In this document: positions 1 through 64,000 of the stretch, in pieces
Position numbering within the stretch: the first letter of the stretch is position 1
How the letters are laid out: the number at the start of each line of letters is the position of its first letter
Assembly: GCF_030273315.1 (NCBI RefSeq)
Contig: NZ_CP127176.1
Span: forward strand, 22,342-86,341
DNA length: 64,000 nucleotides
Direction: 5' to 3'
Source of the DNA: Natrialbaceae archaeon AArc-T1-2
Lineage (GTDB): Archaea > Halobacteriota > Halobacteria > Halobacteriales > Natrialbaceae
Notes under the pieces: model-generated
The model's input: the letters and a program-made list of their open reading frames with translations, nothing else
Databases searched by the model: none
What the model was told of the DNA's origin: nothing
Position numbers and translations under genes: made by a program

Positions 1-24
1 CTTCTGATGGATCGCGCCGTGTGA
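1..24 (+). CDS. 3' end of an upstream gene (partial)
   Basis: Frame 1 is open from the window edge and ends in TGA at 22-24, giving the tail LLMDRAV. The stop overlaps the GTG start of the next gene (GTGTGA), the usual spacing inside an operon, so the first locus probably begins upstream of the window. Nothing about function can be said from seven residues. Confidence 0.35.
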   Translation, partial: LLMDRAV

Positions 25-449
25 GTATCCACCAGCGGAACTCCGATCGGCATCGTCTGATCCACCTCCACCCATCCGAAGAATCGACGATCATAGACGC
101 TACCGAGCCAGAATCACGGCGAATTGGTATTGAAATCCAAGATGAGGAACACCGTGAATTTCTCTCACCTATCGAAGGCCCGTCTTCGAAGCGTATGCCC
201 GTTGGTTTCAATCCTCATTTATTACATACCAACCTCGAATATGTCGGGCCAGAAGACCTCGAACTGGAAGTAATCGCTACATTTGCTGAAGGCGCATCGC
301 TCGGTCCGACAATCAGCCGAGACGTAACAGCAATCAGTGACATTATCTCGGAGGTCGTCCACTGGGTAGAGAGCGGCTGTAATGAACTCGAGATCCGGTT
401 CAATGGTATTGGAACTATATCGATCTGCTTTCCGCAGGGGGAACAATGA
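21..449 (+). CDS. Small acidic protein of unknown function in the helicase operon
   Basis: A 142-residue acidic soluble protein starting at GTG 21, overlapping the end of the preceding frame and overlapping the next start by four bases (ATGA at 446-449). I do not recognise the family. The N-terminal half is polar and probably flexible. The C-terminal half, about residues 70-142, has alternating hydrophobic beta-like and helical stretches ending in a short strand (LEIRFNGIGTISICFP), which suggests a small compact domain. There is no signal peptide, membrane segment or clear catalytic motif. The overlaps tie its expression to the TRAM-like protein, the giant helicase and the RecB-like nuclease downstream, so an accessory or adaptor role in that system is the simplest inference. 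Confidence 0.65.
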   Translation: MSIHQRNSDRHRLIHLHPSEESTIIDATEPESRRIGIEIQDEEHREFLSPIEGPSSKRMPVGFNPHLLHTNLEYVGPEDLELEVIATFAEGASLGPTISRDVTAISDIISEVVHWVESGCNELEIRFNGIGTISICFPQGEQ

Positions 450-2272
450 GTCTGGAACCCGGTGACGAGTTTACAGCGGAAGTAGACAAGATTACGAAAC
501 GGAGAACTTGCACCGTCAAATACGATGGGGAAGGGATTAATATCGGCCCAGTCACGTGCGAACCCGGTCGTTCGGTTCGATTGCGGTATCTCGGGGCAGA
601 TTCAGTCGCTGGAACATCGATACATTTCGCACTTTGTCTGACCGAGGAAGTTCTCGCGGACGATTACAAAGATCACATTCGACGCCATGTAAGCGGCCTT
701 CTTCCTGACCAACCTCCACAAGAGGGAGAACAAACCTACATAGAGGTGGATAAGATCGACGAGTACGGCCTCGGACTCGCAGTTGCCGGAGGTGAAGTCG
801 TCGAACTCGGACCAGTACAAGCAGACGAGGGCGACTTAGTACACGTTGTCGGACGCGAACCGGGATATGCAGAGATTCTGAACGCAAGAGCACGTGGGAA
901 ACGCTACAGGATTCGCTTCAATATTCTCCGTGAGCGCTGGGACAAACTCCCTATCAAAAAGGGCGAGTCATTCACGGCAACGATAGATGACACTGATGGC
1001 AATAATCTCATCGCGTATGTGGACGGGTTGCCTGTCCACTTCTCTGGAGGCAAAGCCCGAATCGGACAAAAAATCGAAGGGAAACTCATTAGATTTCACC
1101 GAGACCGCGGAGTTGGCAAAGTGACAAAGGTCTATGATTCGGTTGGTGATATCGAAGACCACGGGCACGATACTCGGATGCAGCAACTTCAGCAAGCGGG
1201 ATTCGGCCAAGAACCGTTTCGTGCATTTGCTACGCAGTTTACTGGCGTGAGTGGTGACCAACTACCATCGACTGAGATCGGTATCCGAGACGCCATAGTC
1301 GGTGAGGCAATCCGACTCGGTCTTGCTGAGAAAGCTGAATCGGGTGGCCAACAGTATCCACAAGCACACATCACCGCAATCCGCCACTGGGTTGTCCATA
1401 AGCTGGCAGCTGTTCTCGGACAGCCAGTCACTGGTGCCGACGAAGTATCCGATGATGTCGGGTGGTTTCGGGCAGCATTAACAGAGCGTACCGGCCCCAC
1501 AATCACGTTCCTCGGTGATGTGATCCAACTCTCACAAGGGTACTATGCTCCAGCACCGACGCGATCTGTAATGATCTCCGAATCTGAGGCCGTGCTCGTT
1601 TCAGGGGATCCAAGTCGTCCATTCATAGAGTCCGGTCTTGATATCGAATTTCGGGGGTTGACGCGGATTCTTACTGACACCAGTGAAGCAGAATTGCGTT
1701 CGAGAGAAATCCCCGTTCAATCTAAAGACGAATACATCGGTCTGGACGAGGCGCCGATTACGACGCCAGCCACACTACGTGAGTACATCGAACAGCGACC
1801 GCAGGAGTCGTGGGAACCGGAGGAAGATTGGGCACCATACACTGGACAGTACTATGGATTTACCGTAGACGGTGAGCCGCTCGTCATTGAAGAGGCAGAC
1901 GGAACTGCGATCAGCTTGTGGCGAGTTCCAGTCGAATACGGCGCCGATACCTACCAGTTAAAGGTTCAATCGGGCGACGACAAAACAAGGGCCGTCACTG
2001 TTTCGCCGAAATACCGCAAGCATGCGTGCCTAATCCTTGACTCAATGGCTGAAGACCCACAGACAGTTGAACTCACCGCATATGACGAGGAGGTCTTATT
2101 AAGTTGTGACTTTGCACCGCCGCGGGCACAGATGCGTTGGCTGTACGCAGTCGGAGCAGAGTGGCTTGAAACATCGTCGTATCAACTTCAATGGCGAATT
2201 TCGGACACCGATGCTGATTCAGTGCGAGAGGTCTTCGACGAACTGCCCGTGACCATCATCGATAATACATAA
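446..2272 (+). CDS. TRAM/OB-like repeat protein of the helicase operon
   Basis: A 608-residue protein. The first 230 residues contain three similar beta-rich modules, near residues 4-60, 95-150 and 170-225. Each begins G-(D/E)-x-F/T-x-A/V and has the pattern 'hydrophobic strand, G-x-P/V, GQ/GD turn, strand', resembling TRAM or OB folds that bind RNA or other nucleic acid. The middle, about 245-330, looks helical. The segment near 350-430 has a G-D-V-I-Q-L ... YYAPAPTRSV motif and then a beta-rich C-terminal region. I do not recognise the full-length family. Its place between the 142-residue protein and the DUF1998 helicase, with ATGA overlap upstream and a one-base gap downstream, implies a subunit that handles nucleic acid for the helicase. 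TRAM similarity is by eye and moderate. Confidence 0.7.
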   Translation: MSLEPGDEFTAEVDKITKRRTCTVKYDGEGINIGPVTCEPGRSVRLRYLGADSVAGTSIHFALCLTEEVLADDYKDHIRRHVSGLLPDQPPQEGEQTYIEVDKIDEYGLGLAVAGGEVVELGPVQADEGDLVHVVGREPGYAEILNARARGKRYRIRFNILRERWDKLPIKKGESFTATIDDTDGNNLIAYVDGLPVHFSGGKARIGQKIEGKLIRFHRDRGVGKVTKVYDSVGDIEDHGHDTRMQQLQQAGFGQEPFRAFATQFTGVSGDQLPSTEIGIRDAIVGEAIRLGLAEKAESGGQQYPQAHITAIRHWVVHKLAAVLGQPVTGADEVSDDVGWFRAALTERTGPTITFLGDVIQLSQGYYAPAPTRSVMISESEAVLVSGDPSRPFIESGLDIEFRGLTRILTDTSEAELRSREIPVQSKDEYIGLDEAPITTPATLREYIEQRPQESWEPEEDWAPYTGQYYGFTVDGEPLVIEEADGTAISLWRVPVEYGADTYQLKVQSGDDKTRAVTVSPKYRKHACLILDSMAEDPQTVELTAYDEEVLLSCDFAPPRAQMRWLYAVGAEWLETSSYQLQWRISDTDADSVREVFDELPVTIIDNT

Positions 2273-2273
2273 T

Positions 2274-5200
2274 ATGAAATCAATCAAAGAAGTCTCGGAA
2301 GAGCTCGAGAACGATCTTCAACAGTACATCGAATCACGTTACCACCTCCATCACCCGCGGCTTCTCAAGGAACGTCGTGCCCTGATGGACGAGGGAGAGA
2401 CAGCCACCGAACCATGGGTCGAGGCAACACCGACCTATGTTTCGGGTGAACCCCTCAGAGAATTGGGCCTGCCGAGCGAAGTTGTCGATTTGTTAAAAGA
2501 TCTCGAAAGCGACGATCTCAACATCTTCGATCCGCCGTACAAACATCAGGCCGACGCCCTCCAATCGTTCTTCAACGAAGAGGACGATCTCATCGTATCC
2601 ACCGGAACAGGGTCCGGAAAAACCGAGATTTTCCTCTACTCAATTCTGGGTCAGCTCGCCCAAGAGGCAGCGCGAGGAGAGACAGCTGACCAACGTGGGA
2701 TACGGACATTAGTTCTCTATCCGATGAACGCCCTCGTCGCGGATCAACTCTCCCGGATGCGCCTACTCTTTGGTGACAAGGACGGGGCAGATACACTTGA
2801 GGACTACATGGGCCGGCGTGTACAGTTCGGGATGTACACGAGTCGTACACCCTATCACGGGGAGTACGACAAGAGTAAGAACGATAATCTGGTCAAGCCG
2901 GTCATCAATCGGTATCTCAAGTTAGAGGAAGAACAGCCGGACCTCTACGAACAACTCAAAGAAAAAGGCCGTATTCCAGCCAAGGATCTCGAAGGGTTCC
3001 GGAACAAGAATAAGAAAAAGGAGACTCACTTCCGTACTCAACCTGGCGACACCGAACTGTTCACGCGTCAGGAGATGCACACCCGCGATGGAAGCAATCC
3101 CCATGGCGGGACGCCGGATCTCCTGATCACGAACTATTCAATGCTGGAGTATATGCTACTCCGGCCGATCGAACAACCCCTCTTTGAGGATACCCGTGAA
3201 TGGCTGGCCGAGGACGAAGAGAACGAGCTGAATATCGTCCTTGACGAAGCTCACCTCTACCGAGGCGCCCAAGGAGCAGAGGTGGCGCTCCTGTTGAGCC
3301 GCTTGCTCCAGAAACTCGGGATATCTCGCGAACGTGTGCGCTTCATTCTCACGAGTGCGACGATGGGTGAAAACGTAGAGGAAGCAGCCCCAGACTTTGC
3401 GGCCCAGCTCACAACCGGAGATCCGGACGATTTCTCAGTAATCACCGGTGAGCAGGTGGAGTACGAAGGCGGAGAACCGAGCGAGAAACGCATGGCGCAA
3501 CTCCTAGAGCGAATTGGCTACCAACTCGATGATCCATCGAAGATTCGCAACGTTGCGAGCGAACGAGGCTGGGATCCTCTTGAAAGTGATGACGTAGAAT
3601 CGATCCGTTCGTACCTTGCTGACCAGTTAGTCGATGACCCACTCTTCAGGTTAGCACACGAACACCTTCGTGAAGAGCCACTGCGCCTATCGGCGCTTGC
3701 CGAAGAGTTGTTCGAGGACATCGATCAGGATCTGGCTCGTGAGGCGACGGGCAATCTTCTGTATCTTTGTACCGAGGCCCGCCAGGGAGAGGACCAGGCG
3801 TTGCTTCCGACGCGCCTGCATATGTTCCTCAAAGGGCTCCCCGCCCAGTATGCGTGTGTCAATCCTGAATGCAGCGGCCGCCGGGTTACAGAGGGAGAGA
3901 ACCTCCTCGGGCGCATCTACAGTAATCCGCACACGACCTGTGAGTCCTGTGGCAGTCGTGTCTTCGAACTGATTAGCCACCGCACCTGTGGAGCAGCATA
4001 TCTGCGCGCGTATCGACGCTCTGACGACGACCGCGGGCCGACGTTCCTGTGGTCAGATCCTGAGAGCAGCGAGGACTTGGACGAACTTCATCTCTTAGTT
4101 GAGGAACCTCGGGATGACCCAAATCCAGACCACGAACACGGCCGTTCGCTCGCCGAGACGACGACCTCACGAAACCTCTCGATTGCCTCCGGCCATCTTG
4201 TTGATGATCGGCACGTGGACGACGAAGGGGCGACCACTCATATCGAGGTTCAGGTCCCGACTAAAGAGCCGCCGAACGAGGACGGTGCGTGGAGTTGGAC
4301 TCAATGTCCGGCGTGCGGGATCAAAGAGCGACGCCGTCCGAATGGCGACACGAAGGTCGAAGATCTGGTCACCAAAGGTGAGGAGCCATTCGCGCACAGC
4401 GTCCGCTCGATGTTCGGTATCCAGCCGACCGACCCACTCAAAGAGGAGTTCCCCAACGAGGGGCGCAAGGTATTGTGCTTCTCTGACGGTCGACAGAAGG
4501 CGGCCCGCTTAGCTCGCGATCTCCAATCGAACGTTGAATCCGACTCGTTCCGCGAGGTTCTAACCGACATTTTTGGATCCGCGGACGGTGAAATCACGAT
4601 GGATCGGTTGTTCGCCGAGTTCGCAGTCTACTGTGCGAAAAACAACATCGTATTCTTCGACGACAGCGACCAATACACGAATCAGTCGGGCGTCGTGTAT
4701 AAGGGTTCACGCTCCCACTTCGAAGATATTCGTGGGAACCTGTCCGACATTGTCGATGAGTACTACCTTGAGTCCATCGACGATATTCCGGAGGTGCCAG
4801 CCGCACGCAATGCGTTGTCGGAGCGTCCCCGCCAGTATGAGGAACTTCTCCTCCGATCGTTGGGCGATGAACAGTACTCCATCACCGGCGCTCTCGTCGG
4901 GTACATTGCGCCGTCCGAGGAGGTATTTGAGAAAATCGATGAAGCCGTCCCTGAAATTGAGACAGACCAACTCAAGAGCATCCTCATCGAGGCGCTTCGT
5001 CATGCCTGCGAGGAACGGGCATTTGATTCAAATATTGAAGCCAGACGACGTTCGAACTCCTATCCCTATCAAAATTGGATTGACCCGGACGATACAGGGC
5101 TCCCCCACAGCGAAATAATCCCTGAATATGTTGTAGAATCACTCGACGACGAAGTGCCAGAAGAGGCGTGGTATAGTCTGAGACGGGCGTTGATGACGAC

Positions 5201-7697
5201 AGAGCCTGTGTTGTTTGGGGCCTCCCACGGCAATTACTTCGTCAATCCGAAAGCAACGACAATCGATCTCCGACTCGACGACGATTGGTACCGATGCGAA
5301 GGATGTCGCCGGTTCTCGGTCGTGTCACTCAATGATTCGTGTCCCTACGATGGGTGTCGCGGAACTCTCAGTCCGGTTAGTGACAATGACATCCATCTCC
5401 AGGCACGGAAGAACTTCCTTCGGAACCCGCCACGCGAAGTGCTCCATGGCGAACGGGACCCGCTCACGCTGCGTTCAGAAGAGCACTCTGCACAACTGAG
5501 TGCAAAGGACAACTCCGAGGCATTCGCACGCTCCGAAGAGTATGAACTCCTCTTCCAGGACATCCTCGTCGGGGACTCCGAGGCCGATCAGCCGATCGAC
5601 GTGTTAAGCTGTACGACTACTATGGAAGTCGGGATTGACATCGGGAGCCTCACTGGCGTGGCCATGCGGACGGTCCCGCCAGGACCAGAGAATTATGAGC
5701 AACGTGCTGGTCGGGCAGGACGTCGCGGAGCCGGCCTCTCGACGATCGTCACCTTCGCGGACAACTCCCCTCACGAGTCACACTACTTCGAGAATCCTGA
5801 AGAGATGATCACGAGCGAGGGTAACGCACCGGTCATCTACGCCGGCAACGAAAAGATCGCCCGACGGCACATCAACGCCTCGCTGCTTGCTCGGTTCTTC
5901 GATCCATCGGCCGTCGAGACGGAAGCTGCCGTATTCCGCTCGCTCAAAGGTACAGCCGAGTTCTTTGAAGGAGAAGGCGACCAAACCCTCGCCGCGTTCG
6001 AAGACTGGCTGGACGAAGAGATCTTCGCCGATTCGTCGTCGACGCTCGAGCAATTGGGTGCCCTCCTTCCGGATGCACTAGGAGGGGGACGTTCATCCGA
6101 CTGGGAGGTCGCATTAGTCCGCGACGCCGCTACAGAGTTCCTGAGCGAACTTCAGGAGCTAGAAGCCAAGACAGAATGGGAAGAGCAATCCACGGAGGAC
6201 GACGATTTACTTTCCGTCCTTCTGGATGCAGCCCTACTTCCGACGTTCTCGTTCCCAACTGATGTGGCCGATTTCGTCGTGCGCGAAAATGAGCCCGGGT
6301 CGTCACAGCCGAAGAACAAGTACCAGATGTCTCGGGATCTGAAACAGGCACTCTCAACGTACGTTCCAGGCCGAGAAATCGTCGTTGACAAGAAGACCTA
6401 CGAGTCCTACGGTGTCTATGTCAAATTCCCAGACAACCCGAAGAACCGAGTATCTGGCGAAGACTGGGGAGACCTCGATTGGTTGAACTGGTGTGATGTC
6501 TGTAAGACGGTCTTTGACGAGCATGATGAGAGTCTCGCAGCCAGGGATATGGAGTGTCCTGTCTGTGAGGGAGCGACCGTCAGTTCCCTTCAAATGTACA
6601 CCCCGGAGGCATTTGCACCGAAAGTCGATGAGACAGGTGCAGCTGAGAAAGGATCAGACTACAACGAGAACCGAGCCTACGCGACACAGCCGAAATACCC
6701 GCTGACGTCGACTTCTCACGAGAGTGAGAACGCTAGCGAGATGGCAGAGGAGAAATCTATTGGCCATTCGATAGTGGGGAAGATGAATGACGAACAGCTT
6801 CTTGTCGCTAACTTTGGGGCTGATGAGGATGGATTCGAGGTCTGCACCGATTGTGGGGCCGTTAGCCGCGAAGGCCCGCTCTCGAACCCACACGCCCGTC
6901 CATACCCCAAGGATCTCCGATTTGTTGGGGAATATGACTGGGATGACCAGTGTACCGGCTCAACAGTCACGACGAGTTTCAGCCACCGCTTCCCCAGTGA
7001 TTTGACCGTCCTCCAAATCCCGTTAGGTGATGAGATGGAGTTCGTTCCATCCGAAGCATGGTTCGAGACACCAGGGCAGTCGTTAGCTGAAGCATTAGTC
7101 ATGGGTGCATCTCGTGCGCTGGGTATCGAAGATGACGAACTCGAAGGTGGGTTCCGTACTCGTTCGGCAGAGCACGCCGACATCGACGCACGGGGCGTTA
7201 TCGAGGTCTTCCTCTTCGACACAACCGCCGGCGGTGCTGGCTTCTCATCGCGTGTCTGGGAGGAATTCGACGCCGTGTGTGCGGAAGCCCGTTCAATCCT
7301 CGAGAGCTGCTCATGCGATACGGCGTGTCACAACTGCCTGCGCCGGTATCAGAACCGTCATCTCCACGACTCGTTGAATCGCCACGAAGGCCTGGCCTTG
7401 CTCGATTACGCACAGGCGGGAACGCCGCCAACGCTTCGTCCTGAAAAGACACAGAGCCTGATAAAGCAACTCGAACGTGCCTTGGAGTTGAAGGAAGAAG
7501 ACGTTGCACTCAGGGCGATTAACGACCATAAATGGGAGATCAAGATTGACGGGACGACGATGACATTTGGTATTCGTTCTAGTCTGCGGCGTTCACGTGC
7601 CCCGACGTCGGCGACGTACGACGAGGACTACTCAGACTACGAGTTGTCCCAACGGTTGCCAGAGGTGGCTCACTCGATCGTCGACCAACTCCAATAG
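2274..7697 (+). CDS. Giant DEAH-box helicase with C-terminal DUF1998/MZB module
   Basis: An 1807-residue superfamily 2 helicase. Walker A STGTGSGKT is at residues 109-117, DEAH at about 324-327 (VLDEAHLYRG), the SAT-type motif III is LTSATMGE, and motif VI is QRAGRAGRRG at about 1143-1152. Several CxxC pairs lie between and after the RecA lobes. Near residues 1640-1700 is the cysteine cluster CSCDTACHNCLRRYQN that marks the DUF1998/MZB zinc module of MrfA/YprA helicases, found also in DruE of Druantia and DrmB of DISARM. The length is close to DruE. A large insertion separates the two helicase lobes. With a RecB-like nuclease downstream the likely role is ATP-driven remodelling or degradation of foreign or damaged DNA. 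I cannot assign it to a named system; no druH-like partner is visible. Confidence 0.92.
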   Translation: MKSIKEVSEELENDLQQYIESRYHLHHPRLLKERRALMDEGETATEPWVEATPTYVSGEPLRELGLPSEVVDLLKDLESDDLNIFDPPYKHQADALQSFFNEEDDLIVSTGTGSGKTEIFLYSILGQLAQEAARGETADQRGIRTLVLYPMNALVADQLSRMRLLFGDKDGADTLEDYMGRRVQFGMYTSRTPYHGEYDKSKNDNLVKPVINRYLKLEEEQPDLYEQLKEKGRIPAKDLEGFRNKNKKKETHFRTQPGDTELFTRQEMHTRDGSNPHGGTPDLLITNYSMLEYMLLRPIEQPLFEDTREWLAEDEENELNIVLDEAHLYRGAQGAEVALLLSRLLQKLGISRERVRFILTSATMGENVEEAAPDFAAQLTTGDPDDFSVITGEQVEYEGGEPSEKRMAQLLERIGYQLDDPSKIRNVASERGWDPLESDDVESIRSYLADQLVDDPLFRLAHEHLREEPLRLSALAEELFEDIDQDLAREATGNLLYLCTEARQGEDQALLPTRLHMFLKGLPAQYACVNPECSGRRVTEGENLLGRIYSNPHTTCESCGSRVFELISHRTCGAAYLRAYRRSDDDRGPTFLWSDPESSEDLDELHLLVEEPRDDPNPDHEHGRSLAETTTSRNLSIASGHLVDDRHVDDEGATTHIEVQVPTKEPPNEDGAWSWTQCPACGIKERRRPNGDTKVEDLVTKGEEPFAHSVRSMFGIQPTDPLKEEFPNEGRKVLCFSDGRQKAARLARDLQSNVESDSFREVLTDIFGSADGEITMDRLFAEFAVYCAKNNIVFFDDSDQYTNQSGVVYKGSRSHFEDIRGNLSDIVDEYYLESIDDIPEVPAARNALSERPRQYEELLLRSLGDEQYSITGALVGYIAPSEEVFEKIDEAVPEIETDQLKSILIEALRHACEERAFDSNIEARRRSNSYPYQNWIDPDDTGLPHSEIIPEYVVESLDDEVPEEAWYSLRRALMTTEPVLFGASHGNYFVNPKATTIDLRLDDDWYRCEGCRRFSVVSLNDSCPYDGCRGTLSPVSDNDIHLQARKNFLRNPPREVLHGERDPLTLRSEEHSAQLSAKDNSEAFARSEEYELLFQDILVGDSEADQPIDVLSCTTTMEVGIDIGSLTGVAMRTVPPGPENYEQRAGRAGRRGAGLSTIVTFADNSPHESHYFENPEEMITSEGNAPVIYAGNEKIARRHINASLLARFFDPSAVETEAAVFRSLKGTAEFFEGEGDQTLAAFEDWLDEEIFADSSSTLEQLGALLPDALGGGRSSDWEVALVRDAATEFLSELQELEAKTEWEEQSTEDDDLLSVLLDAALLPTFSFPTDVADFVVRENEPGSSQPKNKYQMSRDLKQALSTYVPGREIVVDKKTYESYGVYVKFPDNPKNRVSGEDWGDLDWLNWCDVCKTVFDEHDESLAARDMECPVCEGATVSSLQMYTPEAFAPKVDETGAAEKGSDYNENRAYATQPKYPLTSTSHESENASEMAEEKSIGHSIVGKMNDEQLLVANFGADEDGFEVCTDCGAVSREGPLSNPHARPYPKDLRFVGEYDWDDQCTGSTVTTSFSHRFPSDLTVLQIPLGDEMEFVPSEAWFETPGQSLAEALVMGASRALGIEDDELEGGFRTRSAEHADIDARGVIEVFLFDTTAGGAGFSSRVWEEFDAVCAEARSILESCSCDTACHNCLRRYQNRHLHDSLNRHEGLALLDYAQAGTPPTLRPEKTQSLIKQLERALELKEEDVALRAINDHKWEIKIDGTTMTFGIRSSLRRSRAPTSATYDEDYSDYELSQRLPEVAHSIVDQLQ

Positions 7698-7701
7698 CCG
7701 C

Positions 7702-8565
7702 ATGGATGGGTCAGAACAGTTTGCGCACGTAAACTGGTCGGCGTCGGCAGCACAGCTGTTCGAAGAGTGCCCCCGGCGGTTCTTTTATCGATACCAACAT
7801 ACCGAGTCTACCGAGGACTATAGTGAGGATACACCGTCGCCAGGGGCCTATCTGGGAACTGTCGTACACGAATCTCTCGCGGGGCAGGTTGCACGATGGG
7901 CTCGGGGTGAGAACATCCATCTCCAGACTGCAACCGATTATGCGAAAGACGAACTTGAGAGATATGTCGAAGCGAATACTGAGACGATTGCAGATCGGAT
8001 TGACGATACGGATGGGAAAGCCTTCGATAGCGATTCCTTCACGCGGTCATTAGTTCGTACAGCCCGAAATCACATCAGGCAGTTCTTCCGGGTGATTTGG
8101 CCCCATCTTGAGGACCACCGCTATATCGCCCACGAAACGCGCCAAACGTTCGAAGTTTCCGAAGAACCCGTCACCGTCCAACCAGATCTCTGTACTCGAA
8201 ACCCAGAGGGAGACTTTGTCGTTACTGACTGGAAGACAGGTTCGTATGACCGGTTCAGTAACCCGACAATACAGATGCAAGCATATGCGCTCTATGCTCA
8301 CGAAGCGTATGAACCCGAACTCAGTCGGATTCGGATCCAATTAGCCCATACTGGAAGTGGGGAGTTCGACCGAATGGTGCCGACCACGGAAGACATGAGA
8401 CAGATCCGAGACCGGATTACGAATGATAGGGCCTTCTGGACAAGTAAGGGAGACATCGAATCCTACAAGACAAATCCAGCGGTCCAGAAGTGTAGCCAAT
8501 GTTCGTACCTTCACCGGTGTACAGATGGACAAAACGTCACGGGTGAAGAGCCAGAACCAAACTAA
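7702..8565 (+). CDS. RecB/Cas4-like PD-(D/E)XK nuclease with Fe-S cysteines
   Basis: A 287-residue nuclease of the RecB/AddB/Cas4 type, starting at ATG 7702, four bases after the helicase stop. The first motif is FEECPRRFFYRY (first cluster cysteine plus PRRF), then LGTVVHESLAG with the conserved H-E, then D-L-C...VVTDWKTG giving the D...DWK catalytic core, then the QMQAYALYAHE helix. The end has CSQCSYLHRC, so four cysteines are placed as in the Fe-S clusters of Cas4 and AddB. No cas genes are near. It probably cuts or degrades DNA ends produced by the upstream helicase. All catalytic residues look intact. Confidence 0.88.
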   Translation: MDGSEQFAHVNWSASAAQLFEECPRRFFYRYQHTESTEDYSEDTPSPGAYLGTVVHESLAGQVARWARGENIHLQTATDYAKDELERYVEANTETIADRIDDTDGKAFDSDSFTRSLVRTARNHIRQFFRVIWPHLEDHRYIAHETRQTFEVSEEPVTVQPDLCTRNPEGDFVVTDWKTGSYDRFSNPTIQMQAYALYAHEAYEPELSRIRIQLAHTGSGEFDRMVPTTEDMRQIRDRITNDRAFWTSKGDIESYKTNPAVQKCSQCSYLHRCTDGQNVTGEEPEPN

Positions 8566-8637
8566 GTAGTAAAGTGCGAATTAGGTCGTCTTATACATCA
8601 TCTACTGCATACAAAGCAAATCGGATTATGGCACAGT

Positions 8638-9138
8638 TCAATCACGCAATTGATAAATCCACTTGCGACGAACAAAATCGTCAACTGAGGACCGGCCTTC
8701 GCGCGACTGCCAACTATCACCTTGGGCGTTCTCTTCCCGAGCTAGCTTGAAACCCGCCGCGGAATAAATCGTCCCCTTGTTACCTGCTACTCCAGCGTGA
8801 GCAGAGATCCGTTGATACCCCTCTAAGAACGCCCACTTTCGGGCGCAAGCGATAAGCCACGAACCCGTGTTTGATGGTCTTTCAGGTCGCGATCCGAACC
8901 GCGTAATTGAGATTTCTTTATTTTCATCGACCATTCGAGCCACAGGTCGGCCGAGAACACAGACTGCAATTAGATTAGACTCATAACGAGCTCCGAAAGC
9001 AGCTTTCCATCCAGGGATACCTCCCAATTTGTGGTCTACCATATCCGACTCGAGGAAATCGTTGATCTCATTTCGGCTTCGCTCTCGGGTTAGTTTGAGA
9101 TTCGATACAGAGTCAGGTACTGATATTGGATCTTTCAT
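8638..9138 (-). CDS. GNAT-fold protein of the XF1762/Mom-like type
   Basis: A 166-residue protein transcribed away from the nuclease gene. Its core reads GWKAAFGARYESNLIAVCV then LGRPVAR, then EISITRFG, then WLIACARKWAFLEGYQRI and IYSAAGFKLARE. That order (self-reference strand, GRPVAR, a 'TR' strand, helix, then a 'GFK' end) is the pattern I associate with XF1762-family and Mom-like GNAT proteins; Mom installs a carbamoylmethyl group on adenine in phage Mu DNA. Whether this one modifies DNA cannot be told from sequence. It could instead be a generic acetyltransferase. It is monocistronic, with a leader hairpin directly upstream at 9158-9178. Confidence 0.6.
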   Translation of the reverse strand: MKDPISVPDSVSNLKLTRERSRNEINDFLESDMVDHKLGGIPGWKAAFGARYESNLIAVCVLGRPVARMVDENKEISITRFGSRPERPSNTGSWLIACARKWAFLEGYQRISAHAGVAGNKGTIYSAAGFKLAREENAQGDSWQSREGRSSVDDFVRRKWIYQLRD

Positions 9139-9157
9139 CGTTTACCTGAGGCAACTT

Positions 9158-9178
9158 GCGCCTCACCCAATCAGGCGC
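9158..9178 (-). promoter_or_regulatory. Leader hairpin upstream of the GNAT-like gene
   Basis: On the minus strand a T6 run is followed by stem GCGCCT / AGGCGC around loop GATTGGGTG, ending about 20 nt before the start codon. It belongs to the recurring leader-hairpin family described in the findings. Confidence 0.5.
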
Positions 9179-9282
9179 ATAAAAAACAGAACGATACCAC
9201 CAGAATGGACCCATATTCCTGCGTTAGTACGTCCGAATCAAAGATTATCGAGAGACCTCACAACTCGTAGAGTAGACGAGTC

Positions 9283-9396
9283 GTGAATGCTGATCATCTA
9301 GAAATATCTCTTTCCGAGAACATCCCTATTGAGAGAGATATTAGTGAAACTCAGGTGCTCTTAGAAGCTATCAAAAAAGCGATCAAGCAGAAGTAA
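9283..9396 (+). pseudogene. Short coding-like remnant
   Basis: The 9139-9462 interval holds no full gene. A 37-codon open stretch from a GTG at 9283 to TAA at 9394-9396 encodes an acidic, amphipathic tail (IERDISETQVLLEAIKKAIK) that looks like the C-terminus of a lost gene. No start signal or family match is evident. Confidence 0.25.
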
Positions 9397-9462
9397 TGTA
9401 GACCTTTCCGGAAACAACCCAATCAGGCTTTTATGACCTGACCGAACATCTGTCAGAATCAA

Positions 9463-10246
9463 ATGATCCGCGATGCTCGCGTACTCCGGGTCGGGTTCGT
9501 CCCTCGGGAAGTTGAGCATCGCGACGCCGAAGTCAACCACCTCTCCAGCGTCCTCGGACCTATTACGAACGGTGAACCCGCCGACATGGCCATTGTCACC
9601 GGGCCTAGCGGCGCCGGCAAGACCTGTATCTCGAAGTTCGTCACCGAACGGCTCCGGGAAGAGGTCCTCAACGTCGAGACGACCTACGTCAACTGCTGGC
9701 GCAACTACACCCAATTCCGGACGCTCTACCAGATCCTCGACGACCTCGGCGCCACCATCGACATCCACCGGCAATCGACGCCTCACGACGAACTCATCGA
9801 CCGCCTCCAACAGCACGACGGCCCTCGAACCGTGGTCATTCTGGGCGAGGTCGACCAGCTAGAGGACCCGAGTGTCATCTACGATCTCCATAGCCTGCCA
9901 CAGTTCGCGGTCATATGCATCGCGAACGAATCACCGACGACATCCTCCTGGACGCCGCCGAGGATGCCCGGTCCCAAATCAAGCAGAAGAGCCTCGATTC
10001 ACTCACCCCGCACCAGCGGGTCGTCTACAACATCGTTCATGACTACGGCCCGGTCGGGCCTAGCGAGATACACGAGCGCTATACCAAGGACGTTGACGAC
10101 CCGAGGTTGACGATCCACGGACGAAACGGACGGTCCGAACCTACCTCTCCAAGATGACCCAGTATAACCTCCTCGAGGTGGAGGGAACGAGTCAAGATCG
10201 AGAATACTCGCTCGTCGATTCGGCGGCCGCATCGCCGATGCAGTGA
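9463..10246 (+). pseudogene. Decayed orc1/cdc6 replication initiator
   Basis: Three pieces in different frames together make a broken Orc1/Cdc6 protein. Piece 1 (9463 to about 9930) has the N-terminal E-H-R-D-A-E segment, Walker A TGPSGAGKT and the Walker B region VVILGEVDQLED, where the usual DEVDQ begins with Gly. It stops matching after ICIAN. Piece 2 (from about 9912) resumes at RERITDDILLDAAEDA and carries the helical linker and start of the winged helix; roughly 100 codons of the AAA+ lid are missing. Piece 3 resumes at TVRTYLSKM and ends at TGA 10244-10246. The second shift coincides with a 14-bp near-tandem duplication at about 10092-10119 (GTTGACGACCCGAG, GTTGACGATCCACG). It cannot make an active initiator; the intact orc1 is 4 kb downstream. 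Confidence 0.88.
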
Positions 10247-10319
10247 CGAGGGACTCCGTCACCTATCCGGAGGTGAACTCACCGAGCCCCGATTGCTCGT
10301 GGTCCAGCGGCTCGATGAC

Positions 10320-10952
10320 CTAGGGATCGTCGTTTCCGGGGTTGTTAACCCGCGTCGAGATCTCGTCGGCGTCCAAATTATCCTTCGGATACGGCTGGCA
10401 CAGGTCCTTGCGGGTATCCGGGCCTGCGGAGAGCCATTCGGTCTCAGCGTTCTGCGGGAGGACGACCGGCATCCGGTCGTGGATAGGGTTCATCAGGTCG
10501 TTCGAGTCCGTCGTGAGGATCATCACGCACGATATCGTCTCGTCGTCGCCCTACCAGACGTCTCAGAGCCCCGCCATCGCGAACGCAGGGTCGTCCTCGC
10601 GGTAAATCCGGTAGAGCTGTTTTGTCCCGGCGTTCGGTGCCTTCCACTCGTAGAAGCCTGACGAGGGGACCAGACAGGGGCGGGATTCCCACGCCCGCTC
10701 GAAGACGCGTTTCTCGTCGGCAGTCTCGGAGCGAGCGTTGATGATGCCCTCCTCGGGCTGGTCCGCCCAAAACGGAATCAGTCCCCAGTGGTAGGCACCG
10801 ATCTCGTCTGGAGCCTCGTTCGTGATGATGTGGATCTCGTCGCCAGGCGCAATGTTGTACCGGGGTGTGTACCCGCCGTCCGTGACGACTTCGGCGTCGA
10901 AGCGAGCCTCGAGGTCGGCCTGATCGATGAAGAGGGAGTTTCGGCCACACAT
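10320..10952 (-). pseudogene. SRAP (HMCES/YedK-like) gene with two in-frame stops
   Basis: Starting at ATG 10952 the product begins MCGR, exposing Cys2, the residue SRAP proteins use to crosslink to abasic sites in single-stranded DNA. It continues through YNIAPGDEI, WGLIPFWAD, INARSETADEKRVF and CLVPSSGFYEWK, so the active site is intact. In the same frame, TGA (10563-10565) sits where the conserved GLWD Trp belongs, and TAG (10551-10553) follows four codons later. The frame then continues with SCVMILTT...IHDRMPVVLPQ, the normal C-terminal third, to 10320. Two nonsense codons and no frameshift mean recent inactivation, or a truncated protein that lacks the IHDRMP segment. A TTAACCAACA inverted repeat lies upstream at 11018. 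Confidence 0.85.
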
Positions 10953-11017
10953 ACCGAGGAGTTCGGAGGCAAGCATCTTCAACGTGGTCGCACAGGAACC
11001 CCATCACGTCGACGTTC

Positions 11018-11059
11018 TTAACCAACATATTGTCCCAGCGAGCCAGGGTTGTTGGTTAA
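11018..11059. repeat. Dispersed inverted repeat, copy A
   Basis: Arms TTAACCAACA (11018-11027) and TGTTGGTTAA (11050-11059) are perfect complements separated by 22 nt. First of six copies in the window; it lies upstream of the SRAP relic and before the next gene block. Confidence 0.8.
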
Positions 11060-11230
11060 CTACGGCAGCGATCTTCGAGCCAGATCCTGGAAAACAGCCA
11101 GACATCGACGTCGCTGCTAGTGCGTGCCCGACAGGTGAATAGTGGCCAACGGGGGCGGAGAACCTCCTAATGACAGACGGCACACCTAAACAAACGATAG
11201 AAGAGGCTACACTAACTACGCTCATACAAA

Positions 11231-12676
11231 ATGACCCACATACTTGCCGTATCTGACTGGCGCTCTCAACCGATTGACGATCTCTACACCATTCTCGAAA
11301 CTGTAGAACCAACTCCAGATCTACTACTGTATGCCGGCGACGACCTCTCACGTTTCAAAAACGCCGATACTGACACAGATCATCTTGCAGAACTTGCTCG
11401 CCTCACGAAGCACCAACAATCACTCTATGTCCGAGGAAACGACGACTTCCCCCCGTCAACCGGTCCGCAATTCGATACGGAATTTACCACCGACCTCCAC
11501 AGGACACCATACACCTACGAGGACCTCGTGTTCATCGGTCAGGAAGGATCAACCCAAGGTCCTGGTCTCATCACCTATTCCGAGGACGACGTCCAACAGC
11601 ACCTTTCCGAACAACGCACCGCTTGTGAAGACAGAACCCCGATTCTTGTCACTCACACCCCTCCTTTCGGCATTCTCGATATCGGTAAGCGATTCGGTCA
11701 ACAACATATCGGGTCGAAGGCCGTCAGGAGCTTCATAGACGACATCCAGCCCCCAGCCACCGTCTGCGGTCATTGCCATCAATTCGGAGGCAGAGTTGAA
11801 ACCCTCGATTACGGCACGGTGATCAACATTGCATCCCACGACGGATTAGACGACCCAGGAAGATACGCACTCATCACTATCGACGCCTCGAACGAGTCTA
11901 TCGAATACGAGTTCTACGACACTCGCCATCTGCTAGGAAGCCGCCTGACTGATCTCGTCCAGATCGGGAGAAACCGAGTGGAACAGTTCAGTGAGTTAGG
12001 AATCACTAGCCCAGATGAGATTACCGAAGAACGGCGTGCCGAACTCGAAGCCCTCCCTGGAGCCTCGTCATGGCACGTGGACCGGTGGATTGCTCATCGA
12101 GAGGCTTTCGAAAACGATGAGGTCGTGATTCTAAACAAGTCCGCCTTCGACGACCTTCACGATACGGAGCCTCTCCTCTTGGACATAGAAACGGACCTTC
12201 AGCAGGATCGGATCTGGCTGGTCGGCACCTACAGCTACCAAAACGATGCGTACCGACAATTCTTCGATCCGGACGAGGAGTCAGGACTCCTTCAGGAGCT
12301 GTCTGAGTACCTTGATGATCATGGCTCCGAGCCAATCATCTATTACGGAGGGAACTACTTCGATGAACAGTGTCTAAGTCGAAGGTTCGACGAACACGGC
12401 ATTACTGAGGGGATCAACCATCTGGAGCGAGCACACGACCTCGGGATAACTGCCCAACAGGAACTCTTCGGGCCCTTCAATCGGTATAAATTGGACGTCG
12501 TATCGAATGCACTGGGGTTTGAATATCAAGACCCGACCGTCGATGGATTTGTGGTCGGGAGCAAGTACACGCGATATCTCCTTGACGGCGAAGAACCAGA
12601 CTGGGATCGACTCAAACAGTACAATATCGACGATGTAACGGCGCTGAGAACAATCGTCGGTCACATCAGATCGTAG
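11231..12676 (+). CDS. Metallophosphoesterase - HhH - RNase H-like exonuclease fusion
   Basis: A 481-residue three-part protein. Residues 1-225 are a calcineurin-like phosphoesterase: AVSDWRS, YAGDD, VRGNDD, VTHTPPFG and CGHCHQFGG give the metal ligands in the standard order, although the first motif has Asp-Trp where D-x-H is usual. Residues about 235-290 look like a helix-hairpin-helix (LEALPGASSWHVDRWIAHREAF). Residues about 310-481 match the RNase H-like exonuclease domain of MrfB/YprB: LLLDIET, a YYGGNYFDE second motif and YNIDDVTAL third motif. It may combine phosphodiesterase and 3'-5' exonuclease activities on structured nucleic acid. It is a single gene with its own promoter region, bracketed by inverted-repeat copies A and B. 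Confidence 0.88.
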   Translation: MTHILAVSDWRSQPIDDLYTILETVEPTPDLLLYAGDDLSRFKNADTDTDHLAELARLTKHQQSLYVRGNDDFPPSTGPQFDTEFTTDLHRTPYTYEDLVFIGQEGSTQGPGLITYSEDDVQQHLSEQRTACEDRTPILVTHTPPFGILDIGKRFGQQHIGSKAVRSFIDDIQPPATVCGHCHQFGGRVETLDYGTVINIASHDGLDDPGRYALITIDASNESIEYEFYDTRHLLGSRLTDLVQIGRNRVEQFSELGITSPDEITEERRAELEALPGASSWHVDRWIAHREAFENDEVVILNKSAFDDLHDTEPLLLDIETDLQQDRIWLVGTYSYQNDAYRQFFDPDEESGLLQELSEYLDDHGSEPIIYYGGNYFDEQCLSRRFDEHGITEGINHLERAHDLGITAQQELFGPFNRYKLDVVSNALGFEYQDPTVDGFVVGSKYTRYLLDGEEPDWDRLKQYNIDDVTALRTIVGHIRS

Positions 12677-12750
12677 GCTCGGAGGGTGTGCGGGGCCGTC
12701 AGCAGAAATGTCATTTCGAGAGTTCGATGTCACCAAGGGTTCAAGCAGTC

Positions 12751-12791
12751 TTAACCAATAATTGAGCTTGATTCCCCGAACTGTTGGTTAA
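12751..12791. repeat. Dispersed inverted repeat, copy B
   Basis: Arms TTAACCAATA (12751-12760, one mismatch) and TGTTGGTTAA (12782-12791) are separated by 21 nt. It lies 75 bp after the stop of the phosphoesterase-exonuclease gene. The remaining 12677-12919 interval shows no gene. Confidence 0.75.
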
Positions 12792-12919
12792 TCTGACGAT
12801 GCTATCCGCCTTCCACTCTGGAAACGTTCTCGGAAACGGTCGAACGATGGCAGAAATCCGTTGCCTGAGTCCGGTTCTACATACCTTCCAGCCCTTCCCT
12901 AAAACATGGAAGGGCCACG

Positions 12920-13509
12920 GTGCGGCTTATCGGGAACGTAGAGCCGACACGGGGGGCTGACCGCAATCGGTCCCTCAATGATCAGGCCGATCCGGCTACG
13001 GATGAGATGCTGCTGCCGCAGCTCGACGACGGCATCACGCTGCTCGACGTCGAGGGAGGCCGGGGCGTTCCGATCCTGCAGTCGCTCGTGCTCGACCACC
13101 TCCTCCTACACGATGGCCCCGCCTTCTGTGACGTCCAGCGGGACTGTCTCGACCGGCTCGATGCCACGCGGTCACCGGACGTGGTGCTCGGATGTCTCGA
13201 ACGAGCAATCGACGAACTGCAGGCGGGAAACGTAGCGGTGGAGCGGACCGTCGAGCGAAATCGTGTCTCCAAGCCGCTGGAAGGCTACTCACAGAATACC
13301 CAGAACGTGGCGGCCTTGAAACGGGCTCGCGAATAGGATCTTGCCGTCCATCCCAGACAGGATATCGAGTACGCCGTCGTCGACAAGAAATACTCACGGG
13401 ACCGCGTCGCCCTCGCCCCGTAGAGATCGACACCTACGACACATTGTACTACGAGACGCAGCTGGTCCGAGCTGTCGAGAGCATACTGTCTCCCTTTAAC
13501 TGGAATTAG
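12920..13509 (+). pseudogene. Decayed haloarchaeal plasmid protein
   Basis: Two frames carry separate parts of one degraded gene. The first, from a GTG near 12920 to 13336, includes GITLLDVEGGRGVPILQS and LVLDHLLLHDGPAF, a recognisable N-terminal pattern of a hypothetical protein family I recall from haloarchaeal plasmids with a RecA-like beginning. The second, ending at TAG 13507-13509, carries the C-terminal piece IDTYDTLYYETQLVRAVESI. The middle of the family seems to be missing and at least one frameshift separates the parts. Function unknown; no longer expected to give a full product. It directly precedes the origin. Confidence 0.6.
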
Positions 13510-13573
13510 AACCACATCCGACGCGAATTCAATGGAACACGTGTAGTTGATATCACGGACTGGGCCTAACGAA

Positions 13574-13600
13574 CCCCCTCCCCCCTTTTTCGAGTTGTAA
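13574..13600 (-). repeat. ORB repeat, inverted copy
   Basis: On the minus strand this reads TTACAACTCG, AAAAA and a G6-A-G5 string. It is the exact reverse complement, over 27 nt, of the forward copy at 13938-13964, and is the only ORB in this orientation. Confidence 0.9.
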
Positions 13601-13735
13601 ACTCGTGACGACGGGGAGGGGGTGAACAGGAAGAGGGGCTGCAGAACAGCCGATTGTGGCAGATACACGTGATAGAAGACCTGAACATCCATTTCTCTAA
13701 CTTACAACTAGGAATGCGAAAGTTTATGTTGCGCG

Positions 13736-13897
13736 TTATCTAACCATATCCGCAATGGGGACAAAAGAAAGAAATCTTCTAGTCCAGCTAGAAGATTGGA
13801 ATCTCTGGATATAGAGAATCTCCTCATCTCGCACATGGTCCCAATCGCGAGAACTATCAGGTTTCATCGCCTCTACGTCCTGTTTTGTGAACTCCAT
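13736..13897 (-). CDS. Possible small protein inside the origin
   Basis: A 53-codon frame with ATG at 13897 (MEFTKQDVEAMKPDS...) and stop at 13736 lies between the two inverted ORBs. Its composition (acidic start, amphipathic middle) is protein-like but it has no family I recognise, and initiator binding sites crowd its promoter region. It may be chance. Confidence 0.25.
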   Translation of the reverse strand: MEFTKQDVEAMKPDSSRDWDHVRDEEILYIQRFQSSSWTRRFLSFVPIADMVR

Positions 13898-13937
13898 TCT
13901 CACTCCATAGGGTCTGGAGTGGTCTGCACCCGGCGAC

Positions 13938-13964
13938 TTACAACTCGAAAAAGGGGGGAGGGGG
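13938..13964 (+). repeat. ORB repeat, forward partner of the inverted pair
   Basis: Identical over 27 nt to the inverted copy at 13574-13600. The pair encloses about 340 bp. Confidence 0.9.
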
Positions 13965-14079
13965 TAGAATGTTCGAGTACACCACACGAACTTCACCAAC
14001 CATTATGTTTGTAAAATGGTATGACTCTCATTTGTGAACTGCTCCTACGAGCGTTGCCCTTTCGCGACAATTCTGGTGC

Positions 14080-14437
14080 TTACTACTCGAAAACGGGGGG
14101 TGTGGGATACACCGTTTCACCCTAAGCATCATTCGCAAAATTCAGCCGATATAGATCTGCTTCTATACTCAGTGCGACTCACTGTTACTTACAACTCGAA
14201 AATGGGGCGGGTGGGAGAATCGAACCAAGTGTGATGACGCTCCTCGAAGTCTTACAACTCGAAAACGGGGGGTCTGGGTCATCGAGGGGGTTCGACGATA
14301 GAGATTCCTGGTGATCCCTTACAACTCGACAACGGAGGGTGTTAGATGCCGAAGACGGTATCTGACTCGTTTCGGGAATACACGGCTGTAGTTGTTAGAT
14401 AGCCTGTTTTCACCCGGTTACAACTCCACAAGGGTCC
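14080..14437 (+). repeat. Upstream ORB cluster, five copies
   Basis: Forward ORBs at 14080-14106, 14189-14215, 14252-14278 and 14319-14345 (mismatched: CGACAACGGAGGG), plus a weak copy at 14418-14437 that has lost most of the G-string. The spacing is irregular. The last copies overlap the orc1 promoter, so Orc1 probably represses its own gene. Confidence 0.88.
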
Positions 14438-14440
14438 ACA

Positions 14441-14450
14441 TTTTTATACC
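14441..14450 (+). promoter_or_regulatory. TATA box of orc1
   Basis: TTTTTATACC lies about 25 nt before the ATG at 14472. That distance places the transcription start at or next to the start codon, so the mRNA is probably leaderless. A degenerate ORB is immediately upstream. Confidence 0.6.
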
Positions 14451-14471
14451 CAGAGTTCGAGGGGGTTCATA

Positions 14472-15956
14472 ATGGGACGAAAGGGACGTAGAGCAGGTTC
14501 GAATCATCCAGAAGGTGAAAAGGATCGCAAATCCTCCTCTGCTGCTCCTGATAATCCCGAGTCGATGGGTGAGGAGATAGATACGTCACAGTCGACGTTT
14601 GAGGATGGCTCGGAACTCGCCAATTCTTCTCAAGAGGCAACAAACGGTGGTGGCATCTCAATCCGGGATCGACTACAAACTGAGTCGTCTGGGGGGGTCT
14701 TTGCGAACAAAGACCTCGTTCGGTCAGATACCATCATCGACGAGGATCGTATCGTCGGTCGTGATGACCAACTGGGCCGTGTCGTCGACAATCTGAAACC
14801 TGTGCTCCAGAACGAAGGCATCCCAGATATGCTTCTGAGTGGTCCCTCTGGAACTGGGAAGTCGCTCATCATTCATGCAGTCTGCAAACAGATCGTCGAA
14901 CTGTGTGAATCCCAAGGCAAGACCTTCGGGGTCATTTCAATCAACTGCGAGGGGCCGAAGACTGCAGATCGGGCTGTCTATCGGTTAGTTAAAGCTGCTG
15001 CCGACGACCTCGGCGTTGATCCTGGTGTTCCCCAAACCGGAGTCTCAACAGATCAGAAGCTGGAGCGACTGTACGAACTGATGCGCGAGTACTATGACGG
15101 TGTCATCTTCATTCTCGATGAAATCGATATGCTCGAGGGACCGTATCAGGAAGCAGAGTACAATTCTCTCATCTACCAGCTTTCACGGGCTCGAAAACTC
15201 GCCGATTTTGATGGGCCGATCTCACTCACAACTATCACGAATTACGCCGATTTCATGAAGGACCTCAACAGCCGCGCACAGAGTTCTTACAACCCTGACG
15301 ATATCTTCTTCGACGATTACGATGCGAACCAACTCCGTAGTATTCTCCACAACCGACGAGACGCCTTCAAGCCAGACTCACTCACAGATGACGTCGTTCC
15401 GCTTGTTGCTGCGTTCGGATCCCAAACGCATGGAGATGCACGGAAAGCAATTGATCTCCTCAGATGGGCTGGCGAATTAGCCGAGCGGCGTGGAGCTGAC
15501 ACTGTTACCGAGACTGATGTCCGTGAAGCCCAGGAGAAATACACCGAAAATCGCAAACTACGCCATATCAGCGGGATATCCACTCAAAAGAAACTCTCCA
15601 TCTACGCTGTGGCGGCTACTGCCCACTACGCAAGAGAACATCCTGAGTGGATACCTGCTGGACCTACGTTCAAGACGTACCAATTCATTGCTGATACGAT
15701 GGATTCGGATCAGTACAGTCGCGAGACGTTCGTAAATCACGTCACAGAGCAGAGTACGTACGGGGTATTGGACTCCGAGCGTCGAGGCAAGGGGCGAGGC
15801 AGAGGAGTGCATATGTATTTCTCCCTCTCCGAGGACCCGGAAACGATTATGGAGACGATTCGTGAGGATTCCCGGTTCGAAGATCTAGCTCACGAAGAGG
15901 CGACTATCAGCGCGGTTGTCCGCGAACGGCTGAAGCAGTTCCGGAGCAAGAACTAA
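14472..15956 (+). CDS. orc1/cdc6: Orc1/Cdc6 family replication initiator
   Basis: A 494-residue initiator. The first 75 residues are a polar, low-complexity tail. The AAA+ core follows: Walker A LSGPSGTGKSLI near residues 120-131, Walker B VIFILDEIDMLEG near 211-223, sensor 1 TTITNYADF and the sensor 2 region GDARKAIDLLRWAGE. The C-terminal winged helix (residues about 360-480) contacts the ORB repeats. It binds the repeats on both sides of its gene and recruits the replicative helicase. The protein is longer than the usual haloarchaeal 400 residues because of the N-terminal tail. All ATPase motifs are intact, in contrast to the relic at 9463-10246. Confidence 0.97.
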   Translation: MGRKGRRAGSNHPEGEKDRKSSSAAPDNPESMGEEIDTSQSTFEDGSELANSSQEATNGGGISIRDRLQTESSGGVFANKDLVRSDTIIDEDRIVGRDDQLGRVVDNLKPVLQNEGIPDMLLSGPSGTGKSLIIHAVCKQIVELCESQGKTFGVISINCEGPKTADRAVYRLVKAAADDLGVDPGVPQTGVSTDQKLERLYELMREYYDGVIFILDEIDMLEGPYQEAEYNSLIYQLSRARKLADFDGPISLTTITNYADFMKDLNSRAQSSYNPDDIFFDDYDANQLRSILHNRRDAFKPDSLTDDVVPLVAAFGSQTHGDARKAIDLLRWAGELAERRGADTVTETDVREAQEKYTENRKLRHISGISTQKKLSIYAVAATAHYAREHPEWIPAGPTFKTYQFIADTMDSDQYSRETFVNHVTEQSTYGVLDSERRGKGRGRGVHMYFSLSEDPETIMETIREDSRFEDLAHEEATISAVVRERLKQFRSKN

Positions 15957-15979
15957 TCTCGCTCAGATTCTCCCCGCAC

Positions 15980-16179
15980 TTACTACTCGAAAACGGGGGG
16001 TGTTCGCGGCCCGGGTGATGGTTACAGCTCGAAAATGGGGGGTGTCATTTGTCGGGGTGTCTCGTTACTACTCGAAAACGGGGGGGGGGTGGGTGACCTT
16101 AGAGATACGACGTTGTATAGCATGTTGATGTGCTGTCTCCTCTCCCTCTCCGATTTACAGCTCGAAAATGGGGGGTGGA
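15980..16179 (+). repeat. Downstream ORB cluster, four copies
   Basis: Forward ORBs at 15980-16006, 16022-16047, 16065-16093 (an eleven-G string) and 16155-16179. They alternate TTACTACTCG and TTACAGCTCG cores. All point the same way as the upstream cluster rather than towards it. Confidence 0.9.
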
Positions 16180-16294
16180 TCCCACGATTTTAATCGTCGT
16201 CGGTCTCCTCGATGAGGACGTCGTGGAGAAACCTCCTACCGTTCGGGGACTTCTGGTGTTAAGAGCTTCTCAATCACGGCACCCCTGGTGGTAG

Positions 16295-16352
16295 ACCATT
16301 CACACTGAGGGGTGTCGGTAAACCGATCCCATTCACACTCTGGGGGGTGTCG
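16295..16352 (+). repeat. Direct repeat pair beside the origin
   Basis: CCATTCACACTGAGGGGTGT at 16295 recurs at 16329 as CCATTCACACTCTGGGGGGT and continues TGTCG in both. The two 23-24 nt copies have a 34-nt period. They share the GGGGTGT end with the ORBs but have a different core. The surrounding 16180-16407 shows no gene. Confidence 0.6.
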
Positions 16353-16407
16353 TCTGCTGAGGGTTCAATGGTGCTGAAACAAACCTTCGGCTCTGGTTCA
16401 ATCTCGT

Positions 16408-16731
16408 CTACTCGTCGGGACTGACGGGGCCTTTATATTGAGATCGGATTTTTTCTCCGTCTCGCCACTGCCAGTAGTAGTAGCGATTGTCGTTGATCTC
16501 CTTGATTGTGATCGTCGCCTTCGAAGGAACGTCATCGGGTAGGTCCTCTGGTCGGTCTTCGACCTCCTCATCCTCTTCTTTTTCAGCTAGTCGTGCTTCT
16601 CGCTCGCGATGTTCGGCAAGCTCCTCGGCGAATCGAGCGATTTGCCGAAGCACCTCTGGAGATTGTTCCTCGAGCTTCGAAGCGATGTCAGGTGGGACTT
16701 CGCGAGGTGGGTCTGGTGGAGAGTATGACAT
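16408..16731 (-). CDS. DUF6788-type haloarchaeal plasmid protein
   Basis: A 107-residue acidic protein. The first half (PPDIASKLEEQSPEVLRQIARFAEELAEH) is a predicted helix that could form a coiled coil, followed by a Glu/Asp-rich linker and a compact end, ATITIKEINDNRYYYWQWRD and an SQYKGPVSP tail. That end matches my memory of the DUF6788 family: small proteins with a 'YYYWQWR...YKGP' motif, often beside mobile-element genes. Function is unknown; DNA binding is possible. Inverted-repeat copy C covers its promoter region. Confidence 0.7.
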   Translation of the reverse strand: MSYSPPDPPREVPPDIASKLEEQSPEVLRQIARFAEELAEHREREARLAEKEEDEEVEDRPEDLPDDVPSKATITIKEINDNRYYYWQWRDGEKIRSQYKGPVSPDE

Positions 16732-16745
16732 GGGTCACGGCTCTG

Positions 16746-16787
16746 TTAACCAACGTTGTTGGCCAATATCTTAGAACTGTTGGTTAA
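16746..16787. repeat. Dispersed inverted repeat, copy C
   Basis: Arms TTAACCAACG (16746-16755) and TGTTGGTTAA (16778-16787) separated by 22 nt. It fills the gap between the SWIM gene's stop and the DUF6788 gene's start, so it must act as promoter/operator, terminator or recombination site. Confidence 0.8.
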
Positions 16788-16796
16788 ATTTCTCGT

Positions 16797-17336
16797 CTAC
16801 TGGATCGAGAACTCCTCGATAACCGCTGCCGTAGCTTCGAGTTCTCGTCGTCGCTCCTCTCGTTTTTCGATCTCTTGGTCCAACTCATAAATTTCTGCTG
16901 CAAGTTGTTTGACCATGTCCATCGTCTCCGGGAGACGGCCATCGGTGCGAGGGACGTTCCCATTCCGAATTTCGAGATCGGCTCGCCGTAGATGTTTACA
17001 CCCACCGCTTGGATCCCGCTTCGTGAAATCTGGACACGTACACGTCTTACTCGCGACATCGATCTCGTAGATGTTTCCTGACTCCGATTGCACCTCATAG
17101 ACTCCTCCCTTCTGCAGCAACGAGACGTCCATCTCTTCGGTTCGAGCTCGTTTACTGCGGGGCTCGAGTTCCTCCTGACACGGGTCTTCGCCAATAGTGG
17201 GTTGCTGGAGAGCTTCAGCAGATGTCGAAGCTGCAGGAGTCGATGCTATAATTCCACCATCTGTTGAATACACTCGCTCATCGTGTTCTGTTTCGCCTTC
17301 GTTCTGTGTTTCGACGATGTCAGTTCGTTCGGTCAT
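16797..17336 (-). CDS. SWIM zinc-finger protein
   Basis: A 179-residue protein with a SWIM finger near residues 100-125 (CTCPDFTKRDPSGGCKH, the C-x-C-x(n)-C-x-H zinc site). A disordered acidic N-terminus precedes it and a C-terminal coiled coil (residues about 140-172, IYELDQEIEKREERRREL) follows. SWIM domains bind DNA or proteins and are common in haloarchaeal mobile elements. A paralogue with the same finger is encoded at 45632-46192. A TATA-like element and a strong leader hairpin (17369-17393) lie upstream. Confidence 0.85.
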   Translation of the reverse strand: MTERTDIVETQNEGETEHDERVYSTDGGIIASTPAASTSAEALQQPTIGEDPCQEELEPRSKRARTEEMDVSLLQKGGVYEVQSESGNIYEIDVASKTCTCPDFTKRDPSGGCKHLRRADLEIRNGNVPRTDGRLPETMDMVKQLAAEIYELDQEIEKREERRRELEATAAVIEEFSIQ

Positions 17337-17368
17337 GATTTCGGCTGAATCGACGTGACGAGTTCGCG

Positions 17369-17393
17369 CACGCCGTCGCCCTTCGACGGCGTG
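17369..17393 (-). promoter_or_regulatory. Leader hairpin upstream of the SWIM gene
   Basis: Nine-pair stem CACGCCGTC / GACGGCGTG around loop GAAGGGC, directly after a T5 run, 33 nt before the start codon. Confidence 0.6.
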
Positions 17394-17467
17394 AAAAATC
17401 GTTTATATCGCACTTGGAACTCAATTAGCTCTGACTGTGAGTACTGCACCAGAGGTTGTCGGAATCG

Positions 17468-18394
17468 TCACTCCTCGAGTGACCCAATTATTTCTCGAGC
17501 GGTGGAACTGATTCGACCGAGGCGCTCTTGAATTGCTTCCGGGTCTTCGCCCTGCCACGCAGCGAGATAGAACGCAGATCCGCTCGTGTCGAGTCCGAAA
17601 TACTGACCGACGATGTACGCGACGGCTTCTGCTTCGACCTCCCGCTTTGCCCGTTCGGGTTCATCCTCGATATCGAAGTGGAGCAACGCGTGGGCATACT
17701 CGTGAACCAATGTGACTGCAAGATCTGCTAGATTCGCTCGGGCTTTCGCCTCGACGACTGGCTGGAGGTCGTGCAGGCTCCGGTACTTACAGATCCCCTT
17801 CGCGTCGCCATGATCCCATTCGTCAGCATCGACGATGCGTACCTTCACACCGAGTTCATCAGCTGCCCCTTTGAGCGCTAGCACCAAGTCGTCGGCGTCG
17901 CCCATCGCTGCAGTCTCCAGTTCGGGAAGCGGCTCTCCTTCCGTTTGGGACACGTCGAAGACTGGCGCTGGTTTGAACCCGACGAGTCCTTTCGACCATT
18001 CATCCGGCGACGTCTCGTTGTACTCACAGCCGATTTTCTCGTGGTAGCTGGGAGAATTCTCACACTCGGGACATCGCTTGGTGATGATCGGAGCCCAGAT
18101 CCAGATGGCCTGTTCGCCTTCCTGGACATGCCGATCGAAGTCGTTTCGCCACGTGTTGTAGCCAGCAACCTTCGTTGCCTCTGGATACTGCAGTTTGATG
18201 AGGAGCGTATTTCGGTGCGAATAGTCGTGGAAGCGACTCTGGATGTCTAACCACTCCTGAAACTCCTCACTTGCTTGTGCATCGTCGACGCGGTCGACGA
18301 GGTCGTCGATCCACTTTTCGATGGTACTGTGCATCTCGTCGTGTCGGGTGTCGGTCTCCTCGAACGAGACCGATGAATCACTACTCGTAGCCAT
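17468..18394 (-). CDS. ArdC-like ssDNA-binding domain with zinc metallopeptidase
   Basis: A 308-residue protein. Residues about 25-120 resemble the ArdC N-terminal ssDNA-binding domain (FHDYSHRNTLLI ... GYNTWRNDFDRHV). Then comes a CPECEN...C segment and a C-terminal gluzincin domain with LVHEYAHALLHF (HExxH near residue 230) and a downstream Glu in EVEAEAVAYIVG as third ligand. ArdC proteins protect incoming plasmid DNA from restriction during conjugation, so the role fits a transmissible plasmid. The catalytic residues are intact. It may be regulated through the hairpin at 18438-18458. Confidence 0.87.
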   Translation of the reverse strand: MATSSDSSVSFEETDTRHDEMHSTIEKWIDDLVDRVDDAQASEEFQEWLDIQSRFHDYSHRNTLLIKLQYPEATKVAGYNTWRNDFDRHVQEGEQAIWIWAPIITKRCPECENSPSYHEKIGCEYNETSPDEWSKGLVGFKPAPVFDVSQTEGEPLPELETAAMGDADDLVLALKGAADELGVKVRIVDADEWDHGDAKGICKYRSLHDLQPVVEAKARANLADLAVTLVHEYAHALLHFDIEDEPERAKREVEAEAVAYIVGQYFGLDTSGSAFYLAAWQGEDPEAIQERLGRISSTAREIIGSLEE

Positions 18395-18437
18395 GGTTTT
18401 CAGGACTTGAATTATCGCAACTGCGCCGATTCAGAAC

Positions 18438-18458
18438 GCGCCGCACCCTTCGGGGCGC
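18438..18458 (-). promoter_or_regulatory. Leader hairpin upstream of the ArdC-like gene
   Basis: After a T6 run, stem GCGCC / GGCGC with central CCGAAGGGTGC, 44 nt before the start codon; same loop as the copies at 17369 and 46217. Confidence 0.6.
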
Positions 18459-18479
18459 ACAAAAAACTCGCGTCGGCAG

Positions 18480-18827
18480 TCACCGGAGGGCTGCTTTCTC
18501 GTCAGCGAAGCCGACCGCGACGAGGTAGTCGAGGAACTCATCGAACTGTTTCACGTCGCTGGGCGTGTCCCTCGCCAGATGTCGCACCCATTCGATAGCC
18601 CACCGGAACGCAGGGTCGGTCCCGCCCTTCCCGTGGATGTACCACCACCGAGCCGCTTTCAGCACGACCAGCGGATTCGTTGGTGGGTGCTCACCGGCGA
18701 GTCCACGGGTGATGGACTCGATTTCGTCGGGGACGTCGCTGGGATTAACCTCGCCTGATTGCGTGTTGTCGATATCGACCGGGATGTCGTCTATCGAGAC
18801 GTTATCGGCTCTCTGTTGTTGACTCAC
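18480..18827 (-). CDS. Small conserved-looking haloarchaeal plasmid protein
   Basis: A 115-residue acidic protein with a disordered first third and a helical remainder containing LKAARWWYIHGKGGTDP then FRWAIEWVRHLA and FDEFLDYLVAVGFADEKA. I do not recognise a named family. It is separated from the ArdC-like gene only by that gene's leader hairpin, and both read the same way, so they may be cotranscribed or separately controlled by hairpins. Confidence 0.65.
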   Translation of the reverse strand: MSQQQRADNVSIDDIPVDIDNTQSGEVNPSDVPDEIESITRGLAGEHPPTNPLVVLKAARWWYIHGKGGTDPAFRWAIEWVRHLARDTPSDVKQFDEFLDYLVAVGFADEKAALR

Positions 18828-18862
18828 TGGAAGTCACCTCTGAGTGAGGGCTTTCGGAGGAG

Positions 18863-18881
18863 CCCTCGCCCTCTCCGAGGG
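18863..18881 (-). promoter_or_regulatory. Leader hairpin upstream of the 115-residue gene
   Basis: Stem CCCTC / GAGGG with GGAGAGGGC between, following TTTTTCGAA, 36 nt before the start codon. Confidence 0.55.
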
Positions 18882-19038
18882 TTCGAAAAACAGAACGTTG
18901 TGTTACGCCGGCGGGGAGTGGACATTATGCTCGTCGATGACGAAGCGGAGGGCGTGTGAGAAGATCGATTAGCTGCATCTGATGGCTTCCTATTCACAAG
19001 GCGGAACGTATTTTCCCGTAACGGTGGATCGGTGGTGT

Positions 19039-19464
19039 ATGGAGATAGGGTTGGTGAGCTGTACGAAGGCGAAGGAGGACTCGGCGTCGACGCCGAGGGA
19101 ACTCTACGAACCCTCCGCGCTGTTCCGGAAGGCCCGGCGTTACGTTGAGGAGAACCACGATGTGTGGTACGTGCTTTCGGCGAAGTACAACGTTCTTGAT
19201 CCAGACGGCTCGCCGATCGAGCCCTACGACGAGACGCTGAACAACGCTGGCGTCGAAGAGCGACGAGAGTGGAGCCGAGCCATCGTCGGACAGCTACGGG
19301 AGCGCGACCTGCTCGCGGAGGGGAACACTCTCGTCATTCACGCTGGGAAGGCGTACTACGAGGAACTCCTGCCGCTGCTCCACGAGGAGCCCGTCGACGT
19401 CGAGATTCCAACCGAGGGACTACGGATGGGCGAGACGCTGTCATGGTACAATGAACGAATCTAG
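19039..19464 (+). CDS. DUF6884-type protein
   Basis: A 141-residue protein read from ATG 19039 (MEIGLVSCTKAKEDS), where the family begins; the frame is open 57 nt further upstream. Motifs are a first strand ending VSCTKAK, LYEPSALFRKARRYVEE, WYVLSAKYNVLDPD and a late VIHAGKAYYEELLPLL. This resembles DUF6884, a family with similarity to part of tRNA-guanine transglycosylase-like folds and often found in defence or mobile contexts; its biochemical role is not known to me. The last 14 bases overlap the next gene, so it is translationally coupled to the tandem GIY-YIG protein. Confidence 0.75.
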   Translation: MEIGLVSCTKAKEDSASTPRELYEPSALFRKARRYVEENHDVWYVLSAKYNVLDPDGSPIEPYDETLNNAGVEERREWSRAIVGQLRERDLLAEGNTLVIHAGKAYYEELLPLLHEEPVDVEIPTEGLRMGETLSWYNERI

Positions 19465-20314
19465 GTTCTACGCCGCAGATTGGCTCGGAGTAGTGTGGTC
19501 AAATTGGGGGACTCTCGATCCCGGCGGCGACCACCTATCCACGTTCTCCACTGACGAGGGGCTCTACCGCGTTCGCCACCCCGCCCGCCCCGGTCTGGAG
19601 TATATCGGCGAGACTGGGCGCAGCCTCCGTGGTCGAGTCCGTGCGCTCGCCCACGGGGCGTTCGCCGAGGAAATGCCTTATCGCGATCCACACACCGCGG
19701 CACCATGTCTCTGGGCTGTCCATCAGGAGGAGGCCGAGAAACTGGAGGTGTCGGTCACGACGCCGACGCTCGCTGAGGACAAGCAATCTCGAAAGGCGTT
19801 CGAGGACGCGCTAATCGCAGTCTGCCGCCGTGAAATGGGCGAGAGTCCGACGGCGAACTTCGGCCGGATTATTGACGGCTATCGGCAGTCGACGTACCGC
19901 AGCGGCGAGGAACGCGGCGGGCCGCTCGAACCAGGCCAGACGGTGTCTAACACCGAGGACGGTGTCGGCCCGCTGGATTGGAGCCGGAGCAGCGACGTGC
20001 TCTCGGAGGACTGGATGGGGCTCTTGTGGTCGTCTCCGCGACCGCTAGCAGACGCGGACACGTCGATTCCGACGGATGATGGGCTGTACCGGATCTGGCG
20101 CGAGGGCGAGGCACCGCCGCTGGAGTACATCGGGCAGAGTTCGAATCTCAAGTCACGGCTGTATCGTCACCGGCGAAACCGGCACGAGGCGTTGCTGTTC
20201 TCGTACTCGGAACTGGGGGATCACGACGCCCAACACAAGCGCGAAGAGGTTGAGACGGAGCTTATCGGCGTTCACTGGCTGGAAGTTGGGGAGAGTCCAC
20301 AAGATCAGTTCTAG
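19451..20314 (+). CDS. Tandem GIY-YIG domain protein
   Basis: A 287-residue protein with two GIY-YIG-like modules. The first, near residues 33-120, has EGLYRVRHP ... LEYIGETGRSLRGRVRALAHG. The second, near 205-280, has DGLYRIWRE ... LEYIGQSSNLKSRLYRHRRN and a late Glu-containing helix. In both, GLYR stands for GIY and EYIG for YIG, and the Arg of the catalytic helix is present. GIY-YIG enzymes cut DNA with one metal ion. Two copies in one chain could give two nicks, or one copy may be structural. It is coupled to the DUF6884 gene; a similar two-domain design occurs at 26564-27958. Confidence 0.82.
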   Translation: MNESRFYAADWLGVVWSNWGTLDPGGDHLSTFSTDEGLYRVRHPARPGLEYIGETGRSLRGRVRALAHGAFAEEMPYRDPHTAAPCLWAVHQEEAEKLEVSVTTPTLAEDKQSRKAFEDALIAVCRREMGESPTANFGRIIDGYRQSTYRSGEERGGPLEPGQTVSNTEDGVGPLDWSRSSDVLSEDWMGLLWSSPRPLADADTSIPTDDGLYRIWREGEAPPLEYIGQSSNLKSRLYRHRRNRHEALLFSYSELGDHDAQHKREEVETELIGVHWLEVGESPQDQF

Positions 20315-20360
20315 ATGTCATACCCCTCTACCCTCATAGCCCATGTGTAGTTCTGGAATA

Positions 20361-20378
20361 AGTTTTTGTCCCCGGGGC
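20361..20378 (+). promoter_or_regulatory. T-run and GC palindrome before hamA
   Basis: GTTTTTGTCCCCGGGGCTG lies about 35-50 nt before the hamA start. T-run plus palindrome echoes the minus-strand leader hairpins but the loop is absent; it may be the core promoter of the Hachiman operon. Confidence 0.3.
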
Positions 20379-20409
20379 TGAATCTTCTTGCAACTAAACA
20401 GAATCCCAG

Positions 20410-21327
20410 ATGGAGAATGAAATAGGAGTTCCTTGGTCAGAACATACCGTAGTCGAGAAGTCAGAACTACTGGACAACCTCTCTGATGCTGGTGAATGGC
20501 GTGAAGACAAGATTAAGACGTCCTCTTTCATCGTCAGTCCAAGTTACGGAACCCTGGATTATGACGGCTTCGTGAGTTTTCTTCGGAACAAATTCATGTT
20601 CTTTGCGCTGTCGGAAGAGGAGATTCAGGAGTCCGAACGCCCTCATCTTGAAGCACAGCAGCTCTCAGATTACAGGGATGATGCTAAGATGGATGGCAAG
20701 TGGGGAGAGCTGATTCTATTTACAATGGTTGAAGGTTTCCTTGACATCCCCATGATGTCGCACAAGCTTGGGTGGAAACAAAACCCGACTGATCAGGTTA
20801 AGGGATCTGACGGCCTCTTCTTCGGGGAATACGAAGGATCCCCAACGTTAGGAATTGGTGAGGCGAAGATGTACACCGATTTGGATGATGGGATTGAGGA
20901 AGCTCTTGACAGCACAGATCGATTCCACGGAGAAGATAGCCAACTCCGAAATCAGCACGAGTTAACGGTTGCTATGGGTAATCCGAGCGATAATCTCTCG
21001 AAAGAGAAGATCGAACTGCTCTCATCCCTTTTCACGGGGGAATCCCAAGATTACCAAATGCTACACCCCATTTTCGTCGGATATGAGGATGAAGAGCTGG
21101 AGGAATTCCAGACAAAGCCGGTCGAGGACGATCAGGAACTAGTAGACCAGCTCCAAGACCATGTCGAGGATACTGACTTACTCTCCAAAGTAACCGACTC
21201 TCTGGAGGGTGACTACAGTCACCTTCGAAAACACTGGTTGACATTCTTTTTCCTCCCACTAGAGGACAAAGATCGATTTGTAGAGAACGTTAAAGCGGCT
21301 ATCTACCCCTGGACAACGAACCACTAA
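20410..21327 (+). CDS. hamA: Hachiman defence nuclease HamA (DUF1837)
   Basis: A 305-residue protein with the DUF1837 arrangement: KWGELILFTMVEGFL near residues 97-111 (motif I Glu), VKGSDGLFFGEYEG near 133-146 (the Asp) and GIGEAKMY near 151-158 (E-x-K), giving a PD-(D/E)XK-like active site. In Hachiman, HamA holds this nuclease inactive until HamB encounters damaged or single-stranded DNA, and then degrades DNA broadly. The stop overlaps the hamB start by one base (TAATG). Base composition is visibly more AT-rich than the neighbouring plasmid genes, consistent with acquisition as a unit. Confidence 0.88.
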   Translation: MENEIGVPWSEHTVVEKSELLDNLSDAGEWREDKIKTSSFIVSPSYGTLDYDGFVSFLRNKFMFFALSEEEIQESERPHLEAQQLSDYRDDAKMDGKWGELILFTMVEGFLDIPMMSHKLGWKQNPTDQVKGSDGLFFGEYEGSPTLGIGEAKMYTDLDDGIEEALDSTDRFHGEDSQLRNQHELTVAMGNPSDNLSKEKIELLSSLFTGESQDYQMLHPIFVGYEDEELEEFQTKPVEDDQELVDQLQDHVEDTDLLSKVTDSLEGDYSHLRKHWLTFFFLPLEDKDRFVENVKAAIYPWTTNH

Positions 21328-23903
21328 TGTCTACATACGAAAACGCAGCGGACCTAGAGTTCTTCAATGACTGTCTCGATACACTGATAAAAGATCTGCT
21401 CTATAATGATCTCGGCGTTACAGATTATCGTTGGGATCAGAACTCGGAGAGTAAACTCCAAAAGAGTGCTTGGGTAGCATCACTTCTCGCTTCCAGTGAT
21501 GACGAGGAACACCAGTCTAAGGCCCTTTCCTTTGCGATTCTCGCATATATTGAGAAGCGAGGGACCGATGACGAGGAGATGTACGAACGGTACCTCTATA
21601 TCGTTCTCTCTCGCATTGGTAATCTTCAAACGTTCAATACCGTTCGGCGAGAACAGGCAGATGTCAGCTTCGAGGAGAGGCTCATTTCATCGCTTGACTC
21701 TGCGTTAGGCTTCGAGCTGAGTTCTGACCTCCAGCAGCACGAACTCGGTGATGGGACTGTGCTGTCCTCCTTCCAGAAGGATATCCTAAATGCGCTTCAG
21801 GCAGGGAAGGACATCGCGATATCCGGTCCGACATCTTCCGGGAAGTCATTCATACTCCGGAAATACATCCAGAGTGAGCTCAAAAGCGAGGATGGCTTCG
21901 AAGCAATCTACGTCGTCCCGACTAGAGCACTCATTGCGGAGGTGAGCGAGAAGCTCTCCAGTCTCAACGATGATATAGACGGAGAGCAAGAGATTGAGGT
22001 CAGAACCGGCGCATATTTCGAGGAGGAATCGGAGGATCTAGAAACAGATTTAAATTCGTTCTTAGTAGTTACTCCTGAGCGGTGTCTGCGGCTCATCGAC
22101 GAGGACACTAGGGCGAGAATTGAGCCAGACCTGATATTCTTCGACGAGATTCAGAACGTCCAGGACGGGCAGAGGGGTGTCTTATTCGAGGATATCATTC
22201 AATTACTCAGTGAATCCTGGCCGGAAACTCAAATCGTCGCCGCAGGTCCCTATCTTGAGGAGCCACAGGATACTTTAAGCAATCTGACAAACCGAGAGGT
22301 CGTACAGATCAAAACCGCATTTACACCGGTTCTTCAAATGAAGGCGATTATTCGGTTCAAGAGAGCAAAAAACCAATCCAGATCTATACGGATGGTTGAT
22401 GTTGTCCTCTACAGTCCTTCTGGAGACAAATTAGAGTTCACGATAGCCGAACCGGACGACCTCACGTATACTACGGTCAACAATAGCAAGACTAGAGCGC
22501 TGACCACCATAATCGATGAATATGGGCAAAATAGCCAGAATCTGGTATACGCCAGCAAAACCAACCTAGCCGAGGATCGAGCCGACGCTATCGCAAACAA
22601 CCGGAACCGAGAGATAACGTCTGCGAGAATCGATGATCTCACCGAATTCCTGAAGAACACGATCCACGAAGACTATCCACTCATTGACCACCTCCAAAAA
22701 GGAGTGGCCTTCCACCACGGTCGCGTACCGAAGATTGCGAGAGAGGAGATAGAAGACCTCTACCGGTCGAAAGTAGGCCTTGACACAATCGTATGTACTT
22801 CTACTCTACTGGAGGGGGTGAACCTCCCCGCGGAGAAAATTTTTCTGACTAGTGCATATCGAGGGGACAATGAGCTGTCAGAACTCGACTTCCAGAACCT
22901 CGTCGGACGGGTCGGTCGCGTTGATTCCCGGTTGTACGGTTCTATCTATTGCGTTGAGGCCGAAGATGACGAATGGGTGGATGAGAAATTGGATAGCGAT
23001 ACGGAGGAATCGGTCAATCCTGCTACCTCACAAGCTACGGATAACCCAAACAAACTCATCACCGCGCTCGGAAGCAACGACCTTCGGCAGCTCAAAGACG
23101 CATCGACGCGGTACACGTCGATTCTCCTTCGCTCTCGCTACCTCAAGTCCGACTACGATGTCGACAAATACCTCTCCAACAAGGGGCTCTCGGACTCAGA
23201 CATCTCCTCAGCGAAAGACGAACTCGATCGGACTCTCGAAGACATCGAGATCCCGGAGAAACTGCTGAGGCGGAACCCAACTGTCGATCCCGTGGAGCAG
23301 AACACGCTCTACAGGCTGGTGATGAAGAACCCGGAAAGGTGGGTGATTGGTGAGAATACAGCAGAATACAGTTATGATAAACTCATGCGGATCACTCAGC
23401 AGTTGAATCAGGTATTCAAGTTCACCAAGGATGATGAATACGGGATCGATCCCTCAAACCGAGAAACCAAGCACGGAGCGCTGGAGCCGATCGTAGTAGT
23501 TGCGAATCAGTGGCTTCGAGGAGAGACGTACAAGTCCATGATTGATTCTAGGCAAGCGAACGTTGAGGATGAGGGCCTGAGTAAGTGTATTAGAACGATC
23601 CTTGATCTCGTGAACGACGACGTTCGATTTATTCTGGTCAAGTACTACGGGATGCTGGTCGATATGCTAGAAGAAACCGACTACGAGATGGGTAAGTGGG
23701 CAAGCAACTTCGACCAGATGTTGGAGATGGGATCGATGAACTTCGGGGAGTTGCGTCTCATGTCGAAAGGTGTAGATCGGTCGGTTGCGCTGCAGTTAGG
23801 AATCCCACCGAACGTCGATGATGTCGAAGAATTTCTTGAAAACCGTCGAGGGAAGATCCCAAAATTCTTCGCTCGACACCTAGAGTCGCAGGGGGTCCTC
23901 TAG
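21327..23903 (+). CDS. hamB: Hachiman defence helicase HamB
   Basis: An 858-residue superfamily 2 helicase. Walker A is SGPTSSGKSF near residues 164-173, motif Ia VVPTRALIAEV, motif II FFDEIQN (DEIQ at about 273), FHHGRVPK and TSTLLEGVNLPA in the second RecA lobe, and motif VI as LVGRVGRVD near 525. The GRVGR form and long C-terminal helical part are typical of HamB and of Ski2-like relatives. Translational coupling with hamA confirms the pair. All helicase motifs are intact and no frameshift is present, so the system appears functional. Confidence 0.9.
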   Translation: MSTYENAADLEFFNDCLDTLIKDLLYNDLGVTDYRWDQNSESKLQKSAWVASLLASSDDEEHQSKALSFAILAYIEKRGTDDEEMYERYLYIVLSRIGNLQTFNTVRREQADVSFEERLISSLDSALGFELSSDLQQHELGDGTVLSSFQKDILNALQAGKDIAISGPTSSGKSFILRKYIQSELKSEDGFEAIYVVPTRALIAEVSEKLSSLNDDIDGEQEIEVRTGAYFEEESEDLETDLNSFLVVTPERCLRLIDEDTRARIEPDLIFFDEIQNVQDGQRGVLFEDIIQLLSESWPETQIVAAGPYLEEPQDTLSNLTNREVVQIKTAFTPVLQMKAIIRFKRAKNQSRSIRMVDVVLYSPSGDKLEFTIAEPDDLTYTTVNNSKTRALTTIIDEYGQNSQNLVYASKTNLAEDRADAIANNRNREITSARIDDLTEFLKNTIHEDYPLIDHLQKGVAFHHGRVPKIAREEIEDLYRSKVGLDTIVCTSTLLEGVNLPAEKIFLTSAYRGDNELSELDFQNLVGRVGRVDSRLYGSIYCVEAEDDEWVDEKLDSDTEESVNPATSQATDNPNKLITALGSNDLRQLKDASTRYTSILLRSRYLKSDYDVDKYLSNKGLSDSDISSAKDELDRTLEDIEIPEKLLRRNPTVDPVEQNTLYRLVMKNPERWVIGENTAEYSYDKLMRITQQLNQVFKFTKDDEYGIDPSNRETKHGALEPIVVVANQWLRGETYKSMIDSRQANVEDEGLSKCIRTILDLVNDDVRFILVKYYGMLVDMLEETDYEMGKWASNFDQMLEMGSMNFGELRLMSKGVDRSVALQLGIPPNVDDVEEFLENRRGKIPKFFARHLESQGVL

Positions 23904-24037
23904 ATTATCCGCATCCCGCGTACTAACTCAGGCACATTTTCATAGACAGCTTCGGCCGATAGTCTAGCTCATCATATTTTGGAAGCGCTCGCGTAGCGCG
24001 TCCTCGCGCTCCTCTCACGGGCAAAAAACAACCACCC

Positions 24038-24078
24038 TTAACCAACATTCTACCCAAGAAATCAGCGCTGTTGGTTAA
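24038..24078. repeat. Dispersed inverted repeat, copy D
   Basis: Arms TTAACCAACA (24038-24047) and TGTTGGTTAA (24069-24078), 21 nt apart, between the converging ends of hamB and the minus-strand small-gene block. Confidence 0.8.
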
Positions 24079-24119
24079 TAACTAAGACGGCCTCCGACAC
24101 CTGTCTTCAACTCTCGGAC

Positions 24120-24275
24120 TCACTCGTCGGCTTTGCGTCGACAGCGCACCTGTTCAGGATTCGGTACCCACGGATGGTCGTCCCAGCAGTGAAGGGCGTG
24201 CTCTTGTGTCGTGTCGAACAGCGCCTCGCACGACCCACACTCGTAGGCGGTCTCGGTCCAGCGTTCCGTGACGAA
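24120..24275 (-). CDS. Small zinc-finger protein
   Basis: A 51-residue protein from ATG 24275. It has YECGSCEALFDTTQEHALHCW followed by D-D-H, so a C-x2-C pair plus His/Cys could bind one zinc in a C2H2-like way, and a second Cys near the end. Single-finger mini-proteins of this kind are abundant in haloarchaea and usually unassigned. It is the last gene of the block read from 25652. Confidence 0.6.
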   Translation of the reverse strand, partial: FVTERWTETAYECGSCEALFDTTQEHALHCWDDHPWVPNPEQVRCRRKADE

Positions 24276-24330
24276 CATCGCCGTCACCGTCGACCTAACC
24301 GGATCTGATGCGGCCGAACGCTGAACGTAA

Positions 24331-24666
24331 TCATTCGTAGAGGCACTGAGCGGACGCATCCTCTCCATTGAGGGTCTGCTGATCCTCGTCCGTATCAGCA
24401 AAGAGGGTCGACTGATCTCCCTCCGATGTTTGCTCAACTTCGGGTCGGTCGTCGACGCCGAACTTACTCGCTTCGGGCCGATCAAGACGCGAATCCCGGT
24501 CGCGGTGGTCCACATCAGCGCCGAAATCCTCGAGTGAGGTCTCGACGCTCGTTTCGGTCACTTCTAGTTGGCCATCGTCACCGAATGCGGTCTGTCGCTG
24601 AATCTCGATCTCTGGTCGATCACTCACCTCATTCGAGCCTCCACCCACCGAGGCTCCGACAGACAC
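24331..24666 (-). CDS. Acidic, probably disordered plasmid protein
   Basis: About 111 residues if translation starts at GTG 24666; a second GTG at 24627 is possible and no ATG lies in the right place. The sequence is dominated by Asp, Glu, Ser and Thr with the C-terminal block GDQSTLFADTDEDQQTLNGE and QCLYE. No fold or family is recognised. It follows the gene at 24681 by 14 bases, so it is part of the same transcript. Confidence 0.5.
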   Translation of the reverse strand: MSVGASVGGGSNEVSDRPEIEIQRQTAFGDDGQLEVTETSVETSLEDFGADVDHRDRDSRLDRPEASKFGVDDRPEVEQTSEGDQSTLFADTDEDQQTLNGEDASAQCLYE

Positions 24667-24680
24667 CCCCGAGTGCTGCG

Positions 24681-24902
24681 TCAATCGTCTTCTGTGCGGA
24701 TTTCGCTGGCCCGACCTTTGAGCCGGCGAAGAATCGGGATCCGTTGCTGATTCGCGTTCTCGTAGGCGACGCACTCCCGGAGCGTCTCTATATCGTTGAT
24801 CGTCACGATACCAGCGTTGATGAGTCGCGTATTCGGGGGTTCGAGCCGTTGTTCTGGTGAAAGCTCGCTTGCGTCTGTTGTTTGACCGTCTGGATTGGTC
24901 AT
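24681..24902 (-). CDS. Small hypothetical protein
   Basis: A 73-residue protein (MTNPDGQTTDASELSPEQRL...). The middle part, RLINAGIVTINDIETLRECVAYENANQQR, is clearly helical and may be a small helix-turn-helix-like bundle; the family is not recognised. A leader hairpin ends only 6 nt before its start. Confidence 0.55.
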   Translation of the reverse strand: MTNPDGQTTDASELSPEQRLEPPNTRLINAGIVTINDIETLRECVAYENANQQRIPILRRLKGRASEIRTEDD

Positions 24903-24908
24903 TGATGA

Positions 24909-24932
24909 TCGCCTCCGCGACTGCTGAGGCGA
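24909..24932 (-). promoter_or_regulatory. Leader hairpin upstream of the 73-residue gene
   Basis: Seven-pair stem TCGCCTC / GAGGCGA with a ten-nt loop AGCAGTCGCG after a T5 run. The stem fits the family, the loop does not. The hairpin would cover the ribosome-binding region. Confidence 0.5.
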
Positions 24933-24951
24933 CGAAAAACAACTCTCTCCG

Positions 24952-25230
24952 TTACCCGTCTTCTTCCTCAGGCTGGATCTGGCGAGTGTCCTCAGCGAGG
25001 TCGTGGATATACTCGCGGAGGGTTTCCATATCCTCGCGGGCGTCTTCGAGCGTTTTACCCTTCACTTTGGCCGTGATTTTGTCTTGATCGCGGGTGCCAG
25101 TACCGCGAGTAAGTTTGACCGTGAGTGAGACGCCGACATCGCTTCGCTCGACGTACTCGGTTGGTGCCTGACACTCACGATTCTGCGGCGATTCTAGGCC
25201 CGTACGTGGCTGCTGGGTGTGTTCTGACAT
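24952..25230 (-). CDS. DUF7389-type haloarchaeal protein
   Basis: A 92-residue protein. After a variable tail comes TEYVERSDVGVSLTVKLTRG, then GTGTRDQDKITAKVKGKT and a helix (EDMETLREYIHDLAEDTRQI). This matches my memory of DUF7389, a small beta-plus-helix family confined to haloarchaea and common on plasmids. It resembles a short ATP-cone or ribosomal-like strand pair but no function is known. It lies 17 nt after the DUF6166 gene and is cotranscribed with it. Confidence 0.7.
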   Translation of the reverse strand: MSEHTQQPRTGLESPQNRECQAPTEYVERSDVGVSLTVKLTRGTGTRDQDKITAKVKGKTLEDAREDMETLREYIHDLAEDTRQIQPEEEDG

Positions 25231-25247
25231 TGATTGCTCTCTGATCG

Positions 25248-25652
25248 TTAGTTGACGGACGGTGCGACTGGATCGTCGACTATCTCACGAAGGGCTGCAT
25301 CTATCTCGCGGCCGGTGAGTCGCCAGCAGCCGTCGGGTCCTGTACACTCTAGCTGGCTCACTACTTCGGTCTTGAACGCCTTGTACTCCGCAAGCGCCAA
25401 CTCTTCGTTATCAGTGTAATCGAGCAGGAGGGCGAGTGCGAGTTGGGCCGGCCCGCTGCCACCATATCCCCATTCGAATCCCGAAGGACTGTGATTCGCC
25501 AGCTCGAGACTCCGCTCTGGCGTGAGCTGTTGTTGGTCCGATTGCTTCTCGACGATGGCGCGGCCTCGACGACGGTAACCGACATAGTTGACGTCGGGAT
25601 CAGCCGAGGTCCGTGACTGTACGTGTGAGCGTGCGTCGCTAATTCCACTCAT
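25248..25652 (-). CDS. DUF6166-type protein
   Basis: A 134-residue protein: VGYRRRGRAIVEK near residues 24-36, then LANHSPSGFEWGYGGSGPAQLALALLLDYTDN near 51-82, then AEYKAFKTEVVSQLE. The 'F-x-W-G-Y-x-G-S-G-P-A-Q-L-A-L-A-L-L' block is the signature I associate with DUF6166, a small family spread among plasmids and phages of archaea and bacteria. Function unknown. It is first in its operon, behind the leader hairpin at 25682-25704. Confidence 0.75.
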   Translation of the reverse strand: MSGISDARSHVQSRTSADPDVNYVGYRRRGRAIVEKQSDQQQLTPERSLELANHSPSGFEWGYGGSGPAQLALALLLDYTDNEELALAEYKAFKTEVVSQLECTGPDGCWRLTGREIDAALREIVDDPVAPSVN

Positions 25653-25681
25653 AGGTTGGTTCGCGGGAGGCTCGTTCGATC

Positions 25682-25704
25682 ACCCCCGCACCCCTCTCGG
25701 GGGT
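25682..25704 (-). promoter_or_regulatory. Leader hairpin upstream of the DUF6166 gene
   Basis: Stem ACCCCC / GGGGGT around GAGAGGGGTGC, after TTTTTGA, 30 nt before the start. Nearly identical to the copies at 45571 and 49183. Confidence 0.65.
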
Positions 25705-25774
25705 TCAAAAACAGGACGTAGCTGCGTTCGGCAACGTGTTTGACAGTTACAACGTACTGTTCAGGTATATCGGG

Positions 25775-26401
25775 ATGGCTGTACTGGACGATCTTTCAGG
25801 GTTCGAGTTCAAGGACGTGATAGAGGACGTCTTCCGCAATCTCGGCTACGAGAACGTCCGTCAGGCCGACCGAACCGCCGACGAGGGTCGCGCGTCATCA
25901 TGGAGGAGGTCGTCGACGGCACCCGGCGCGCGATCATCGTGGAGTGCAAGCACACGGGGACGGTCGGGCGCCCGGTCGTCCAGAAGCTCCACTCGGCGAT
26001 CGCGACGTTCGACTTCGACAGCCCGAAACGTGGGATGGTCTTCACGACCGGCCGGTTTACGAACCCAGCCCAGGAGTACGCCAACCGTCTCCAAGAAAAC
26101 GATGGCCCCCATCTACGAGTTGCTCGACGGCGAGGACCTCCGGGAGATCGCCTGCACCAGCCACACGAAAACGGAGCGGCTGGAAGGCGAGCCGGTCTGT
26201 ACGGGCTGTGCGGTGACCGAACGGTTCGTGCTGAAGACGAAGTACTTCTACGACGACTAGAATCTCGAGGTGTTCCGCGAGGAGTACGCCGCCATGCCCC
26301 TTCACGAGAAGGCGATGGAGAACAAGATGCTAGCGGGAGGTAGTGTGGTCGCGGCACTTCTGGTGGTCATCGGCCTACTCGTGGTCGGCGGCGTCATTTA
26401 G
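25775..26401 (+). pseudogene. Broken Mrr-like restriction endonuclease with C-terminal membrane segment
   Basis: From ATG 25775 the product begins LDDLSGFEFKDVIEDVFRNL (typical Mrr start). At about 25889 one base is missing and the correct reading moves to the next frame, which carries RRAIIVECKHTGTVGRPVVQ (the E-x-K core), VFTTGRFTNPAQEYA. Near 26105 an extra C restores the original frame (IYELLDGEDLREI, then CTSHTKTERLEGEPVCTGC). A TAG at 26258-26260 interrupts it again before a short tail ending in a hydrophobic segment (VVAALLVVIGLLVVGGVI), a probable membrane anchor. With three lesions it should be inactive. The intact gene would have been a membrane-tethered Mrr-type nuclease. Confidence 0.82.
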
Positions 26402-26563
26402 AACGACTGCACTCTCACGTAGGCTCAGCGATAGAGTGTCTCTGTTCAGCAAGTCTTTCTGTAGATATGATGGAGGGCGGAGAAGCCCATTACGAATGGG
26501 TGCTATGCCGCTGAAATGAAACTAGAGGGTAGATTAATTGCCGTAAAATTCAAGCGGCCCCCT

Positions 26564-27958
26564 TCAGTGACCGTTTTCGACAGGTCGAAAATCGAACTCG
26601 CGGCTGTTCGCCGGTGCGTCATCGGGGACCTCGTTGTGATTGAGCAGGTACTCGGGCCACGCCTCATATGCGAGTCCGACGAGTAGAGGCTCCACTTCTG
26701 CGAGGTACGCTGGATAGCCGTACGGTCCTGGATATACTTCTGGATCCCAGGCGCGAATCCACAGATACGTCTGTTCTTTGAGTTGGTGCGTCCCTTGTTC
26801 GAAGAGTTCGCTCGCCCAACTGAGTTTCTTCGACTCTTCTCCGAATACTGTCTCCGAGAGTTCTCCTACGTGCCAATAGCTTCCGTCACCCCAACGAGCG
26901 AAACTCCGTGTCCCGCTTCGGTCTTTCGCAATCTCCTCGAAGTTAGCACTCAGTTCGTTCTTTTTCCCGTACGCCTCACCTTTTCCGATGTACCGTGGGA
27001 CAACATCTGTTGGGGAGGGATTCACAGAGTTGAGTTGAAAGAGGACATAGAGTAAGCCACTCTCTCCCTCTTTCACGCCGTTCCTGTGAACACATCGTTT
27101 TCCCTCTCGGCGAATCCGTTCGTCAATAGCGTCGCTTCGCTTGAGCACTGTCGAGGACCCAAGTGTCTTCGTCTCGACAACGAGGTCTTCGTCAGTCTCG
27201 AAGAGCGGTATCGGATCTGCCACCTCGGAGTCGTTGATGTCTCGACAGATGGTCTTCTCGACCCACTCGTACCAGAGTTCGATCTTATTTTCGGCAGTCA
27301 CCTTCTCAGCGGGGAGTTCAGCGAGTCGTGCAGTTTCCTCATTCAACGATTTGTTGTCCTCGTCAACCCATTCGTGACCTACTTTCCCCATCTCGTGGGG
27401 GACACGGTTGGGGACGAAGTCGCGATTGGCGAACACACGGTCGAACCGGGAAAGTGAGTGAACCAGACCGACCATCTTCCCCTCGAGTTCGTGCCGGTAC
27501 GTCGGGTACCCGTACGGACCCGTCTCTAAATCGTCGACGTCGACTACCCACGCGTACAGCTGTGATGCCGATTTTTCATAGACTGTTGCGATGTGGTCGT
27601 ACTTCCCGTAACTGCCCCACGACCCATCGTCTTCCCACTCCGAAATGGGAAGGGCGTCCCGGAGCTTTCTGAAGTGGTTCATCAGTCGACTCGCGACGTT
27701 GCTTGTTTCGCCGATGTACACCGGAATCACGTCGAAAGGTCCGTCTACGGGCTCGTCAAGGAAGTACAACATATACAGATAGTCACCACTCCCCCGACCC
27801 AGGCGATACGTATCGTAATCGTCGGCCATCGATAAGTCCGAGCCGCTGTCGTTGACCATCGGAACCGGATCCGGAGTTGCAGCCGACTGGATGTCTGAGA
27901 GAATTGCCCTCCGCACAAATTCATCCCAGACCTTCTCTTTTGATCGTCTATCCGACAT
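26564..27958 (-). CDS. Large tandem GIY-YIG domain protein
   Basis: A 464-residue protein with two distant GIY-YIG-like modules. Module 1, near residues 55-110, has GDYLYMLYFLDEP ... VIPVYIGETSNVASRLMNHF. Module 2, near 285-345, has SGLLYVLFQLNS ... VVPRYIGKGEAYGKKNELSANF. Each is followed by a similar 'W(G/D)xxSYWH / GSYGKYDH' segment and a YPGPYGYPAYLAEVEPLLVGL-type end (GPYGYPTYRHELEGKMVGL in module 1). The chain is therefore an internal duplication of about 220 residues. Module 2 lacks the Arg after YIGKG at the expected place, so only one half may be catalytic. No partner gene adjoins it. Confidence 0.8.
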   Translation of the reverse strand: MSDRRSKEKVWDEFVRRAILSDIQSAATPDPVPMVNDSGSDLSMADDYDTYRLGRGSGDYLYMLYFLDEPVDGPFDVIPVYIGETSNVASRLMNHFRKLRDALPISEWEDDGSWGSYGKYDHIATVYEKSASQLYAWVVDVDDLETGPYGYPTYRHELEGKMVGLVHSLSRFDRVFANRDFVPNRVPHEMGKVGHEWVDEDNKSLNEETARLAELPAEKVTAENKIELWYEWVEKTICRDINDSEVADPIPLFETDEDLVVETKTLGSSTVLKRSDAIDERIRREGKRCVHRNGVKEGESGLLYVLFQLNSVNPSPTDVVPRYIGKGEAYGKKNELSANFEEIAKDRSGTRSFARWGDGSYWHVGELSETVFGEESKKLSWASELFEQGTHQLKEQTYLWIRAWDPEVYPGPYGYPAYLAEVEPLLVGLAYEAWPEYLLNHNEVPDDAPANSREFDFRPVENGH

Positions 27959-28054
27959 TGCCGGGAGAAGACAACATACGATAATAAAGTTGGTTGGGAC
28001 GATTTAGAGCAATACCCGATTTCCAGTTGATCTCCTAAAAGAGCCCACAGGAGA

Positions 28055-28450
28055 CTATGCCAGATGCGACACTTCGTCTGGCTCTTCGACGTCGTCGAAC
28101 TCGCCGCGCTCCACAGGTTCCCAGTCCTCATCCGGATCTGGACTCCACCAGTCGACTTCGTAGGCGCCCGGTGCGCCGAAAACCTTCACGCGTGCCGACC
28201 CATCGGGCAGGTCGCGACGCAGTTTCTCGTCGACGTGGAGATTCCAGGTCGTGGTTGTATCGAAGCAGGCGAGCACGGCCTCCTCGTAGCCGCGTGTCTC
28301 TCGGGACTCCTGAAGTTCGACCTGGGTGTTGCAGTTCTTGCAAAACACCCCTTCGAAGGGAATGTGACTGAAGACCTCCTGCCCGCAGACGGGGCACCAG
28401 AGGAACTCGAACAGTGCCTCACTGTGTTGGTTGAGTACTTCTAGACTCAT
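28055..28450 (-). CDS. DUF7567-type zinc-ribbon protein
   Basis: A 131-residue protein from ATG 28450 (MSLEVLNQHSEALFEFLWCP). Two CxxC knuckles, CPVCG and CKNCN, form a zinc ribbon in the first third. The rest is an acidic beta-rich domain with YEVDWWSPDPDEDW. This matches a haloarchaeal plasmid family that I recall as DUF7567, usually found next to DUF7568 and DUF7995 genes, exactly as here. Function unknown; the ribbon suggests nucleic acid or protein contact. Confidence 0.75.
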   Translation of the reverse strand: MSLEVLNQHSEALFEFLWCPVCGQEVFSHIPFEGVFCKNCNTQVELQESRETRGYEEAVLACFDTTTTWNLHVDEKLRRDLPDGSARVKVFGAPGAYEVDWWSPDPDEDWEPVERGEFDDVEEPDEVSHLA

Positions 28451-28459
28451 TGTTGGACC

Positions 28460-28478
28460 GACCCGGTCGAACCGGGTC
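28460..28478 (-). promoter_or_regulatory. Leader hairpin upstream of the DUF7567 gene
   Basis: Stem GACCCGG / CCGGGTC with a UUCGA-type loop, 10 nt before the start and about 20 nt after a T5 run; GGGTGA precedes the stem. Confidence 0.5.
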
Positions 28479-28506
28479 ACCCGTTCTACTCGGATGAAAA
28501 ACAGCA

Positions 28507-28889
28507 CTACGGGCGTCCTCTCAGATACCACTTGGTGCCGTAGACGATGCGCGATGGAGCTTCGTACCCGCAGTCGTGGCAGTCGAACCAGCGCTGGACT
28601 TTCGCTCCGTCTGCTGACTTCTCATCGACGAGGATGTCCTCGTTCTGGATTCGGGACAACTCAATTCGGGCGCTGGCCGCTTCCGGAGCTCGCCACGGAA
28701 CGATTTCGCGTCCTTCGTCTCGTACCCCCGCGACCACACTGGGTGGCCGTCGACGAGGATTGCGCCACGCCACTTGTAGCGGTAGGAGTCTGGCGCTCTG
28801 TACAGGACAGCCCGAGCGCCAGTCTCGGTGTTCCGATGCGCCAACGTTGGCGACCGGCTCTCGCGTCGCCAGCTGGTGATTCTGGGCAT
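28507..28889 (-). pseudogene. DUF7568-type zinc-finger gene with a one-base deletion
   Basis: The N-terminal part from ATG 28889 (MPRITSWRRESRSPTLAHRN ... WRGAILVDGHPVWSRGYETK) and the C-terminal part in another frame (VDEKSADGAKVQRWFDCHDC ... YGTKWYLRG) are halves of one protein. They meet at about 28641-28646, where CCCGAATCCAG would read P-E-C-Q if one G were restored (TGCCAG). The lost base destroys a zinc cysteine and shifts the frame. Otherwise the gene is well preserved, so the loss is recent or is a sequencing error. It sits between the DUF7995- and DUF7567-type genes. Confidence 0.75.
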
Positions 28890-28892
28890 TGT

Positions 28893-29378
28893 TTAGAAAT
28901 GGACATCAACGGGCACGATCCAGAGCTCCTCGCTCTCCTCGAGGACTCGATCCAGCTGCCCTCGGTGCCAAATCCCGCAACCGCATTCGTCGTACAGGAA
29001 GATCGAGGGACCGTCGTACGCACCGACTTGATGGAAGGCATGCCGGGCGAGACCTCTATTACGCATTATCTCATCATCGCTGAGTTTGTCGAGCGCTTCC
29101 CGTACTCGTTTGAGGTTCCGCTGGAACTTGCTCTTCGTCGCGTCCCAACCGCGCTCCAGGGGTTCCTGGACTTCGTCAGAGTCTACCCGCGTTGCAACTG
29201 GGGAGTCGCCCCAACGAGCATTCTCTGCCACCGTCGAGCCTTCTTGATCGAACGTGACGAAGTAGTCGAATACGGTGCCACCGTGCGGATCGGCTCTAAC
29301 CAGCCGATCGAGCACTGCTTTGCCGGTGGCTACTGCGTCGTTTCGCGTCGATGCCTCTACCAGGGTGTAAATGACCAT
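28893..29378 (-). CDS. DUF7995-type protein
   Basis: A 161-residue protein: VIYTLVEASTRNDAVATGKA, VFDYFVTFDQ, a helical middle, and the end FLYDECGCGIWHRGQLDRVL then LWIVPVDV. The layout (TLVEAST ... YDE.G ... L....ELW.VP.D) recurs in the middle of the 35428-36312 protein, so the two are paralogous. I recall the family as DUF7995; function unknown. It is the first gene of the three-gene set and begins directly after a nine-pair hairpin. Confidence 0.7.
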   Translation of the reverse strand: MVIYTLVEASTRNDAVATGKAVLDRLVRADPHGGTVFDYFVTFDQEGSTVAENARWGDSPVATRVDSDEVQEPLERGWDATKSKFQRNLKRVREALDKLSDDEIMRNRGLARHAFHQVGAYDGPSIFLYDECGCGIWHRGQLDRVLEESEELWIVPVDVHF

Positions 29379-29408
29379 GTGCGTCGGTATTCACCTTTGC
29401 CGACGCAC
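29379..29408 (-). promoter_or_regulatory. Leader hairpin abutting the DUF7995 start codon
   Basis: Nine-pair stem GTGCGTCGG / CCGACGCAC with loop CAAAGGTGAATA ends one base before ATG 29378, so it could hide the start codon. Confidence 0.6.
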
Positions 29409-29488
29409 GCAACTTCGCTCCGTATCACTGCTTGATGCGCCGGCCTCTATCGCCCGGTGATCGATAACCACCACCAAATGCGCGCTCG

Positions 29489-29643
29489 CTATATGTCGTC
29501 TTTCTTCGACCCTGTGGCATCCATGACGGTGATCGTCAGGTCGCCGCTCTCGTAATCAGCTTCGAAACCGACGGCGATGGAATCCAACATGCGAGCCGCG
29601 TAGGAGGTGCGGTGCCGTTTGAGCAACTCTATCTGCCAGCAGG
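29489..29643 (-). pseudogene. C-terminal gene remnant
   Basis: A minus-strand frame open from 29643 to TAG 29489-29491 encodes ELLKRHRTSYAARMLDSIAV then GFEADYESGDLTITVMDA. It is strongly protein-like but has no start before the internal Met, so it looks like the tail of a lost gene. Not assigned to a family. Nothing else is seen in 29409-29688. Confidence 0.4.
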
Positions 29644-29688
29644 ATTAATTAACCGCTATAACGCAGATAGTCGCAGCTGCAGATGGAA

Positions 29689-30108
29689 CTATTCTTCAAT
29701 TCCGTCGAAGGAGATTCCTCTGATGCGATATTGATGTTTCCCTTCGATGTCTTTGCGACGAGTTGCCCGTTCTGAGTCGGTAATGATGAGTACTGGACTT
29801 GAGCGACCGTCTCGCCGGGCGTAATTCTTAAGATCTGGAATCGCCGCCGACACGGATGTCTCGACTTCGATTAATGACAGAGGAAACTTTCCGAAGAAAT
29901 CTGCCCCCAACATTGAGAAATTGCGTATATCCACAATGAGGTCTGGTGCTCCTGATTGTCCGTCGAAGTGGCGGCGATCAACCGACAAGTCACCGAGTTT
30001 TTCTTCGGAACCGTTTTTCCGAACTACTAACTCCGCGTCATCGTACTTCTCTTTCAGACATTCGTACGTATTCGCAACGATCTCGTTGTGCTCGTAGGTA
30101 TCAGTCAT
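29689..30108 (-). CDS. Small nuclease-like protein, fourth gene of the ATPase/coiled-coil operon
   Basis: 139 residues from ATG 30108, one base after the upstream stop; a GTG at 30117 would overlap. The order of features, an N-terminal helix (NEIVANTYECLKEKYDDAEL), GAPDLIVDIRN, FPLSLIEVETS and a helix-strand end with PVLIITDSERATRRK, resembles a PD-(D/E)XK fold: D in PDLIVD and E-V-E in place of E-x-K. The expected Lys is missing, so it may be an inactive or atypical nuclease. It is translationally linked to the coiled-coil genes. Confidence 0.65.
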   Translation of the reverse strand: MTDTYEHNEIVANTYECLKEKYDDAELVVRKNGSEEKLGDLSVDRRHFDGQSGAPDLIVDIRNFSMLGADFFGKFPLSLIEVETSVSAAIPDLKNYARRDGRSSPVLIITDSERATRRKDIEGKHQYRIRGISFDGIEE

Positions 30109-30109
30109 G

Positions 30110-31651
30110 TTACGCACCCTCGATCGAGATGGAGACTAAGCCTTCATCCTTGAGGTCATGAATGACTCCAAGAACCTCCGTCTGGTCCATCTCTAACTCA
30201 CCAGAAATCGACTTGATTACATCGCTGTTCGTACCCTTGTTTGCTTCCCCATCTAATATGAACTCGAATACACTCGCTTGTGTTGGATCGAGATGGTCTT
30301 CAGTAATGATGTCCGTAATCTCGGTGCGGATCGTTCGGCACTCCCGTGCCTGTTGCACGAGGTCTTCGACAGTCTCTGCTCGGGATACGGCTAGTTCCAC
30401 TTCATTGAGTGACTGGGCTTTTTCGTTGATCCCGAATATCTCGGCCAGTTCTTTCCCGGTTTGGATTTCATGTTCAATTCTATTTCTGAGGCCCTTGAGT
30501 TCCTGTTCTGCCTTTTCGATCAGCTCGGAGAATCCCTCCTGTGCTTCGTCGTAGTCCTCTATATCCCCACTGAGTATCCTGTCACGGGTGGTGAGAAGGT
30601 CACGATGTTTAGTATCGATTCTCGATAAGGATGTTCGGATAAAATCGAGGGACTCTGTCGAGTTATCTGGTACTCCAAATCGACGGACAGACTCGGTAGC
30701 AACGTCGTTCATCACATCAAAAATAGAGAGGACCTCACGACAACCCGTGACTACATCATTAACAGTTTCGGCGGCTCGTAATTTGTTTTCAAGCTCATCT
30801 TGCCCGGTGTCGGTTGGAGAACCCACTGACACTTCGGTCAGTAACTCGTATCGTTCGTGGAGCTTAGATACGACATTCTCGGCGTCTGAGAGAGTCTTCT
30901 CTGCTTCAAGGACACGCTCGCGAGCCAGTGTTGTGAACTGCTCGAAGGCATTCGCGTCGTCGACAATTGATTGGATCCGGTCGAAGAGTAAATCATCAAT
31001 ACGGGTACGAACATCTGACCCCAACGGCTCGGGGAGGTCACTGTTCCAGGGATACGGCCAACGCCCTGCAATATCTTCCAGATCATCCGCGATATTATCA
31101 ATCTTATCAACGCTACTTACATCGGCCAGTTCTCCCTTGACCAACCGAGCTACTGAGGTGTGTACCGTTCCATCAGCATTGATTGACTGCAAGGCGGTTT
31201 TTGCAGTATCAATGGCCGAGTTAACTCGATCGACATCTTGTTCGACGACCTCAATCAACTCTTCTCTGACATCCTCATCCAGGGGACCTGTCCCAGCGTT
31301 AACCAACCAATCTTCGATATCTTCGACCGTTTTTTCAGCCTCGGGATGATGAAGGACACTTCGAAAGTCTGCCACAAAGTCCTCAAGATCGTCTTCGAAC
31401 TCACCTGGTTTGAACGATGCGGAGCCTGCAACGAGATTCTCGAAGAAATCACCTAATGAGCGATCGAAGGCCTCTCGCACCATCTTCTGCTCTTCTTCGT
31501 CGAGATTATTCAGTGTCGACCTTGTTTCTTCGTCCAGCTCGTCGAGGGTGTCTTCAAGATCGTCCAATGCAGTCTTCTCGTCGTGGATGTCTTGCTCTAC
31601 CTCTAGCGCCTCCTCAAGAGTGCTGAGAGAGTCTGGACCAGCATCACTCAT
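30110..31651 (-). CDS. Long coiled-coil protein with C-terminal winged helix
   Basis: 513 residues from ATG 31651. Nearly all of it is acidic helix: heptad-like stretches at about 10-50, 60-110, 230-290 and 350-400, broken near residue 195 by a short Pro/Gly/Trp-rich loop (GRWPYPWNSDLPEPLGSD). The last 70 residues (DPTQASVFEFILDGEANKGT, then SDVIKSISGELEMDQTEVLG and DLKDEGLVSISIEGA) form a clear winged-helix pattern. The design recalls kleisin/KITE or MukE-like partners of SMC-type systems, but no sequence match is recognised. The start overlaps the previous gene by 8 bases. Confidence 0.75.
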   Translation of the reverse strand: MSDAGPDSLSTLEEALEVEQDIHDEKTALDDLEDTLDELDEETRSTLNNLDEEEQKMVREAFDRSLGDFFENLVAGSASFKPGEFEDDLEDFVADFRSVLHHPEAEKTVEDIEDWLVNAGTGPLDEDVREELIEVVEQDVDRVNSAIDTAKTALQSINADGTVHTSVARLVKGELADVSSVDKIDNIADDLEDIAGRWPYPWNSDLPEPLGSDVRTRIDDLLFDRIQSIVDDANAFEQFTTLARERVLEAEKTLSDAENVVSKLHERYELLTEVSVGSPTDTGQDELENKLRAAETVNDVVTGCREVLSIFDVMNDVATESVRRFGVPDNSTESLDFIRTSLSRIDTKHRDLLTTRDRILSGDIEDYDEAQEGFSELIEKAEQELKGLRNRIEHEIQTGKELAEIFGINEKAQSLNEVELAVSRAETVEDLVQQARECRTIRTEITDIITEDHLDPTQASVFEFILDGEANKGTNSDVIKSISGELEMDQTEVLGVIHDLKDEGLVSISIEGA

Positions 31652-33299
31652 TGTTGACCTCCATGTGTTCATTCAGGGACTGAAGCTGGGTTCGCCTGCT
31701 TTCACGTTCCGTTTCGAGTTCGTCAATTTCACCAGCGAGCCGTTCCAGCTGATCAACAACTTGGAATACCTCATCAATGTCTTGACGTGCATCCGTTAAC
31801 ATTTCATCCCACTCTTCCTGAATATCGCGGATATTATCTGCTCCATTCGAGAAATCAAGGCCAGGGAGTTCTGATTTCACATCTTCGAGAACTGTTTCAC
31901 ACCTTTCCTCGACTGTATCTTTTACAGCATCTTTTGGTGGGAGATCGACATTCACCGAACTGGCCTCGATCGTCGCATATGCAGAGTTAATGTCGTCTAT
32001 CTTTGTTTTTGTCCGGTCGGCGAGACTCTGGAGACGATTCGTGTGTTCGCCGAGGTCTGTTTCTCGGGATTCGAGTTCTTGACGCCGGTCGTCGATATTC
32101 TCCTGAAGAGTTGAGTACAGACTAGAACGTCCCTCACGATCGTATCCAAGCACGAATTTTGCAGTGGGTTGTGAAACCCGATCAGCGACCCGACAGAACT
32201 CTCGAAGATCACCGACGACACTAGAGTCGTGTTGTACTTTCCCACTGGGATACACCGAGCTATGATCTTCAATACGGTCGTATACTGCATCGAGCTGATC
32301 AATCGTCTCATCAAGAGATTCTTTTGCTTTCTCGTACTCGATATTGATTTTATTCTCTTCGTCTTGAATAACCTGGATCGCATCGACCATCCGAACTAGT
32401 AAGTCTGCGAGATCAGATCCCGTACCGTCGTATTGATTCGAGAGAACTCGAAGGAGGCCTGGCTCTTGCATGTACGTCGTTGCCAAATCTGCGCGAGGCG
32501 AAAGCCGGTTGAGTTTCGTTCGGAGATTTAGCGTATCGGCCTCCTCTGCCTTTTGAATCGCCGTGGTGAATTCCGAACGAAAGTCGTTCTGCCGCTGATC
32601 GTATCCATATTCAATGATACGCGTGTAACCACCACCACCCCCCGAAATTGGGCCCAGGTATTTTTTAGAGTCTAGACCTCGATCACGCGCTGTCTCAAAG
32701 AACCTAAGACACCTATCTCGTTCTTCGGAAGCGGCACGTGCTAACAGGAGATAATCGACACGGGCGTTCTGGGAGGCTGTCAACCGATTCTCGAACATAT
32801 CGAATAGCTCTGTAGAGCTTTGATCTCCCAAGGTGACGGGAAAGAGCGTTTTGAGATTCTTCTGGAACTCGTCCGTCTGCTGTTCAATCCTCGTTGCGAA
32901 GTACTCGTTGAGCTTTTCGATGTAGTAATCAATTTTCCGAACGCCCTCGTCGGCGATGTCGTCTCGACTGATCGTCTCCGGGATGGGAGCAGTCTGATCA
33001 AGTTCTAGTAGATTGTACAGAAGGCTGGTCGCAAAGGTGTCCAACCGTCGTTCGTCAAGTGTTGTGACTTGGAGTTGATCAAGTTCGGCGGCTACTTGAA
33101 TACGTTCGTCGCTGCTGGAAATGAATTCTTGGGTAGCAGTCTCGACATCCCGGATGTCGTCATCGTTCCCAAGGAGTACGATCGTGAATATACAATTCGG
33201 CTCAAGCGCGTCCTTGGCAACTTCATCCTGTAAAAATGGCTGAACTAGGGGTTCAAGCGCCGACTCTTCGGCCGGAAGGGGATAGAGTGAAGTGTTCAT
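31644..33299 (-). CDS. Coiled-coil protein of the four-gene operon
   Basis: 551 residues. An alpha/beta-looking N-terminus (residues 1-75, with NCIFTIVLLGNDDD) is followed by helical regions: SQNARVDYLLLARAASEERDR near 175-195, a Gly-rich break GPISGGGGGYTRIIEYGYD near 220-238, and strongly heptad-like coiled coils from about 310-370, 400-450 and 490-545. No P-loop is present. The Gly-rich loop is a possible hinge or ligand site. I do not recognise the family. ATGA overlap with the ATPase gene upstream implies fixed stoichiometry with it. Confidence 0.75.
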   Translation of the reverse strand: MNTSLYPLPAEESALEPLVQPFLQDEVAKDALEPNCIFTIVLLGNDDDIRDVETATQEFISSSDERIQVAAELDQLQVTTLDERRLDTFATSLLYNLLELDQTAPIPETISRDDIADEGVRKIDYYIEKLNEYFATRIEQQTDEFQKNLKTLFPVTLGDQSSTELFDMFENRLTASQNARVDYLLLARAASEERDRCLRFFETARDRGLDSKKYLGPISGGGGGYTRIIEYGYDQRQNDFRSEFTTAIQKAEEADTLNLRTKLNRLSPRADLATTYMQEPGLLRVLSNQYDGTGSDLADLLVRMVDAIQVIQDEENKINIEYEKAKESLDETIDQLDAVYDRIEDHSSVYPSGKVQHDSSVVGDLREFCRVADRVSQPTAKFVLGYDREGRSSLYSTLQENIDDRRQELESRETDLGEHTNRLQSLADRTKTKIDDINSAYATIEASSVNVDLPPKDAVKDTVEERCETVLEDVKSELPGLDFSNGADNIRDIQEEWDEMLTDARQDIDEVFQVVDQLERLAGEIDELETERESRRTQLQSLNEHMEVNNE

Positions 33300-34960
33300 C
33301 GGGGGTCCTCCTGAATAGTGTCACCGAATTCTTGCAACCGATCTGATGCAGCCTGCATATTCTCCAGCATCGTAACTAGCTCCTGATACTGGTCGTCCGT
33401 GTTCGTTTCGTGTCCTGCAAAACTCAATCGTGGATTCGTAATGAGACTTGGGAATGCTAGACTCGGCGTCTTCAGGCCAATCGATACGTAAGAATCCATC
33501 GTGGAGGATTCGCTTGTCGAAAAGAGGTCGAAGAAGTCAGCGAAGTCTTGATATATATCTTGTGCACTCATTTGATCAAGACTCTGCGTGACATCATAGA
33601 GGAACTCGATAGTCTCCTCTTCCCCGTTACCTAATTCTTCAAGAGCAATATCGTGCATCCGGCGAACGAGCGGACGAAGGATCATATCCACAGCCCTATC
33701 TCCTTGTGCTGGGGCTGGACTCATGTTCTGCCCGAAGACCATTTCTCCGTCTTCGTCAGCGATACTTTGGAGTACCCGCTCTCCAAATTGTGAGAGCTGC
33801 GAATCAGATACTCCAGAGTGATACGCATCAAGGTTCGTTAACCCCTGTTCAATTGTCTTGTATACCTCTCCGACAGGTGTTAGATGTGCGTCACAAAGCG
33901 CGAAATCGGTAGCTTCTGACTGGAGTGCGGACTGGAAGGCCGCTGGTTCATCAAATTCGCTAAGTTGATGTGGTGAAGGTGTGGTGAGGAGGGCCGCGAT
34001 ACGGTCGCGTGATTTGTTGCTGAGGTCGTCGAGATATGAGTCCAGACTCTCTCTGTCCAAGACTTCAACACGGGAAATTTGTTGTGTTGCAATATCGAAA
34101 AGACGGTTGTAGTTGCCTTCAACATCGTCTCCGAGGTTGGCTTTTGCATCGAGAGCCGATTGTAGCCAGCCAGGGCGTCCTCGTGAGTGCCACCAAGCGT
34201 AGTTTTCGGTCCCGGCAGACAAGTCACGTTCGAGGATTTGGTGAACTTGTCTCGGACGGATAATCGGCAGATTGATGCTCTGGACTCGCCGCGCTTCTGC
34301 TTCACCAAGCTCGTGAGCGCTGGCGTAGCCAAACGCGCCGATCATGTATACTCGGGAAGTCCCTTTATCAATTTCGTCGACGACCTCTCGGAGAGGTCCC
34401 GTCGTTCCTTCCGTGTGTTCATCAAGCCGTTTGTATCCCTCTTCCATCTCGTCAACAAGAACAACGAGTTCGTTTTCCTTCGACGCAATCTGTTCAGGGT
34501 CCTCCACTCCAAGTGCCGAGAAATACTCGTCGGGAGTGGGTCGTTGGCGGGCTCTCGGTAGGTAGTCGTCGGTATCGAAGGGCTTGTTCTGTTCGATCTT
34601 GTTGCATATCTCTCGGAGCCTCTCGATACAGATGTCCTCAAAGTATCCATGGAGGTTCGATTGATGGATGACATCGTGTCCGTCGGCTTCGGCTCGTTGG
34701 ATAAGTTCGTCAATAAGATCACTAAGATCAAGATAGATAGCTGGCTTGGCCTGGTCTTGCCAAGCATATCTGAATCCGTGTAGGAGCAGCAAGCTCTTGC
34801 CTGCCCCAATAGCTCCCACGGCGTATGTGGCCTCAACTGGGTCGGGGAACTGTTTGATGTTAGCTTCAATCGTTTCTCGGCACAGTCTGTGTCTCTTAGT
34901 TAGGTCTTTCCACTCGACATTGAGCGTAGCTGTACGTTTTATCCCTCTACTTTTGCTCAT
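33296..34960 (-). CDS. P-loop ATPase heading the four-gene operon
   Basis: 554 residues from ATG 34960. Walker A is GAIGAGKS near residues 49-56 and Walker B is LVVLVDEMEEGY near 165-176, followed by a sensor-like strand (RVYMIGAFGYAS) and an Arg-containing segment (EARRVQSINLPIIRPRQVHQ) that could be an arginine finger. The rest is helical, with a possible helical bundle near the C-terminus. It resembles AAA+/STAND-type ATPases and, loosely, the ATP-binding proteins of BREX (BrxC/PglY), but is much shorter. TATA box at 34982-34990 fits a leaderless mRNA. The tryptophan- and Met-containing lid is intact. Confidence 0.82.
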   Translation of the reverse strand: MSKSRGIKRTATLNVEWKDLTKRHRLCRETIEANIKQFPDPVEATYAVGAIGAGKSLLLLHGFRYAWQDQAKPAIYLDLSDLIDELIQRAEADGHDVIHQSNLHGYFEDICIERLREICNKIEQNKPFDTDDYLPRARQRPTPDEYFSALGVEDPEQIASKENELVVLVDEMEEGYKRLDEHTEGTTGPLREVVDEIDKGTSRVYMIGAFGYASAHELGEAEARRVQSINLPIIRPRQVHQILERDLSAGTENYAWWHSRGRPGWLQSALDAKANLGDDVEGNYNRLFDIATQQISRVEVLDRESLDSYLDDLSNKSRDRIAALLTTPSPHQLSEFDEPAAFQSALQSEATDFALCDAHLTPVGEVYKTIEQGLTNLDAYHSGVSDSQLSQFGERVLQSIADEDGEMVFGQNMSPAPAQGDRAVDMILRPLVRRMHDIALEELGNGEEETIEFLYDVTQSLDQMSAQDIYQDFADFFDLFSTSESSTMDSYVSIGLKTPSLAFPSLITNPRLSFAGHETNTDDQYQELVTMLENMQAASDRLQEFGDTIQEDPR

Positions 34961-34981
34961 GCGCAATCATGTTGACAGCCT

Positions 34982-34990
34982 ATTATAAAC
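34982..34990 (-). promoter_or_regulatory. TATA box of the four-gene operon
   Basis: On the minus strand TTTATAATA is centred 26 nt before ATG 34960, the normal haloarchaeal distance to the transcription start, so the transcript is probably leaderless. The rest of 34991-35368 holds no convincing gene. Confidence 0.55.
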
Positions 34991-35368
34991 GTACTTGATA
35001 GCATGCGGACAATATAGCGCGACCAGATAATCCAAAATACCGCTGCTGGTGCAAAGTGCTCTCCTTTGATCGGTAATCGCACTTCATCACAGAGACTTGA
35101 CCATCCGAATTCGGTACTCGGGGCATATGGTTATTGTAGAAGACGTGTGTAACCCCATCGTCAGTCGTCCAGCAATTGGGTGTTTGGTACATATAGTGGA
35201 AATTTCACCACATAGACAATAAACTCGATTTTAAAGGAAGACCCGTAACGCCGCTACTGTAGCAATCTATAGGTGTCTCCTTGGTCCACTATGGGTGGCT
35301 CTGCCGACTTCTGGGCAGCAAAACAAGGCAGATACGGAGATGCCTCTCGCCGAAGTTCTACATCAGTC

Positions 35369-35406
35369 TTAACCAACAATCTCCGGGAATATACAAGGTT
35401 GGTTAA
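35369..35406. repeat. Dispersed inverted repeat, copy E
   Basis: Arms TTAACCAACA (35369-35378) and GGTTGGTTAA (35397-35406, one mismatch), 18 nt apart, the shortest spacer of the six. It lies just after the end of the minus-strand gene at 35428. Confidence 0.7.
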
Positions 35407-35427
35407 TATATTGCTCTGCCGGATATT

Positions 35428-36312
35428 CTACTGGGGATTCGGTCCGTGACGCGGCGACTGACACACCTCGCAATTCCACATCGGCTGACCAGACCACTCG
35501 TCATCTGGGAGAGACTCGAATTCCTGGAACTGATGCTCAGTCTTTCGACCACACTTGCGACATTCAAGACGTGTTCTCGAGGGAACGCTGGGTCGACAAT
35601 CCTCTGAATGCTCGTCGGTGACGGCGCGCTGGAGTGCAACGGCTGGCACCAACCAGACGTCGTTTTCGGCACTCTCCAGTAGGGCTGTAAGTCGATCTTC
35701 GTTGCGAACGTCGTACCCTCCCTCATCGTAGAGAAACGTTGAGTGCGCCCCCTCACTCCATGACTGCGTCGACTCTGTCTGTCCCGTCCGCTCACGAGCG
35801 GCGGTGAGTAGCTGTTCACCGCTTTCGGAGGTGACTCGAACTGCTTCGGGCAGCGAGGGCCACTTGTCGGTCAGTTGTGCAGCGGGCTCTGTATCGAGGT
35901 CATAGATCAGTTGGCAGTTGTCGACCGCTGGGTCCCTGTCAGCCTTCGTGAGGAGCGTGGCCGCAGCAGCACCCTTCGCGACGGCGGTGTAGAACGTCGA
36001 CGCCTCGACGAGCAGATGGACGACATGGAGTAATGTCCACTCAGTATCGGGGGTGCGACTCTCGTCACTAGTTCCATCGAGATGGTTTGAGAGGCAGAAC
36101 CGACACTTGGTACGGTTCGCAGGAATCGAAGCACCACACGAGGAACACTCGCTCCGTGTCGATCTCGTTCGATCTGGATACGATTCCAGCCCCTCTCTTC
36201 GTTGTCTCCCTGCTCGCCCAGCGTTACCCCGTCCAGTAAGCTGGTCGTCGGGAACGTGGTTCGCTTCGCCAAGGGGTCGTAGTTCCTCAAAATCAGATTG
36301 ACGTCCATTCAT
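35428..36312 (-). CDS. Zinc-finger protein with DUF7995-like core
   Basis: 294 residues from ATG 36312. A polar N-terminus leads to a zinc knuckle pair (CSSCGASIPANRTKCRFC, residues about 76-93). The middle is DUF7995-like (LLVEASTFYTAVAKGAAAA, FLYDEGGYDVRNEDRLTALL and DVWLVPA). A second zinc site, CRKCGRKTEHQF with WNCEVCQ, ends the protein. It may be a nucleic-acid-binding regulator; the core is paralogous to the protein at 28893-29378. A TATA-like TTTAAAT lies about 34 nt upstream. Confidence 0.72.
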   Translation of the reverse strand: MNGRQSDFEELRPLGEANHVPDDQLTGRGNAGRAGRQRREGLESYPDRTRSTRSECSSCGASIPANRTKCRFCLSNHLDGTSDESRTPDTEWTLLHVVHLLVEASTFYTAVAKGAAAATLLTKADRDPAVDNCQLIYDLDTEPAAQLTDKWPSLPEAVRVTSESGEQLLTAARERTGQTESTQSWSEGAHSTFLYDEGGYDVRNEDRLTALLESAENDVWLVPAVALQRAVTDEHSEDCRPSVPSRTRLECRKCGRKTEHQFQEFESLPDDEWSGQPMWNCEVCQSPRHGPNPQ

Positions 36313-36406
36313 AGAGTCGTCTGGCAGCACCTTCCCTCGTCTCTGTATTTAAATCTCAGCCACCAACGTCGAATTGGAATCGACAGAAAACTCGCAGATG
36401 GCGTCC

Positions 36407-37333
36407 TCAGAGCGCCAATTCGTTCAGCGTGTCTCGATGCGACCGGATGGTCGTTGCAGTGACGCTCGCCACCTGCGCGACTTCCGCCTGCGTCAGCCAT
36501 CGTCCCTCTTCGCGACCCGCCTTGTACAGACAGGCAGCTGCGAATCCTGACGGGTTGACACCCGATGCGGCTCCTGATGATTCCGACTGTTCAGCCAACC
36601 TCCGAGCTCGCTGTCGGATGTTCGCTGGAATATTGAGTTCCGACCCGAGACGGGGGATGAATTCGCTCGGTCGAACAGGCTGGGTCGGTAGTCCGAGTTT
36701 AGTATTCAGCGTCTTGTACGCATTCGCGACTTTCGAGTGGTCGACGCGTGCTGCGTCGACGACGTCGTCAAGTAACCGCGAGTGACCGTTACAGCGACAG
36801 GCTCCGTAGATGCTTGCTGCCGCTATCGCCTCGATTGATCGGCCTCGAAGCAGATCTTCGGTTTGAGCGCTCCGGAACAGTTGACACGCCTGATCACGGA
36901 CCGAATCTGAGAGCTCGAGGACGCTCGCGATTCTTCGAACTTCACCCAGGCCGTGTGCGAGGTTTCGCTCGGCTTTCGACTGGAACCGACCACGAGTCTG
37001 TTCACGCCGCATTCGGGATAGCCGCTGGCGCTTTCGTCCGGAGAGTTCGTTCCCGTTCGCATCTTTCCAGCGACCGATCTCGGTCGACAGCCCTCGGTCA
37101 TGACGTGCCGCAGTCAGTGGAGCACCCGTCCGCTTTCGCTGGTCCTGATCGTGAGTTCTCCATTCAGGACCGTGGTCGATTCGTTGTTCGTCAATAACGA
37201 GTCCACAGTCTTCACAGATAGTTTCGACCGAGTTAGTAGTGACCCGGCCATCGCACTCCGGACATGGGTTCGTGCTGGAGTTTGTCTGGACATCCTCGTC
37301 GAAGCTTGTTTCGTAGATATCTCTCGTCGCCAT
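36407..37333 (-). CDS. tfb: Transcription initiation factor TFB
   Basis: 308 residues. The N-terminal zinc ribbon is CPECDGRVTTNSVETICEDC near residues 24-43, followed by a B-finger/linker with DHGPEWR, then two cyclin-like repeats: the first near 105-195 (ASVLELSDSVRDQACQLFRS ... AASIYGACR) and the second near 200-300 (SEFIPRLGSELNIPANIRQR ... AACLYKAGREEG). The last helix-turn-helix recognises BRE. TFB recruits RNA polymerase to TBP-bound promoters; haloarchaea carry many TFBs, and a plasmid copy can redirect transcription to plasmid promoters. Complete and intact. Confidence 0.95.
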   Translation of the reverse strand: MATRDIYETSFDEDVQTNSSTNPCPECDGRVTTNSVETICEDCGLVIDEQRIDHGPEWRTHDQDQRKRTGAPLTAARHDRGLSTEIGRWKDANGNELSGRKRQRLSRMRREQTRGRFQSKAERNLAHGLGEVRRIASVLELSDSVRDQACQLFRSAQTEDLLRGRSIEAIAAASIYGACRCNGHSRLLDDVVDAARVDHSKVANAYKTLNTKLGLPTQPVRPSEFIPRLGSELNIPANIRQRARRLAEQSESSGAASGVNPSGFAAACLYKAGREEGRWLTQAEVAQVASVTATTIRSHRDTLNELAL

Positions 37334-37355
37334 GTTTTCTCACTAATTTTCGAGA

Positions 37356-37391
37356 TTCGCCGATACGGCGAACCCCTCACCCATGAAGGGT
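37356..37391 (-). promoter_or_regulatory. Double leader hairpin upstream of tfb
   Basis: Minus strand: ACCCTTCATGGGTGAGGGGT (37371-37391) followed by the perfect hairpin TTCGCCGTATCGGCGAA (37356-37372). The first has the GGGTGAGG element of the leader family. A TTTATT run precedes it. Confidence 0.5.
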
Positions 37392-37508
37392 CAATAAACG
37401 CTATCGAGTGCGTACTTCGGTTCAGCTGGATTAGAGAAGAGGAGAAACGGTGAACAGTTTACGGTCTACTGGAAAGAATTATTGCGTGCGTGTGACTCGT
37501 TGGAACCT

Positions 37509-38426
37509 ATGGTTACAGGCCTCTACGCATCACTGGCTGCTTCCGCCAGTGTTTTTATCGGCATTCTCACTGCAATCCTGGCCTCTAGGGTCTCAAATCT
37601 CAAGTCCGAACGGAATCAGATAGAGCATCGTATCGAAACAATCGACGCACGACTTGAGAGCCTCGATGAGCAAAGAGCGGAATTAGAAGAACACATCGAG
37701 GAAATTCTGGAGTTATGGGAGCACGAAGATGAATTGGAATATGCGAGAAAACGGGTAAACGAATTTATTGAAACATATGTTGGCGATGAGTTTACTGCTA
37801 ACCCTGAATCGTTGACGCTCGAAGACATTGCCGATGCATACGCTGACTTTGCTGACAAACCAGAAATTGACATCGAGACAGACGAGTACGTCCTGGACGA
37901 ATTAGAAGAGAGGTCTGACGATATTAAACAGGAACTCGGTGGGCGGAAAAGTCCGATGACAGCTGAGGCAGATATTGTTCCTGACGCAGATGCGGCTGCC
38001 ACCCATCGGCAAACCGAGGCCCAACAGAGAATTCACCAACGGGAAGAATACAACCGCTATCAGCATCGATGGCACCAAACTAAAACCGAACTCCAATCCC
38101 TTCAGACGGAGCGAGATAGACTGAATAGTCGATACTCTTCTCTAGACTCTTCACCTATCGTCAGTACACTCTGGATTGGCGTAGGTACAATAATCCTTTC
38201 TGTCGTTTCCCCCTCGGTGGCCTACCTTCTCCGCGAAATTGGAGTCACATTAATCGAGCTCCGGCCCTGGGTGGAACCGACGTTGATATTCAGTTTGTGG
38301 GTTATCGGACTAGCGTTGATATTTTACCACCTTTACGCAGAATTGAATGAGGAGCCGGACGAGCTACCTAACGACCCTGACGTAGACGTAGATGGATTGC
38401 ATATGCACGATGTCCAATCGGTGTAG
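37509..38426 (+). CDS. Membrane-anchored coiled-coil protein
   Basis: 305 residues from ATG 37509. An N-terminal hydrophobic segment (LYASLAASASVFIGILTAIL, residues about 4-24) is followed by a long charged coiled coil (about 28-90 and 165-215), then two membrane segments near 222-245 and 262-285. The predicted topology puts the coiled coil on one side of the membrane with both ends anchored. No family is recognised. It is transcribed divergently from tfb. Such anchored coiled coils occur both in defence effectors and in general membrane stress proteins; no nuclease or NTPase motif is present. Confidence 0.72.
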   Translation: MVTGLYASLAASASVFIGILTAILASRVSNLKSERNQIEHRIETIDARLESLDEQRAELEEHIEEILELWEHEDELEYARKRVNEFIETYVGDEFTANPESLTLEDIADAYADFADKPEIDIETDEYVLDELEERSDDIKQELGGRKSPMTAEADIVPDADAAATHRQTEAQQRIHQREEYNRYQHRWHQTKTELQSLQTERDRLNSRYSSLDSSPIVSTLWIGVGTIILSVVSPSVAYLLREIGVTLIELRPWVEPTLIFSLWVIGLALIFYHLYAELNEEPDELPNDPDVDVDGLHMHDVQSV

Positions 38427-38431
38427 AACAC

Positions 38432-38992
38432 TTACTGCCCTTGATTTGTTCTTTGGAGGTGTGCCTGATAGTACGCTTTTTCGACCGTTCTGAGGTCGAG
38501 TCCACTTAGATTCCGTTTACGCAGCTCGCTGAGGAGATCCTCGTAGTTTGAGAGTGTGACTTGCGTATCCTCAAGACCCAAAATAACCTCGTTGATATAG
38601 CGGTCCCCGACAGCGTAGTCAACGGGATTGTTGAACGCCATGAGCACCGTCGCAGTCGCGTACCCTACACCAGGAATCGCGTAGAGTGTCTTCATTTGCT
38701 GCCGTGTATCGTCCAGCATGAACGCGGCTTCAGTGATGAGTTCAACGTACTCGGGCGGAACAGATTCGAGTTTGCTCTTGTATCGCTCAAACCGACCGCC
38801 TTGACCCTCAAGCTTCCACTCCATTGCGTCGGCCACATCGCTGGTAGTGAGATGATCTTGCTTCGTGAGGAGATTTGTGAGTCGGTTTTCGACGGAAGGG
38901 TGGGTCTCGGGGTACTCCTCGTGGTGATACTCATCGAACGCTTCCGCAAGTTGTTCGATCTCGTCGGGGGTTAGCCTCGACATCCGCCTCAT
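38432..38992 (-). CDS. HhH-GPD-like DNA repair protein
   Basis: 186 residues, starting at ATG 38992 inside the ATGA overlap with the upstream gene. Residues about 100-150 contain YAIPGVGYATATVLMAFNNP then YAVGDRYINEVI, the helix-hairpin-helix followed by the Gly/Pro-x-x-Asp loop of the HhH-GPD base-excision glycosylases; the Asp in VGDR matches the catalytic position, but no lysine in the hairpin is seen. The N-terminal part is helical with no Fe-S motif. It could be a glycosylase-like damage-recognition protein. The partner gene upstream is unknown. Confidence 0.62.
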   Translation of the reverse strand: MRRMSRLTPDEIEQLAEAFDEYHHEEYPETHPSVENRLTNLLTKQDHLTTSDVADAMEWKLEGQGGRFERYKSKLESVPPEYVELITEAAFMLDDTRQQMKTLYAIPGVGYATATVLMAFNNPVDYAVGDRYINEVILGLEDTQVTLSNYEDLLSELRKRNLSGLDLRTVEKAYYQAHLQRTNQGQ

Positions 38993-39375
38993 CCCTCGGT
39001 TTCGGGACTGTATGTCAACACTTCAGCGTCGATGAGACGAACCGCGTCATCGTAGAATTTCCCCTCGACAGTCCCTTCAAAATGCTCTAGAATCCCTTCC
39101 ACTACTGCCTGTTCCTTGCCCACCTGTCGACCCTCCTGTGGAAGTCGTCGGGCATCGTCGCAGTTATCACAGAATCGGAATCGTTGGTACCACTCCTCGT
39201 CACCTCGGTCGTGGTCCTTCACGTAGTAGATGATGACGCCGTCACCTGTTTCTATACTCTCCTTGCAGTTGTGAGGACCATAGTCGACTTTCCCCATCTG
39301 TGGGTGCCCCTGACAGTGGACGACCCCTCCCCTCGTGTGCCGAACGACATCCCCAATAAACTCTTCTCGATTCAT
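38989..39375 (-). CDS. Hypothetical Cys/His-rich protein
   Basis: 128 residues. It has VHCQGHPQMGKVDYGPHNCK near the start and FRFCDNCDDARRLPQEG in the middle, so four Cys and two or three His could hold one or two zinc ions. The C-terminal third is beta/alpha (AVVEGILEHFEGTVEGKFYD). No family recognised. The overlap with the HhH-GPD-like gene suggests that the two proteins work together, perhaps on modified or damaged DNA. Confidence 0.65.
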   Translation of the reverse strand: MNREEFIGDVVRHTRGGVVHCQGHPQMGKVDYGPHNCKESIETGDGVIIYYVKDHDRGDEEWYQRFRFCDNCDDARRLPQEGRQVGKEQAVVEGILEHFEGTVEGKFYDDAVRLIDAEVLTYSPETEG

Positions 39376-39423
39376 TAGGTTAGAATGTTGCCTTTACACC
39401 CATTAATCTAACGAGCAGAAGAG

Positions 39424-40416
39424 TTAGAGCGTTACTTCCTCCACATATTCGCAGTCCTCTTGGTAGACGGGATTTCCTTCGTGCTCCACCAATTTGGCCT
39501 TCAACTCCTCGACGGTCTCGGCCATCTCATCCAAGATTGCAGCAGCCTCAACAGCATACTCGTAGAGTTCGTCCTCCCCGATCTCGTCGATAGCGTCCCA
39601 GTGGATATCGATGAGTCGTGAATCGATTTCTTCCTCATTCTCCTCAATATCATCGTAGTCGCCAGAGACTGCGCTTGCCTCGTAGGTTGCTGGACCTCTG
39701 TCTTCTATGCCAGAGGCACTGTAGTACTTCTCACCACTACCGGGGTCGGCGGAGTTCGTCCCTTTGAGGCGATCCTCAACGATATTCTTCATCTTCTGCT
39801 TCTCACGGTCACGTTGCTTCCGATTCAGCAGGACTGCCCGCTCGAACACCCACTCAGTAAACGCCTGTCTCGGTTGGAGTGTGTAGTCAACAGTCTCGAC
39901 GGTCGGGCCACCTGGATACTCCTCGTAGAACGCTTCTCTGGCACCATCGAATTCCTCGTACTGCTGTTCGATTTCCTCCTTCAGCTCACGGAGGTCGTCA
40001 GCGTGGTTTTCCAGTAGGTCCTGTAGATATCGGTCATCTTCGAGAGCCTCAGGCACGACACGGAATTTCACCTCTTGGCCAACTACCTCGACGAGTGGAG
40101 GTGCTGACTCGACATCGACTCCAGTCACCTTCGGGAGATTTGTCTCGTCAGTGAACCAGGCACCACCTTCCTTCACCCCGATCTCGTCCATATCGCCGTG
40201 CCAGGCACGTATCCTCTTCCGAAGGGTCTCGGTGTGACCCATTCGGACTTCCCGATTCAGGTCCCGTCGCAGGAGGTCCTGCTGTTCTTCTTGGATGGAA
40301 GTCTGTCGACTGTAGAGGTAGACCAGACCAGCAGTGAGGACAATAGAACCGAGTCCTGCGACCACCTCTGACCACTCCTGAAGCCAGGTGAAGACGAAAT
40401 TGATGACGTCGACCAT
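39424..40416 (-). CDS. Membrane protein with long acidic cytoplasmic part
   Basis: 330 residues from ATG 40416 (MVDVINFVFTWLQEW). One N-terminal membrane helix (VVAGLGSIVLTAGLVYLYS, residues about 16-34) is followed by a largely helical, acidic domain with coiled-coil stretches (HADDLRELKEEIEQQYEEFD; DEMAETVEELKAKLVEHEG). No enzymatic motif or known family. The gene diverges from the nuclease-like gene at 40502, sharing a short promoter region of under 90 bp, so coregulation is likely. Confidence 0.7.
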   Translation of the reverse strand: MVDVINFVFTWLQEWSEVVAGLGSIVLTAGLVYLYSRQTSIQEEQQDLLRRDLNREVRMGHTETLRKRIRAWHGDMDEIGVKEGGAWFTDETNLPKVTGVDVESAPPLVEVVGQEVKFRVVPEALEDDRYLQDLLENHADDLRELKEEIEQQYEEFDGAREAFYEEYPGGPTVETVDYTLQPRQAFTEWVFERAVLLNRKQRDREKQKMKNIVEDRLKGTNSADPGSGEKYYSASGIEDRGPATYEASAVSGDYDDIEENEEEIDSRLIDIHWDAIDEIGEDELYEYAVEAAAILDEMAETVEELKAKLVEHEGNPVYQEDCEYVEEVTL

Positions 40417-40501
40417 GGATTTAGACCTCGTGCCGATTGGATGAATGTTTGCAGACGGTGGAGCACACATTTTCTTAGTAGAGGGACATCTTCGAAAGGT
40501 T

Positions 40502-41599
40502 ATGAGCGATGATGGCCTCCAGACGGTCTATATCCGCCACAAGATCGGCGTAAACGCAGACGCCATCAAATGGCTCTACGAGAACCACTATCTTGCAATT
40601 CACTACACGGAGGCACCTATTACCGCCAGCAAGTCTGAGGCGCAGGACCACGCGAATAGCAAGAAGAGCGCCGAATGGAAGTTGGGTAACAAACTCGACT
40701 GGCTCAAGGATTGGGGACAGGCTGGAATCATCGTGGGTGCCGACTACGGCACAAAGAACTCGACCTACAAGGGTGGGATGCGTGTCGGGATGGTTCAACC
40801 TGAAACTGACATCACGATACTCGCCTTCCAAGATAACCAATTCCGAGATAGCGTGACCGTCGAGGCGGGCACGACTGAAGAGGAAATATACAACGACTCC
40901 GATACCTCAGACGAATTCCGTCGGTTGATGGACACTGTTAACGATCGTGGAGAAGAGGGATACGACGAGGACAAGATACGGTTCCTGAAGGCCCTGAAGA
41001 TTGACGAAGAGACTGCTGAATGGGTCTGGTATCGTGACTACCCGGCGTTGCTGGCGGTAGAGCCACAAGGAGGTGCATTCAGTAGATGGAAGCAGGGTGC
41101 TGACCATCTCCGAGCAGCATTCAACCAGGTGGAGCATCTGACCGAGGTTCTTGACGACCCCAGCTACGAGCAGAAGGCGAAACTCCTCGCCCCCGGCCAG
41201 CTTGAGATTCTCTGCAACGAGTTCCTCCGGGAGAGGCACGACGACTACCTACAGCACCTTCCTGTTGGGCGGTCACTGTCGGACGTGGATATCATCTCCC
41301 GCCAGGAACCGAATGGGAAACGTGTTCTCGCTCAGGTCACGCACGCAGACAAGACTGACAAACTGACCGAGAAGGCACGGGACCTCATCGAGTACGAACG
41401 AAGGAGCACTGCCTCGGAGACTCATGTGATGTTCTTCGGCCCCAAAGGGAAAGAGTCGGATCTACCCGACGACGTCGTCGAAGATATCGATGAGTACGTT
41501 GAGAATTGCCACGTCTTCGAGACGATGGAGAACGAACGACCGGAACTCATCGAGGAGATGTTGACGGTTCCACCAGCGCGAGAGACTCCCGAGCCTTAG
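40502..41599 (+). CDS. Protein with C-terminal PD-(D/E)XK-like domain
   Basis: 365 residues from ATG 40502 (MSDDGLQTVYIRHKIGVNAD), where the coding pattern begins. The N-terminal half contains YENHYLAIHYTE, GIIVGADYGTKNSTYKGGMR and AFQDNQ; it looks like an alpha/beta domain of a kind seen in some restriction-like proteins. The C-terminal part has PGQLEILCNEFLRER, VGRSLSDVDIISRQE and KRVLAQVTHADKTD, the E...D-x-D...Q-V-T spacing of a Mrr/REase fold, with Thr in place of the catalytic Lys. It may be a defence nuclease of non-standard chemistry or a DNA-binding derivative. Confidence 0.7.
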   Translation: MSDDGLQTVYIRHKIGVNADAIKWLYENHYLAIHYTEAPITASKSEAQDHANSKKSAEWKLGNKLDWLKDWGQAGIIVGADYGTKNSTYKGGMRVGMVQPETDITILAFQDNQFRDSVTVEAGTTEEEIYNDSDTSDEFRRLMDTVNDRGEEGYDEDKIRFLKALKIDEETAEWVWYRDYPALLAVEPQGGAFSRWKQGADHLRAAFNQVEHLTEVLDDPSYEQKAKLLAPGQLEILCNEFLRERHDDYLQHLPVGRSLSDVDIISRQEPNGKRVLAQVTHADKTDKLTEKARDLIEYERRSTASETHVMFFGPKGKESDLPDDVVEDIDEYVENCHVFETMENERPELIEEMLTVPPARETPEP

Positions 41600-41631
41600 A
41601 ACTATCATCCAGCAAAACAGTGGTCTGCAGT

Positions 41632-41910
41632 ATGTACGAGTGGGATTGTCCGTATTGCGAGTTCACACGGCAGAATGCAGTCGCAGATCCACTGAAGGAC
41701 ACAGCGAAGAACCACCTGAAGTGGAATCACCTCGACGACATTGAAGGTGAGTTTTGAGGCGGATACAACGGCGACTGTAGGAGCGGCTGTGGTTACACCT
41801 TCCCGTACGACGAGGACGAGAACCCTGGATTAGAGTGCCCGAACTGCGGCGAAGACCACACGAATTGGTACACAGGGATATTGGTGTACCTCGATACTGT
41901 GAACGCCTGA
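41632..41910 (+). pseudogene. Zinc-finger gene split by an in-frame TGA
   Basis: ATG 41632 opens MYEWDCPYCEFTRQNAVADP ... HLDDIEGEF and stops at TGA 41755-41757. The same frame then goes on, without a gap, for 50 codons: GGYNGDCRSGCGYTFPYDED, LECPNCGEDHTNWYTGILVY and a stop at 41908-41910. Both halves have CxxC or C-x3-C knuckles, so one protein with two zinc sites was split by a nonsense change. The first 41 residues could still act as a single-finger protein. Confidence 0.55.
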
Positions 41911-42013
41911 AGCTGGTGTTGGACTAGTGAGCGAGGTTGTGGCTGCGCGCGCAGCGAAGCGAGCACGGAGCGGAGGGTGGGGAGGTGGGGCCTGGGTCGG
42001 TCCGGTACGTAGC

Positions 42014-42024
42014 AAAAAAGAAGG
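42014..42024 (-). terminator. T-rich terminator of the OB-fold gene
   Basis: On the minus strand CTTCTTTTTT lies 14-24 nt after the stop at 42038. Archaeal termination uses such T-runs. The sequence between it and 41910 shows no gene. Confidence 0.45.
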
Positions 42025-42037
42025 GTACGACGACCGG

Positions 42038-42934
42038 CTACTCCCACCACCGACCGCGCTCAGGGAAATGCACGGTGCTCCACCCGGTGAGCGCTATGGA
42101 AACGCGCCCGTTGTACCAGTTCTTCGCAGCCCCGTGAATGCGAACTCGTTCACCTTCTTCGATCCAGGGTTGGTCACTTGCGACCCACGACGTCAGCTTC
42201 GTTCGCCCACTTTTGTCTTCGATGAGCCCTACTTGGGAAATAGTTGAACTCGACGGCTCCCACAACTGCGTCACAGTCCCCTCGATGCTCACTTCTTTCC
42301 GATTGACGTCCTCGAGCATCCCGATGGGAACCACCTGTCCCGGCGCCGTCTGCAACTCCTCGAACACTCCGACGACTGCACTCATCAGGTCTTTCCCACC
42401 GACAACGGCTTCACCTAGTCGCCGACCAATCGCTGCTCGCGACCAGCCATCCAGCTTCTCGGCCAGCCGCATTGACTGCTTGTTCACCACAGCCAACTGC
42501 TCCTGAGTCAGCTCTGCACGAGGATCGTCTCGCTCTGGGTCCGCCCACGGGTTCACGCTCGCCGCCCGTTTGTGGAACTCAACACGTCGCTCAGCACTCC
42601 GCTTTGCCGCGATGTCTCGCGTCCGCTTCTCCCGACCTTCTTGCGTCCCCATCTCCGCCCTGGCACTGATGCGCTCCAGCTCCGCCTCTCGCGCCCGAAT
42701 GCGCTCTTCCTGAGCCAGGGTCGCACCATAGATCCGTTCTTCACTGGTGTTGACCATCCCGTCTGGGTGGTTCGCATCGACTTTCGCCTGCACTTCCATC
42801 TGCACCGTTGCCTGGAACTCCGGCGTCTCATCGACTACCTCGAAGCCATCCTCGTCGACCACCGCTTCGTCCGCTTTTTCGAATGCCTGTTCATCGACCG
42901 AAACTACTTCACTGGTAACGTTCTTACTTGACAT
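42038..42934 (-). CDS. OB-fold nucleic-acid-binding protein
   Basis: 298 residues from ATG 42934 (MSSKNVTSEVVSVDEQAFEK). The N-terminal half is charged and helical. The C-terminal part has a single OB-fold of the RPA/SSB type: DVNRKEVSIEGTVTQLWEPS, GLIEDKSGRTKLTSWVASD, GERVRIHGAAKNWYNGRVSI then a final W. Proteins of this form are very common in haloarchaeal plasmids and probably coat single-stranded DNA during transfer or replication. The GTVTQLWEP...QVGLI...DKSG...LTSW order is diagnostic. It is preceded by a micro-ORF and an unusually strong hairpin. Confidence 0.85.
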   Translation of the reverse strand: MSSKNVTSEVVSVDEQAFEKADEAVVDEDGFEVVDETPEFQATVQMEVQAKVDANHPDGMVNTSEERIYGATLAQEERIRAREAELERISARAEMGTQEGREKRTRDIAAKRSAERRVEFHKRAASVNPWADPERDDPRAELTQEQLAVVNKQSMRLAEKLDGWSRAAIGRRLGEAVVGGKDLMSAVVGVFEELQTAPGQVVPIGMLEDVNRKEVSIEGTVTQLWEPSSSTISQVGLIEDKSGRTKLTSWVASDQPWIEEGERVRIHGAAKNWYNGRVSIALTGWSTVHFPERGRWWE

Positions 42935-42956
42935 TGCAGTCAAACTCCGAAGGCGC

Positions 42957-43025
42957 TCACTCGGCGTCTTCTTCTGACACCACGACTCTCCAGCCATGAC
43001 TGTCCACAACGACCAACTCAACCAT
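42957..43025 (-). CDS. Possible 22-residue leader peptide
   Basis: ATG 43025 to TGA 42957: MVELVVVDSHGWRVVVSEED and two more residues. It begins 6 nt after a 15-pair hairpin and ends 22 nt before the start of the OB-fold gene, exactly where other genes of the leader-hairpin family start. A regulatory peptide or a small beta-hairpin protein is possible; chance is not excluded. Confidence 0.35.
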   Translation of the reverse strand: MVELVVVDSHGWRVVVSEEDAE

Positions 43026-43030
43026 CGCGC

Positions 43031-43077
43031 GCTCTCGCTCGCGCCTTCGTGAGCGCCCTTGGGGCGCGAGCGAGAGC
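43031..43077 (-). promoter_or_regulatory. Long leader hairpin before the micro-ORF
   Basis: Perfect 15-pair stem GCTCTCGCTCGCGCC / GGCGCGAGCGAGAGC around a 17-nt loop containing CCAAGGGCGC. It is the most stable hairpin in the window. Confidence 0.7.
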
Positions 43078-43775
43078 GCCTCAGGGAGGTCATCTAACCA
43101 GAACCGCGCGCCGACCCGCCCGGAGCGAGCGGCCAGCTTTAAGCCGTTTCTCGCGTCCGGCCCGGACTGCGGGTCCGTGTCCAGCGCGACGGTCGTGAGC
43201 ACGGCGAGTCGTGGCATGACTCGCCGCGTGGAGCGGCCCAAAGTGCTGGAACGCGAAAGCCCGCGAGGGGCGCAACCGAAAACGCGCTTAATGCTGGCGT
43301 CGAGACCAGATTCATTTCAGCCCGGAACGGCGAGCTTGCTCGCCGCATGCCCGGAATGGTCGGTCGCGAGTGATGCGGAGGGCGGAAGCGGCGAGCGGGG
43401 CGTGCCGTAACAAAGAACCTGTTCAACCGGGTTCGACGCTCAGTGACACAGCCAACATACTGGTGGACTCAGAAAGGGCGAGGTCGTCTCGGTCGTCCCC
43501 CGACCCCGCAAGCACCACAGGCACGAGGAGCGCAGCGTGGGTCGCGGGATGCCGAGCGGCCGAGGGCTTTCTATCCGTTCTCGGCCACCGCTAACCGTCT
43601 CGACGGAAGCATTATCCTGCACCGTTACGAACGATATGGTATGCACCACACACCGCCGGTGCAACAGGTGAACGTGCGGACGATGAGCGCTTGCTCTGTT
43701 CTTTCGTAGTTGGTAGCGGCGCCGGCGGGTGTATCGCCTTCTCATCGAGCAGCGACGCCGCTTTCACCGATACAA
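43078..43775. other. GC-rich intergenic region without a recognised gene
   Basis: About 700 bp between the hairpin and the aRF1-like gene. Several short frames are open on both strands only because the DNA is very GC-rich. I see no family match, no RNA gene and no clear promoter apart from the run of the aRF1 gene's 5' side. It may contain decayed coding sequence. Confidence 0.4.
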
Positions 43776-44852
43776 ATGCAAACCACCGAGTACGAACTTC
43801 GCGATCGAATCGACCAGCTCACAAACTACTGCGGTGAGGGAACCGAACTCATCACCGTGGCCGTCCCGCCAGACAAATCACTCCATGCGGTCCGTGAGCG
43901 CATCGACCGCGAATATGCACAGGCTGCGAACATCAAATCCGATAAGACACGAACCCACGTCCAGGATGCTCTTGGACGCATCCGACGCCTCCTGCAAGCG
44001 TACGAAGAGACGCCACCAAGCGGCCTCGTCATCTACGCTGGTGTCGTTGACGGTGAGCTGCACGACGCCGTCTTCGACGATCTCGACGTTCCCGTCGACG
44101 CCTCGTTGTACCGCTGTGCGGCTGAATTCGAGACAACCCCCGTCGAGCAGGCGCTCTCCCCGTCAGAGGTGTACGGCCTGGTCGTCCTCGAACGGGGCCG
44201 TGCCGCTCTCGGCCGCCTCGCCGGCGACCACATCGTTTCCATCCGGACGTTCGAGAGTCAGGTGATGGGAAAATCCCGGGCGGGCGGTCAGAGCGCACAG
44301 CGTTTCGAACGCGAGCGGGATCGCCAGAAGCACGAGTTCTTTGAGAAGGTTGCTGACGCTGCCGAACAGACATTCCTCGACGAGCCTACTGTCGATGGCA
44401 TCCTCCTCGGCGGCACGACGATTACCGTCGACGAGTTTCAGCAGGGCGATTATCTCCACCACGAGTTGCGGAACCACATACTGGGCGTTTATCCGATTGA
44501 GTACGCGACCAAGCAGGCGCTCTCACAGCTCGTTGAGCGTGCCGAGGACGTGCTGTCTGATGCTGAGCGCCGACGGGAACGGGAGGCTCTCGATCGGTTC
44601 TTTACGGCGCTGGGGCAGGGTGAAGATGTCGCCTACGGTGCTGAGGAAACGCGAACCGCCCTCGACTACGGAGCGGTCGACGTCCTCATGGTTTCTGACG
44701 CACAACCATCAGCAGAGATTCGTGAATTGGAGGCAGCGACGACCGACCAAGGCGGTGAGTGTCTCGTTGTGTCGACTGACACAGACCGAGGTGCCCAGTT
44801 CGATACTGCATTCGGGGGTCTTGGAGCGCTCCTCCGGTTTCCGATCAACTAA
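43776..44852 (+). CDS. aRF1/eRF1-type peptide chain release factor paralogue
   Basis: 358 residues from ATG 43776 (MQTTEYELRDRIDQLTNYCG). Domain 1 has the stop-codon-reading NIKS motif (QAANIKSDKTRTHVQDALGR, residues about 48-67); domain 2 has the catalytic GGQ (SRAGGQSAQRFERERD, near residue 172); domain 3 follows with ALDYGAVDVLMVSD. It should recognise stop codons and release the nascent chain. Chromosomal aRF1 is about 415 residues, so this copy is shorter, lacking part of domains 1 and 3. A plasmid copy may be a specialised or rescue factor. All key motifs are kept, unlike many Pelota or aRF1-like relics. Confidence 0.93.
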   Translation: MQTTEYELRDRIDQLTNYCGEGTELITVAVPPDKSLHAVRERIDREYAQAANIKSDKTRTHVQDALGRIRRLLQAYEETPPSGLVIYAGVVDGELHDAVFDDLDVPVDASLYRCAAEFETTPVEQALSPSEVYGLVVLERGRAALGRLAGDHIVSIRTFESQVMGKSRAGGQSAQRFERERDRQKHEFFEKVADAAEQTFLDEPTVDGILLGGTTITVDEFQQGDYLHHELRNHILGVYPIEYATKQALSQLVERAEDVLSDAERRREREALDRFFTALGQGEDVAYGAEETRTALDYGAVDVLMVSDAQPSAEIRELEAATTDQGGECLVVSTDTDRGAQFDTAFGGLGALLRFPIN

Positions 44853-45117
44853 GCCGATTAGCATTGGATTCCATAGCTGTCGTAGCGGCCCAGTCTACGG
44901 GTCTGGAGGCAGTCATCGATCGCGCAGACGCACTCTCAAGCGTGAGGGAAGAGCCGTAGGCGGGGCAGTCCATAGTCGGCGTACACGTCGTGCTGGTGTA
45001 AGGATGAGGGAGCAACGGGACAGTCTCACACCTGAGTCCACCTCGGTTAGAGGACGAGGACGGACGGGGATCCAGAGAGCGGGAGGCGACAGTGCAGGTT
45101 TCAGAGCACCTCTGTGG

Positions 45118-45315
45118 TCATCGGTCGAGCACCTCGACGTCGGGATTCATCCCGGCTGGACCAGCGACTGCTTTCGCCCGCTCGAGTTCGCGGAGTTCTC
45201 GCTGGGCCTGTCGTTCGAGGGCAACTGCCCGCCGTCGGCGTTCGATTCTCCGTTCGTCGTCGATAACGTCCTCGATCGTGAAGCGCTTGCCTCGATGATC
45301 AATCTGCTCGAGCAT
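45118..45315 (-). CDS. Small basic helical protein
   Basis: 65 residues: MLEQIDHRGKRFTIEDVIDDERRIERR then RAVALERQAQRELRELERAK and a short tail. It is a single long charged helix after a small start region. No family recognised. Its ATG overlaps the TGA of the zinc-finger gene at 45315, so it is coupled to it. The 44853-45117 interval shows nothing identifiable. Confidence 0.5.
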   Translation of the reverse strand: MLEQIDHRGKRFTIEDVIDDERRIERRRRAVALERQAQRELRELERAKAVAGPAGMNPDVEVLDR

Positions 45316-45497
45316 CAGTACGCATCCTCCTTAGTTGCGTCTCGAGCGTCTGCCTGCAGATGCTCATAGCGGACTTCACAGCTGTCCGAACAGAACCGGA
45401 CAGCGTACCCTGCCCGATCGCGGGTGAGTCTCGTACAGGTCGGTAACCAACACTCGTTATACCTGGTCATCTGGCAACACCTCGCTTCAGGGGCCAT
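45315..45497 (-). CDS. Small Cys-rich zinc-finger protein
   Basis: 60 residues from ATG 45497, or 51 from ATG 45470. Cysteines in ECWLPTCTRLTRDRAGYAVR and FCSDSCEVRYEHL give the C-x4-C ... C-x3-C spacing of treble-clef or FCS-like fingers. Family uncertain. It lies about 70 nt downstream of a leader hairpin (45571-45591) and is coupled to the next gene. Confidence 0.55.
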   Translation of the reverse strand: MAPEARCCQMTRYNECWLPTCTRLTRDRAGYAVRFCSDSCEVRYEHLQADARDATKEDAY

Positions 45498-45570
45498 GTC
45501 GTCTCAGCGTCTGGCGACGCTGGTGCTACGTTGTTTGTTCGCATGGATTTCTGCGGTGGCTTCAGTCGAA

Positions 45571-45591
45571 CCCCCGCTCCCCTCTCGGGGG
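45571..45591 (-). promoter_or_regulatory. Leader hairpin upstream of the Cys-rich gene
   Basis: Stem CCCCC / GGGGG around GAGAGGGGAGC, preceded by GTTTGTCG. Nearly the same as the copies at 25682 and 49183. It is 74 nt before the start at 45497. Confidence 0.6.
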
Positions 45592-45631
45592 CGACAAACT
45601 ATCTCGAGCGGACGACCGGCTCAACCCACAG

Positions 45632-46192
45632 TCACCGGTTGAATGTCCCATCCGGGGCGGGAGTGATCCCAGTTCGAATCTCGAGATCGACGCGTCTGAG
45701 ATGCTTGCAACCACCGGAGGGCTGGCGTTGTTCACAATCCGGACAAGTACACGTCTCCGCCTTGACGTCAACCATGTAAGTGTTCCCACTCCCGCTGACG
45801 ACCTCGTAGGTTGGCCCCACGCTGGCGAAACGAACGTCCATATCCTCGCTCAGCGCGCGACGGGTTCGTGGCTCATCGACAGAGTAGCCGCCTGCCTCGA
45901 GTGCAGTCGGTGGCTGGGTGTTCTCACAAGGGTTGGTGAATTCGTCTCGACGATTGCGTTCTTGCCCACATTTTCTGCAGCGCCAGTAGCGTGTGCGGTA
46001 TTCATAGCCTCCTGTAAGGTCGATCTCATACGGTGATGGCTCAGTTCCGGGAAGCCACTCGTCAATAGCTATGAGTTCATGTCCGTTGAGGCGGGCAACG
46101 TCACCTGGATAACTGCGATCCCGGTCGCTCGTGTCCGTCTGGGATTGGTCGTCTCGATACGATCCGCTCTGGAGTGACTGATCTGTACTCAT
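45632..46192 (-). CDS. SWIM zinc-finger protein, second copy
   Basis: 186 residues from ATG 46192 (MSTDQSLQSGSYRDDQSQTD). A CxxC pair (CRKCGQERNRRDEF) lies in the middle, and the SWIM finger CTCPDCEQRQPSGGCKH is near residues 150-166, followed by LRRVDLEIRTG. The finger and the sequence after it closely match the protein at 16797-17336, so the two are paralogues, but the N-terminal halves are unrelated and this copy lacks the C-terminal coiled coil. Possible DNA- or protein-binding regulator. Confidence 0.85.
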   Translation of the reverse strand: MSTDQSLQSGSYRDDQSQTDTSDRDRSYPGDVARLNGHELIAIDEWLPGTEPSPYEIDLTGGYEYRTRYWRCRKCGQERNRRDEFTNPCENTQPPTALEAGGYSVDEPRTRRALSEDMDVRFASVGPTYEVVSGSGNTYMVDVKAETCTCPDCEQRQPSGGCKHLRRVDLEIRTGITPAPDGTFNR

Positions 46193-46216
46193 TAGTGATC
46201 TCGAGGCACACATGGT

Positions 46217-46238
46217 CGCGCCTCACCCTTCAGGCGCG
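46217..46238 (-). promoter_or_regulatory. Leader hairpin upstream of the second SWIM gene
   Basis: Stem CGCGCCT / AGGCGCG around GAAGGGTG after TTTTT, 25 nt before ATG 46192. It is the clearest example of the family: the loop equals those at 17369 and 18438 while the stem differs. Confidence 0.7.
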
Positions 46239-46432
46239 AAAAACGAGTTCCAGGTGGGTGAGCGAGAGGGAAAACAAGGGTTGACTGGAAAGGAGGGCCT
46301 TCATTCGAAAGTACTCTTCGAGGAGAAATGTGGCCGAGAGGAACTCGCGGATGACGTCACCGGTAGCTCAGCTTGATGCGTGTGGCATAGCGCTTCTTGA
46401 CTACGTTATCACTGAAACCCTGCGATCAGGGG

Positions 46433-46768
46433 CTACTCCACTGGCGCCGCGACGAGGTGCTCCTTGAGGTCGTGCGTCCAGTATGTGGCGGGGCCACCGG
46501 GGCTACAACGAGCACAAAGCAGTAGTGCCCCCTCGAGATGTCCGAGTTCTACGCGGAACCGGGTGAGTGCTGCGAGCGTGTCAACGACGAGTCCACACCC
46601 GTCGCAGGCGTGGTAATCACGCTCATCGGGATCGGGTCGCGCCTGAATTGCACAGTCGACACAGATCTGATGGGTGACCCGCTCTTCTTTCCCCCACGTG
46701 TGTGCCTCACCAGCGTCAGCACCGGGCAGCGCCTCGCAGAAGGCACACCCGGAGAGTGTCTGCTGCAT
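46433..46768 (-). CDS. Zinc-ribbon protein of a haloarchaeal DUF type
   Basis: 111 residues with three Cys pairs: CAFCEALPG, CVDCAIQARP ... HACDGCGLVVDTL and LLLCARCSPGGPATYW. This gives two zinc ribbons. I recall a DUF7558-like family with this look, but am not certain. It follows the 46769 gene with one-base spacing (TGA ATG), so it is cotranscribed. Function unknown. Confidence 0.65.
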   Translation of the reverse strand: MQQTLSGCAFCEALPGADAGEAHTWGKEERVTHQICVDCAIQARPDPDERDYHACDGCGLVVDTLAALTRFRVELGHLEGALLLCARCSPGGPATYWTHDLKEHLVAAPVE

Positions 46769-47059
46769 TCAGGCCGTCCCCTCGCTGGCGTCGCAAGCGG
46801 TCGTCCAGCCTTTGTGGAAGACAGCAAGCTGGGTAATCGATTCGAACGCTTCACTACTGGGTTTGTGGACGAGCACGCGCTTTTCAGCGATTGGGATGAC
46901 GATGCCCGCGTCGAGGAGCTCATTGACCAAGTTACGGGCCTCCGAATCGTCCATGTCCGCCGTCCCAACGCGGGCGGCGTCTTGATCTTGGGCGAGGAGT
47001 TCGGCCTCGAACTGTTCGTAGTCGGCACTCGTGTCGTCGTTGAGTTCGGGTTTAGACAT
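46769..47059 (-). CDS. Small acidic protein paired with the zinc-ribbon gene
   Basis: 96 residues from ATG 47059 (MSKPELNDDTSADYEQFEAE). The second half, EARNLVNELLDAGIVIPIAEKRVLVHKPSS, has a helix-turn-strand-turn-strand pattern like a small winged helix. The family is not recognised. A weaker leader element (T5, then GCAGAAGGCGTGGAGC) lies upstream. Confidence 0.6.
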   Translation of the reverse strand: MSKPELNDDTSADYEQFEAELLAQDQDAARVGTADMDDSEARNLVNELLDAGIVIPIAEKRVLVHKPSSEAFESITQLAVFHKGWTTACDASEGTA

Positions 47060-47334
47060 GAGAATTCCATCGAGCACGCTAACGCGCGCTCCACGCCTTC
47101 TGCCGCAGAAAAACAGGCTATCGCGAGTGTCCTGTTCGTCCTACACGATTCATGGCCTGACCGTCGATGACGTCACAAACCAAGCCAGAACACGTCGTGA
47201 TGGTTGTTTGGTCATAGGGCGTCGTCACTGGATAGTAAAACAGCCGTCGATGAGCATGTCATAGAATCAATTCATATTTCCAGAGTGTCATAGAGTGCTT
47301 CTCACGGGATTCGAAAACGAACAGTACAGGGCCT

Positions 47335-47595
47335 CTATTGAGTACACTTAGCCGGCACTAAATCCCGCTGCCGGAATGAAACGGGTATCTGTTCATCCGT
47401 CTCTACGTCTCGAAGAGTGTACGAATAGGTATCTATGCCCCGTCCAGTTTCTTTACCGAGGTCATCTGTGAGAATTTCAACAACTTCACAAACCACACCG
47501 TGATACCGGGAATCAGGATCGTCAGCTCCGATGTAGATCTGCACCCGTTCGCCGACAGAGTACGGCTCGCTTGCTGGTTGTGGGATGTCTTCCAT
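47335..47595 (-). CDS. DUF8139-type SH3-like protein
   Basis: 86 residues: YSVGERVQIYIGADDPDSRY then HGVVCEVVEILTDDLGKETG, YSYTLRDVETDEQIPVSFRQ and RDLVP. This is an all-beta chain with the pattern of KOW/SH3-like folds; I recall the family as DUF8139 in haloarchaea. Function unknown. It stands alone; the 47060-47334 gap on its 3' side shows nothing clear. Confidence 0.7.
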   Translation of the reverse strand: MEDIPQPASEPYSVGERVQIYIGADDPDSRYHGVVCEVVEILTDDLGKETGRGIDTYSYTLRDVETDEQIPVSFRQRDLVPAKCTQ

Positions 47596-47718
47596 TTATA
47601 CGTGATGAGTCGACAAGCTCTATCAGTCCATCGCTACGTTCGCATCCTTCCTGGCCGCTGTGAACGATTCTATGACACGCTAGTCGATAGCTAAGGAGGC
47701 GCTAAGAATCCTGTTGAG

Positions 47719-47910
47719 TCACTCGTCTTCGAGCGCTGCGTAGATCTCTGCGTGGCGGCGTCCGTCAAGCTTCCCCATCTCGAGGGCGATCTCGTGACGT
47801 TCGGCGTCGCTCTCGGCCGCCTGATACCGCTCGTACAGTCGGCGGACTTCTTCGTCGACTGTCGCCGAGGAATCGGTGCTGGACGCCATCTCTGTATTGA
47901 ACGTACTCAT
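47719..47910 (-). CDS. Small helical protein next to doc
   Basis: 63 residues, mostly helix (TVDEEVRRLYERYQAAESDA, ERHEIALEMGKLDGRRHAEI). It follows doc by 12 bases and reads the same way. It may be a helper of the toxin module or an unrelated small protein. No family recognised. Confidence 0.5.
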   Translation of the reverse strand: MSTFNTEMASSTDSSATVDEEVRRLYERYQAAESDAERHEIALEMGKLDGRRHAEIYAALEDE

Positions 47911-47922
47911 TGTGTCCCTTTA

Positions 47923-48321
47923 TCAGTTGCGACGAGCACACGCTCGGAAGTAGATCACTGCGGTTTCAGTGTCGACGGCGGCTTCATCGGTCGCAAAGCG
48001 ATGCAGTAAGGCCCGAATTTCGTCGCCGTAGTCGAACGTGTGTCCGTTCAACATGTAGAAGACAACCACCGTTCGGAGTGCAGTCCGTTTGTTCCCGTCG
48101 ACGAAGGGATGATCTGCAACGAGAAGACGCATCAGATGCACTGCTTTTTCATGCAGTGTCTGTGGAACCTCCCCAAAGTATCCTTCAGAGACGTACTGCA
48201 CTGCAGATTCGATTGCGTCCTCCGATCGAATTCCGGGTTCTGTGGCGTCACCTTCTTCAACGATCTGCTCGTGGAGATCGAGAACGAGCTCGACCGAAGG
48301 ATACGCGACGTCGTCAGTCAC
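47923..48321 (-). CDS. doc: Doc-family toxin (Fic fold)
   Basis: 132 residues. The Fic/Doc motif is HPFVDGNKRTALRT near residues 70-83, close to the canonical HxFx(D/N)(A/G)NKR. Doc phosphorylates elongation factor Tu in bacteria and blocks translation; in archaea EF1A would be the equivalent target. The N-terminus (YPSVELVLDLHEQIVEEG) is also typical. Together with the upstream small gene it looks like an addiction module helping plasmid maintenance. Confidence 0.88.
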   Translation of the reverse strand: MTDDVAYPSVELVLDLHEQIVEEGDATEPGIRSEDAIESAVQYVSEGYFGEVPQTLHEKAVHLMRLLVADHPFVDGNKRTALRTVVVFYMLNGHTFDYGDEIRALLHRFATDEAAVDTETAVIYFRACARRN

Positions 48322-48369
48322 ATTCGAGACTCTCGCGCGCTAGCCAATAGTCGTTTCTTCCTTGCAGCG

Positions 48370-48579
48370 TCACTCGCCGTACGTATCTTTCTTGGCGGTC
48401 GGTACTGGCGTGTTGTTGGCGGGCACGTTCGTAGCGTGCTCTTCCTCGCGGGTAGTCGCCCAATCGGAAAGATCACTATAGACGTCGTCGAGTGTCCAGC
48501 CGTCGCTTGTTTCGCCATCGTCACCGCGAAACGCGTCCTCGAACGAGGAAACATCATCTGGGGACTCGCTGTTGGACAT
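48370..48579 (-). CDS. Putative antitoxin of the Doc module
   Basis: 69 residues from ATG 48579 (MSNSESPDDVSSFEDAFRGD), acidic, with WTLDDVYSDLSDWATTREEE in the middle and an unstructured end. It lies 48 nt upstream of doc and in the same direction, the normal antitoxin place. It has no Phd-like DNA-binding domain that I can see, so assignment rests on position, size and charge only. Confidence 0.45.
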   Translation of the reverse strand: MSNSESPDDVSSFEDAFRGDDGETSDGWTLDDVYSDLSDWATTREEEHATNVPANNTPVPTAKKDTYGE

Positions 48580-48671
48580 ACTCGTTCTTGCGTGGCTGTT
48601 GATGTAGGCCTTGCTTCGAGGAATCGTTCCCACCGTAGTGCAGACTGGAATGCCTCCATCATCAACTAGAC

Positions 48672-48713
48672 TTAACCAACAACAGGCGTGGTAATTGGGT
48701 TCGTGTTGGTTAA
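48672..48713. repeat. Dispersed inverted repeat, copy F
   Basis: Arms TTAACCAACA (48672-48681) and TGTTGGTTAA (48704-48713), perfect complements, 22 nt apart. It lies between the Doc module and the next gene and ends 4 bases before that gene's stop codon region. Confidence 0.8.
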
Positions 48714-48717
48714 GGAT

Positions 48718-49161
48718 CTACTTTTGAACTCGAAGTTCCCGAACTGGTTTTACTTGGAACCTGTCTTGAGCGGCCACGACGTCATTCTGACCTACCTCAC
48801 CGCCCTGTGACGACCGCTGTGAGAGGCGATTGACCAGCTCGTCGCGAACTGCTTTGCGGCTGACTGTTGTTTCGTGCCAGCCGAGACGCGCATCGAAATA
48901 CCGCTTCTTGAACTCCTCACCGACGTCGTCGACGGCGATGAACTGTGTTCGCTTCACTCCTGCAACACTAGTCGAGACGAACTCCGCACCAACTTCTTCG
49001 TGGGTGAGTTCGACGAGTGCACACTCGACGAGTGAGACGATGGCAGTCGGACTTCTGGTATGTGGGAGCGTCAGCTCGAGATCTGCCCACGGTTCTTCGC
49101 TCGGTTGTTTAGTTTGCTCACCAGGTGGTCGTGATCGCTGTTGTTCGTGTCCTGAAGACAT
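48718..49161 (-). CDS. Hypothetical plasmid protein
   Basis: 147 residues from ATG 49161 (MSSGHEQQRSRPPGEQTKQP). The tail is disordered; the rest reads WADLELTLPHTRSPTAIVSL, VECALVELTHEEVGAEFVST and KKRYFDARLGWHETTVSRKA, an alpha/beta domain. No family recognised. It is followed directly by inverted-repeat copy F and preceded by a leader hairpin. Confidence 0.6.
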   Translation of the reverse strand: MSSGHEQQRSRPPGEQTKQPSEEPWADLELTLPHTRSPTAIVSLVECALVELTHEEVGAEFVSTSVAGVKRTQFIAVDDVGEEFKKRYFDARLGWHETTVSRKAVRDELVNRLSQRSSQGGEVGQNDVVAAQDRFQVKPVRELRVQK

Positions 49162-49182
49162 GGTTGTTGAGTAGGCGTGATA

Positions 49183-49204
49183 GCCCCTCACCCCTCTCGG
49201 GGGC
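49183..49204 (-). promoter_or_regulatory. Leader hairpin upstream of the 147-residue gene
   Basis: Stem GCCCC / GGGGC around CGAGAGGGGTGA, preceded by GTTTGTC, 22 nt before the start. Confidence 0.6.
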
Positions 49205-49890
49205 GACAAACTCCACCGCGAATCGCATCATTATCCAATGAATGATATCTGATGTATTTGCCATGGACTCTTATCGTCTGACGGCCCCTCGGCCAGAGAG
49301 AGCCAGCGGCGTTTGTACCGGTGTACCCTAGCCTTCCTTTGGATGATTCTGGAGGTGCAGAGGGTTCCAATACAGGCGCAGATTAGACGAGAGTGCCGTC
49401 GGGCAGTTCTCAGGCGGTAATGAAGGTCTCGACGAACTTCAAGACACGGTTGTCTGGGTTAATTATGCTTGACGAGGGGGTAAGAGCCTCTAATTCGAGA
49501 GAATCGGTATCATATGCTGGCGAAACTCGACAACCGCGAATTACAGCAGTTGACGGTGGTTCGTTGCGACTCATGGCTGATTTACCCTATTCGGTCGAAA
49601 ACAGACAGTACAAGGTCTGAAAACTGCATGACGAGGATTCTGACTTCTTCGAGCCGCACCTCTCATGGGAATATAATAATTGTGATATATCTTCCATGGA
49701 TGGCAAAGAGTGACGATTAATTGACCAGTCTAAAACGATACTGTGAGTTCACCACGGATTGTTCGAACTGCTCGGCTTCTGTCAGGAGTGGCATAATCGA
49801 TTCAGAGCGTATTCAGCACGTCATCGGCGTCTCTTTCGGGCATTGGCTCTGAACAGTCTTCAGTATACCTCGGGATTCGAAATTCTTAAC
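49205..49890. other. Intergenic region with possible decayed sequence
   Basis: About 690 bp without a convincing gene. Short frames with protein-like pieces occur, for example MLLAKLDNRELQQL-like on the plus strand near 49514 and MPERDADDVLNTL followed by a stop on the minus strand near 49840. These look like debris of lost genes rather than functional units. Confidence 0.35.
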
Positions 49891-50265
49891 CTAATCTAGT
49901 ACTTCCCTGACTCGTTCATGCTCCATACTTTCCGGGGTATCTTCTGCACGCCCAATCAATGACAGTGTCATCAGGGGACCTCGTCCAACATAGATATCCC
50001 CCCGACGTTGTTGATGGTTAGCTTCGCGGTGAGCTTCTTGACTTTCGTCCGATGGATGCCAGTGAACTTTCGGGTGGTTGTTTTGAGGAAAATCAAGTGT
50101 ATACTCACCGCCACCTGGCCCAACTACCCGGATTTCGATTCCGTCGGTAGTTTTTATAATTGCATCAACAGTTGATGGGTTGGCTGCCCGTGGTTCGGCT
50201 GTTGATTCCCAGTAGACATGGTCTCCAACTGAAAGGCGTTCTATGACGGAATATAGGTTTGACAT
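49891..50265 (-). CDS. Hypothetical beta-rich protein
   Basis: 124 residues: ERLSVGDHVYWESTAEPRAA, STVDAIIKTTDGIEIRVVGP and GGGEYTLDFPQNNH make an SH3/KOW-like beta barrel, then a polar tail. No family recognised. It stands after the conjugation operon in the same direction, separated by 157 bases. Confidence 0.55.
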   Translation of the reverse strand: MSNLYSVIERLSVGDHVYWESTAEPRAANPSTVDAIIKTTDGIEIRVVGPGGGEYTLDFPQNNHPKVHWHPSDESQEAHREANHQQRRGDIYVGRGPLMTLSLIGRAEDTPESMEHERVREVLD

Positions 50266-50422
50266 GATCCATGATATATCGGTGGATTGTTGTCATAGGT
50301 CTATCCCCTGCTTTTCGTACTGACCGATATGCGCACTCTATCCAGCATGGCCACAAAGATGTATCATATATTGTCACTTTCAATAGAACCGCTTTGGTCA
50401 CATCCAATGGGGTCCCAGCGCG

Positions 50423-51934
50423 CTAGAACTCCTCTCCCGTAGATTCAACCTCATCCAGTTGGTCGTACATCTCATCTGGGAAGGGAAGACTTCCCCAGAT
50501 AGAGTATGGACACTGCTCCTGTCCGATGCAGTAGCGCTGTATATCGTCGTTGTCGCAGTTCATCGGAAGCGGGGTGTCGCCATCGATCGTATTCAAGAAT
50601 TCGTAGCGAATCTGGTAGTCGGTAATCTGTTCATCGTACCACGGCCACCGCGAGAAGACGCCCTTGAGGTCTGTGACAATCGCCTCGAGGTCACTATCCA
50701 GGTACTGTGGCAGCCACATCACCATCCGGGCGAAGTTGTACAGGTCTTTTCGGACTGGTTTCTTCTCGTGGAGGCGTTCGGCCATGTTCGCCATACAGGG
50801 GAGTTCAAACAGGTCTTCGATTGACTCGACGGTGAGTGGCTGGACGCCCCGCGAAGACTCCTGAATCCGATAGTGGTTCGTATTTCCGTGCTGTCGGATA
50901 GTGAGGCTCCGGTGGTCGCGTTGAGATGCAAGGAGATTCCCAAGACTCCGGGGACTCGAGATACGATTACACACGTCACGCTTCCAGTCCGCTTCCGGAT
51001 CGTACGCCTCCACTGCTTCAAACAGCTCCTTCCCCGAGTGGAACTTCCCCAGTGTGGTGACTTCGTCTGGTGCGTCTCGAATTGCGTCCCGTAGCACACG
51101 GATGGTTCGCTCACCGGGGTTCCAGTCTCGCCAGATTCGTTCGTGGTGTCCTGTCTCGATGAAGCGGTCGATGCGCTCTGTGATGGCCGATTCATTCGTT
51201 GTTAGCCACGTGAGCTGGTCTCCGGAGAGGTTCTCCTCTTGGACCCACAGGAGCTTCTTGAACGCACGTCTGGCGTACTCGCGATACTTCGTATCGAAAT
51301 CACCGACCGGCACGTAGAGCCGATTGTTCTTGACGCGAGTGAGCAGTTCTCTGGCCTCTCCTGTCTCAGTGTCGGCGTGAACGAGGCAGTCCCTCGACGC
51401 CGCAGCCATCGGGATTTCGAGGTACAACCCCTCACCGAACTCGGACATTTCTTTGATTCCTGTACAAACACGACCGGGGTGAGGACCATCCTCTCCGGGG
51501 CCTTTCGCGTACAGCACCTCTGCGATATCCTGTTGGAGACTTCCATCGCCGAATTCTCGAAGGAGGGAAGCGAGATTGTTGACGTACAGTTCGCGAATAT
51601 CGTAGAGAACCTGCACCTTTCGCGGTGGCGCGTGCTCGAACTTCGGGTGTGCCTTGATGCAGATCGCACTCAACGTCGCGAGCACGGCGAGTGTTCCCGG
51701 TTCGTCGACGAAGGGCTCCGCTGTGGCATTGGCCCTAATATCTTCTTTGAACGCGGCCGTCCCGAATCGCTCGAGGTCGTTCAGCAGATCTTCTGGTTGG
51801 TCTTCGCCGTCGACGATGTACCGATTGTAGCCCCGCGTGAACAGCTGGTTGATGCGTGTCGTGCCGTATTCGAGCGGGAGCGTCGCAACGCGATAGGCGG
51901 TACGCTCGTCCTCGACAGGCGTTGACTGACTCAT
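50423..51934 (-). CDS. PriL-like DNA primase large subunit
   Basis: 503 residues. The C-terminal part keeps the four Fe-S cysteines of archaeal/eukaryotic PriL: LPCMANMAERLHEKKPVRKD (Cys near 380), PMNCDNDDIQRYCIG (near 460 and 469) and QCPYSIWG (near 475). The N-terminal helical region (PLEYGTTRINQLFTRGYNRY) also fits. It is longer than chromosomal PriL (about 350-400). With the preceding PriS-like gene it forms a plasmid-encoded primase, probably for priming the single strand after transfer or for replication. The start overlaps the small subunit's stop (ATGA). Confidence 0.82.
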   Translation of the reverse strand: MSQSTPVEDERTAYRVATLPLEYGTTRINQLFTRGYNRYIVDGEDQPEDLLNDLERFGTAAFKEDIRANATAEPFVDEPGTLAVLATLSAICIKAHPKFEHAPPRKVQVLYDIRELYVNNLASLLREFGDGSLQQDIAEVLYAKGPGEDGPHPGRVCTGIKEMSEFGEGLYLEIPMAAASRDCLVHADTETGEARELLTRVKNNRLYVPVGDFDTKYREYARRAFKKLLWVQEENLSGDQLTWLTTNESAITERIDRFIETGHHERIWRDWNPGERTIRVLRDAIRDAPDEVTTLGKFHSGKELFEAVEAYDPEADWKRDVCNRISSPRSLGNLLASQRDHRSLTIRQHGNTNHYRIQESSRGVQPLTVESIEDLFELPCMANMAERLHEKKPVRKDLYNFARMVMWLPQYLDSDLEAIVTDLKGVFSRWPWYDEQITDYQIRYEFLNTIDGDTPLPMNCDNDDIQRYCIGQEQCPYSIWGSLPFPDEMYDQLDEVESTGEEF

Positions 51935-52815
51935 GACTGGAGCACCTCCGGTGTCGCAGACCGAACGTCGAAGTTCGGGCTCTCGATCGGCGTGACGATA
52001 CTACAGACATCAGCGTGCAACGAGTAGGGGAGTCGGGCGACCCTCCGACGGTCGGCGGTAACCACGGGATCGATGGGTATCTCGTAAGCGTCTTGCAGAA
52101 GGTCGTTCAGCACTTCTCGACTCTTGGCATCGTACCGATGAGCGGGATCAGTATCGAGGAGATAGACGTGAACGCCCTGACCGCTGTACACCACCATTGT
52201 CTCCTCGGCGTTGAAGTCGTCCTCGAAGATCTCTCGCACCTCGAAGCCGTACTCGATGGCCCGTTCGATATCCTCGAAGGAATACGAGTAGCCTGCTGGG
52301 TCTGCTTCGAGAATCCCCGCGGCCTCGAGCAGTTTCTCGCTATCCCTCGAAACATCCTCGTCTGATGCTGCTTGCGTTGCTCGCTCTCGTGCTATCGTTT
52401 TTGCGTCGATATCGACGAGAAGCACCCACGGCTGTTCCCAGTGATCGAGGGCGTAGTAGACCGCATCAGGACACGGGTTTGGTTTGTCGAGTAAGTCGGG
52501 ATCCGCGAGTGCGAAGTCACTCCGGCCGAGTGGATCGTTCCGTGCAGGATGGCGGATGAACTCGAGGACGTCGTCGAAGTCGTGGAACGCCGCCGTGGTC
52601 CGCTCACCTGAGACGTTCGTCTGCCACGTGTCTCGTCGGATGAAGTCCTTGTCTGGGACTCCATCTTTCCGGACCGGGTGAGGGTCTCGAAACGCGAGTG
52701 CGTACTGTTTCGGCCCCTTCGATGTGATGAACGACGGGAGTTCGTCACGGTACGAGGGGAACTCCTCGGCGTAGTACCTGTAGATCTCTTCGCGGGTTGC
52801 TCGGCGCCACGTCAT
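51931..52815 (-). CDS. PriS-like DNA primase catalytic subunit
   Basis: 294 residues from ATG 52815. AEP-type features are WVLLVDIDAKTIA (D-x-D metal site, near residues 135-147), SGQGVHVYLLDTDPAH (the G-x-G-x-H nucleotide motif), and VVTADRRRVARLPYSLHAD (the R-L-P-x-S-L-H motif) near 255-273. The N-terminus (REEIYRYYAEEFPSYRDELP) also resembles PriS. No zinc-binding stem is seen. It synthesises primers; in this operon it follows the coupling ATPase with ATGA overlap, so it may prime the transferred strand in the recipient or the replacement strand in the donor. Confidence 0.85.
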   Translation of the reverse strand: MTWRRATREEIYRYYAEEFPSYRDELPSFITSKGPKQYALAFRDPHPVRKDGVPDKDFIRRDTWQTNVSGERTTAAFHDFDDVLEFIRHPARNDPLGRSDFALADPDLLDKPNPCPDAVYYALDHWEQPWVLLVDIDAKTIARERATQAASDEDVSRDSEKLLEAAGILEADPAGYSYSFEDIERAIEYGFEVREIFEDDFNAEETMVVYSGQGVHVYLLDTDPAHRYDAKSREVLNDLLQDAYEIPIDPVVTADRRRVARLPYSLHADVCSIVTPIESPNFDVRSATPEVLQS

Positions 52816-55800
52816 GAATTGAACTCCTGATCGAGTTTGTTGAAGCTCCGAATCGTCGTCAGACCGGCTGCGTCGAACGATTCGACGGCCTCCCGAATGT
52901 CGGAGAACGATCGGGCTGCACGCCCGCTCACACTGCTTTCTATTCGATCGGCCTCTGCGAGATGGTCTAATACCTCGACGGCGGTCTCGCGTCTGTTGAA
53001 CGCCCAAACAACGTTTGCGTCAACCCGACTCTGCTTGTCGTAGTCGTCGACTGGCGCGTGTTTGTTGTTACTCGCGAGTTCGGCTTCACCGACCCACACG
53101 AGTTCTCCGTCAGCATCGAGACCGGCAACGTCGAACACCGTCTCCTCATCGTACTCGTAGTATGGTTCGACCTTCTCGACATCGTCGCGGGCTTCTAACC
53201 ACAGTTCGAGCAGTTTCACACCAACCTTGTGCGGCGTCTTCTCACCGATATCCCCCTGACCAGGGCCGACCTTGAGCTTCTGGCCGAGCAGTTCACGCCC
53301 TGCCGGAAGGACGGTGTAATACTTCCGACCGCACGCTCGTCCTTCCTCCAGCAGGTCTTGATCGACGAGCCGTTGCACGTCCAAGTCGTCAAAGTCGTTC
53401 TTGAACGCACTCATCGAACCCAAGAGCGTGTGGTCCGTGGAGTCACCATTCATCACGTCGAGGATGCGAGTCAGGAATCGGACGTCGTCGTGAGTAAGCC
53501 TGCGCCGTCGAAGCTCGTCATCTGGGACGGTTACACCACCAGCCTGTACTGGCGACTGTAATGGCGACGATCCGTTCTCATCGATAGTTGTCTCCTCCGC
53601 TTCAGCGGCTGGCTCTTCAGACTCAGTTGGCTCAGGATCTCCAAACAGTGAGTTGGTGGTGTCCGCTTCTTTCTCTCCCTCTTCGCTGGCTGCTGAACCA
53701 CTGGTTGCCTGTCCGATGAACGACGACTGCGTCGAGTCCACAGAGCTAGCCGATTCTGCGGATGTCGACCGTGCATCGTTTGATCTACTTCCCCATCCTT
53801 CATTGTCGGCTGCCTCCGATTCGCCTGAGGCCTCAGCAAGTCCGTACTGGCTCTGTGTTCGCTCCGACAGCCGAGGGATGGCCACGGTCTCGAAGTGGTC
53901 CTCCTGTTCGACAGAGAGCGGTTCGTCGCTCTCTGGATGGCCGGCTGCTATCGGGAGCGGCTTCACCGAGAACGGGGCTGGACCTGTCTCCCCGAATGAC
54001 GGGCTTGGGAGTTGGGCAATCCACTCTCCGCTGGGGAGCGTGTTGATCCGATTTCGAAGGTCAGTCGGGCTCAGGTCTTCGTGGGCCAACGACTCGGCGA
54101 GGTCGCGCTCGATGGAGATGTTCCCGATGAGCTTCGTTTTGATGTTGTTGAGGACCTCGTCGTAGGCACGCTCGCTTCGATTCCTGACCTGTCCGGGGAA
54201 CTGCATCACCAGTCCCATGCTCAGGCCAAACGACCGACCCTGGGGAAGCAGTTGCTCGGAAACGAGTTTCGTTGAGGCGACGGGAGCTGCCTCCTCGATG
54301 ATGAGGTTGGTGAGATTTTCGTAGTCTGTCTCCCCATCACGTCGGCGCACCCGCACCGCGTCCCAGAGGTTACTCAACAGGAGGAGGGTAATTGCTCGCT
54401 GAGCCTCCGGCCGGAGATCACCCAAGTCGAACAAGATCGTGGCATTTTCCTCGAGGAACTCGCGGAAGTCGAATCGGTTGTCGACGTATTCATCGTCATC
54501 GCCCTGTTCCGGAACGTGACTGAAGATACGTCGTAGGTGCGCGTCTTCTCTGAGTTTATCGAGGCGGTTCCCGACGGCATCCATCGACACTTGGAATTGA
54601 CGGTCATCTTTCTCGAAGTGGCGCGTAAGCGACTCCTCGACATTTTGGTTCTCCGCAGCGACAGGAGGGACTGTCCGCTCGCGTTGCATCTGGAGTGCAG
54701 CCGCAAAGAGATCATCGAGGCCGAAAGCGTCACTACCGTATTCCTCGTCGAAGAGCGCCTTGATGAGGTAGCTGAGGATTTCGTTGGCGACGAATGCCTG
54801 TTCGTACTGTTTACGACCCATGACCATCCGCATGATGTCGTGGAAGTGATCGACCTTGTCTTGGATCGCATCCTCGCGCCTCCACCCCGCTTCAAGTGTC
54901 GAACGGATATCGAAGAAAGAGAAAGCAGGGAGGGTTTCGGGAACGCAGAACTGATAGGTGTTGTCCAATCCGCTGAACCGTTCGTAGTGACAGCGAAGAT
55001 AGTTCGCACACATCCCATCGCCTTTCGGATCGACGATAATAACTGGCCCACCTGTCGTCTCCCTGAGAGACAGCGCATCATTGATGATGGCTTTCGACTT
55101 TCCGGCCCCAGTTGATGCAAACCTGCCGTAGTGTCTGGTTAAGAGATTTGGCGGAATCCGTATCGGGTCTGGTTGGATGGTACTATTTTCATCAAGTGCA
55201 TACCCGATCGCCATCCCCTCACGGAACTGTGCCATCAAATCGGGATTCGGTCGTGGCAGTGGATTGCGACTGCGCTGTTCTGAACGCGCTCCACGAGAGC
55301 CCTCGACCGTCAAATCGTCACCGCTTGGAACAACGACCAAATTCGCGAGTTCATCTGCATTGAACACAAGATCTAACCGCTTTTTCCGGCCCCCAGTGAC
55401 GATTTCGGCAGTGAGAACTCGTTTGAGATGGCGCTGCGCTCGTTTGGCTTTCTGCCGATCGAGGAATCCTTTCTCTCGAACGCGCCGACCGGAGAGTTCG
55501 TAGAACGGGCCATCAAGCGGATCCAACGAAGCCTTCAACTGGTCGAGTTCCGCCCGAATATCGGTCTCATCTGGTCGGGCCATCGCAACCGCCCGTGCAT
55601 TGACCGTAAACGTTCGCCGCGGGTGTTTGCTGTCGATCCGCTGAATCCGGTCTTCTGTCTCCCGAGACAGTTCCCGATCGGCAGGATCAGCGTCTACAGG
55701 CTCAAACCATGAGCCAATGAACTCTTCTGACCACGTATCGCGCCCCTCTTTGAGATTCGACTGGCGGATTTCAGCGTCGTCTCGCCAGTCGGGTTTGCGT

Positions 55801-56447
55801 TGCCAGAGAATTTGATAGACGGTCGGCACCGTCATCTCATGGAGTACTTCGACAACGGCAGACAGTGGTGGGCACTCTGACTCGTACTCTTCATCGGGCT
55901 CGTCGATCACAAACGGCGTGATCGTCGTCATCCAGTCAGTTTTGCGTCCGGCTTTACCGAGCCATTCGACACCAAACGGTGTGTACTCTATCCGTTCATC
56001 GCCTCCATCATTCTCATCGATCTCTTCCAAGTTGGACTCGGCCAGATCAGCCGAACGTTCGCCGTCCGAAATCTCCTGCTCCGCTTGTTCGGAGGTATCT
56101 TCGTTCGAGACTTCCGTCTGCAATCCGAGCATCGGCTCAAGATCGAGTTCTGTTCGCGCCACGGTGAACGTGGTCGGGTAAATCGATTGGAGGCGCTTTT
56201 CAAGTGTGTTGAGGTGTTCTTCCTGGTTGACCCCATAGTAGAACTCTACTGGTTCATCAGGACCTGCAGAGGCAGCGAGGAATTCGAACGTCGGTGGAGC
56301 TGTGTCCACTCTGGGACTCAGCCGGCTCCAGAAACTCTCTGCCGCTGGGTTCGACAGCTTATGAAGGCTCTCAAGGGTGGCTGGAATATCCGACCGGCGG
56401 AGTGATCCCGACGTTGGCGTTACTTTTAGATACTCGTCGTTACTCAT
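52812..56447 (-). CDS. VirD4/TraG-like conjugative coupling ATPase with C-terminal extra domains
   Basis: 1211 residues from ATG 56447. The ATPase core has Walker A FASTGAGKSKAIIND (near residue 445) and Walker B NLIIEEAAPVAST (near 720) with VIIVDPKGDGMC between. Residues about 860-990 are an acidic linker. Near 1005-1085 is a winged helix (RRRLTHDDVRFLTRILDVMN ... YYTVLPAGRELLG), and at the end a PD-(D/E)XK-like domain (YYEYDEETVFDVAGL, ELVWVGEAELASNNKH). Coupling proteins bring DNA to the secretion channel. The extra domains are unusual. No relaxase is seen in the window. Confidence 0.88.
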   Translation of the reverse strand: MSNDEYLKVTPTSGSLRRSDIPATLESLHKLSNPAAESFWSRLSPRVDTAPPTFEFLAASAGPDEPVEFYYGVNQEEHLNTLEKRLQSIYPTTFTVARTELDLEPMLGLQTEVSNEDTSEQAEQEISDGERSADLAESNLEEIDENDGGDERIEYTPFGVEWLGKAGRKTDWMTTITPFVIDEPDEEYESECPPLSAVVEVLHEMTVPTVYQILWQRKPDWRDDAEIRQSNLKEGRDTWSEEFIGSWFEPVDADPADRELSRETEDRIQRIDSKHPRRTFTVNARAVAMARPDETDIRAELDQLKASLDPLDGPFYELSGRRVREKGFLDRQKAKRAQRHLKRVLTAEIVTGGRKKRLDLVFNADELANLVVVPSGDDLTVEGSRGARSEQRSRNPLPRPNPDLMAQFREGMAIGYALDENSTIQPDPIRIPPNLLTRHYGRFASTGAGKSKAIINDALSLRETTGGPVIIVDPKGDGMCANYLRCHYERFSGLDNTYQFCVPETLPAFSFFDIRSTLEAGWRREDAIQDKVDHFHDIMRMVMGRKQYEQAFVANEILSYLIKALFDEEYGSDAFGLDDLFAAALQMQRERTVPPVAAENQNVEESLTRHFEKDDRQFQVSMDAVGNRLDKLREDAHLRRIFSHVPEQGDDDEYVDNRFDFREFLEENATILFDLGDLRPEAQRAITLLLLSNLWDAVRVRRRDGETDYENLTNLIIEEAAPVASTKLVSEQLLPQGRSFGLSMGLVMQFPGQVRNRSERAYDEVLNNIKTKLIGNISIERDLAESLAHEDLSPTDLRNRINTLPSGEWIAQLPSPSFGETGPAPFSVKPLPIAAGHPESDEPLSVEQEDHFETVAIPRLSERTQSQYGLAEASGESEAADNEGWGSRSNDARSTSAESASSVDSTQSSFIGQATSGSAASEEGEKEADTTNSLFGDPEPTESEEPAAEAEETTIDENGSSPLQSPVQAGGVTVPDDELRRRRLTHDDVRFLTRILDVMNGDSTDHTLLGSMSAFKNDFDDLDVQRLVDQDLLEEGRACGRKYYTVLPAGRELLGQKLKVGPGQGDIGEKTPHKVGVKLLELWLEARDDVEKVEPYYEYDEETVFDVAGLDADGELVWVGEAELASNNKHAPVDDYDKQSRVDANVVWAFNRRETAVEVLDHLAEADRIESSVSGRAARSFSDIREAVESFDAAGLTTIRSFNKLDQEFNS

Positions 56448-58578
56448 AATCCGACTCACCTCCGTGCTCACCGCCATCAGTCTGTGGTGGAGTTGATATT
56501 TGGTGTGAGGTTGCTGGATCAGTATTCATAGATCGCCCTGTAGGTGTGTCTGCTGAACGGCCTGGCAACTCAGCCTGTGACTGGGATTTTGGATCGAAGT
56601 CGATCACTGCCGTCTCGTCTTCCATCGCTCGAACTTCGATTCCCCGCCACTCACCGTCGACGCCGACGAGCGCCTCCGAATAGCCCGTCCGGTCATTGCC
56701 GGGAACAGCCTCCTGGACGAAGCGCATCTGTGCCGAATTGAGGCCAAACTCGTTGGCCCATTCGCGGTCCATTCCATCGAGATGGTGGAACTGCTTGATC
56801 GCACATTGGTCGATGATCGCCTCGGACTCTGGATGCTGGAAGAACTCGTCGACAGTCTGGGTAACGAGTCGGATCGAGAGGTTGTGGTGACGATGATGTC
56901 GGAAGACAATCTCGAGGTACTCGAGACTCGCCGCATCCTGCATGATGTAGCGTGCCTCGTCGATGACGAAGACGACCTCTTTGTCCGTCTCCTTTGCGCG
57001 CTCGTAGACTAACGAGATCAGCAACTGCATGATGAGACTCGTGCTCCCACCGAGACTGCCCTCCTGCTGGGCGAGGTCGAGATAGATCACCTTCTCGTCG
57101 CGGATATCGAATTCGGTCTCTCGGCCTAGATTCTCGTACCGGCCGTCTTCTGCGAACGGTCGCAGCTGATCGATAAGCCACGTCGCGTCTTCGCCAATCT
57201 TCGTCGCTTCCTCGTCCGTCCGTACGACGTACTCCGTCGGTGTCTCGACCATCTCCTCGAGGATATCGAGGACATCCCGCATCGTCGGGCTCTCGTTGTG
57301 ATGAGTCGCGATATCGTCGGTGATCCCGTTGCGTGAATAGGCACGCTCGATCGCGGTCTCCAACGTTGTCCGGCGGTCACCAAGTGTGATTCCTCGGAGC
57401 GCGAAATAGTTCGAGAGGAAGCTCATCACGCTATCGAGCTTTTCACGATACGGACTGGCGTCCTTGCCCATCGCCCGCTGCACACGCTCGGGAGTCGGCT
57501 TGATTTCAAGTGGGTTCAGACCCATCTCCCCGCCGATCGTGATTCGCTCACCACCGAGGGCTTCGGCGACACCGGCCCAGTTGTTCAATGGCTCGAGGAT
57601 GATCCCAATACGGTCCTCGCTTTGCTCGATCGAGCGGATGAAGTTCTGTTTCGAGCCGAACGATTTGCCAGAACCAGGGTCGCCGATCGTGAACATCGCA
57701 TAGCCGTTCTCTCGAGCGAACGGGTCGATCACGACCGGGCTCTGGTTCTTCCAGTGAACGCCAAACTCGACGCCGCCGTCCTCGAGGATCGTGGCGTTAT
57801 GTGGCGACGCGAGAAGTGCACCGACCGCACCACCGAGTGCTGTTGCCTCCCGACCGAACGGATTGGGACCGATCGGAGCTGCAGCCTGGATGGCGAGATC
57901 TTGCTTGCAGATGGCCGTCTTCGGCGAGAGTCCAGCGGGTTGTTCACGAAGCCGGCTACGAACCGTCCGGACGGCATCACGAAGCTCGTCACGTGACTCC
58001 GCTCGAACCGTGATGAACATGCCTTGCTTGAACACCCGACTCCCGTTCTCGACGCTCTTGTACGTCGAGAGCGCCTCATTAGCCCGCTCCTGAAGATAGC
58101 TCCCGCGAACAGTACTCTCGAGGTCAGCATCGGCCTGGAGGTCGTCAGCCACTCGCTGGAGCTCGTCTCGAGCTTGCTGCTGGCTCTTTGGGGTGATATG
58201 GACCGTCAGATCGAACTCGACGTCCGTGAGCTCGAAGAGTTCGGTCAGATAGCCGTCTTTCGGGTAATCCGGGTAGTCAGCGATGTAGAGTGTGGACGTC
58301 CATTGGTCACCGACTCGAGCAGTACGTGTATCCCACTCGATCGCCGCCGGCGCGACGACGTGTTGGTGATGTTCGGCGATGTCGTCGAGGATCTCACCTT
58401 CCTCGAGGCCGTCTTCGACGGTCGTCTCCTCGAGGAGGTCCGCGAGTTCGACTTCTTCGACGTCTTCAGCTCGCCAACGATCCCACCCCACCTTCGCGAG
58501 AAGCGTGAGCAATGCCGTTGCACCGATGTAAAGGGCAAGCCCAGCCTGCGTCCCTGGATCGGGGAGTGCCTCGATCAT
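56440..58578 (-). CDS. VirB4/TraC-like conjugation ATPase
   Basis: 712 residues. A short N-terminal hydrophobic segment (LALYIGATALLTLLAKVGW) is followed by a VirB4 N-terminal-type domain (TPKSQQQARDELQRVADDLQ, GMFITVRAESRDELRDAVRT), Walker A GDPGSGKSFGSKQ at 299-311 and Walker B EVVFVIDEARYIM near 540, then the RHHRHHNLSIRLVTQTVDEF box. VirB4 powers pilus and channel assembly in type IV secretion. It overlaps the coupling gene by 8 bases. Confidence 0.93.
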   Translation of the reverse strand: MIEALPDPGTQAGLALYIGATALLTLLAKVGWDRWRAEDVEEVELADLLEETTVEDGLEEGEILDDIAEHHQHVVAPAAIEWDTRTARVGDQWTSTLYIADYPDYPKDGYLTELFELTDVEFDLTVHITPKSQQQARDELQRVADDLQADADLESTVRGSYLQERANEALSTYKSVENGSRVFKQGMFITVRAESRDELRDAVRTVRSRLREQPAGLSPKTAICKQDLAIQAAAPIGPNPFGREATALGGAVGALLASPHNATILEDGGVEFGVHWKNQSPVVIDPFARENGYAMFTIGDPGSGKSFGSKQNFIRSIEQSEDRIGIILEPLNNWAGVAEALGGERITIGGEMGLNPLEIKPTPERVQRAMGKDASPYREKLDSVMSFLSNYFALRGITLGDRRTTLETAIERAYSRNGITDDIATHHNESPTMRDVLDILEEMVETPTEYVVRTDEEATKIGEDATWLIDQLRPFAEDGRYENLGRETEFDIRDEKVIYLDLAQQEGSLGGSTSLIMQLLISLVYERAKETDKEVVFVIDEARYIMQDAASLEYLEIVFRHHRHHNLSIRLVTQTVDEFFQHPESEAIIDQCAIKQFHHLDGMDREWANEFGLNSAQMRFVQEAVPGNDRTGYSEALVGVDGEWRGIEVRAMEDETAVIDFDPKSQSQAELPGRSADTPTGRSMNTDPATSHQISTPPQTDGGEHGGESDYE

Positions 58579-59675
58579 TGGTCGACCCTCCGTTGATGGT
58601 CGACGATCGGACGATCACGGATCGCATCCGCTCCGTCGTCGTATTCGTGTTCCTCGCCGTTCCAGAAGTCCATCGAGAGGACGAACAGTTCGACCGTCGT
58701 CAGTCGATGAGCCGACCAGCCTGCTGCCTTCTGAATGAACTCCGTCTGGAGACCGTGACAGCGGTTCTCGAGTTTTTCGAACATGGCCGCCCGGATCTCC
58801 GCGTCGGTCATGTCGTTGCGACGGGTCACGAACGGGTTGAACAGGAAGCCGACCACCGGAAACGCGGTGAGCTTCTCTGCAGGGGACTGTTCGTCCTGGT
58901 ACCGGTCGTAGACCTCGAAGGGGTCGACTTCGACGCCGATGAAATACCGCACCTGCTGGGTCCCCTCAAGGTCTCGCGGACGTTGCTCGCGATACTCCTT
59001 GAGTAGCTCTTTGAAAATCGGGTTCTGCTTGACGTCACTGTCAGTGAGTCGCCCATCGATTCGCTCGATCAGTTTCTCGACTGGGAACGACCGCGTCGTG
59101 GCGTGGAATTTGAGCGTGAACTCGAGTTCCTTGTTCGCGAACTCCTCGCCAAGCTGCTGGATCTGCGCCCAGTCGCCGGACATCGCGAAGTCCATGTTCC
59201 CGGGATCGAGCTCGAGGTAGGCCTCCATCGCACCATCGGAGCGCTCGATTGCTCCGGCACCAGGCCACGCTCGCTTGATGTTCGTGAGGTCCTGTGTTCG
59301 CTCGTCCGGTTTGAACGGCGTATAGCTCACGAGTCCGCCCTCGGTACTCGCTTCAGTGGACTCTGCTGTGGCCTCCGTGCTGTACGTAAACCGAGGCCGC
59401 TTGCAGTAGTGGCGGTAGACGTCTCCCAGCCACGTCGACGCCGGGAGGTGGTTGGGTGACGCGTAGACGATCGACCCACCAAGGACGACACCGAGTAAGA
59501 CGAACGGTAAGATCGCACCATCGAGTCCCGTGAGCCCACCAAAGAGGAGGCCAGCGATCGGGAAGCCAAGGAGCACATAGACATCTCCCTCCTCGATGTT
59601 CAGAATCGGTATGCGACTCTCTTCACCCAGCTCATCCATGATTCGACGGCCAGCTGCATCGTGATCTCGTGTCAT
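58575..59675 (-). CDS. VirB3/PrgI- and VirB4-N-like membrane protein
   Basis: 366 residues. Two close membrane helices lie near residues 33-75 (VYVLLGFPIAGLLFGGLTGL, ILPFVLLGVVLGGSIVY), the PrgI/VirB3 layout. After a linker comes a VirB4 N-terminal-like domain (YLELDPGNMDFAMSGDWAQI, EFTLKFHATTRSFPVEKLIE, LLKEYREQRP). It thus looks like VirB3 fused to the N-terminal domain of VirB4, separate from the ATPase. Its stop overlaps the VirB4-like start (ATGA). Confidence 0.8.
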   Translation of the reverse strand: MTRDHDAAGRRIMDELGEESRIPILNIEEGDVYVLLGFPIAGLLFGGLTGLDGAILPFVLLGVVLGGSIVYASPNHLPASTWLGDVYRHYCKRPRFTYSTEATAESTEASTEGGLVSYTPFKPDERTQDLTNIKRAWPGAGAIERSDGAMEAYLELDPGNMDFAMSGDWAQIQQLGEEFANKELEFTLKFHATTRSFPVEKLIERIDGRLTDSDVKQNPIFKELLKEYREQRPRDLEGTQQVRYFIGVEVDPFEVYDRYQDEQSPAEKLTAFPVVGFLFNPFVTRRNDMTDAEIRAAMFEKLENRCHGLQTEFIQKAAGWSAHRLTTVELFVLSMDFWNGEEHEYDDGADAIRDRPIVDHQRRVDQ

Positions 59676-60815
59676 TCAGTAATACCCCGGATCGTTCTCG
59701 GTGCGACGGTACGCCGGGACGCCTTCCTGGCCGTACGCATCTGTCGCAACGTTATCGTGGTCGGTTCGTCCTCCGCTGCCGTTCGAGTTTCCAGACTGTT
59801 GGGATGAGCCACCGCCTTGGCGCATCTTCGACGCAGCCGTATAGCCAGCAGCCGCTTTCGGTCCCCACGCCGCAGTCGTGGCTGCTGCAGCAGGGCCTGC
59901 AACAACACCGGCCCCAACGACTGCGCCAGCTGTTACTGCGCCCTTGGTCGTCGCTCCGATGATCTTCGTCGTCATCGGGCTGGCATACTTGAACAGCTTC
60001 CAGACGATGAGAATCGAAAGGAGTGGCAGCGTAACCGCGATGAGGTAGCTCAGGAACGAACTATCCGGAACAAGCGCCGAGTCCGTCCCCTCACTGAACA
60101 GGAGATCATACCCTTTGAACAGCAGCGCCACTGGAATCGGCATAATCGCAAGCGGTACGAACTTCATACAGACCGTGCGGGCGATGTGAGAGACGACAGG
60201 AAGGTTTCCATAGGCCAGTGCGATACCAATCGGAATCGCATAGATCAAGATGTACAACAGAATCTCCCGAAGGAAGAACAGCGCCTGTAAGATCCACATG
60301 GCGACAGCGCCAACTCCAGTGAGGAAGAGAGCTAGTGCTGGGTTCGAAATGGTCAAATAAAGCAAGTCGATCATTGTATCGGTTACCGTCGAGACGTCTG
60401 GGAGAAGGGCAATGGTGAAGCCGTCGACGAGATAGAGCGCTAACACAGCGACCCAGTACCACGTTACAATCAGGAACGCACCTGTCCAGGCACTGCGCTT
60501 CGTCTTTCGCGTCTCGTACGCACTGCCGATATTGAAGATCCGGATCGTATGCCTGCCCTGGACACACATCACGAGCAACAACAGGGAAACGAGCATGATT
60601 TCCCCAGCAACGAGATTACTGTGAATCTCTTCCCACGGTGTGTTCGACGGTTGACCAAACACGAAGGCGCCATCCGTCTCCGGTGTTGGCGTGCCGAAAA
60701 CCTGTGCCGTGACGGCCTCATAGCCATCTGTCAATCCCTCCTGAAACCATTCGATGAGCTTGTCAACCGCGTCTTCGAACCACTTGATCCCGATATCAGA
60801 AAGTGACCACGACAT
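59676..60815 (-). CDS. VirB6/TrbL-like multi-spanning membrane protein
   Basis: 379 residues with at least six hydrophobic helices (for example LVAGEIMLVSLLLLVMCVQG, AFLIVTWYWVAVLALYLVDG, ALALFLTGVGAVAMWILQAL, LLYILIYAIPIGIALAYG, KFVPLAIMPIPVALLFKGYD, YLIAVTLPLLSILIVWKLFK), then a Gly/Ala-rich and Gln/Ser/Gly-rich cytoplasmic tail. This is the VirB6/TrbL inner-channel type. It abuts the VirB3-like gene. Confidence 0.85.
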   Translation of the reverse strand: MSWSLSDIGIKWFEDAVDKLIEWFQEGLTDGYEAVTAQVFGTPTPETDGAFVFGQPSNTPWEEIHSNLVAGEIMLVSLLLLVMCVQGRHTIRIFNIGSAYETRKTKRSAWTGAFLIVTWYWVAVLALYLVDGFTIALLPDVSTVTDTMIDLLYLTISNPALALFLTGVGAVAMWILQALFFLREILLYILIYAIPIGIALAYGNLPVVSHIARTVCMKFVPLAIMPIPVALLFKGYDLLFSEGTDSALVPDSSFLSYLIAVTLPLLSILIVWKLFKYASPMTTKIIGATTKGAVTAGAVVGAGVVAGPAAAATTAAWGPKAAAGYTAASKMRQGGGSSQQSGNSNGSGGRTDHDNVATDAYGQEGVPAYRRTENDPGYY

Positions 60816-61651
60816 TACGAGGACCTCTCAATTTTGATCCCACAATCATCGGGAGAGGAACCGAGATAGTGGATAACGTAGTCAAGAGTGAGACCTATGG
60901 CATGGCTTGTAGAGAGGCGGACAGTGAACTGACCGTCCTGTCCAACCGAATCGCATTTCGATCGTGTACCCGCTGGCGAAAAGGGTCGCGTGTTGCTGTA
61001 GATCAGGACTGTCTCCCCTGCAGGGAGAGCTATTGACTCTGCATCCGCTCCAAAGTCGCTCTCCGGATCGTAGATACCACTCTCTCCAGCCTCATCGTAG
61101 CTCTCGTGTGTCGGGAACGGGACATCACCTTCGAACCGAAGCGCGGTAGCTGCAGTTGGTCCAGTTCCCCGATTCGTCACAGAAAGTATCGCCTCTGCTT
61201 CCGTACTCGAGTCACTCGCACCCTCGTACATCTCCTCGGGATACTCTCTGGCCAACCGGAGCTCCGTTAACTCGAGATCAGGCTCGAGCGTAACCGTCGT
61301 TGTCTCGACTGTCTCGTCGTCGTTGAGACCGAGGAGTTCGTACTCTCCTGGTGGATAGTCCGTTCCAACCTCGATGGTCGTGTGAGACACCCCTGATTCA
61401 ATCGTTCGCTTGGCAAATAGCTCACCAGAGGGGGCGACGACGTTGAGTTGGTCGATCGCGTCTCGCTCGAGGTCAATCACTAACTCGACCCCTTCGACCG
61501 CGACGCTCTGGAGAATGTCTCCACCGGTGTCTGTCGATGGGTCGTCATCAGAAGGACTCAACGCAGAACAACCAGCAAGTCCAGTAGTGATCCCGACGAG
61601 TATGCTTCCGAGAACGGTGCGTCTATCGAGTGGTGTCTGTTGAATTGTCAT
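60815..61651 (-). CDS. Tat-exported lipoprotein of the conjugation operon
   Basis: 278 residues from ATG 61651. The N-terminus DRRTVLGSILVGITTGLAGC has the twin-arginine pair and the LAGC lipobox, so the mature protein is lipid-anchored outside the cell after Tat export, as usual in haloarchaea. The rest is beta-rich (VELVIDLERDAIDQLNVVAP, GEYELLGLNDDETVETTTVT), an Ig-like or fibronectin-like secreted fold. It may be a surface or pilus-linked component. Overlaps its neighbours on both sides by one to four bases. Confidence 0.85.
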   Translation of the reverse strand: MTIQQTPLDRRTVLGSILVGITTGLAGCSALSPSDDDPSTDTGGDILQSVAVEGVELVIDLERDAIDQLNVVAPSGELFAKRTIESGVSHTTIEVGTDYPPGEYELLGLNDDETVETTTVTLEPDLELTELRLAREYPEEMYEGASDSSTEAEAILSVTNRGTGPTAATALRFEGDVPFPTHESYDEAGESGIYDPESDFGADAESIALPAGETVLIYSNTRPFSPAGTRSKCDSVGQDGQFTVRLSTSHAIGLTLDYVIHYLGSSPDDCGIKIERSS

Positions 61652-63345
61652 AACGTATCTCTCATTTTCAAGAAAGAGCCGATCCGCTTCGCTGCGTACA
61701 GTGCGACAGCAAAGGGAATCGCATACCGGATAAGATCGACTAACAGTGTGAACCAGCCTGTTGGGGTGGCTAACGGATGCCACGTTTCTGTGACTGTATC
61801 ACCGATATAGGCTGGATTGTGCGAGCGCCACGAACCGGGATGGTACTCTGCGGTGTAGATGCCCGGCTGGTGAACAGTTATCTCTGCGATGCCAGCTGCG
61901 TTCGTCCGCACCACCTGATCGCCGATTGTGATGTAGCCCTCACGCGAAGCAGCGCCAATCAGTGAGAATCGAGGATTGTCGAACGGACTCTCGAGCATGA
62001 TCGGCGCCCCCGTCTCAGCATCACGAAGCTCGATCTGCAACGTCACTGCAGTCGCATTCGATTCGATGATTTCGACAGAGAGGTCACTCTCGCGTATCTC
62101 CCGTTCCGACCCTCCATCGGGTTCAATGATTTCTGCTGAGACACCGCGAACAATCCCGTCGACCCTGATCGCATCTCGATCGATGCCATCATACCGGAGA
62201 GCAAGACCGGAAGAACGGGTGTAGGGCTCGGAGACGACGTCGATGTCGACGTTCTCGTGAATCGAGGGTTCTGGAGACGAACTCTCTGTCCCCCAGACCT
62301 CGAGAATGTTGGGACCGTCACGGATGGGTTCTGAACGCGGGCCTAGCTCGGATGGATACGCGTGGACGTATACGGGGAGGGCGTCGGATGGTGTCGACTC
62401 TTGACCGTCCCGACTCGAGTGTATCAGATCGTCCCAGTTGGTATCTCGAGCCGTGTAGTATCGCCACACACCACGGACGTTCGCCTCACCATCATCCGAA
62501 AGCGTGTATCCATGCCACGGTTGGGTCTGATAGATTGCGACACCGCTGTCGCCATTTGGATACGATGCGTGGTAGATCGACGCCCGCAGATCGTAAACCT
62601 CCACATCGAGGTCCTGAGAGACGGTCACCTGGTCGGTGATGACCTCCGTCTCGTTGCCACGATCGCGTTCGACTCGAGCGCTGATATCCGCCTCGAGTGT
62701 GAGTGTTGCCGGGCCACCACGATCGAACGCATATTCGAATGTCGGAGTGTGTGTCCCTCCTGTGGTCTCGACTACGTCGCCATCGTGTAAGAGGCGGACT
62801 TCGTCGATTTCGTGGTTCTGGATCGACGAGTTGCTGTCGAGGCGAACGCGATAATCGACGAATCCACTGAGTTCGCCTTCCGGTGCGATGTAATGAACGG
62901 TCCTATTTTCGTCTATGTGTGTTCTCGTCGACGGCTGGATCGAGAACGTCGTCGCATGGGCATCGGCGATGAGGACAGAATCCGAGAGTTCTGCATGTGT
63001 GGGATAGATCGAGGTTTCTGTACTGCCACCCTCGAGTGACTCGTAATCGTATGCCGTCCAGCGTTCAGCAGTATCTGGGGGTTCTTTGAACGTGATATCC
63101 GTGCAGTTGCCGAGTTCCTGCATGGCCGTTCGCTGCTCATCGTATCGTTCCTCGTACTCGGCATCACTGAGACACTCATTCGGAGCTTTCGACCAGAGCG
63201 TCGCCGTCTCGTTAACGTCTAACTCACTGTCGTCAGTTCCCGGTCGTGGTGGAGAGTCGGCACTCACGGCAGTCACCCCTGCAAACGCGAGCGTGACGGC
63301 AACGAGAGCGAGCACCGCAACCATGTGAGGACGAATGTGATGCAC
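61648..63345 (-). CDS. Secreted membrane-anchored protein of the conjugation operon
   Basis: 565 residues. An N-terminal signal peptide (HMVAVLALVAVTLAFAGVTA, cut near SADS) and a C-terminal membrane helix (LIRYAIPFAVALYAAKRIG) bracket a long acidic, beta-rich outer domain with possible Ig-like repeats (LDSNSSIQNHEIDEVRLLHD, EYAFDRGGPATLTLEADISA). It is probably exposed on the cell surface and could aid cell-cell contact in mating. ATGA overlap with the lipoprotein gene. Confidence 0.8.
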   Translation of the reverse strand: MHHIRPHMVAVLALVAVTLAFAGVTAVSADSPPRPGTDDSELDVNETATLWSKAPNECLSDAEYEERYDEQRTAMQELGNCTDITFKEPPDTAERWTAYDYESLEGGSTETSIYPTHAELSDSVLIADAHATTFSIQPSTRTHIDENRTVHYIAPEGELSGFVDYRVRLDSNSSIQNHEIDEVRLLHDGDVVETTGGTHTPTFEYAFDRGGPATLTLEADISARVERDRGNETEVITDQVTVSQDLDVEVYDLRASIYHASYPNGDSGVAIYQTQPWHGYTLSDDGEANVRGVWRYYTARDTNWDDLIHSSRDGQESTPSDALPVYVHAYPSELGPRSEPIRDGPNILEVWGTESSSPEPSIHENVDIDVVSEPYTRSSGLALRYDGIDRDAIRVDGIVRGVSAEIIEPDGGSEREIRESDLSVEIIESNATAVTLQIELRDAETGAPIMLESPFDNPRFSLIGAASREGYITIGDQVVRTNAAGIAEITVHQPGIYTAEYHPGSWRSHNPAYIGDTVTETWHPLATPTGWFTLLVDLIRYAIPFAVALYAAKRIGSFLKMRDTL

Positions 63346-63386
63346 GAGCGGAGTGAATCAGAGACGATCCAGAGTGTAGCGTTGAG

Positions 63387-63797
63387 TTACCACGGGACGA
63401 GGTCGACACACTCAGCGAGTGGAAGCCCCATCGCCGATCCAGCAACCGTATACAGCGGTCCGAGGATCACGAGGATAACTGCAGACTTCATCGCCGTCCG
63501 CTTGTGCTGTTTGAGGCTCTTTTTCTGCTCGATGTTCATCGTGAACATCTCGACGAGTGAATCAGCCTGCCATACCACAACCAATCCCATAATTCCGAGC
63601 GCAGTGGTAATCTGGAAGAATCCAGAGATCATATCTGGCAAGCCTTCAGCGTCACACACGACGCTGTCTTGAGCCAAAACGGGGTCTACAGCGACAAGTG
63701 AAAGGATAAGGAACGAAGCGAATCCGCTACGTACCACTCGCTGTCGAAGGGCAATGGAATTCTGTTGTTCACCAGTAGGACGATCTCTTGTCGTCAT
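63387..63797 (-). CDS. VirB2/TrbC-like pilin-type small membrane protein
   Basis: 136 residues. A signal-like segment (GFASFLILSLVAVDPVLAQD, residues about 26-45) is followed by a hydrophobic helix (FFQITTALGIMGLVVVWQAD), a charged loop (NIEQKKSLKQHKRTAMK) and another helix (SAVILVILGPLYTVAGSAMG). That layout fits VirB2/TrbC pilins. It is the first gene of the operon visible here. The 63798-64000 stretch upstream has no gene and must hold the promoter. Confidence 0.7.
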   Translation of the reverse strand: MTTRDRPTGEQQNSIALRQRVVRSGFASFLILSLVAVDPVLAQDSVVCDAEGLPDMISGFFQITTALGIMGLVVVWQADSLVEMFTMNIEQKKSLKQHKRTAMKSAVILVILGPLYTVAGSAMGLPLAECVDLVPW

Positions 63798-64000
63798 TGG
63801 GAGAGCAGACCTCTACTAGATCTGTATCGGGCCATCTCGCTGTCCGGATTTGCAGTGAAGCCACTGTTCAACGGATTGTATCGACTGCAACCTGTTCGTG
63901 AGAATTTTCGATTTCGGTTCCTCGAGTCGCTCATTTATTACCAAACGCTAGCCTGTCGGGATGAGGCATATATCTTCTGTATTTCTTAAATGTTTCTAGA

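Follow-up and report, generated by a model that had tools for sequence, protein, structure and literature searches.

A cross-domain gene module of an AAA+ ATPase, coiled-coil proteins and a nuclease-like protein as a candidate antiviral restriction system in haloarchaea

The BrxC/PglY protein of BREX, encoded in a defence operon, is a large AAA+ protein of the ORC/Cdc6 type with a C-terminal coiled coil (PMC12839542), and Wadjet (JetABCD) combines an SMC-type ATPase with coiled coils and a small nuclease-like last gene. We compared these systems with a four-gene operon (genes A to D) found in a window of 64,000 nucleotides from the Natrialbaceae archaeon AArc-T1-2, in which A and B correspond to a single fused protein (AB) of other lineages. 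No published description of the A-D gene set was found in openly licensed PMC literature. The operon resembles Wadjet in its four genes, ATPase, coiled coils and small nuclease-like last gene, a likeness on which the original prediction had drawn. However, the predicted fold of A is AAA+ rather than SMC/ABC, so that the analogy fails, while the accompanying claim that the ATPase is not SMC-like holds. PADLOC gave no match of JetC to A, and for B it gave only a coiled-coil-type match to JetC2 (E 0.061). As the Jet match was of the coiled-coil kind and A is AAA+ by predicted fold, a Wadjet-like reading was rejected.

With BREX the operon may share a large protein in which an ORC-type AAA+ domain and a wHTH precede a coiled coil: 281 residues of the A model align with the N-terminus of BrxC, an overlap tied with those of other AAA+ proteins. 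It differs in that AB is split into two genes in the window and is followed by a nuclease-like gene of its own. There was no BrxC among the PADLOC matches, hhalign against haloarchaeal BrxC profiles gave probabilities of 1-25% over short stretches only, and no PglZ (PF08665) was found near the module in 13 genomes, the PglZ of the window genome being on contig C1 and the module on C3. Plain BREX membership was therefore ruled out at the level of sequence. Membership of McrBC/CoCoNuT also failed at the level of sequence, given that neither A nor D has a Pfam match of any kind and that the invariant columns of A (30-row alignment) hold no Asn-x(1-3)-Asp pair of the McrB Nx(xx)D motif; moreover, D of the window is a bare 139-residue ExE domain, too short for a DUF2357 region (PMC11090510). 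By analogy, the module may work like BrxC of BREX or like McrBC.

Two further systems are linked to the module by position. A-B-C adjoins drmABC of class 2 DISARM (DrmA/B/C/E/MII; PMC9142583) in two genomes (G054 and G191), but A, B and C match no DISARM model and model PDLC02576 found no DrmA in the window genome. PbeA/PbeC-like genes of the PbeABCD and CxC ABC-ATPase systems (PMC6459918, which used the pair of Natrinema CJ7-F and virus SNJ1 for Pbe, and PMC10853773) occur with AB-C-D in G045, whereas A is AAA+ by predicted fold and not an ABC ATPase.

Operon layout and predicted proteins

All four genes are intact open reading frames on the minus strand (29689..34960, window ORF check): A (33296..34960, 554 aa), B (31644..33299, 551 aa), C (30110..31651, 513 aa) and D (29689..30108, 139 aa). 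The junctions are those described in the original prediction, with a 4-base ATGA overlap between A and B, an 8-base overlap between B and C and a one-base gap between C and D; possible alternative starts are present for C (in-frame ATG at 31672) and D (GTG at 30117). Judged from sequence only, a TATA-like box (TTTATAAT, 34982..34989, minus strand) ends 21 nt 5' of the A start codon, which agrees with the proposed leaderless promoter. The claim of deviant composition stood in part: G+C content is 54.9% across the window and falls to 49.8% in the operon, but it drops just as far in the window's Hachiman genes (49.4%). The window contig, which is 86 kb long and has an Orc/Cdc6 gene, also bears Druantia-like genes. 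The absence of any match to a nameable family was borne out: A-D did not reach the curated cut-offs of Pfam and NCBIfam, PADLOC matches were weak, and PDB sequence searches with A, AB and D profiles returned nothing at E < 0.01.

The Walker motifs and predicted fold of gene A mark its product as an AAA+ ATPase of ORC/DnaA/STAND-like type. Both motifs were clear, as expected, and their key residues are invariant across 30 aligned rows (the window protein among them): G49, G52, G54 and K55 of Walker A (GAIGAGKS, residues 49-56; 34793..34816, minus strand), and D170, E171, M172 and E173 of Walker B (VVLVDEMEE, residues 166-174; 34439..34465, minus strand). The best Foldseek match of the A model was the archaeal ATPase 2qen, with NLRC4 among the top rows, placing the predicted fold within the ORC/STAND-like AAA+ range, where it resembles replication-initiator AAA+ proteins. 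Structural matches in BFVD were clamp loaders and other AAA+ proteins.

Genes A and B had been treated as separate factors, a view overturned by sequence comparison: other lineages have a single protein of which A and B each form one half. In bacteria and other haloarchaea, A+B is a single gene of about 1,020-1,115 aa; the N-terminal half of the bacterial fusion corresponds to A and its C-terminal half to B, which aligns with fusion columns 588-1108 (probability 98.7, E 2.1e-16, hhalign). The A tree took in 6 of the 27 fusion clusters. B is probably coiled-coil in its C-terminal part and C is probably a long coiled-coil protein, because their weak matches are of the coiled-coil kind, including those to tape-measure and unknown families in PHROGs. 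A and D of the window had no PHROGs match and no relatives of A were found in the viral contigs searched; together with the weak, coiled-coil-like matches of B and C, this led us to reject a phage origin of the module.

Clear homologs of C lie directly after B in all four loci of the split type, and in 7/7 fused-type loci the gene after AB is of C type and similar in size. Homology between split-type and fused-type C is weak (E 3.7e-6, probability 87), and the C-terminal 86 residues of window C give an alignment to the bacterial protein (E 2.9e-5, probability 74). From the alignment of this C-terminal end, and by eye, C likely ends in a winged helix.

Gene D has a predicted restriction-endonuclease fold, 20 of the 24 best structural rows for its model being titled restriction enzymes, nickases or McrBC. 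Pro55-Asp56 (29941..29946, minus strand) is invariant in 39 sequences, in an alignment that leaves out the fragments P0094 and P0095. Glu81-Val-Glu83 (29860..29868, minus strand) forms an ExE motif, which was read by eye since the automatic alignment is off by one residue at that place. Three divergent haloarchaeal D proteins have ELE at this position, and the second Glu is missing from L028/P0060. The PD-(D/E)XK-like layout first proposed was thus upheld for the PD...E part and the predicted fold, but not for the catalytic lysine, which is absent from D and replaced by Glu. BamHI is an active ExE enzyme.

Distribution of the module

Other haloarchaea and bacteria also carry the set, which makes it more than a chance association. 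AB was followed by a C-type gene in 11/11 haloarchaeal loci examined, A, B and C were contiguous in all four split-type haloarchaeal loci, and the order AB-C-D was seen in two of four bacterial contigs, those two being long enough to show it. D was less constant: it is present in 8 of 13 module-bearing genomes, always directly after C and nowhere else in such genomes, and missing in five. Joint conservation of the four genes, as originally put forward, therefore applies to A-B-C but only in part to D. The idea that the third gene of G258 and G232 is a dead D found no support (E 0.0045, probability 8%, C-terminal part alone, against D of G122, G211 and G045; hhalign), and both genomes are counted as lacking D. 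A census of 293 genomes found D in six, five of them module loci; D is not exclusive to the module, as G027 carries a solo D whose neighbours are a likely transposase and a protein of 106 aa. An independent hint of co-occurrence is that 8 of 29 A clusters agree with a D cluster in the size of the longest contig, a comparison that uses the longest contig of each cluster only.

The module is patchy: of 392 genomes in the order, 10 have A. The clade of A that goes without D takes in 11 further clusters, most of them metagenomic. Copies were found in bacterial metagenome-assembled genomes, on four contigs > 1 Mb (G191, G232, G122 and G719), and, among 72,556 plasmid records, in a single one (NC_017457 of Haloquadratum walsbyi C23).

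Proposed function and defence neighbours

A-D is a conserved archaeal and bacterial module, and we lean towards the view that it acts as an antiviral restriction machine. The description of the operon as a candidate undescribed defence system is sustained by the lack of a sequence match to a described system, by the recurrence of A-B-C, and by adjoining DISARM, Pbe and DNA methyltransferase genes. In the mechanism we propose, A, its other half B and coiled-coil C would assemble on DNA as an oligomer, with the C-terminus of C binding DNA; an encounter with foreign or unmodified DNA would lead to ATP-gated release of D, the predicted nuclease, which would cut that DNA. A module without D would instead drive the nuclease of a partner, for example DrmC at the two DISARM-linked loci, where D is missing.

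Other functions were weighed against these data. AB might be a far-diverged scaffold ATPase of the BrxC/PglY type and the module a stripped-down relative of BREX lacking PglZ or BrxL, which assembles on DNA like BrxC and recruits D as effector; we regard this as unlikely. The ORC/STAND-like range of the A fold (2qen, NLRC4), a class that serves in sensors, and a gene next to the G122 copy with matches to models of PDC-S25, ThsA and Dsr are what abortive infection would draw on, with A sensing infection and D degrading host and viral nucleic acid until the cell dies. However, the partners of the module include DISARM and methyltransferases, which distinguish own from foreign DNA instead of killing the host, and we doubt this explanation rather strongly.

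Upkeep of a plasmid or mobile element (partition, replication control or exclusion of rival plasmids) would fit carriage by the window contig with its Orc/Cdc6 gene and by NC_017457, as well as the resemblance of A to replication initiators, but it is improbable in view of the copies on contigs > 1 Mb and in bacterial genomes, the single match among plasmid records, and linkage to drmABC and Pbe. A role in DNA repair with helicase-nuclease partners is suggested by G211 and G642, where two large genes, conserved as a pair (52% and 54% identity across the genomes), are next to the module; one of them is UvrD-like by eye. The patchy occurrence of A, unlike that of housekeeping repair genes, and the presence of the same module beside DISARM and Pbe leave repair with very little likelihood. 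G211 and a Desulfobacteraceae contig both have methyltransferase and GHKL ATPase neighbours, but BLAST matches between them were weak (E 7e-4 and 0.008), and the idea that these are the same genes was not retained.

Returning to the antiviral restriction reading, a possible but tentative extension is that AB-C is a portable, DNA-sensing engine, passed among restriction systems with no other relation to each other (DISARM, Pbe, methyltransferase-based and UvrD-type helicase systems), that powers whatever nuclease is available and, in the window form, operates alone via the ExE protein D. If so, the catalogue would gain an as yet unnamed family of ATPase-driven defence complexes common to archaea and bacteria, the energy-coupling part of restriction systems would be a swappable unit, and some haloarchaeal DISARM and Pbe systems would depend on A-B-C as a third party. 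D with its ExE motif is a small, assayable protein for testing the module idea.

The neighbourhoods concerned vary between loci. Type II methyltransferase genes adjoin the module in G232 and G258, and the PbeA- and PbeC-like genes of G045, the only Pbe genes beside the module in the scanned loci, are on the same strand as AB-C-D. A DrmA match was found in 57 genomes by one model (PDLC02576, so that other subtypes may be missed); three of these also have A (G054, G191 and G060), adjacent in G054 and G191 only. A-B-C lies next to drmA-drmB-drmC on the same strand, 236 bases downstream, in G054 and is convergent with them in G191. These genomes belong to two families, their DrmA, DrmB and DrmC proteins are 55, 50 and 34% identical, and both loci contain a DrmE-like gene, a C5 methyltransferase and an HhH-GPD gene, with the DISARM-linked genes arranged differently.

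The window operon and its contig

Between positions 34960 and 29689, on the minus strand of the window, four intact genes form one operon encoding an AAA+ ATPase (A, 554 aa), B (551 aa), a probable coiled-coil protein (C, 513 aa) and a predicted nuclease (D, 139 aa), with a TATA-like box ending 21 nt upstream of the first ATG, that of A. The gene junctions are as the original prediction had them. None of the four proteins passed the curated thresholds of Pfam or NCBIfam, and matches to PADLOC and PHROGs were weak and chiefly of coiled-coil type. The operon's contig, C3 (86,341 bases, in a haloarchaeal genome with three contigs), is likely a plasmid, given that it encodes an Orc/Cdc6 protein.

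Split and fused forms of the module

A search of genome contigs showed that the A homolog runs on into a far longer reading frame in four bacterial MAGs (Dehalococcoidia, Desulfobacteraceae, Firmicutes and one unplaced), giving a fused protein, AB, of 1,084–1,114 aa in the three with a complete frame. By profile comparison, A aligns with the first half of this fusion (probability 100, E 8.5e-66) and B with the second (probability 98.7, E 2.1e-16). Fused AB of 1,022–1,076 aa was also found in haloarchaea, in 6 of the 392 genomes sampled from the order, plus G719, and matches the bacterial fusion over most of its length (E 1.3e-50, five of the seven haloarchaeal fusions aligned); the split form occurred in 4 of the 392. 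Judged by sequence, A and B are evidently one protein divided between two genes.

A C-type gene directly follows B or AB in all 11 haloarchaeal loci examined, whether split (the window, G054, G060, G191) or fused (G258, G232, G122, G211, G045, G642, G719). AB-C-D occurs in order on two of the four bacterial contigs, the two long enough to show it, and on a third AB precedes a short C-like frame close to the contig end. Outside the order but within its phylum, an archaeal fragment (G455, L087) carries an interrupted A, B and the start of another gene where C belongs. By profile comparison the three forms of C show weak homology, which is argued chiefly from gene position, size and make-up.

D was found in 8 of 13 module-bearing genomes, always immediately downstream of C, and these genomes gave no hit at any other place. 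A survey of 293 genomes of the order located it in six, five times at a module locus and once as a solo D. For 8 of 29 A clusters the longest contig equals in size that of a D cluster. Judged by eye, the neighbours of the solo D-like gene (L094:9011-9406, G027) include a likely transposase, two genes that may form a McrBC-like pair and a protein of 106 aa resembling a coiled coil. In G258 and G232 the gene that follows C (L016:10139-10786, L017:14049-14699) is without the PD...ExE motif, and its homology to D was not supported.

DISARM-linked copies and the history of D

The modules of G054 and G191, genomes of different families, lie beside drmA-drmB-drmC, and the two loci have nine genes in common, in differing arrangements. 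Besides A, B and C, these include DrmA (55% identical), DrmB (50%), DrmC (34%), a HEAT protein whose C-terminus is DrmE-like (29%), a C5 methyltransferase (52%, present in both loci) and an HhH-GPD protein (L011:6315-7094 and L014:8910-9695, 61%), perhaps a glycosylase or nicking partner. The 1209-aa HEAT-repeat protein at L010:7688-11317 ends in a DrmE_C-like domain (25.8 bits against a cut-off of 27) and is possibly a new DrmE variant. A census using one DrmA model gave matches in 57 of 293 genomes, of which 40, by our own count, reached E 1e-100 or better. The G054 and G191 DrmA proteins are each other's closest among 30 fetched loci; the runner-up shares 39.6% identity with the G054 protein.

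In the A tree, both DISARM-linked copies fall in one 14-row clade (SH-aLRT 100), which includes a row with the same sequence as the G054 copy. Besides the G054 and G191 copies, whose gene contexts were read, the clade holds 11 further clusters. D was searched for and absent in the G054 and G191 genomes, and none of the clade's remaining clusters has a longest contig equal in size to that of a D cluster, some of these contigs being short. A deep clade of four rows (P0026–P0029) likewise shows no D. D-bearing rows occupy two other A clades, and D is also present at bacterial fusion loci; given this spread and its apparent absence from the DISARM-linked clade, D was probably part of the module first and was lost at least once, en route to that clade.

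Partners, proposed mechanism and other defence-type genes

The partners of the module vary, yet are often defence genes. In G045, PbeA- and PbeC-like genes are encoded on the strand that carries AB-C-D, and the module of G232 likewise shares its strand with type II methyltransferase genes, whose homologs in G258 are divergent from the module. In G211 and G642 the module is flanked by two large genes, conserved between these genomes at 52% and 54% identity, one of which looks UvrD-like by eye. Both G211 (~7 kb off) and the Desulfobacteraceae contig also have a methyltransferase of D12 type and an ATPase of GHKL type, though the genes of one locus are not closely related to those of the other. 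The adjoining gene in G122 matches PDC-S25, ThsA and Dsr models. No recognised defence partner was found in G060 or G719, where the neighbours lay outside the defence-library scan.

The observation behind the original prediction was sound, and its reading of the operon as a candidate undescribed defence system mostly holds. The gene set is modular, has no name and spans archaea and bacteria; its links to defence are circumstantial and strong, and we regard it with moderate confidence as a defence module, being less sure of the exact mechanism. The most economical reading is an ATP-driven complex in which a ring or filament of AB would assemble on DNA, C would tie AB to DNA via its tail, and D would become active as the cutter on being licensed; at D-less loci a partner would cut instead, such as DrmC, the PLD nuclease of DISARM. 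The arrangement suggested for AB is likened to that of BrxC, for which a hexameric scaffold tailed by a coiled coil is proposed (PMC12839542). Sequence tests did not support membership of the module in BREX.

Elsewhere in the window, Druantia type I-like DruD-like and DruE1 genes (446-7697, DruE1 1569 bits) occupy the left end, a HamA/HamB Hachiman pair (20410-23903) has a G+C content of 49.4%, low as in the operon, and an Mrr catalytic-domain fragment (PF04471) lies at 25900-26343. Two proteins (26564-27958, with no Pfam match, and 19451-20314) contain YIGET-type stretches and look GIY-YIG-like by eye. The host chromosome encodes BrxC (G000:C1:215342-218917, L071; 908 bits), with PglZ ~9 kb away. 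This BrxC shares 81–89% identity with its counterparts in six other haloarchaeal genomes from several families, a conservation unusually high for a defence gene.
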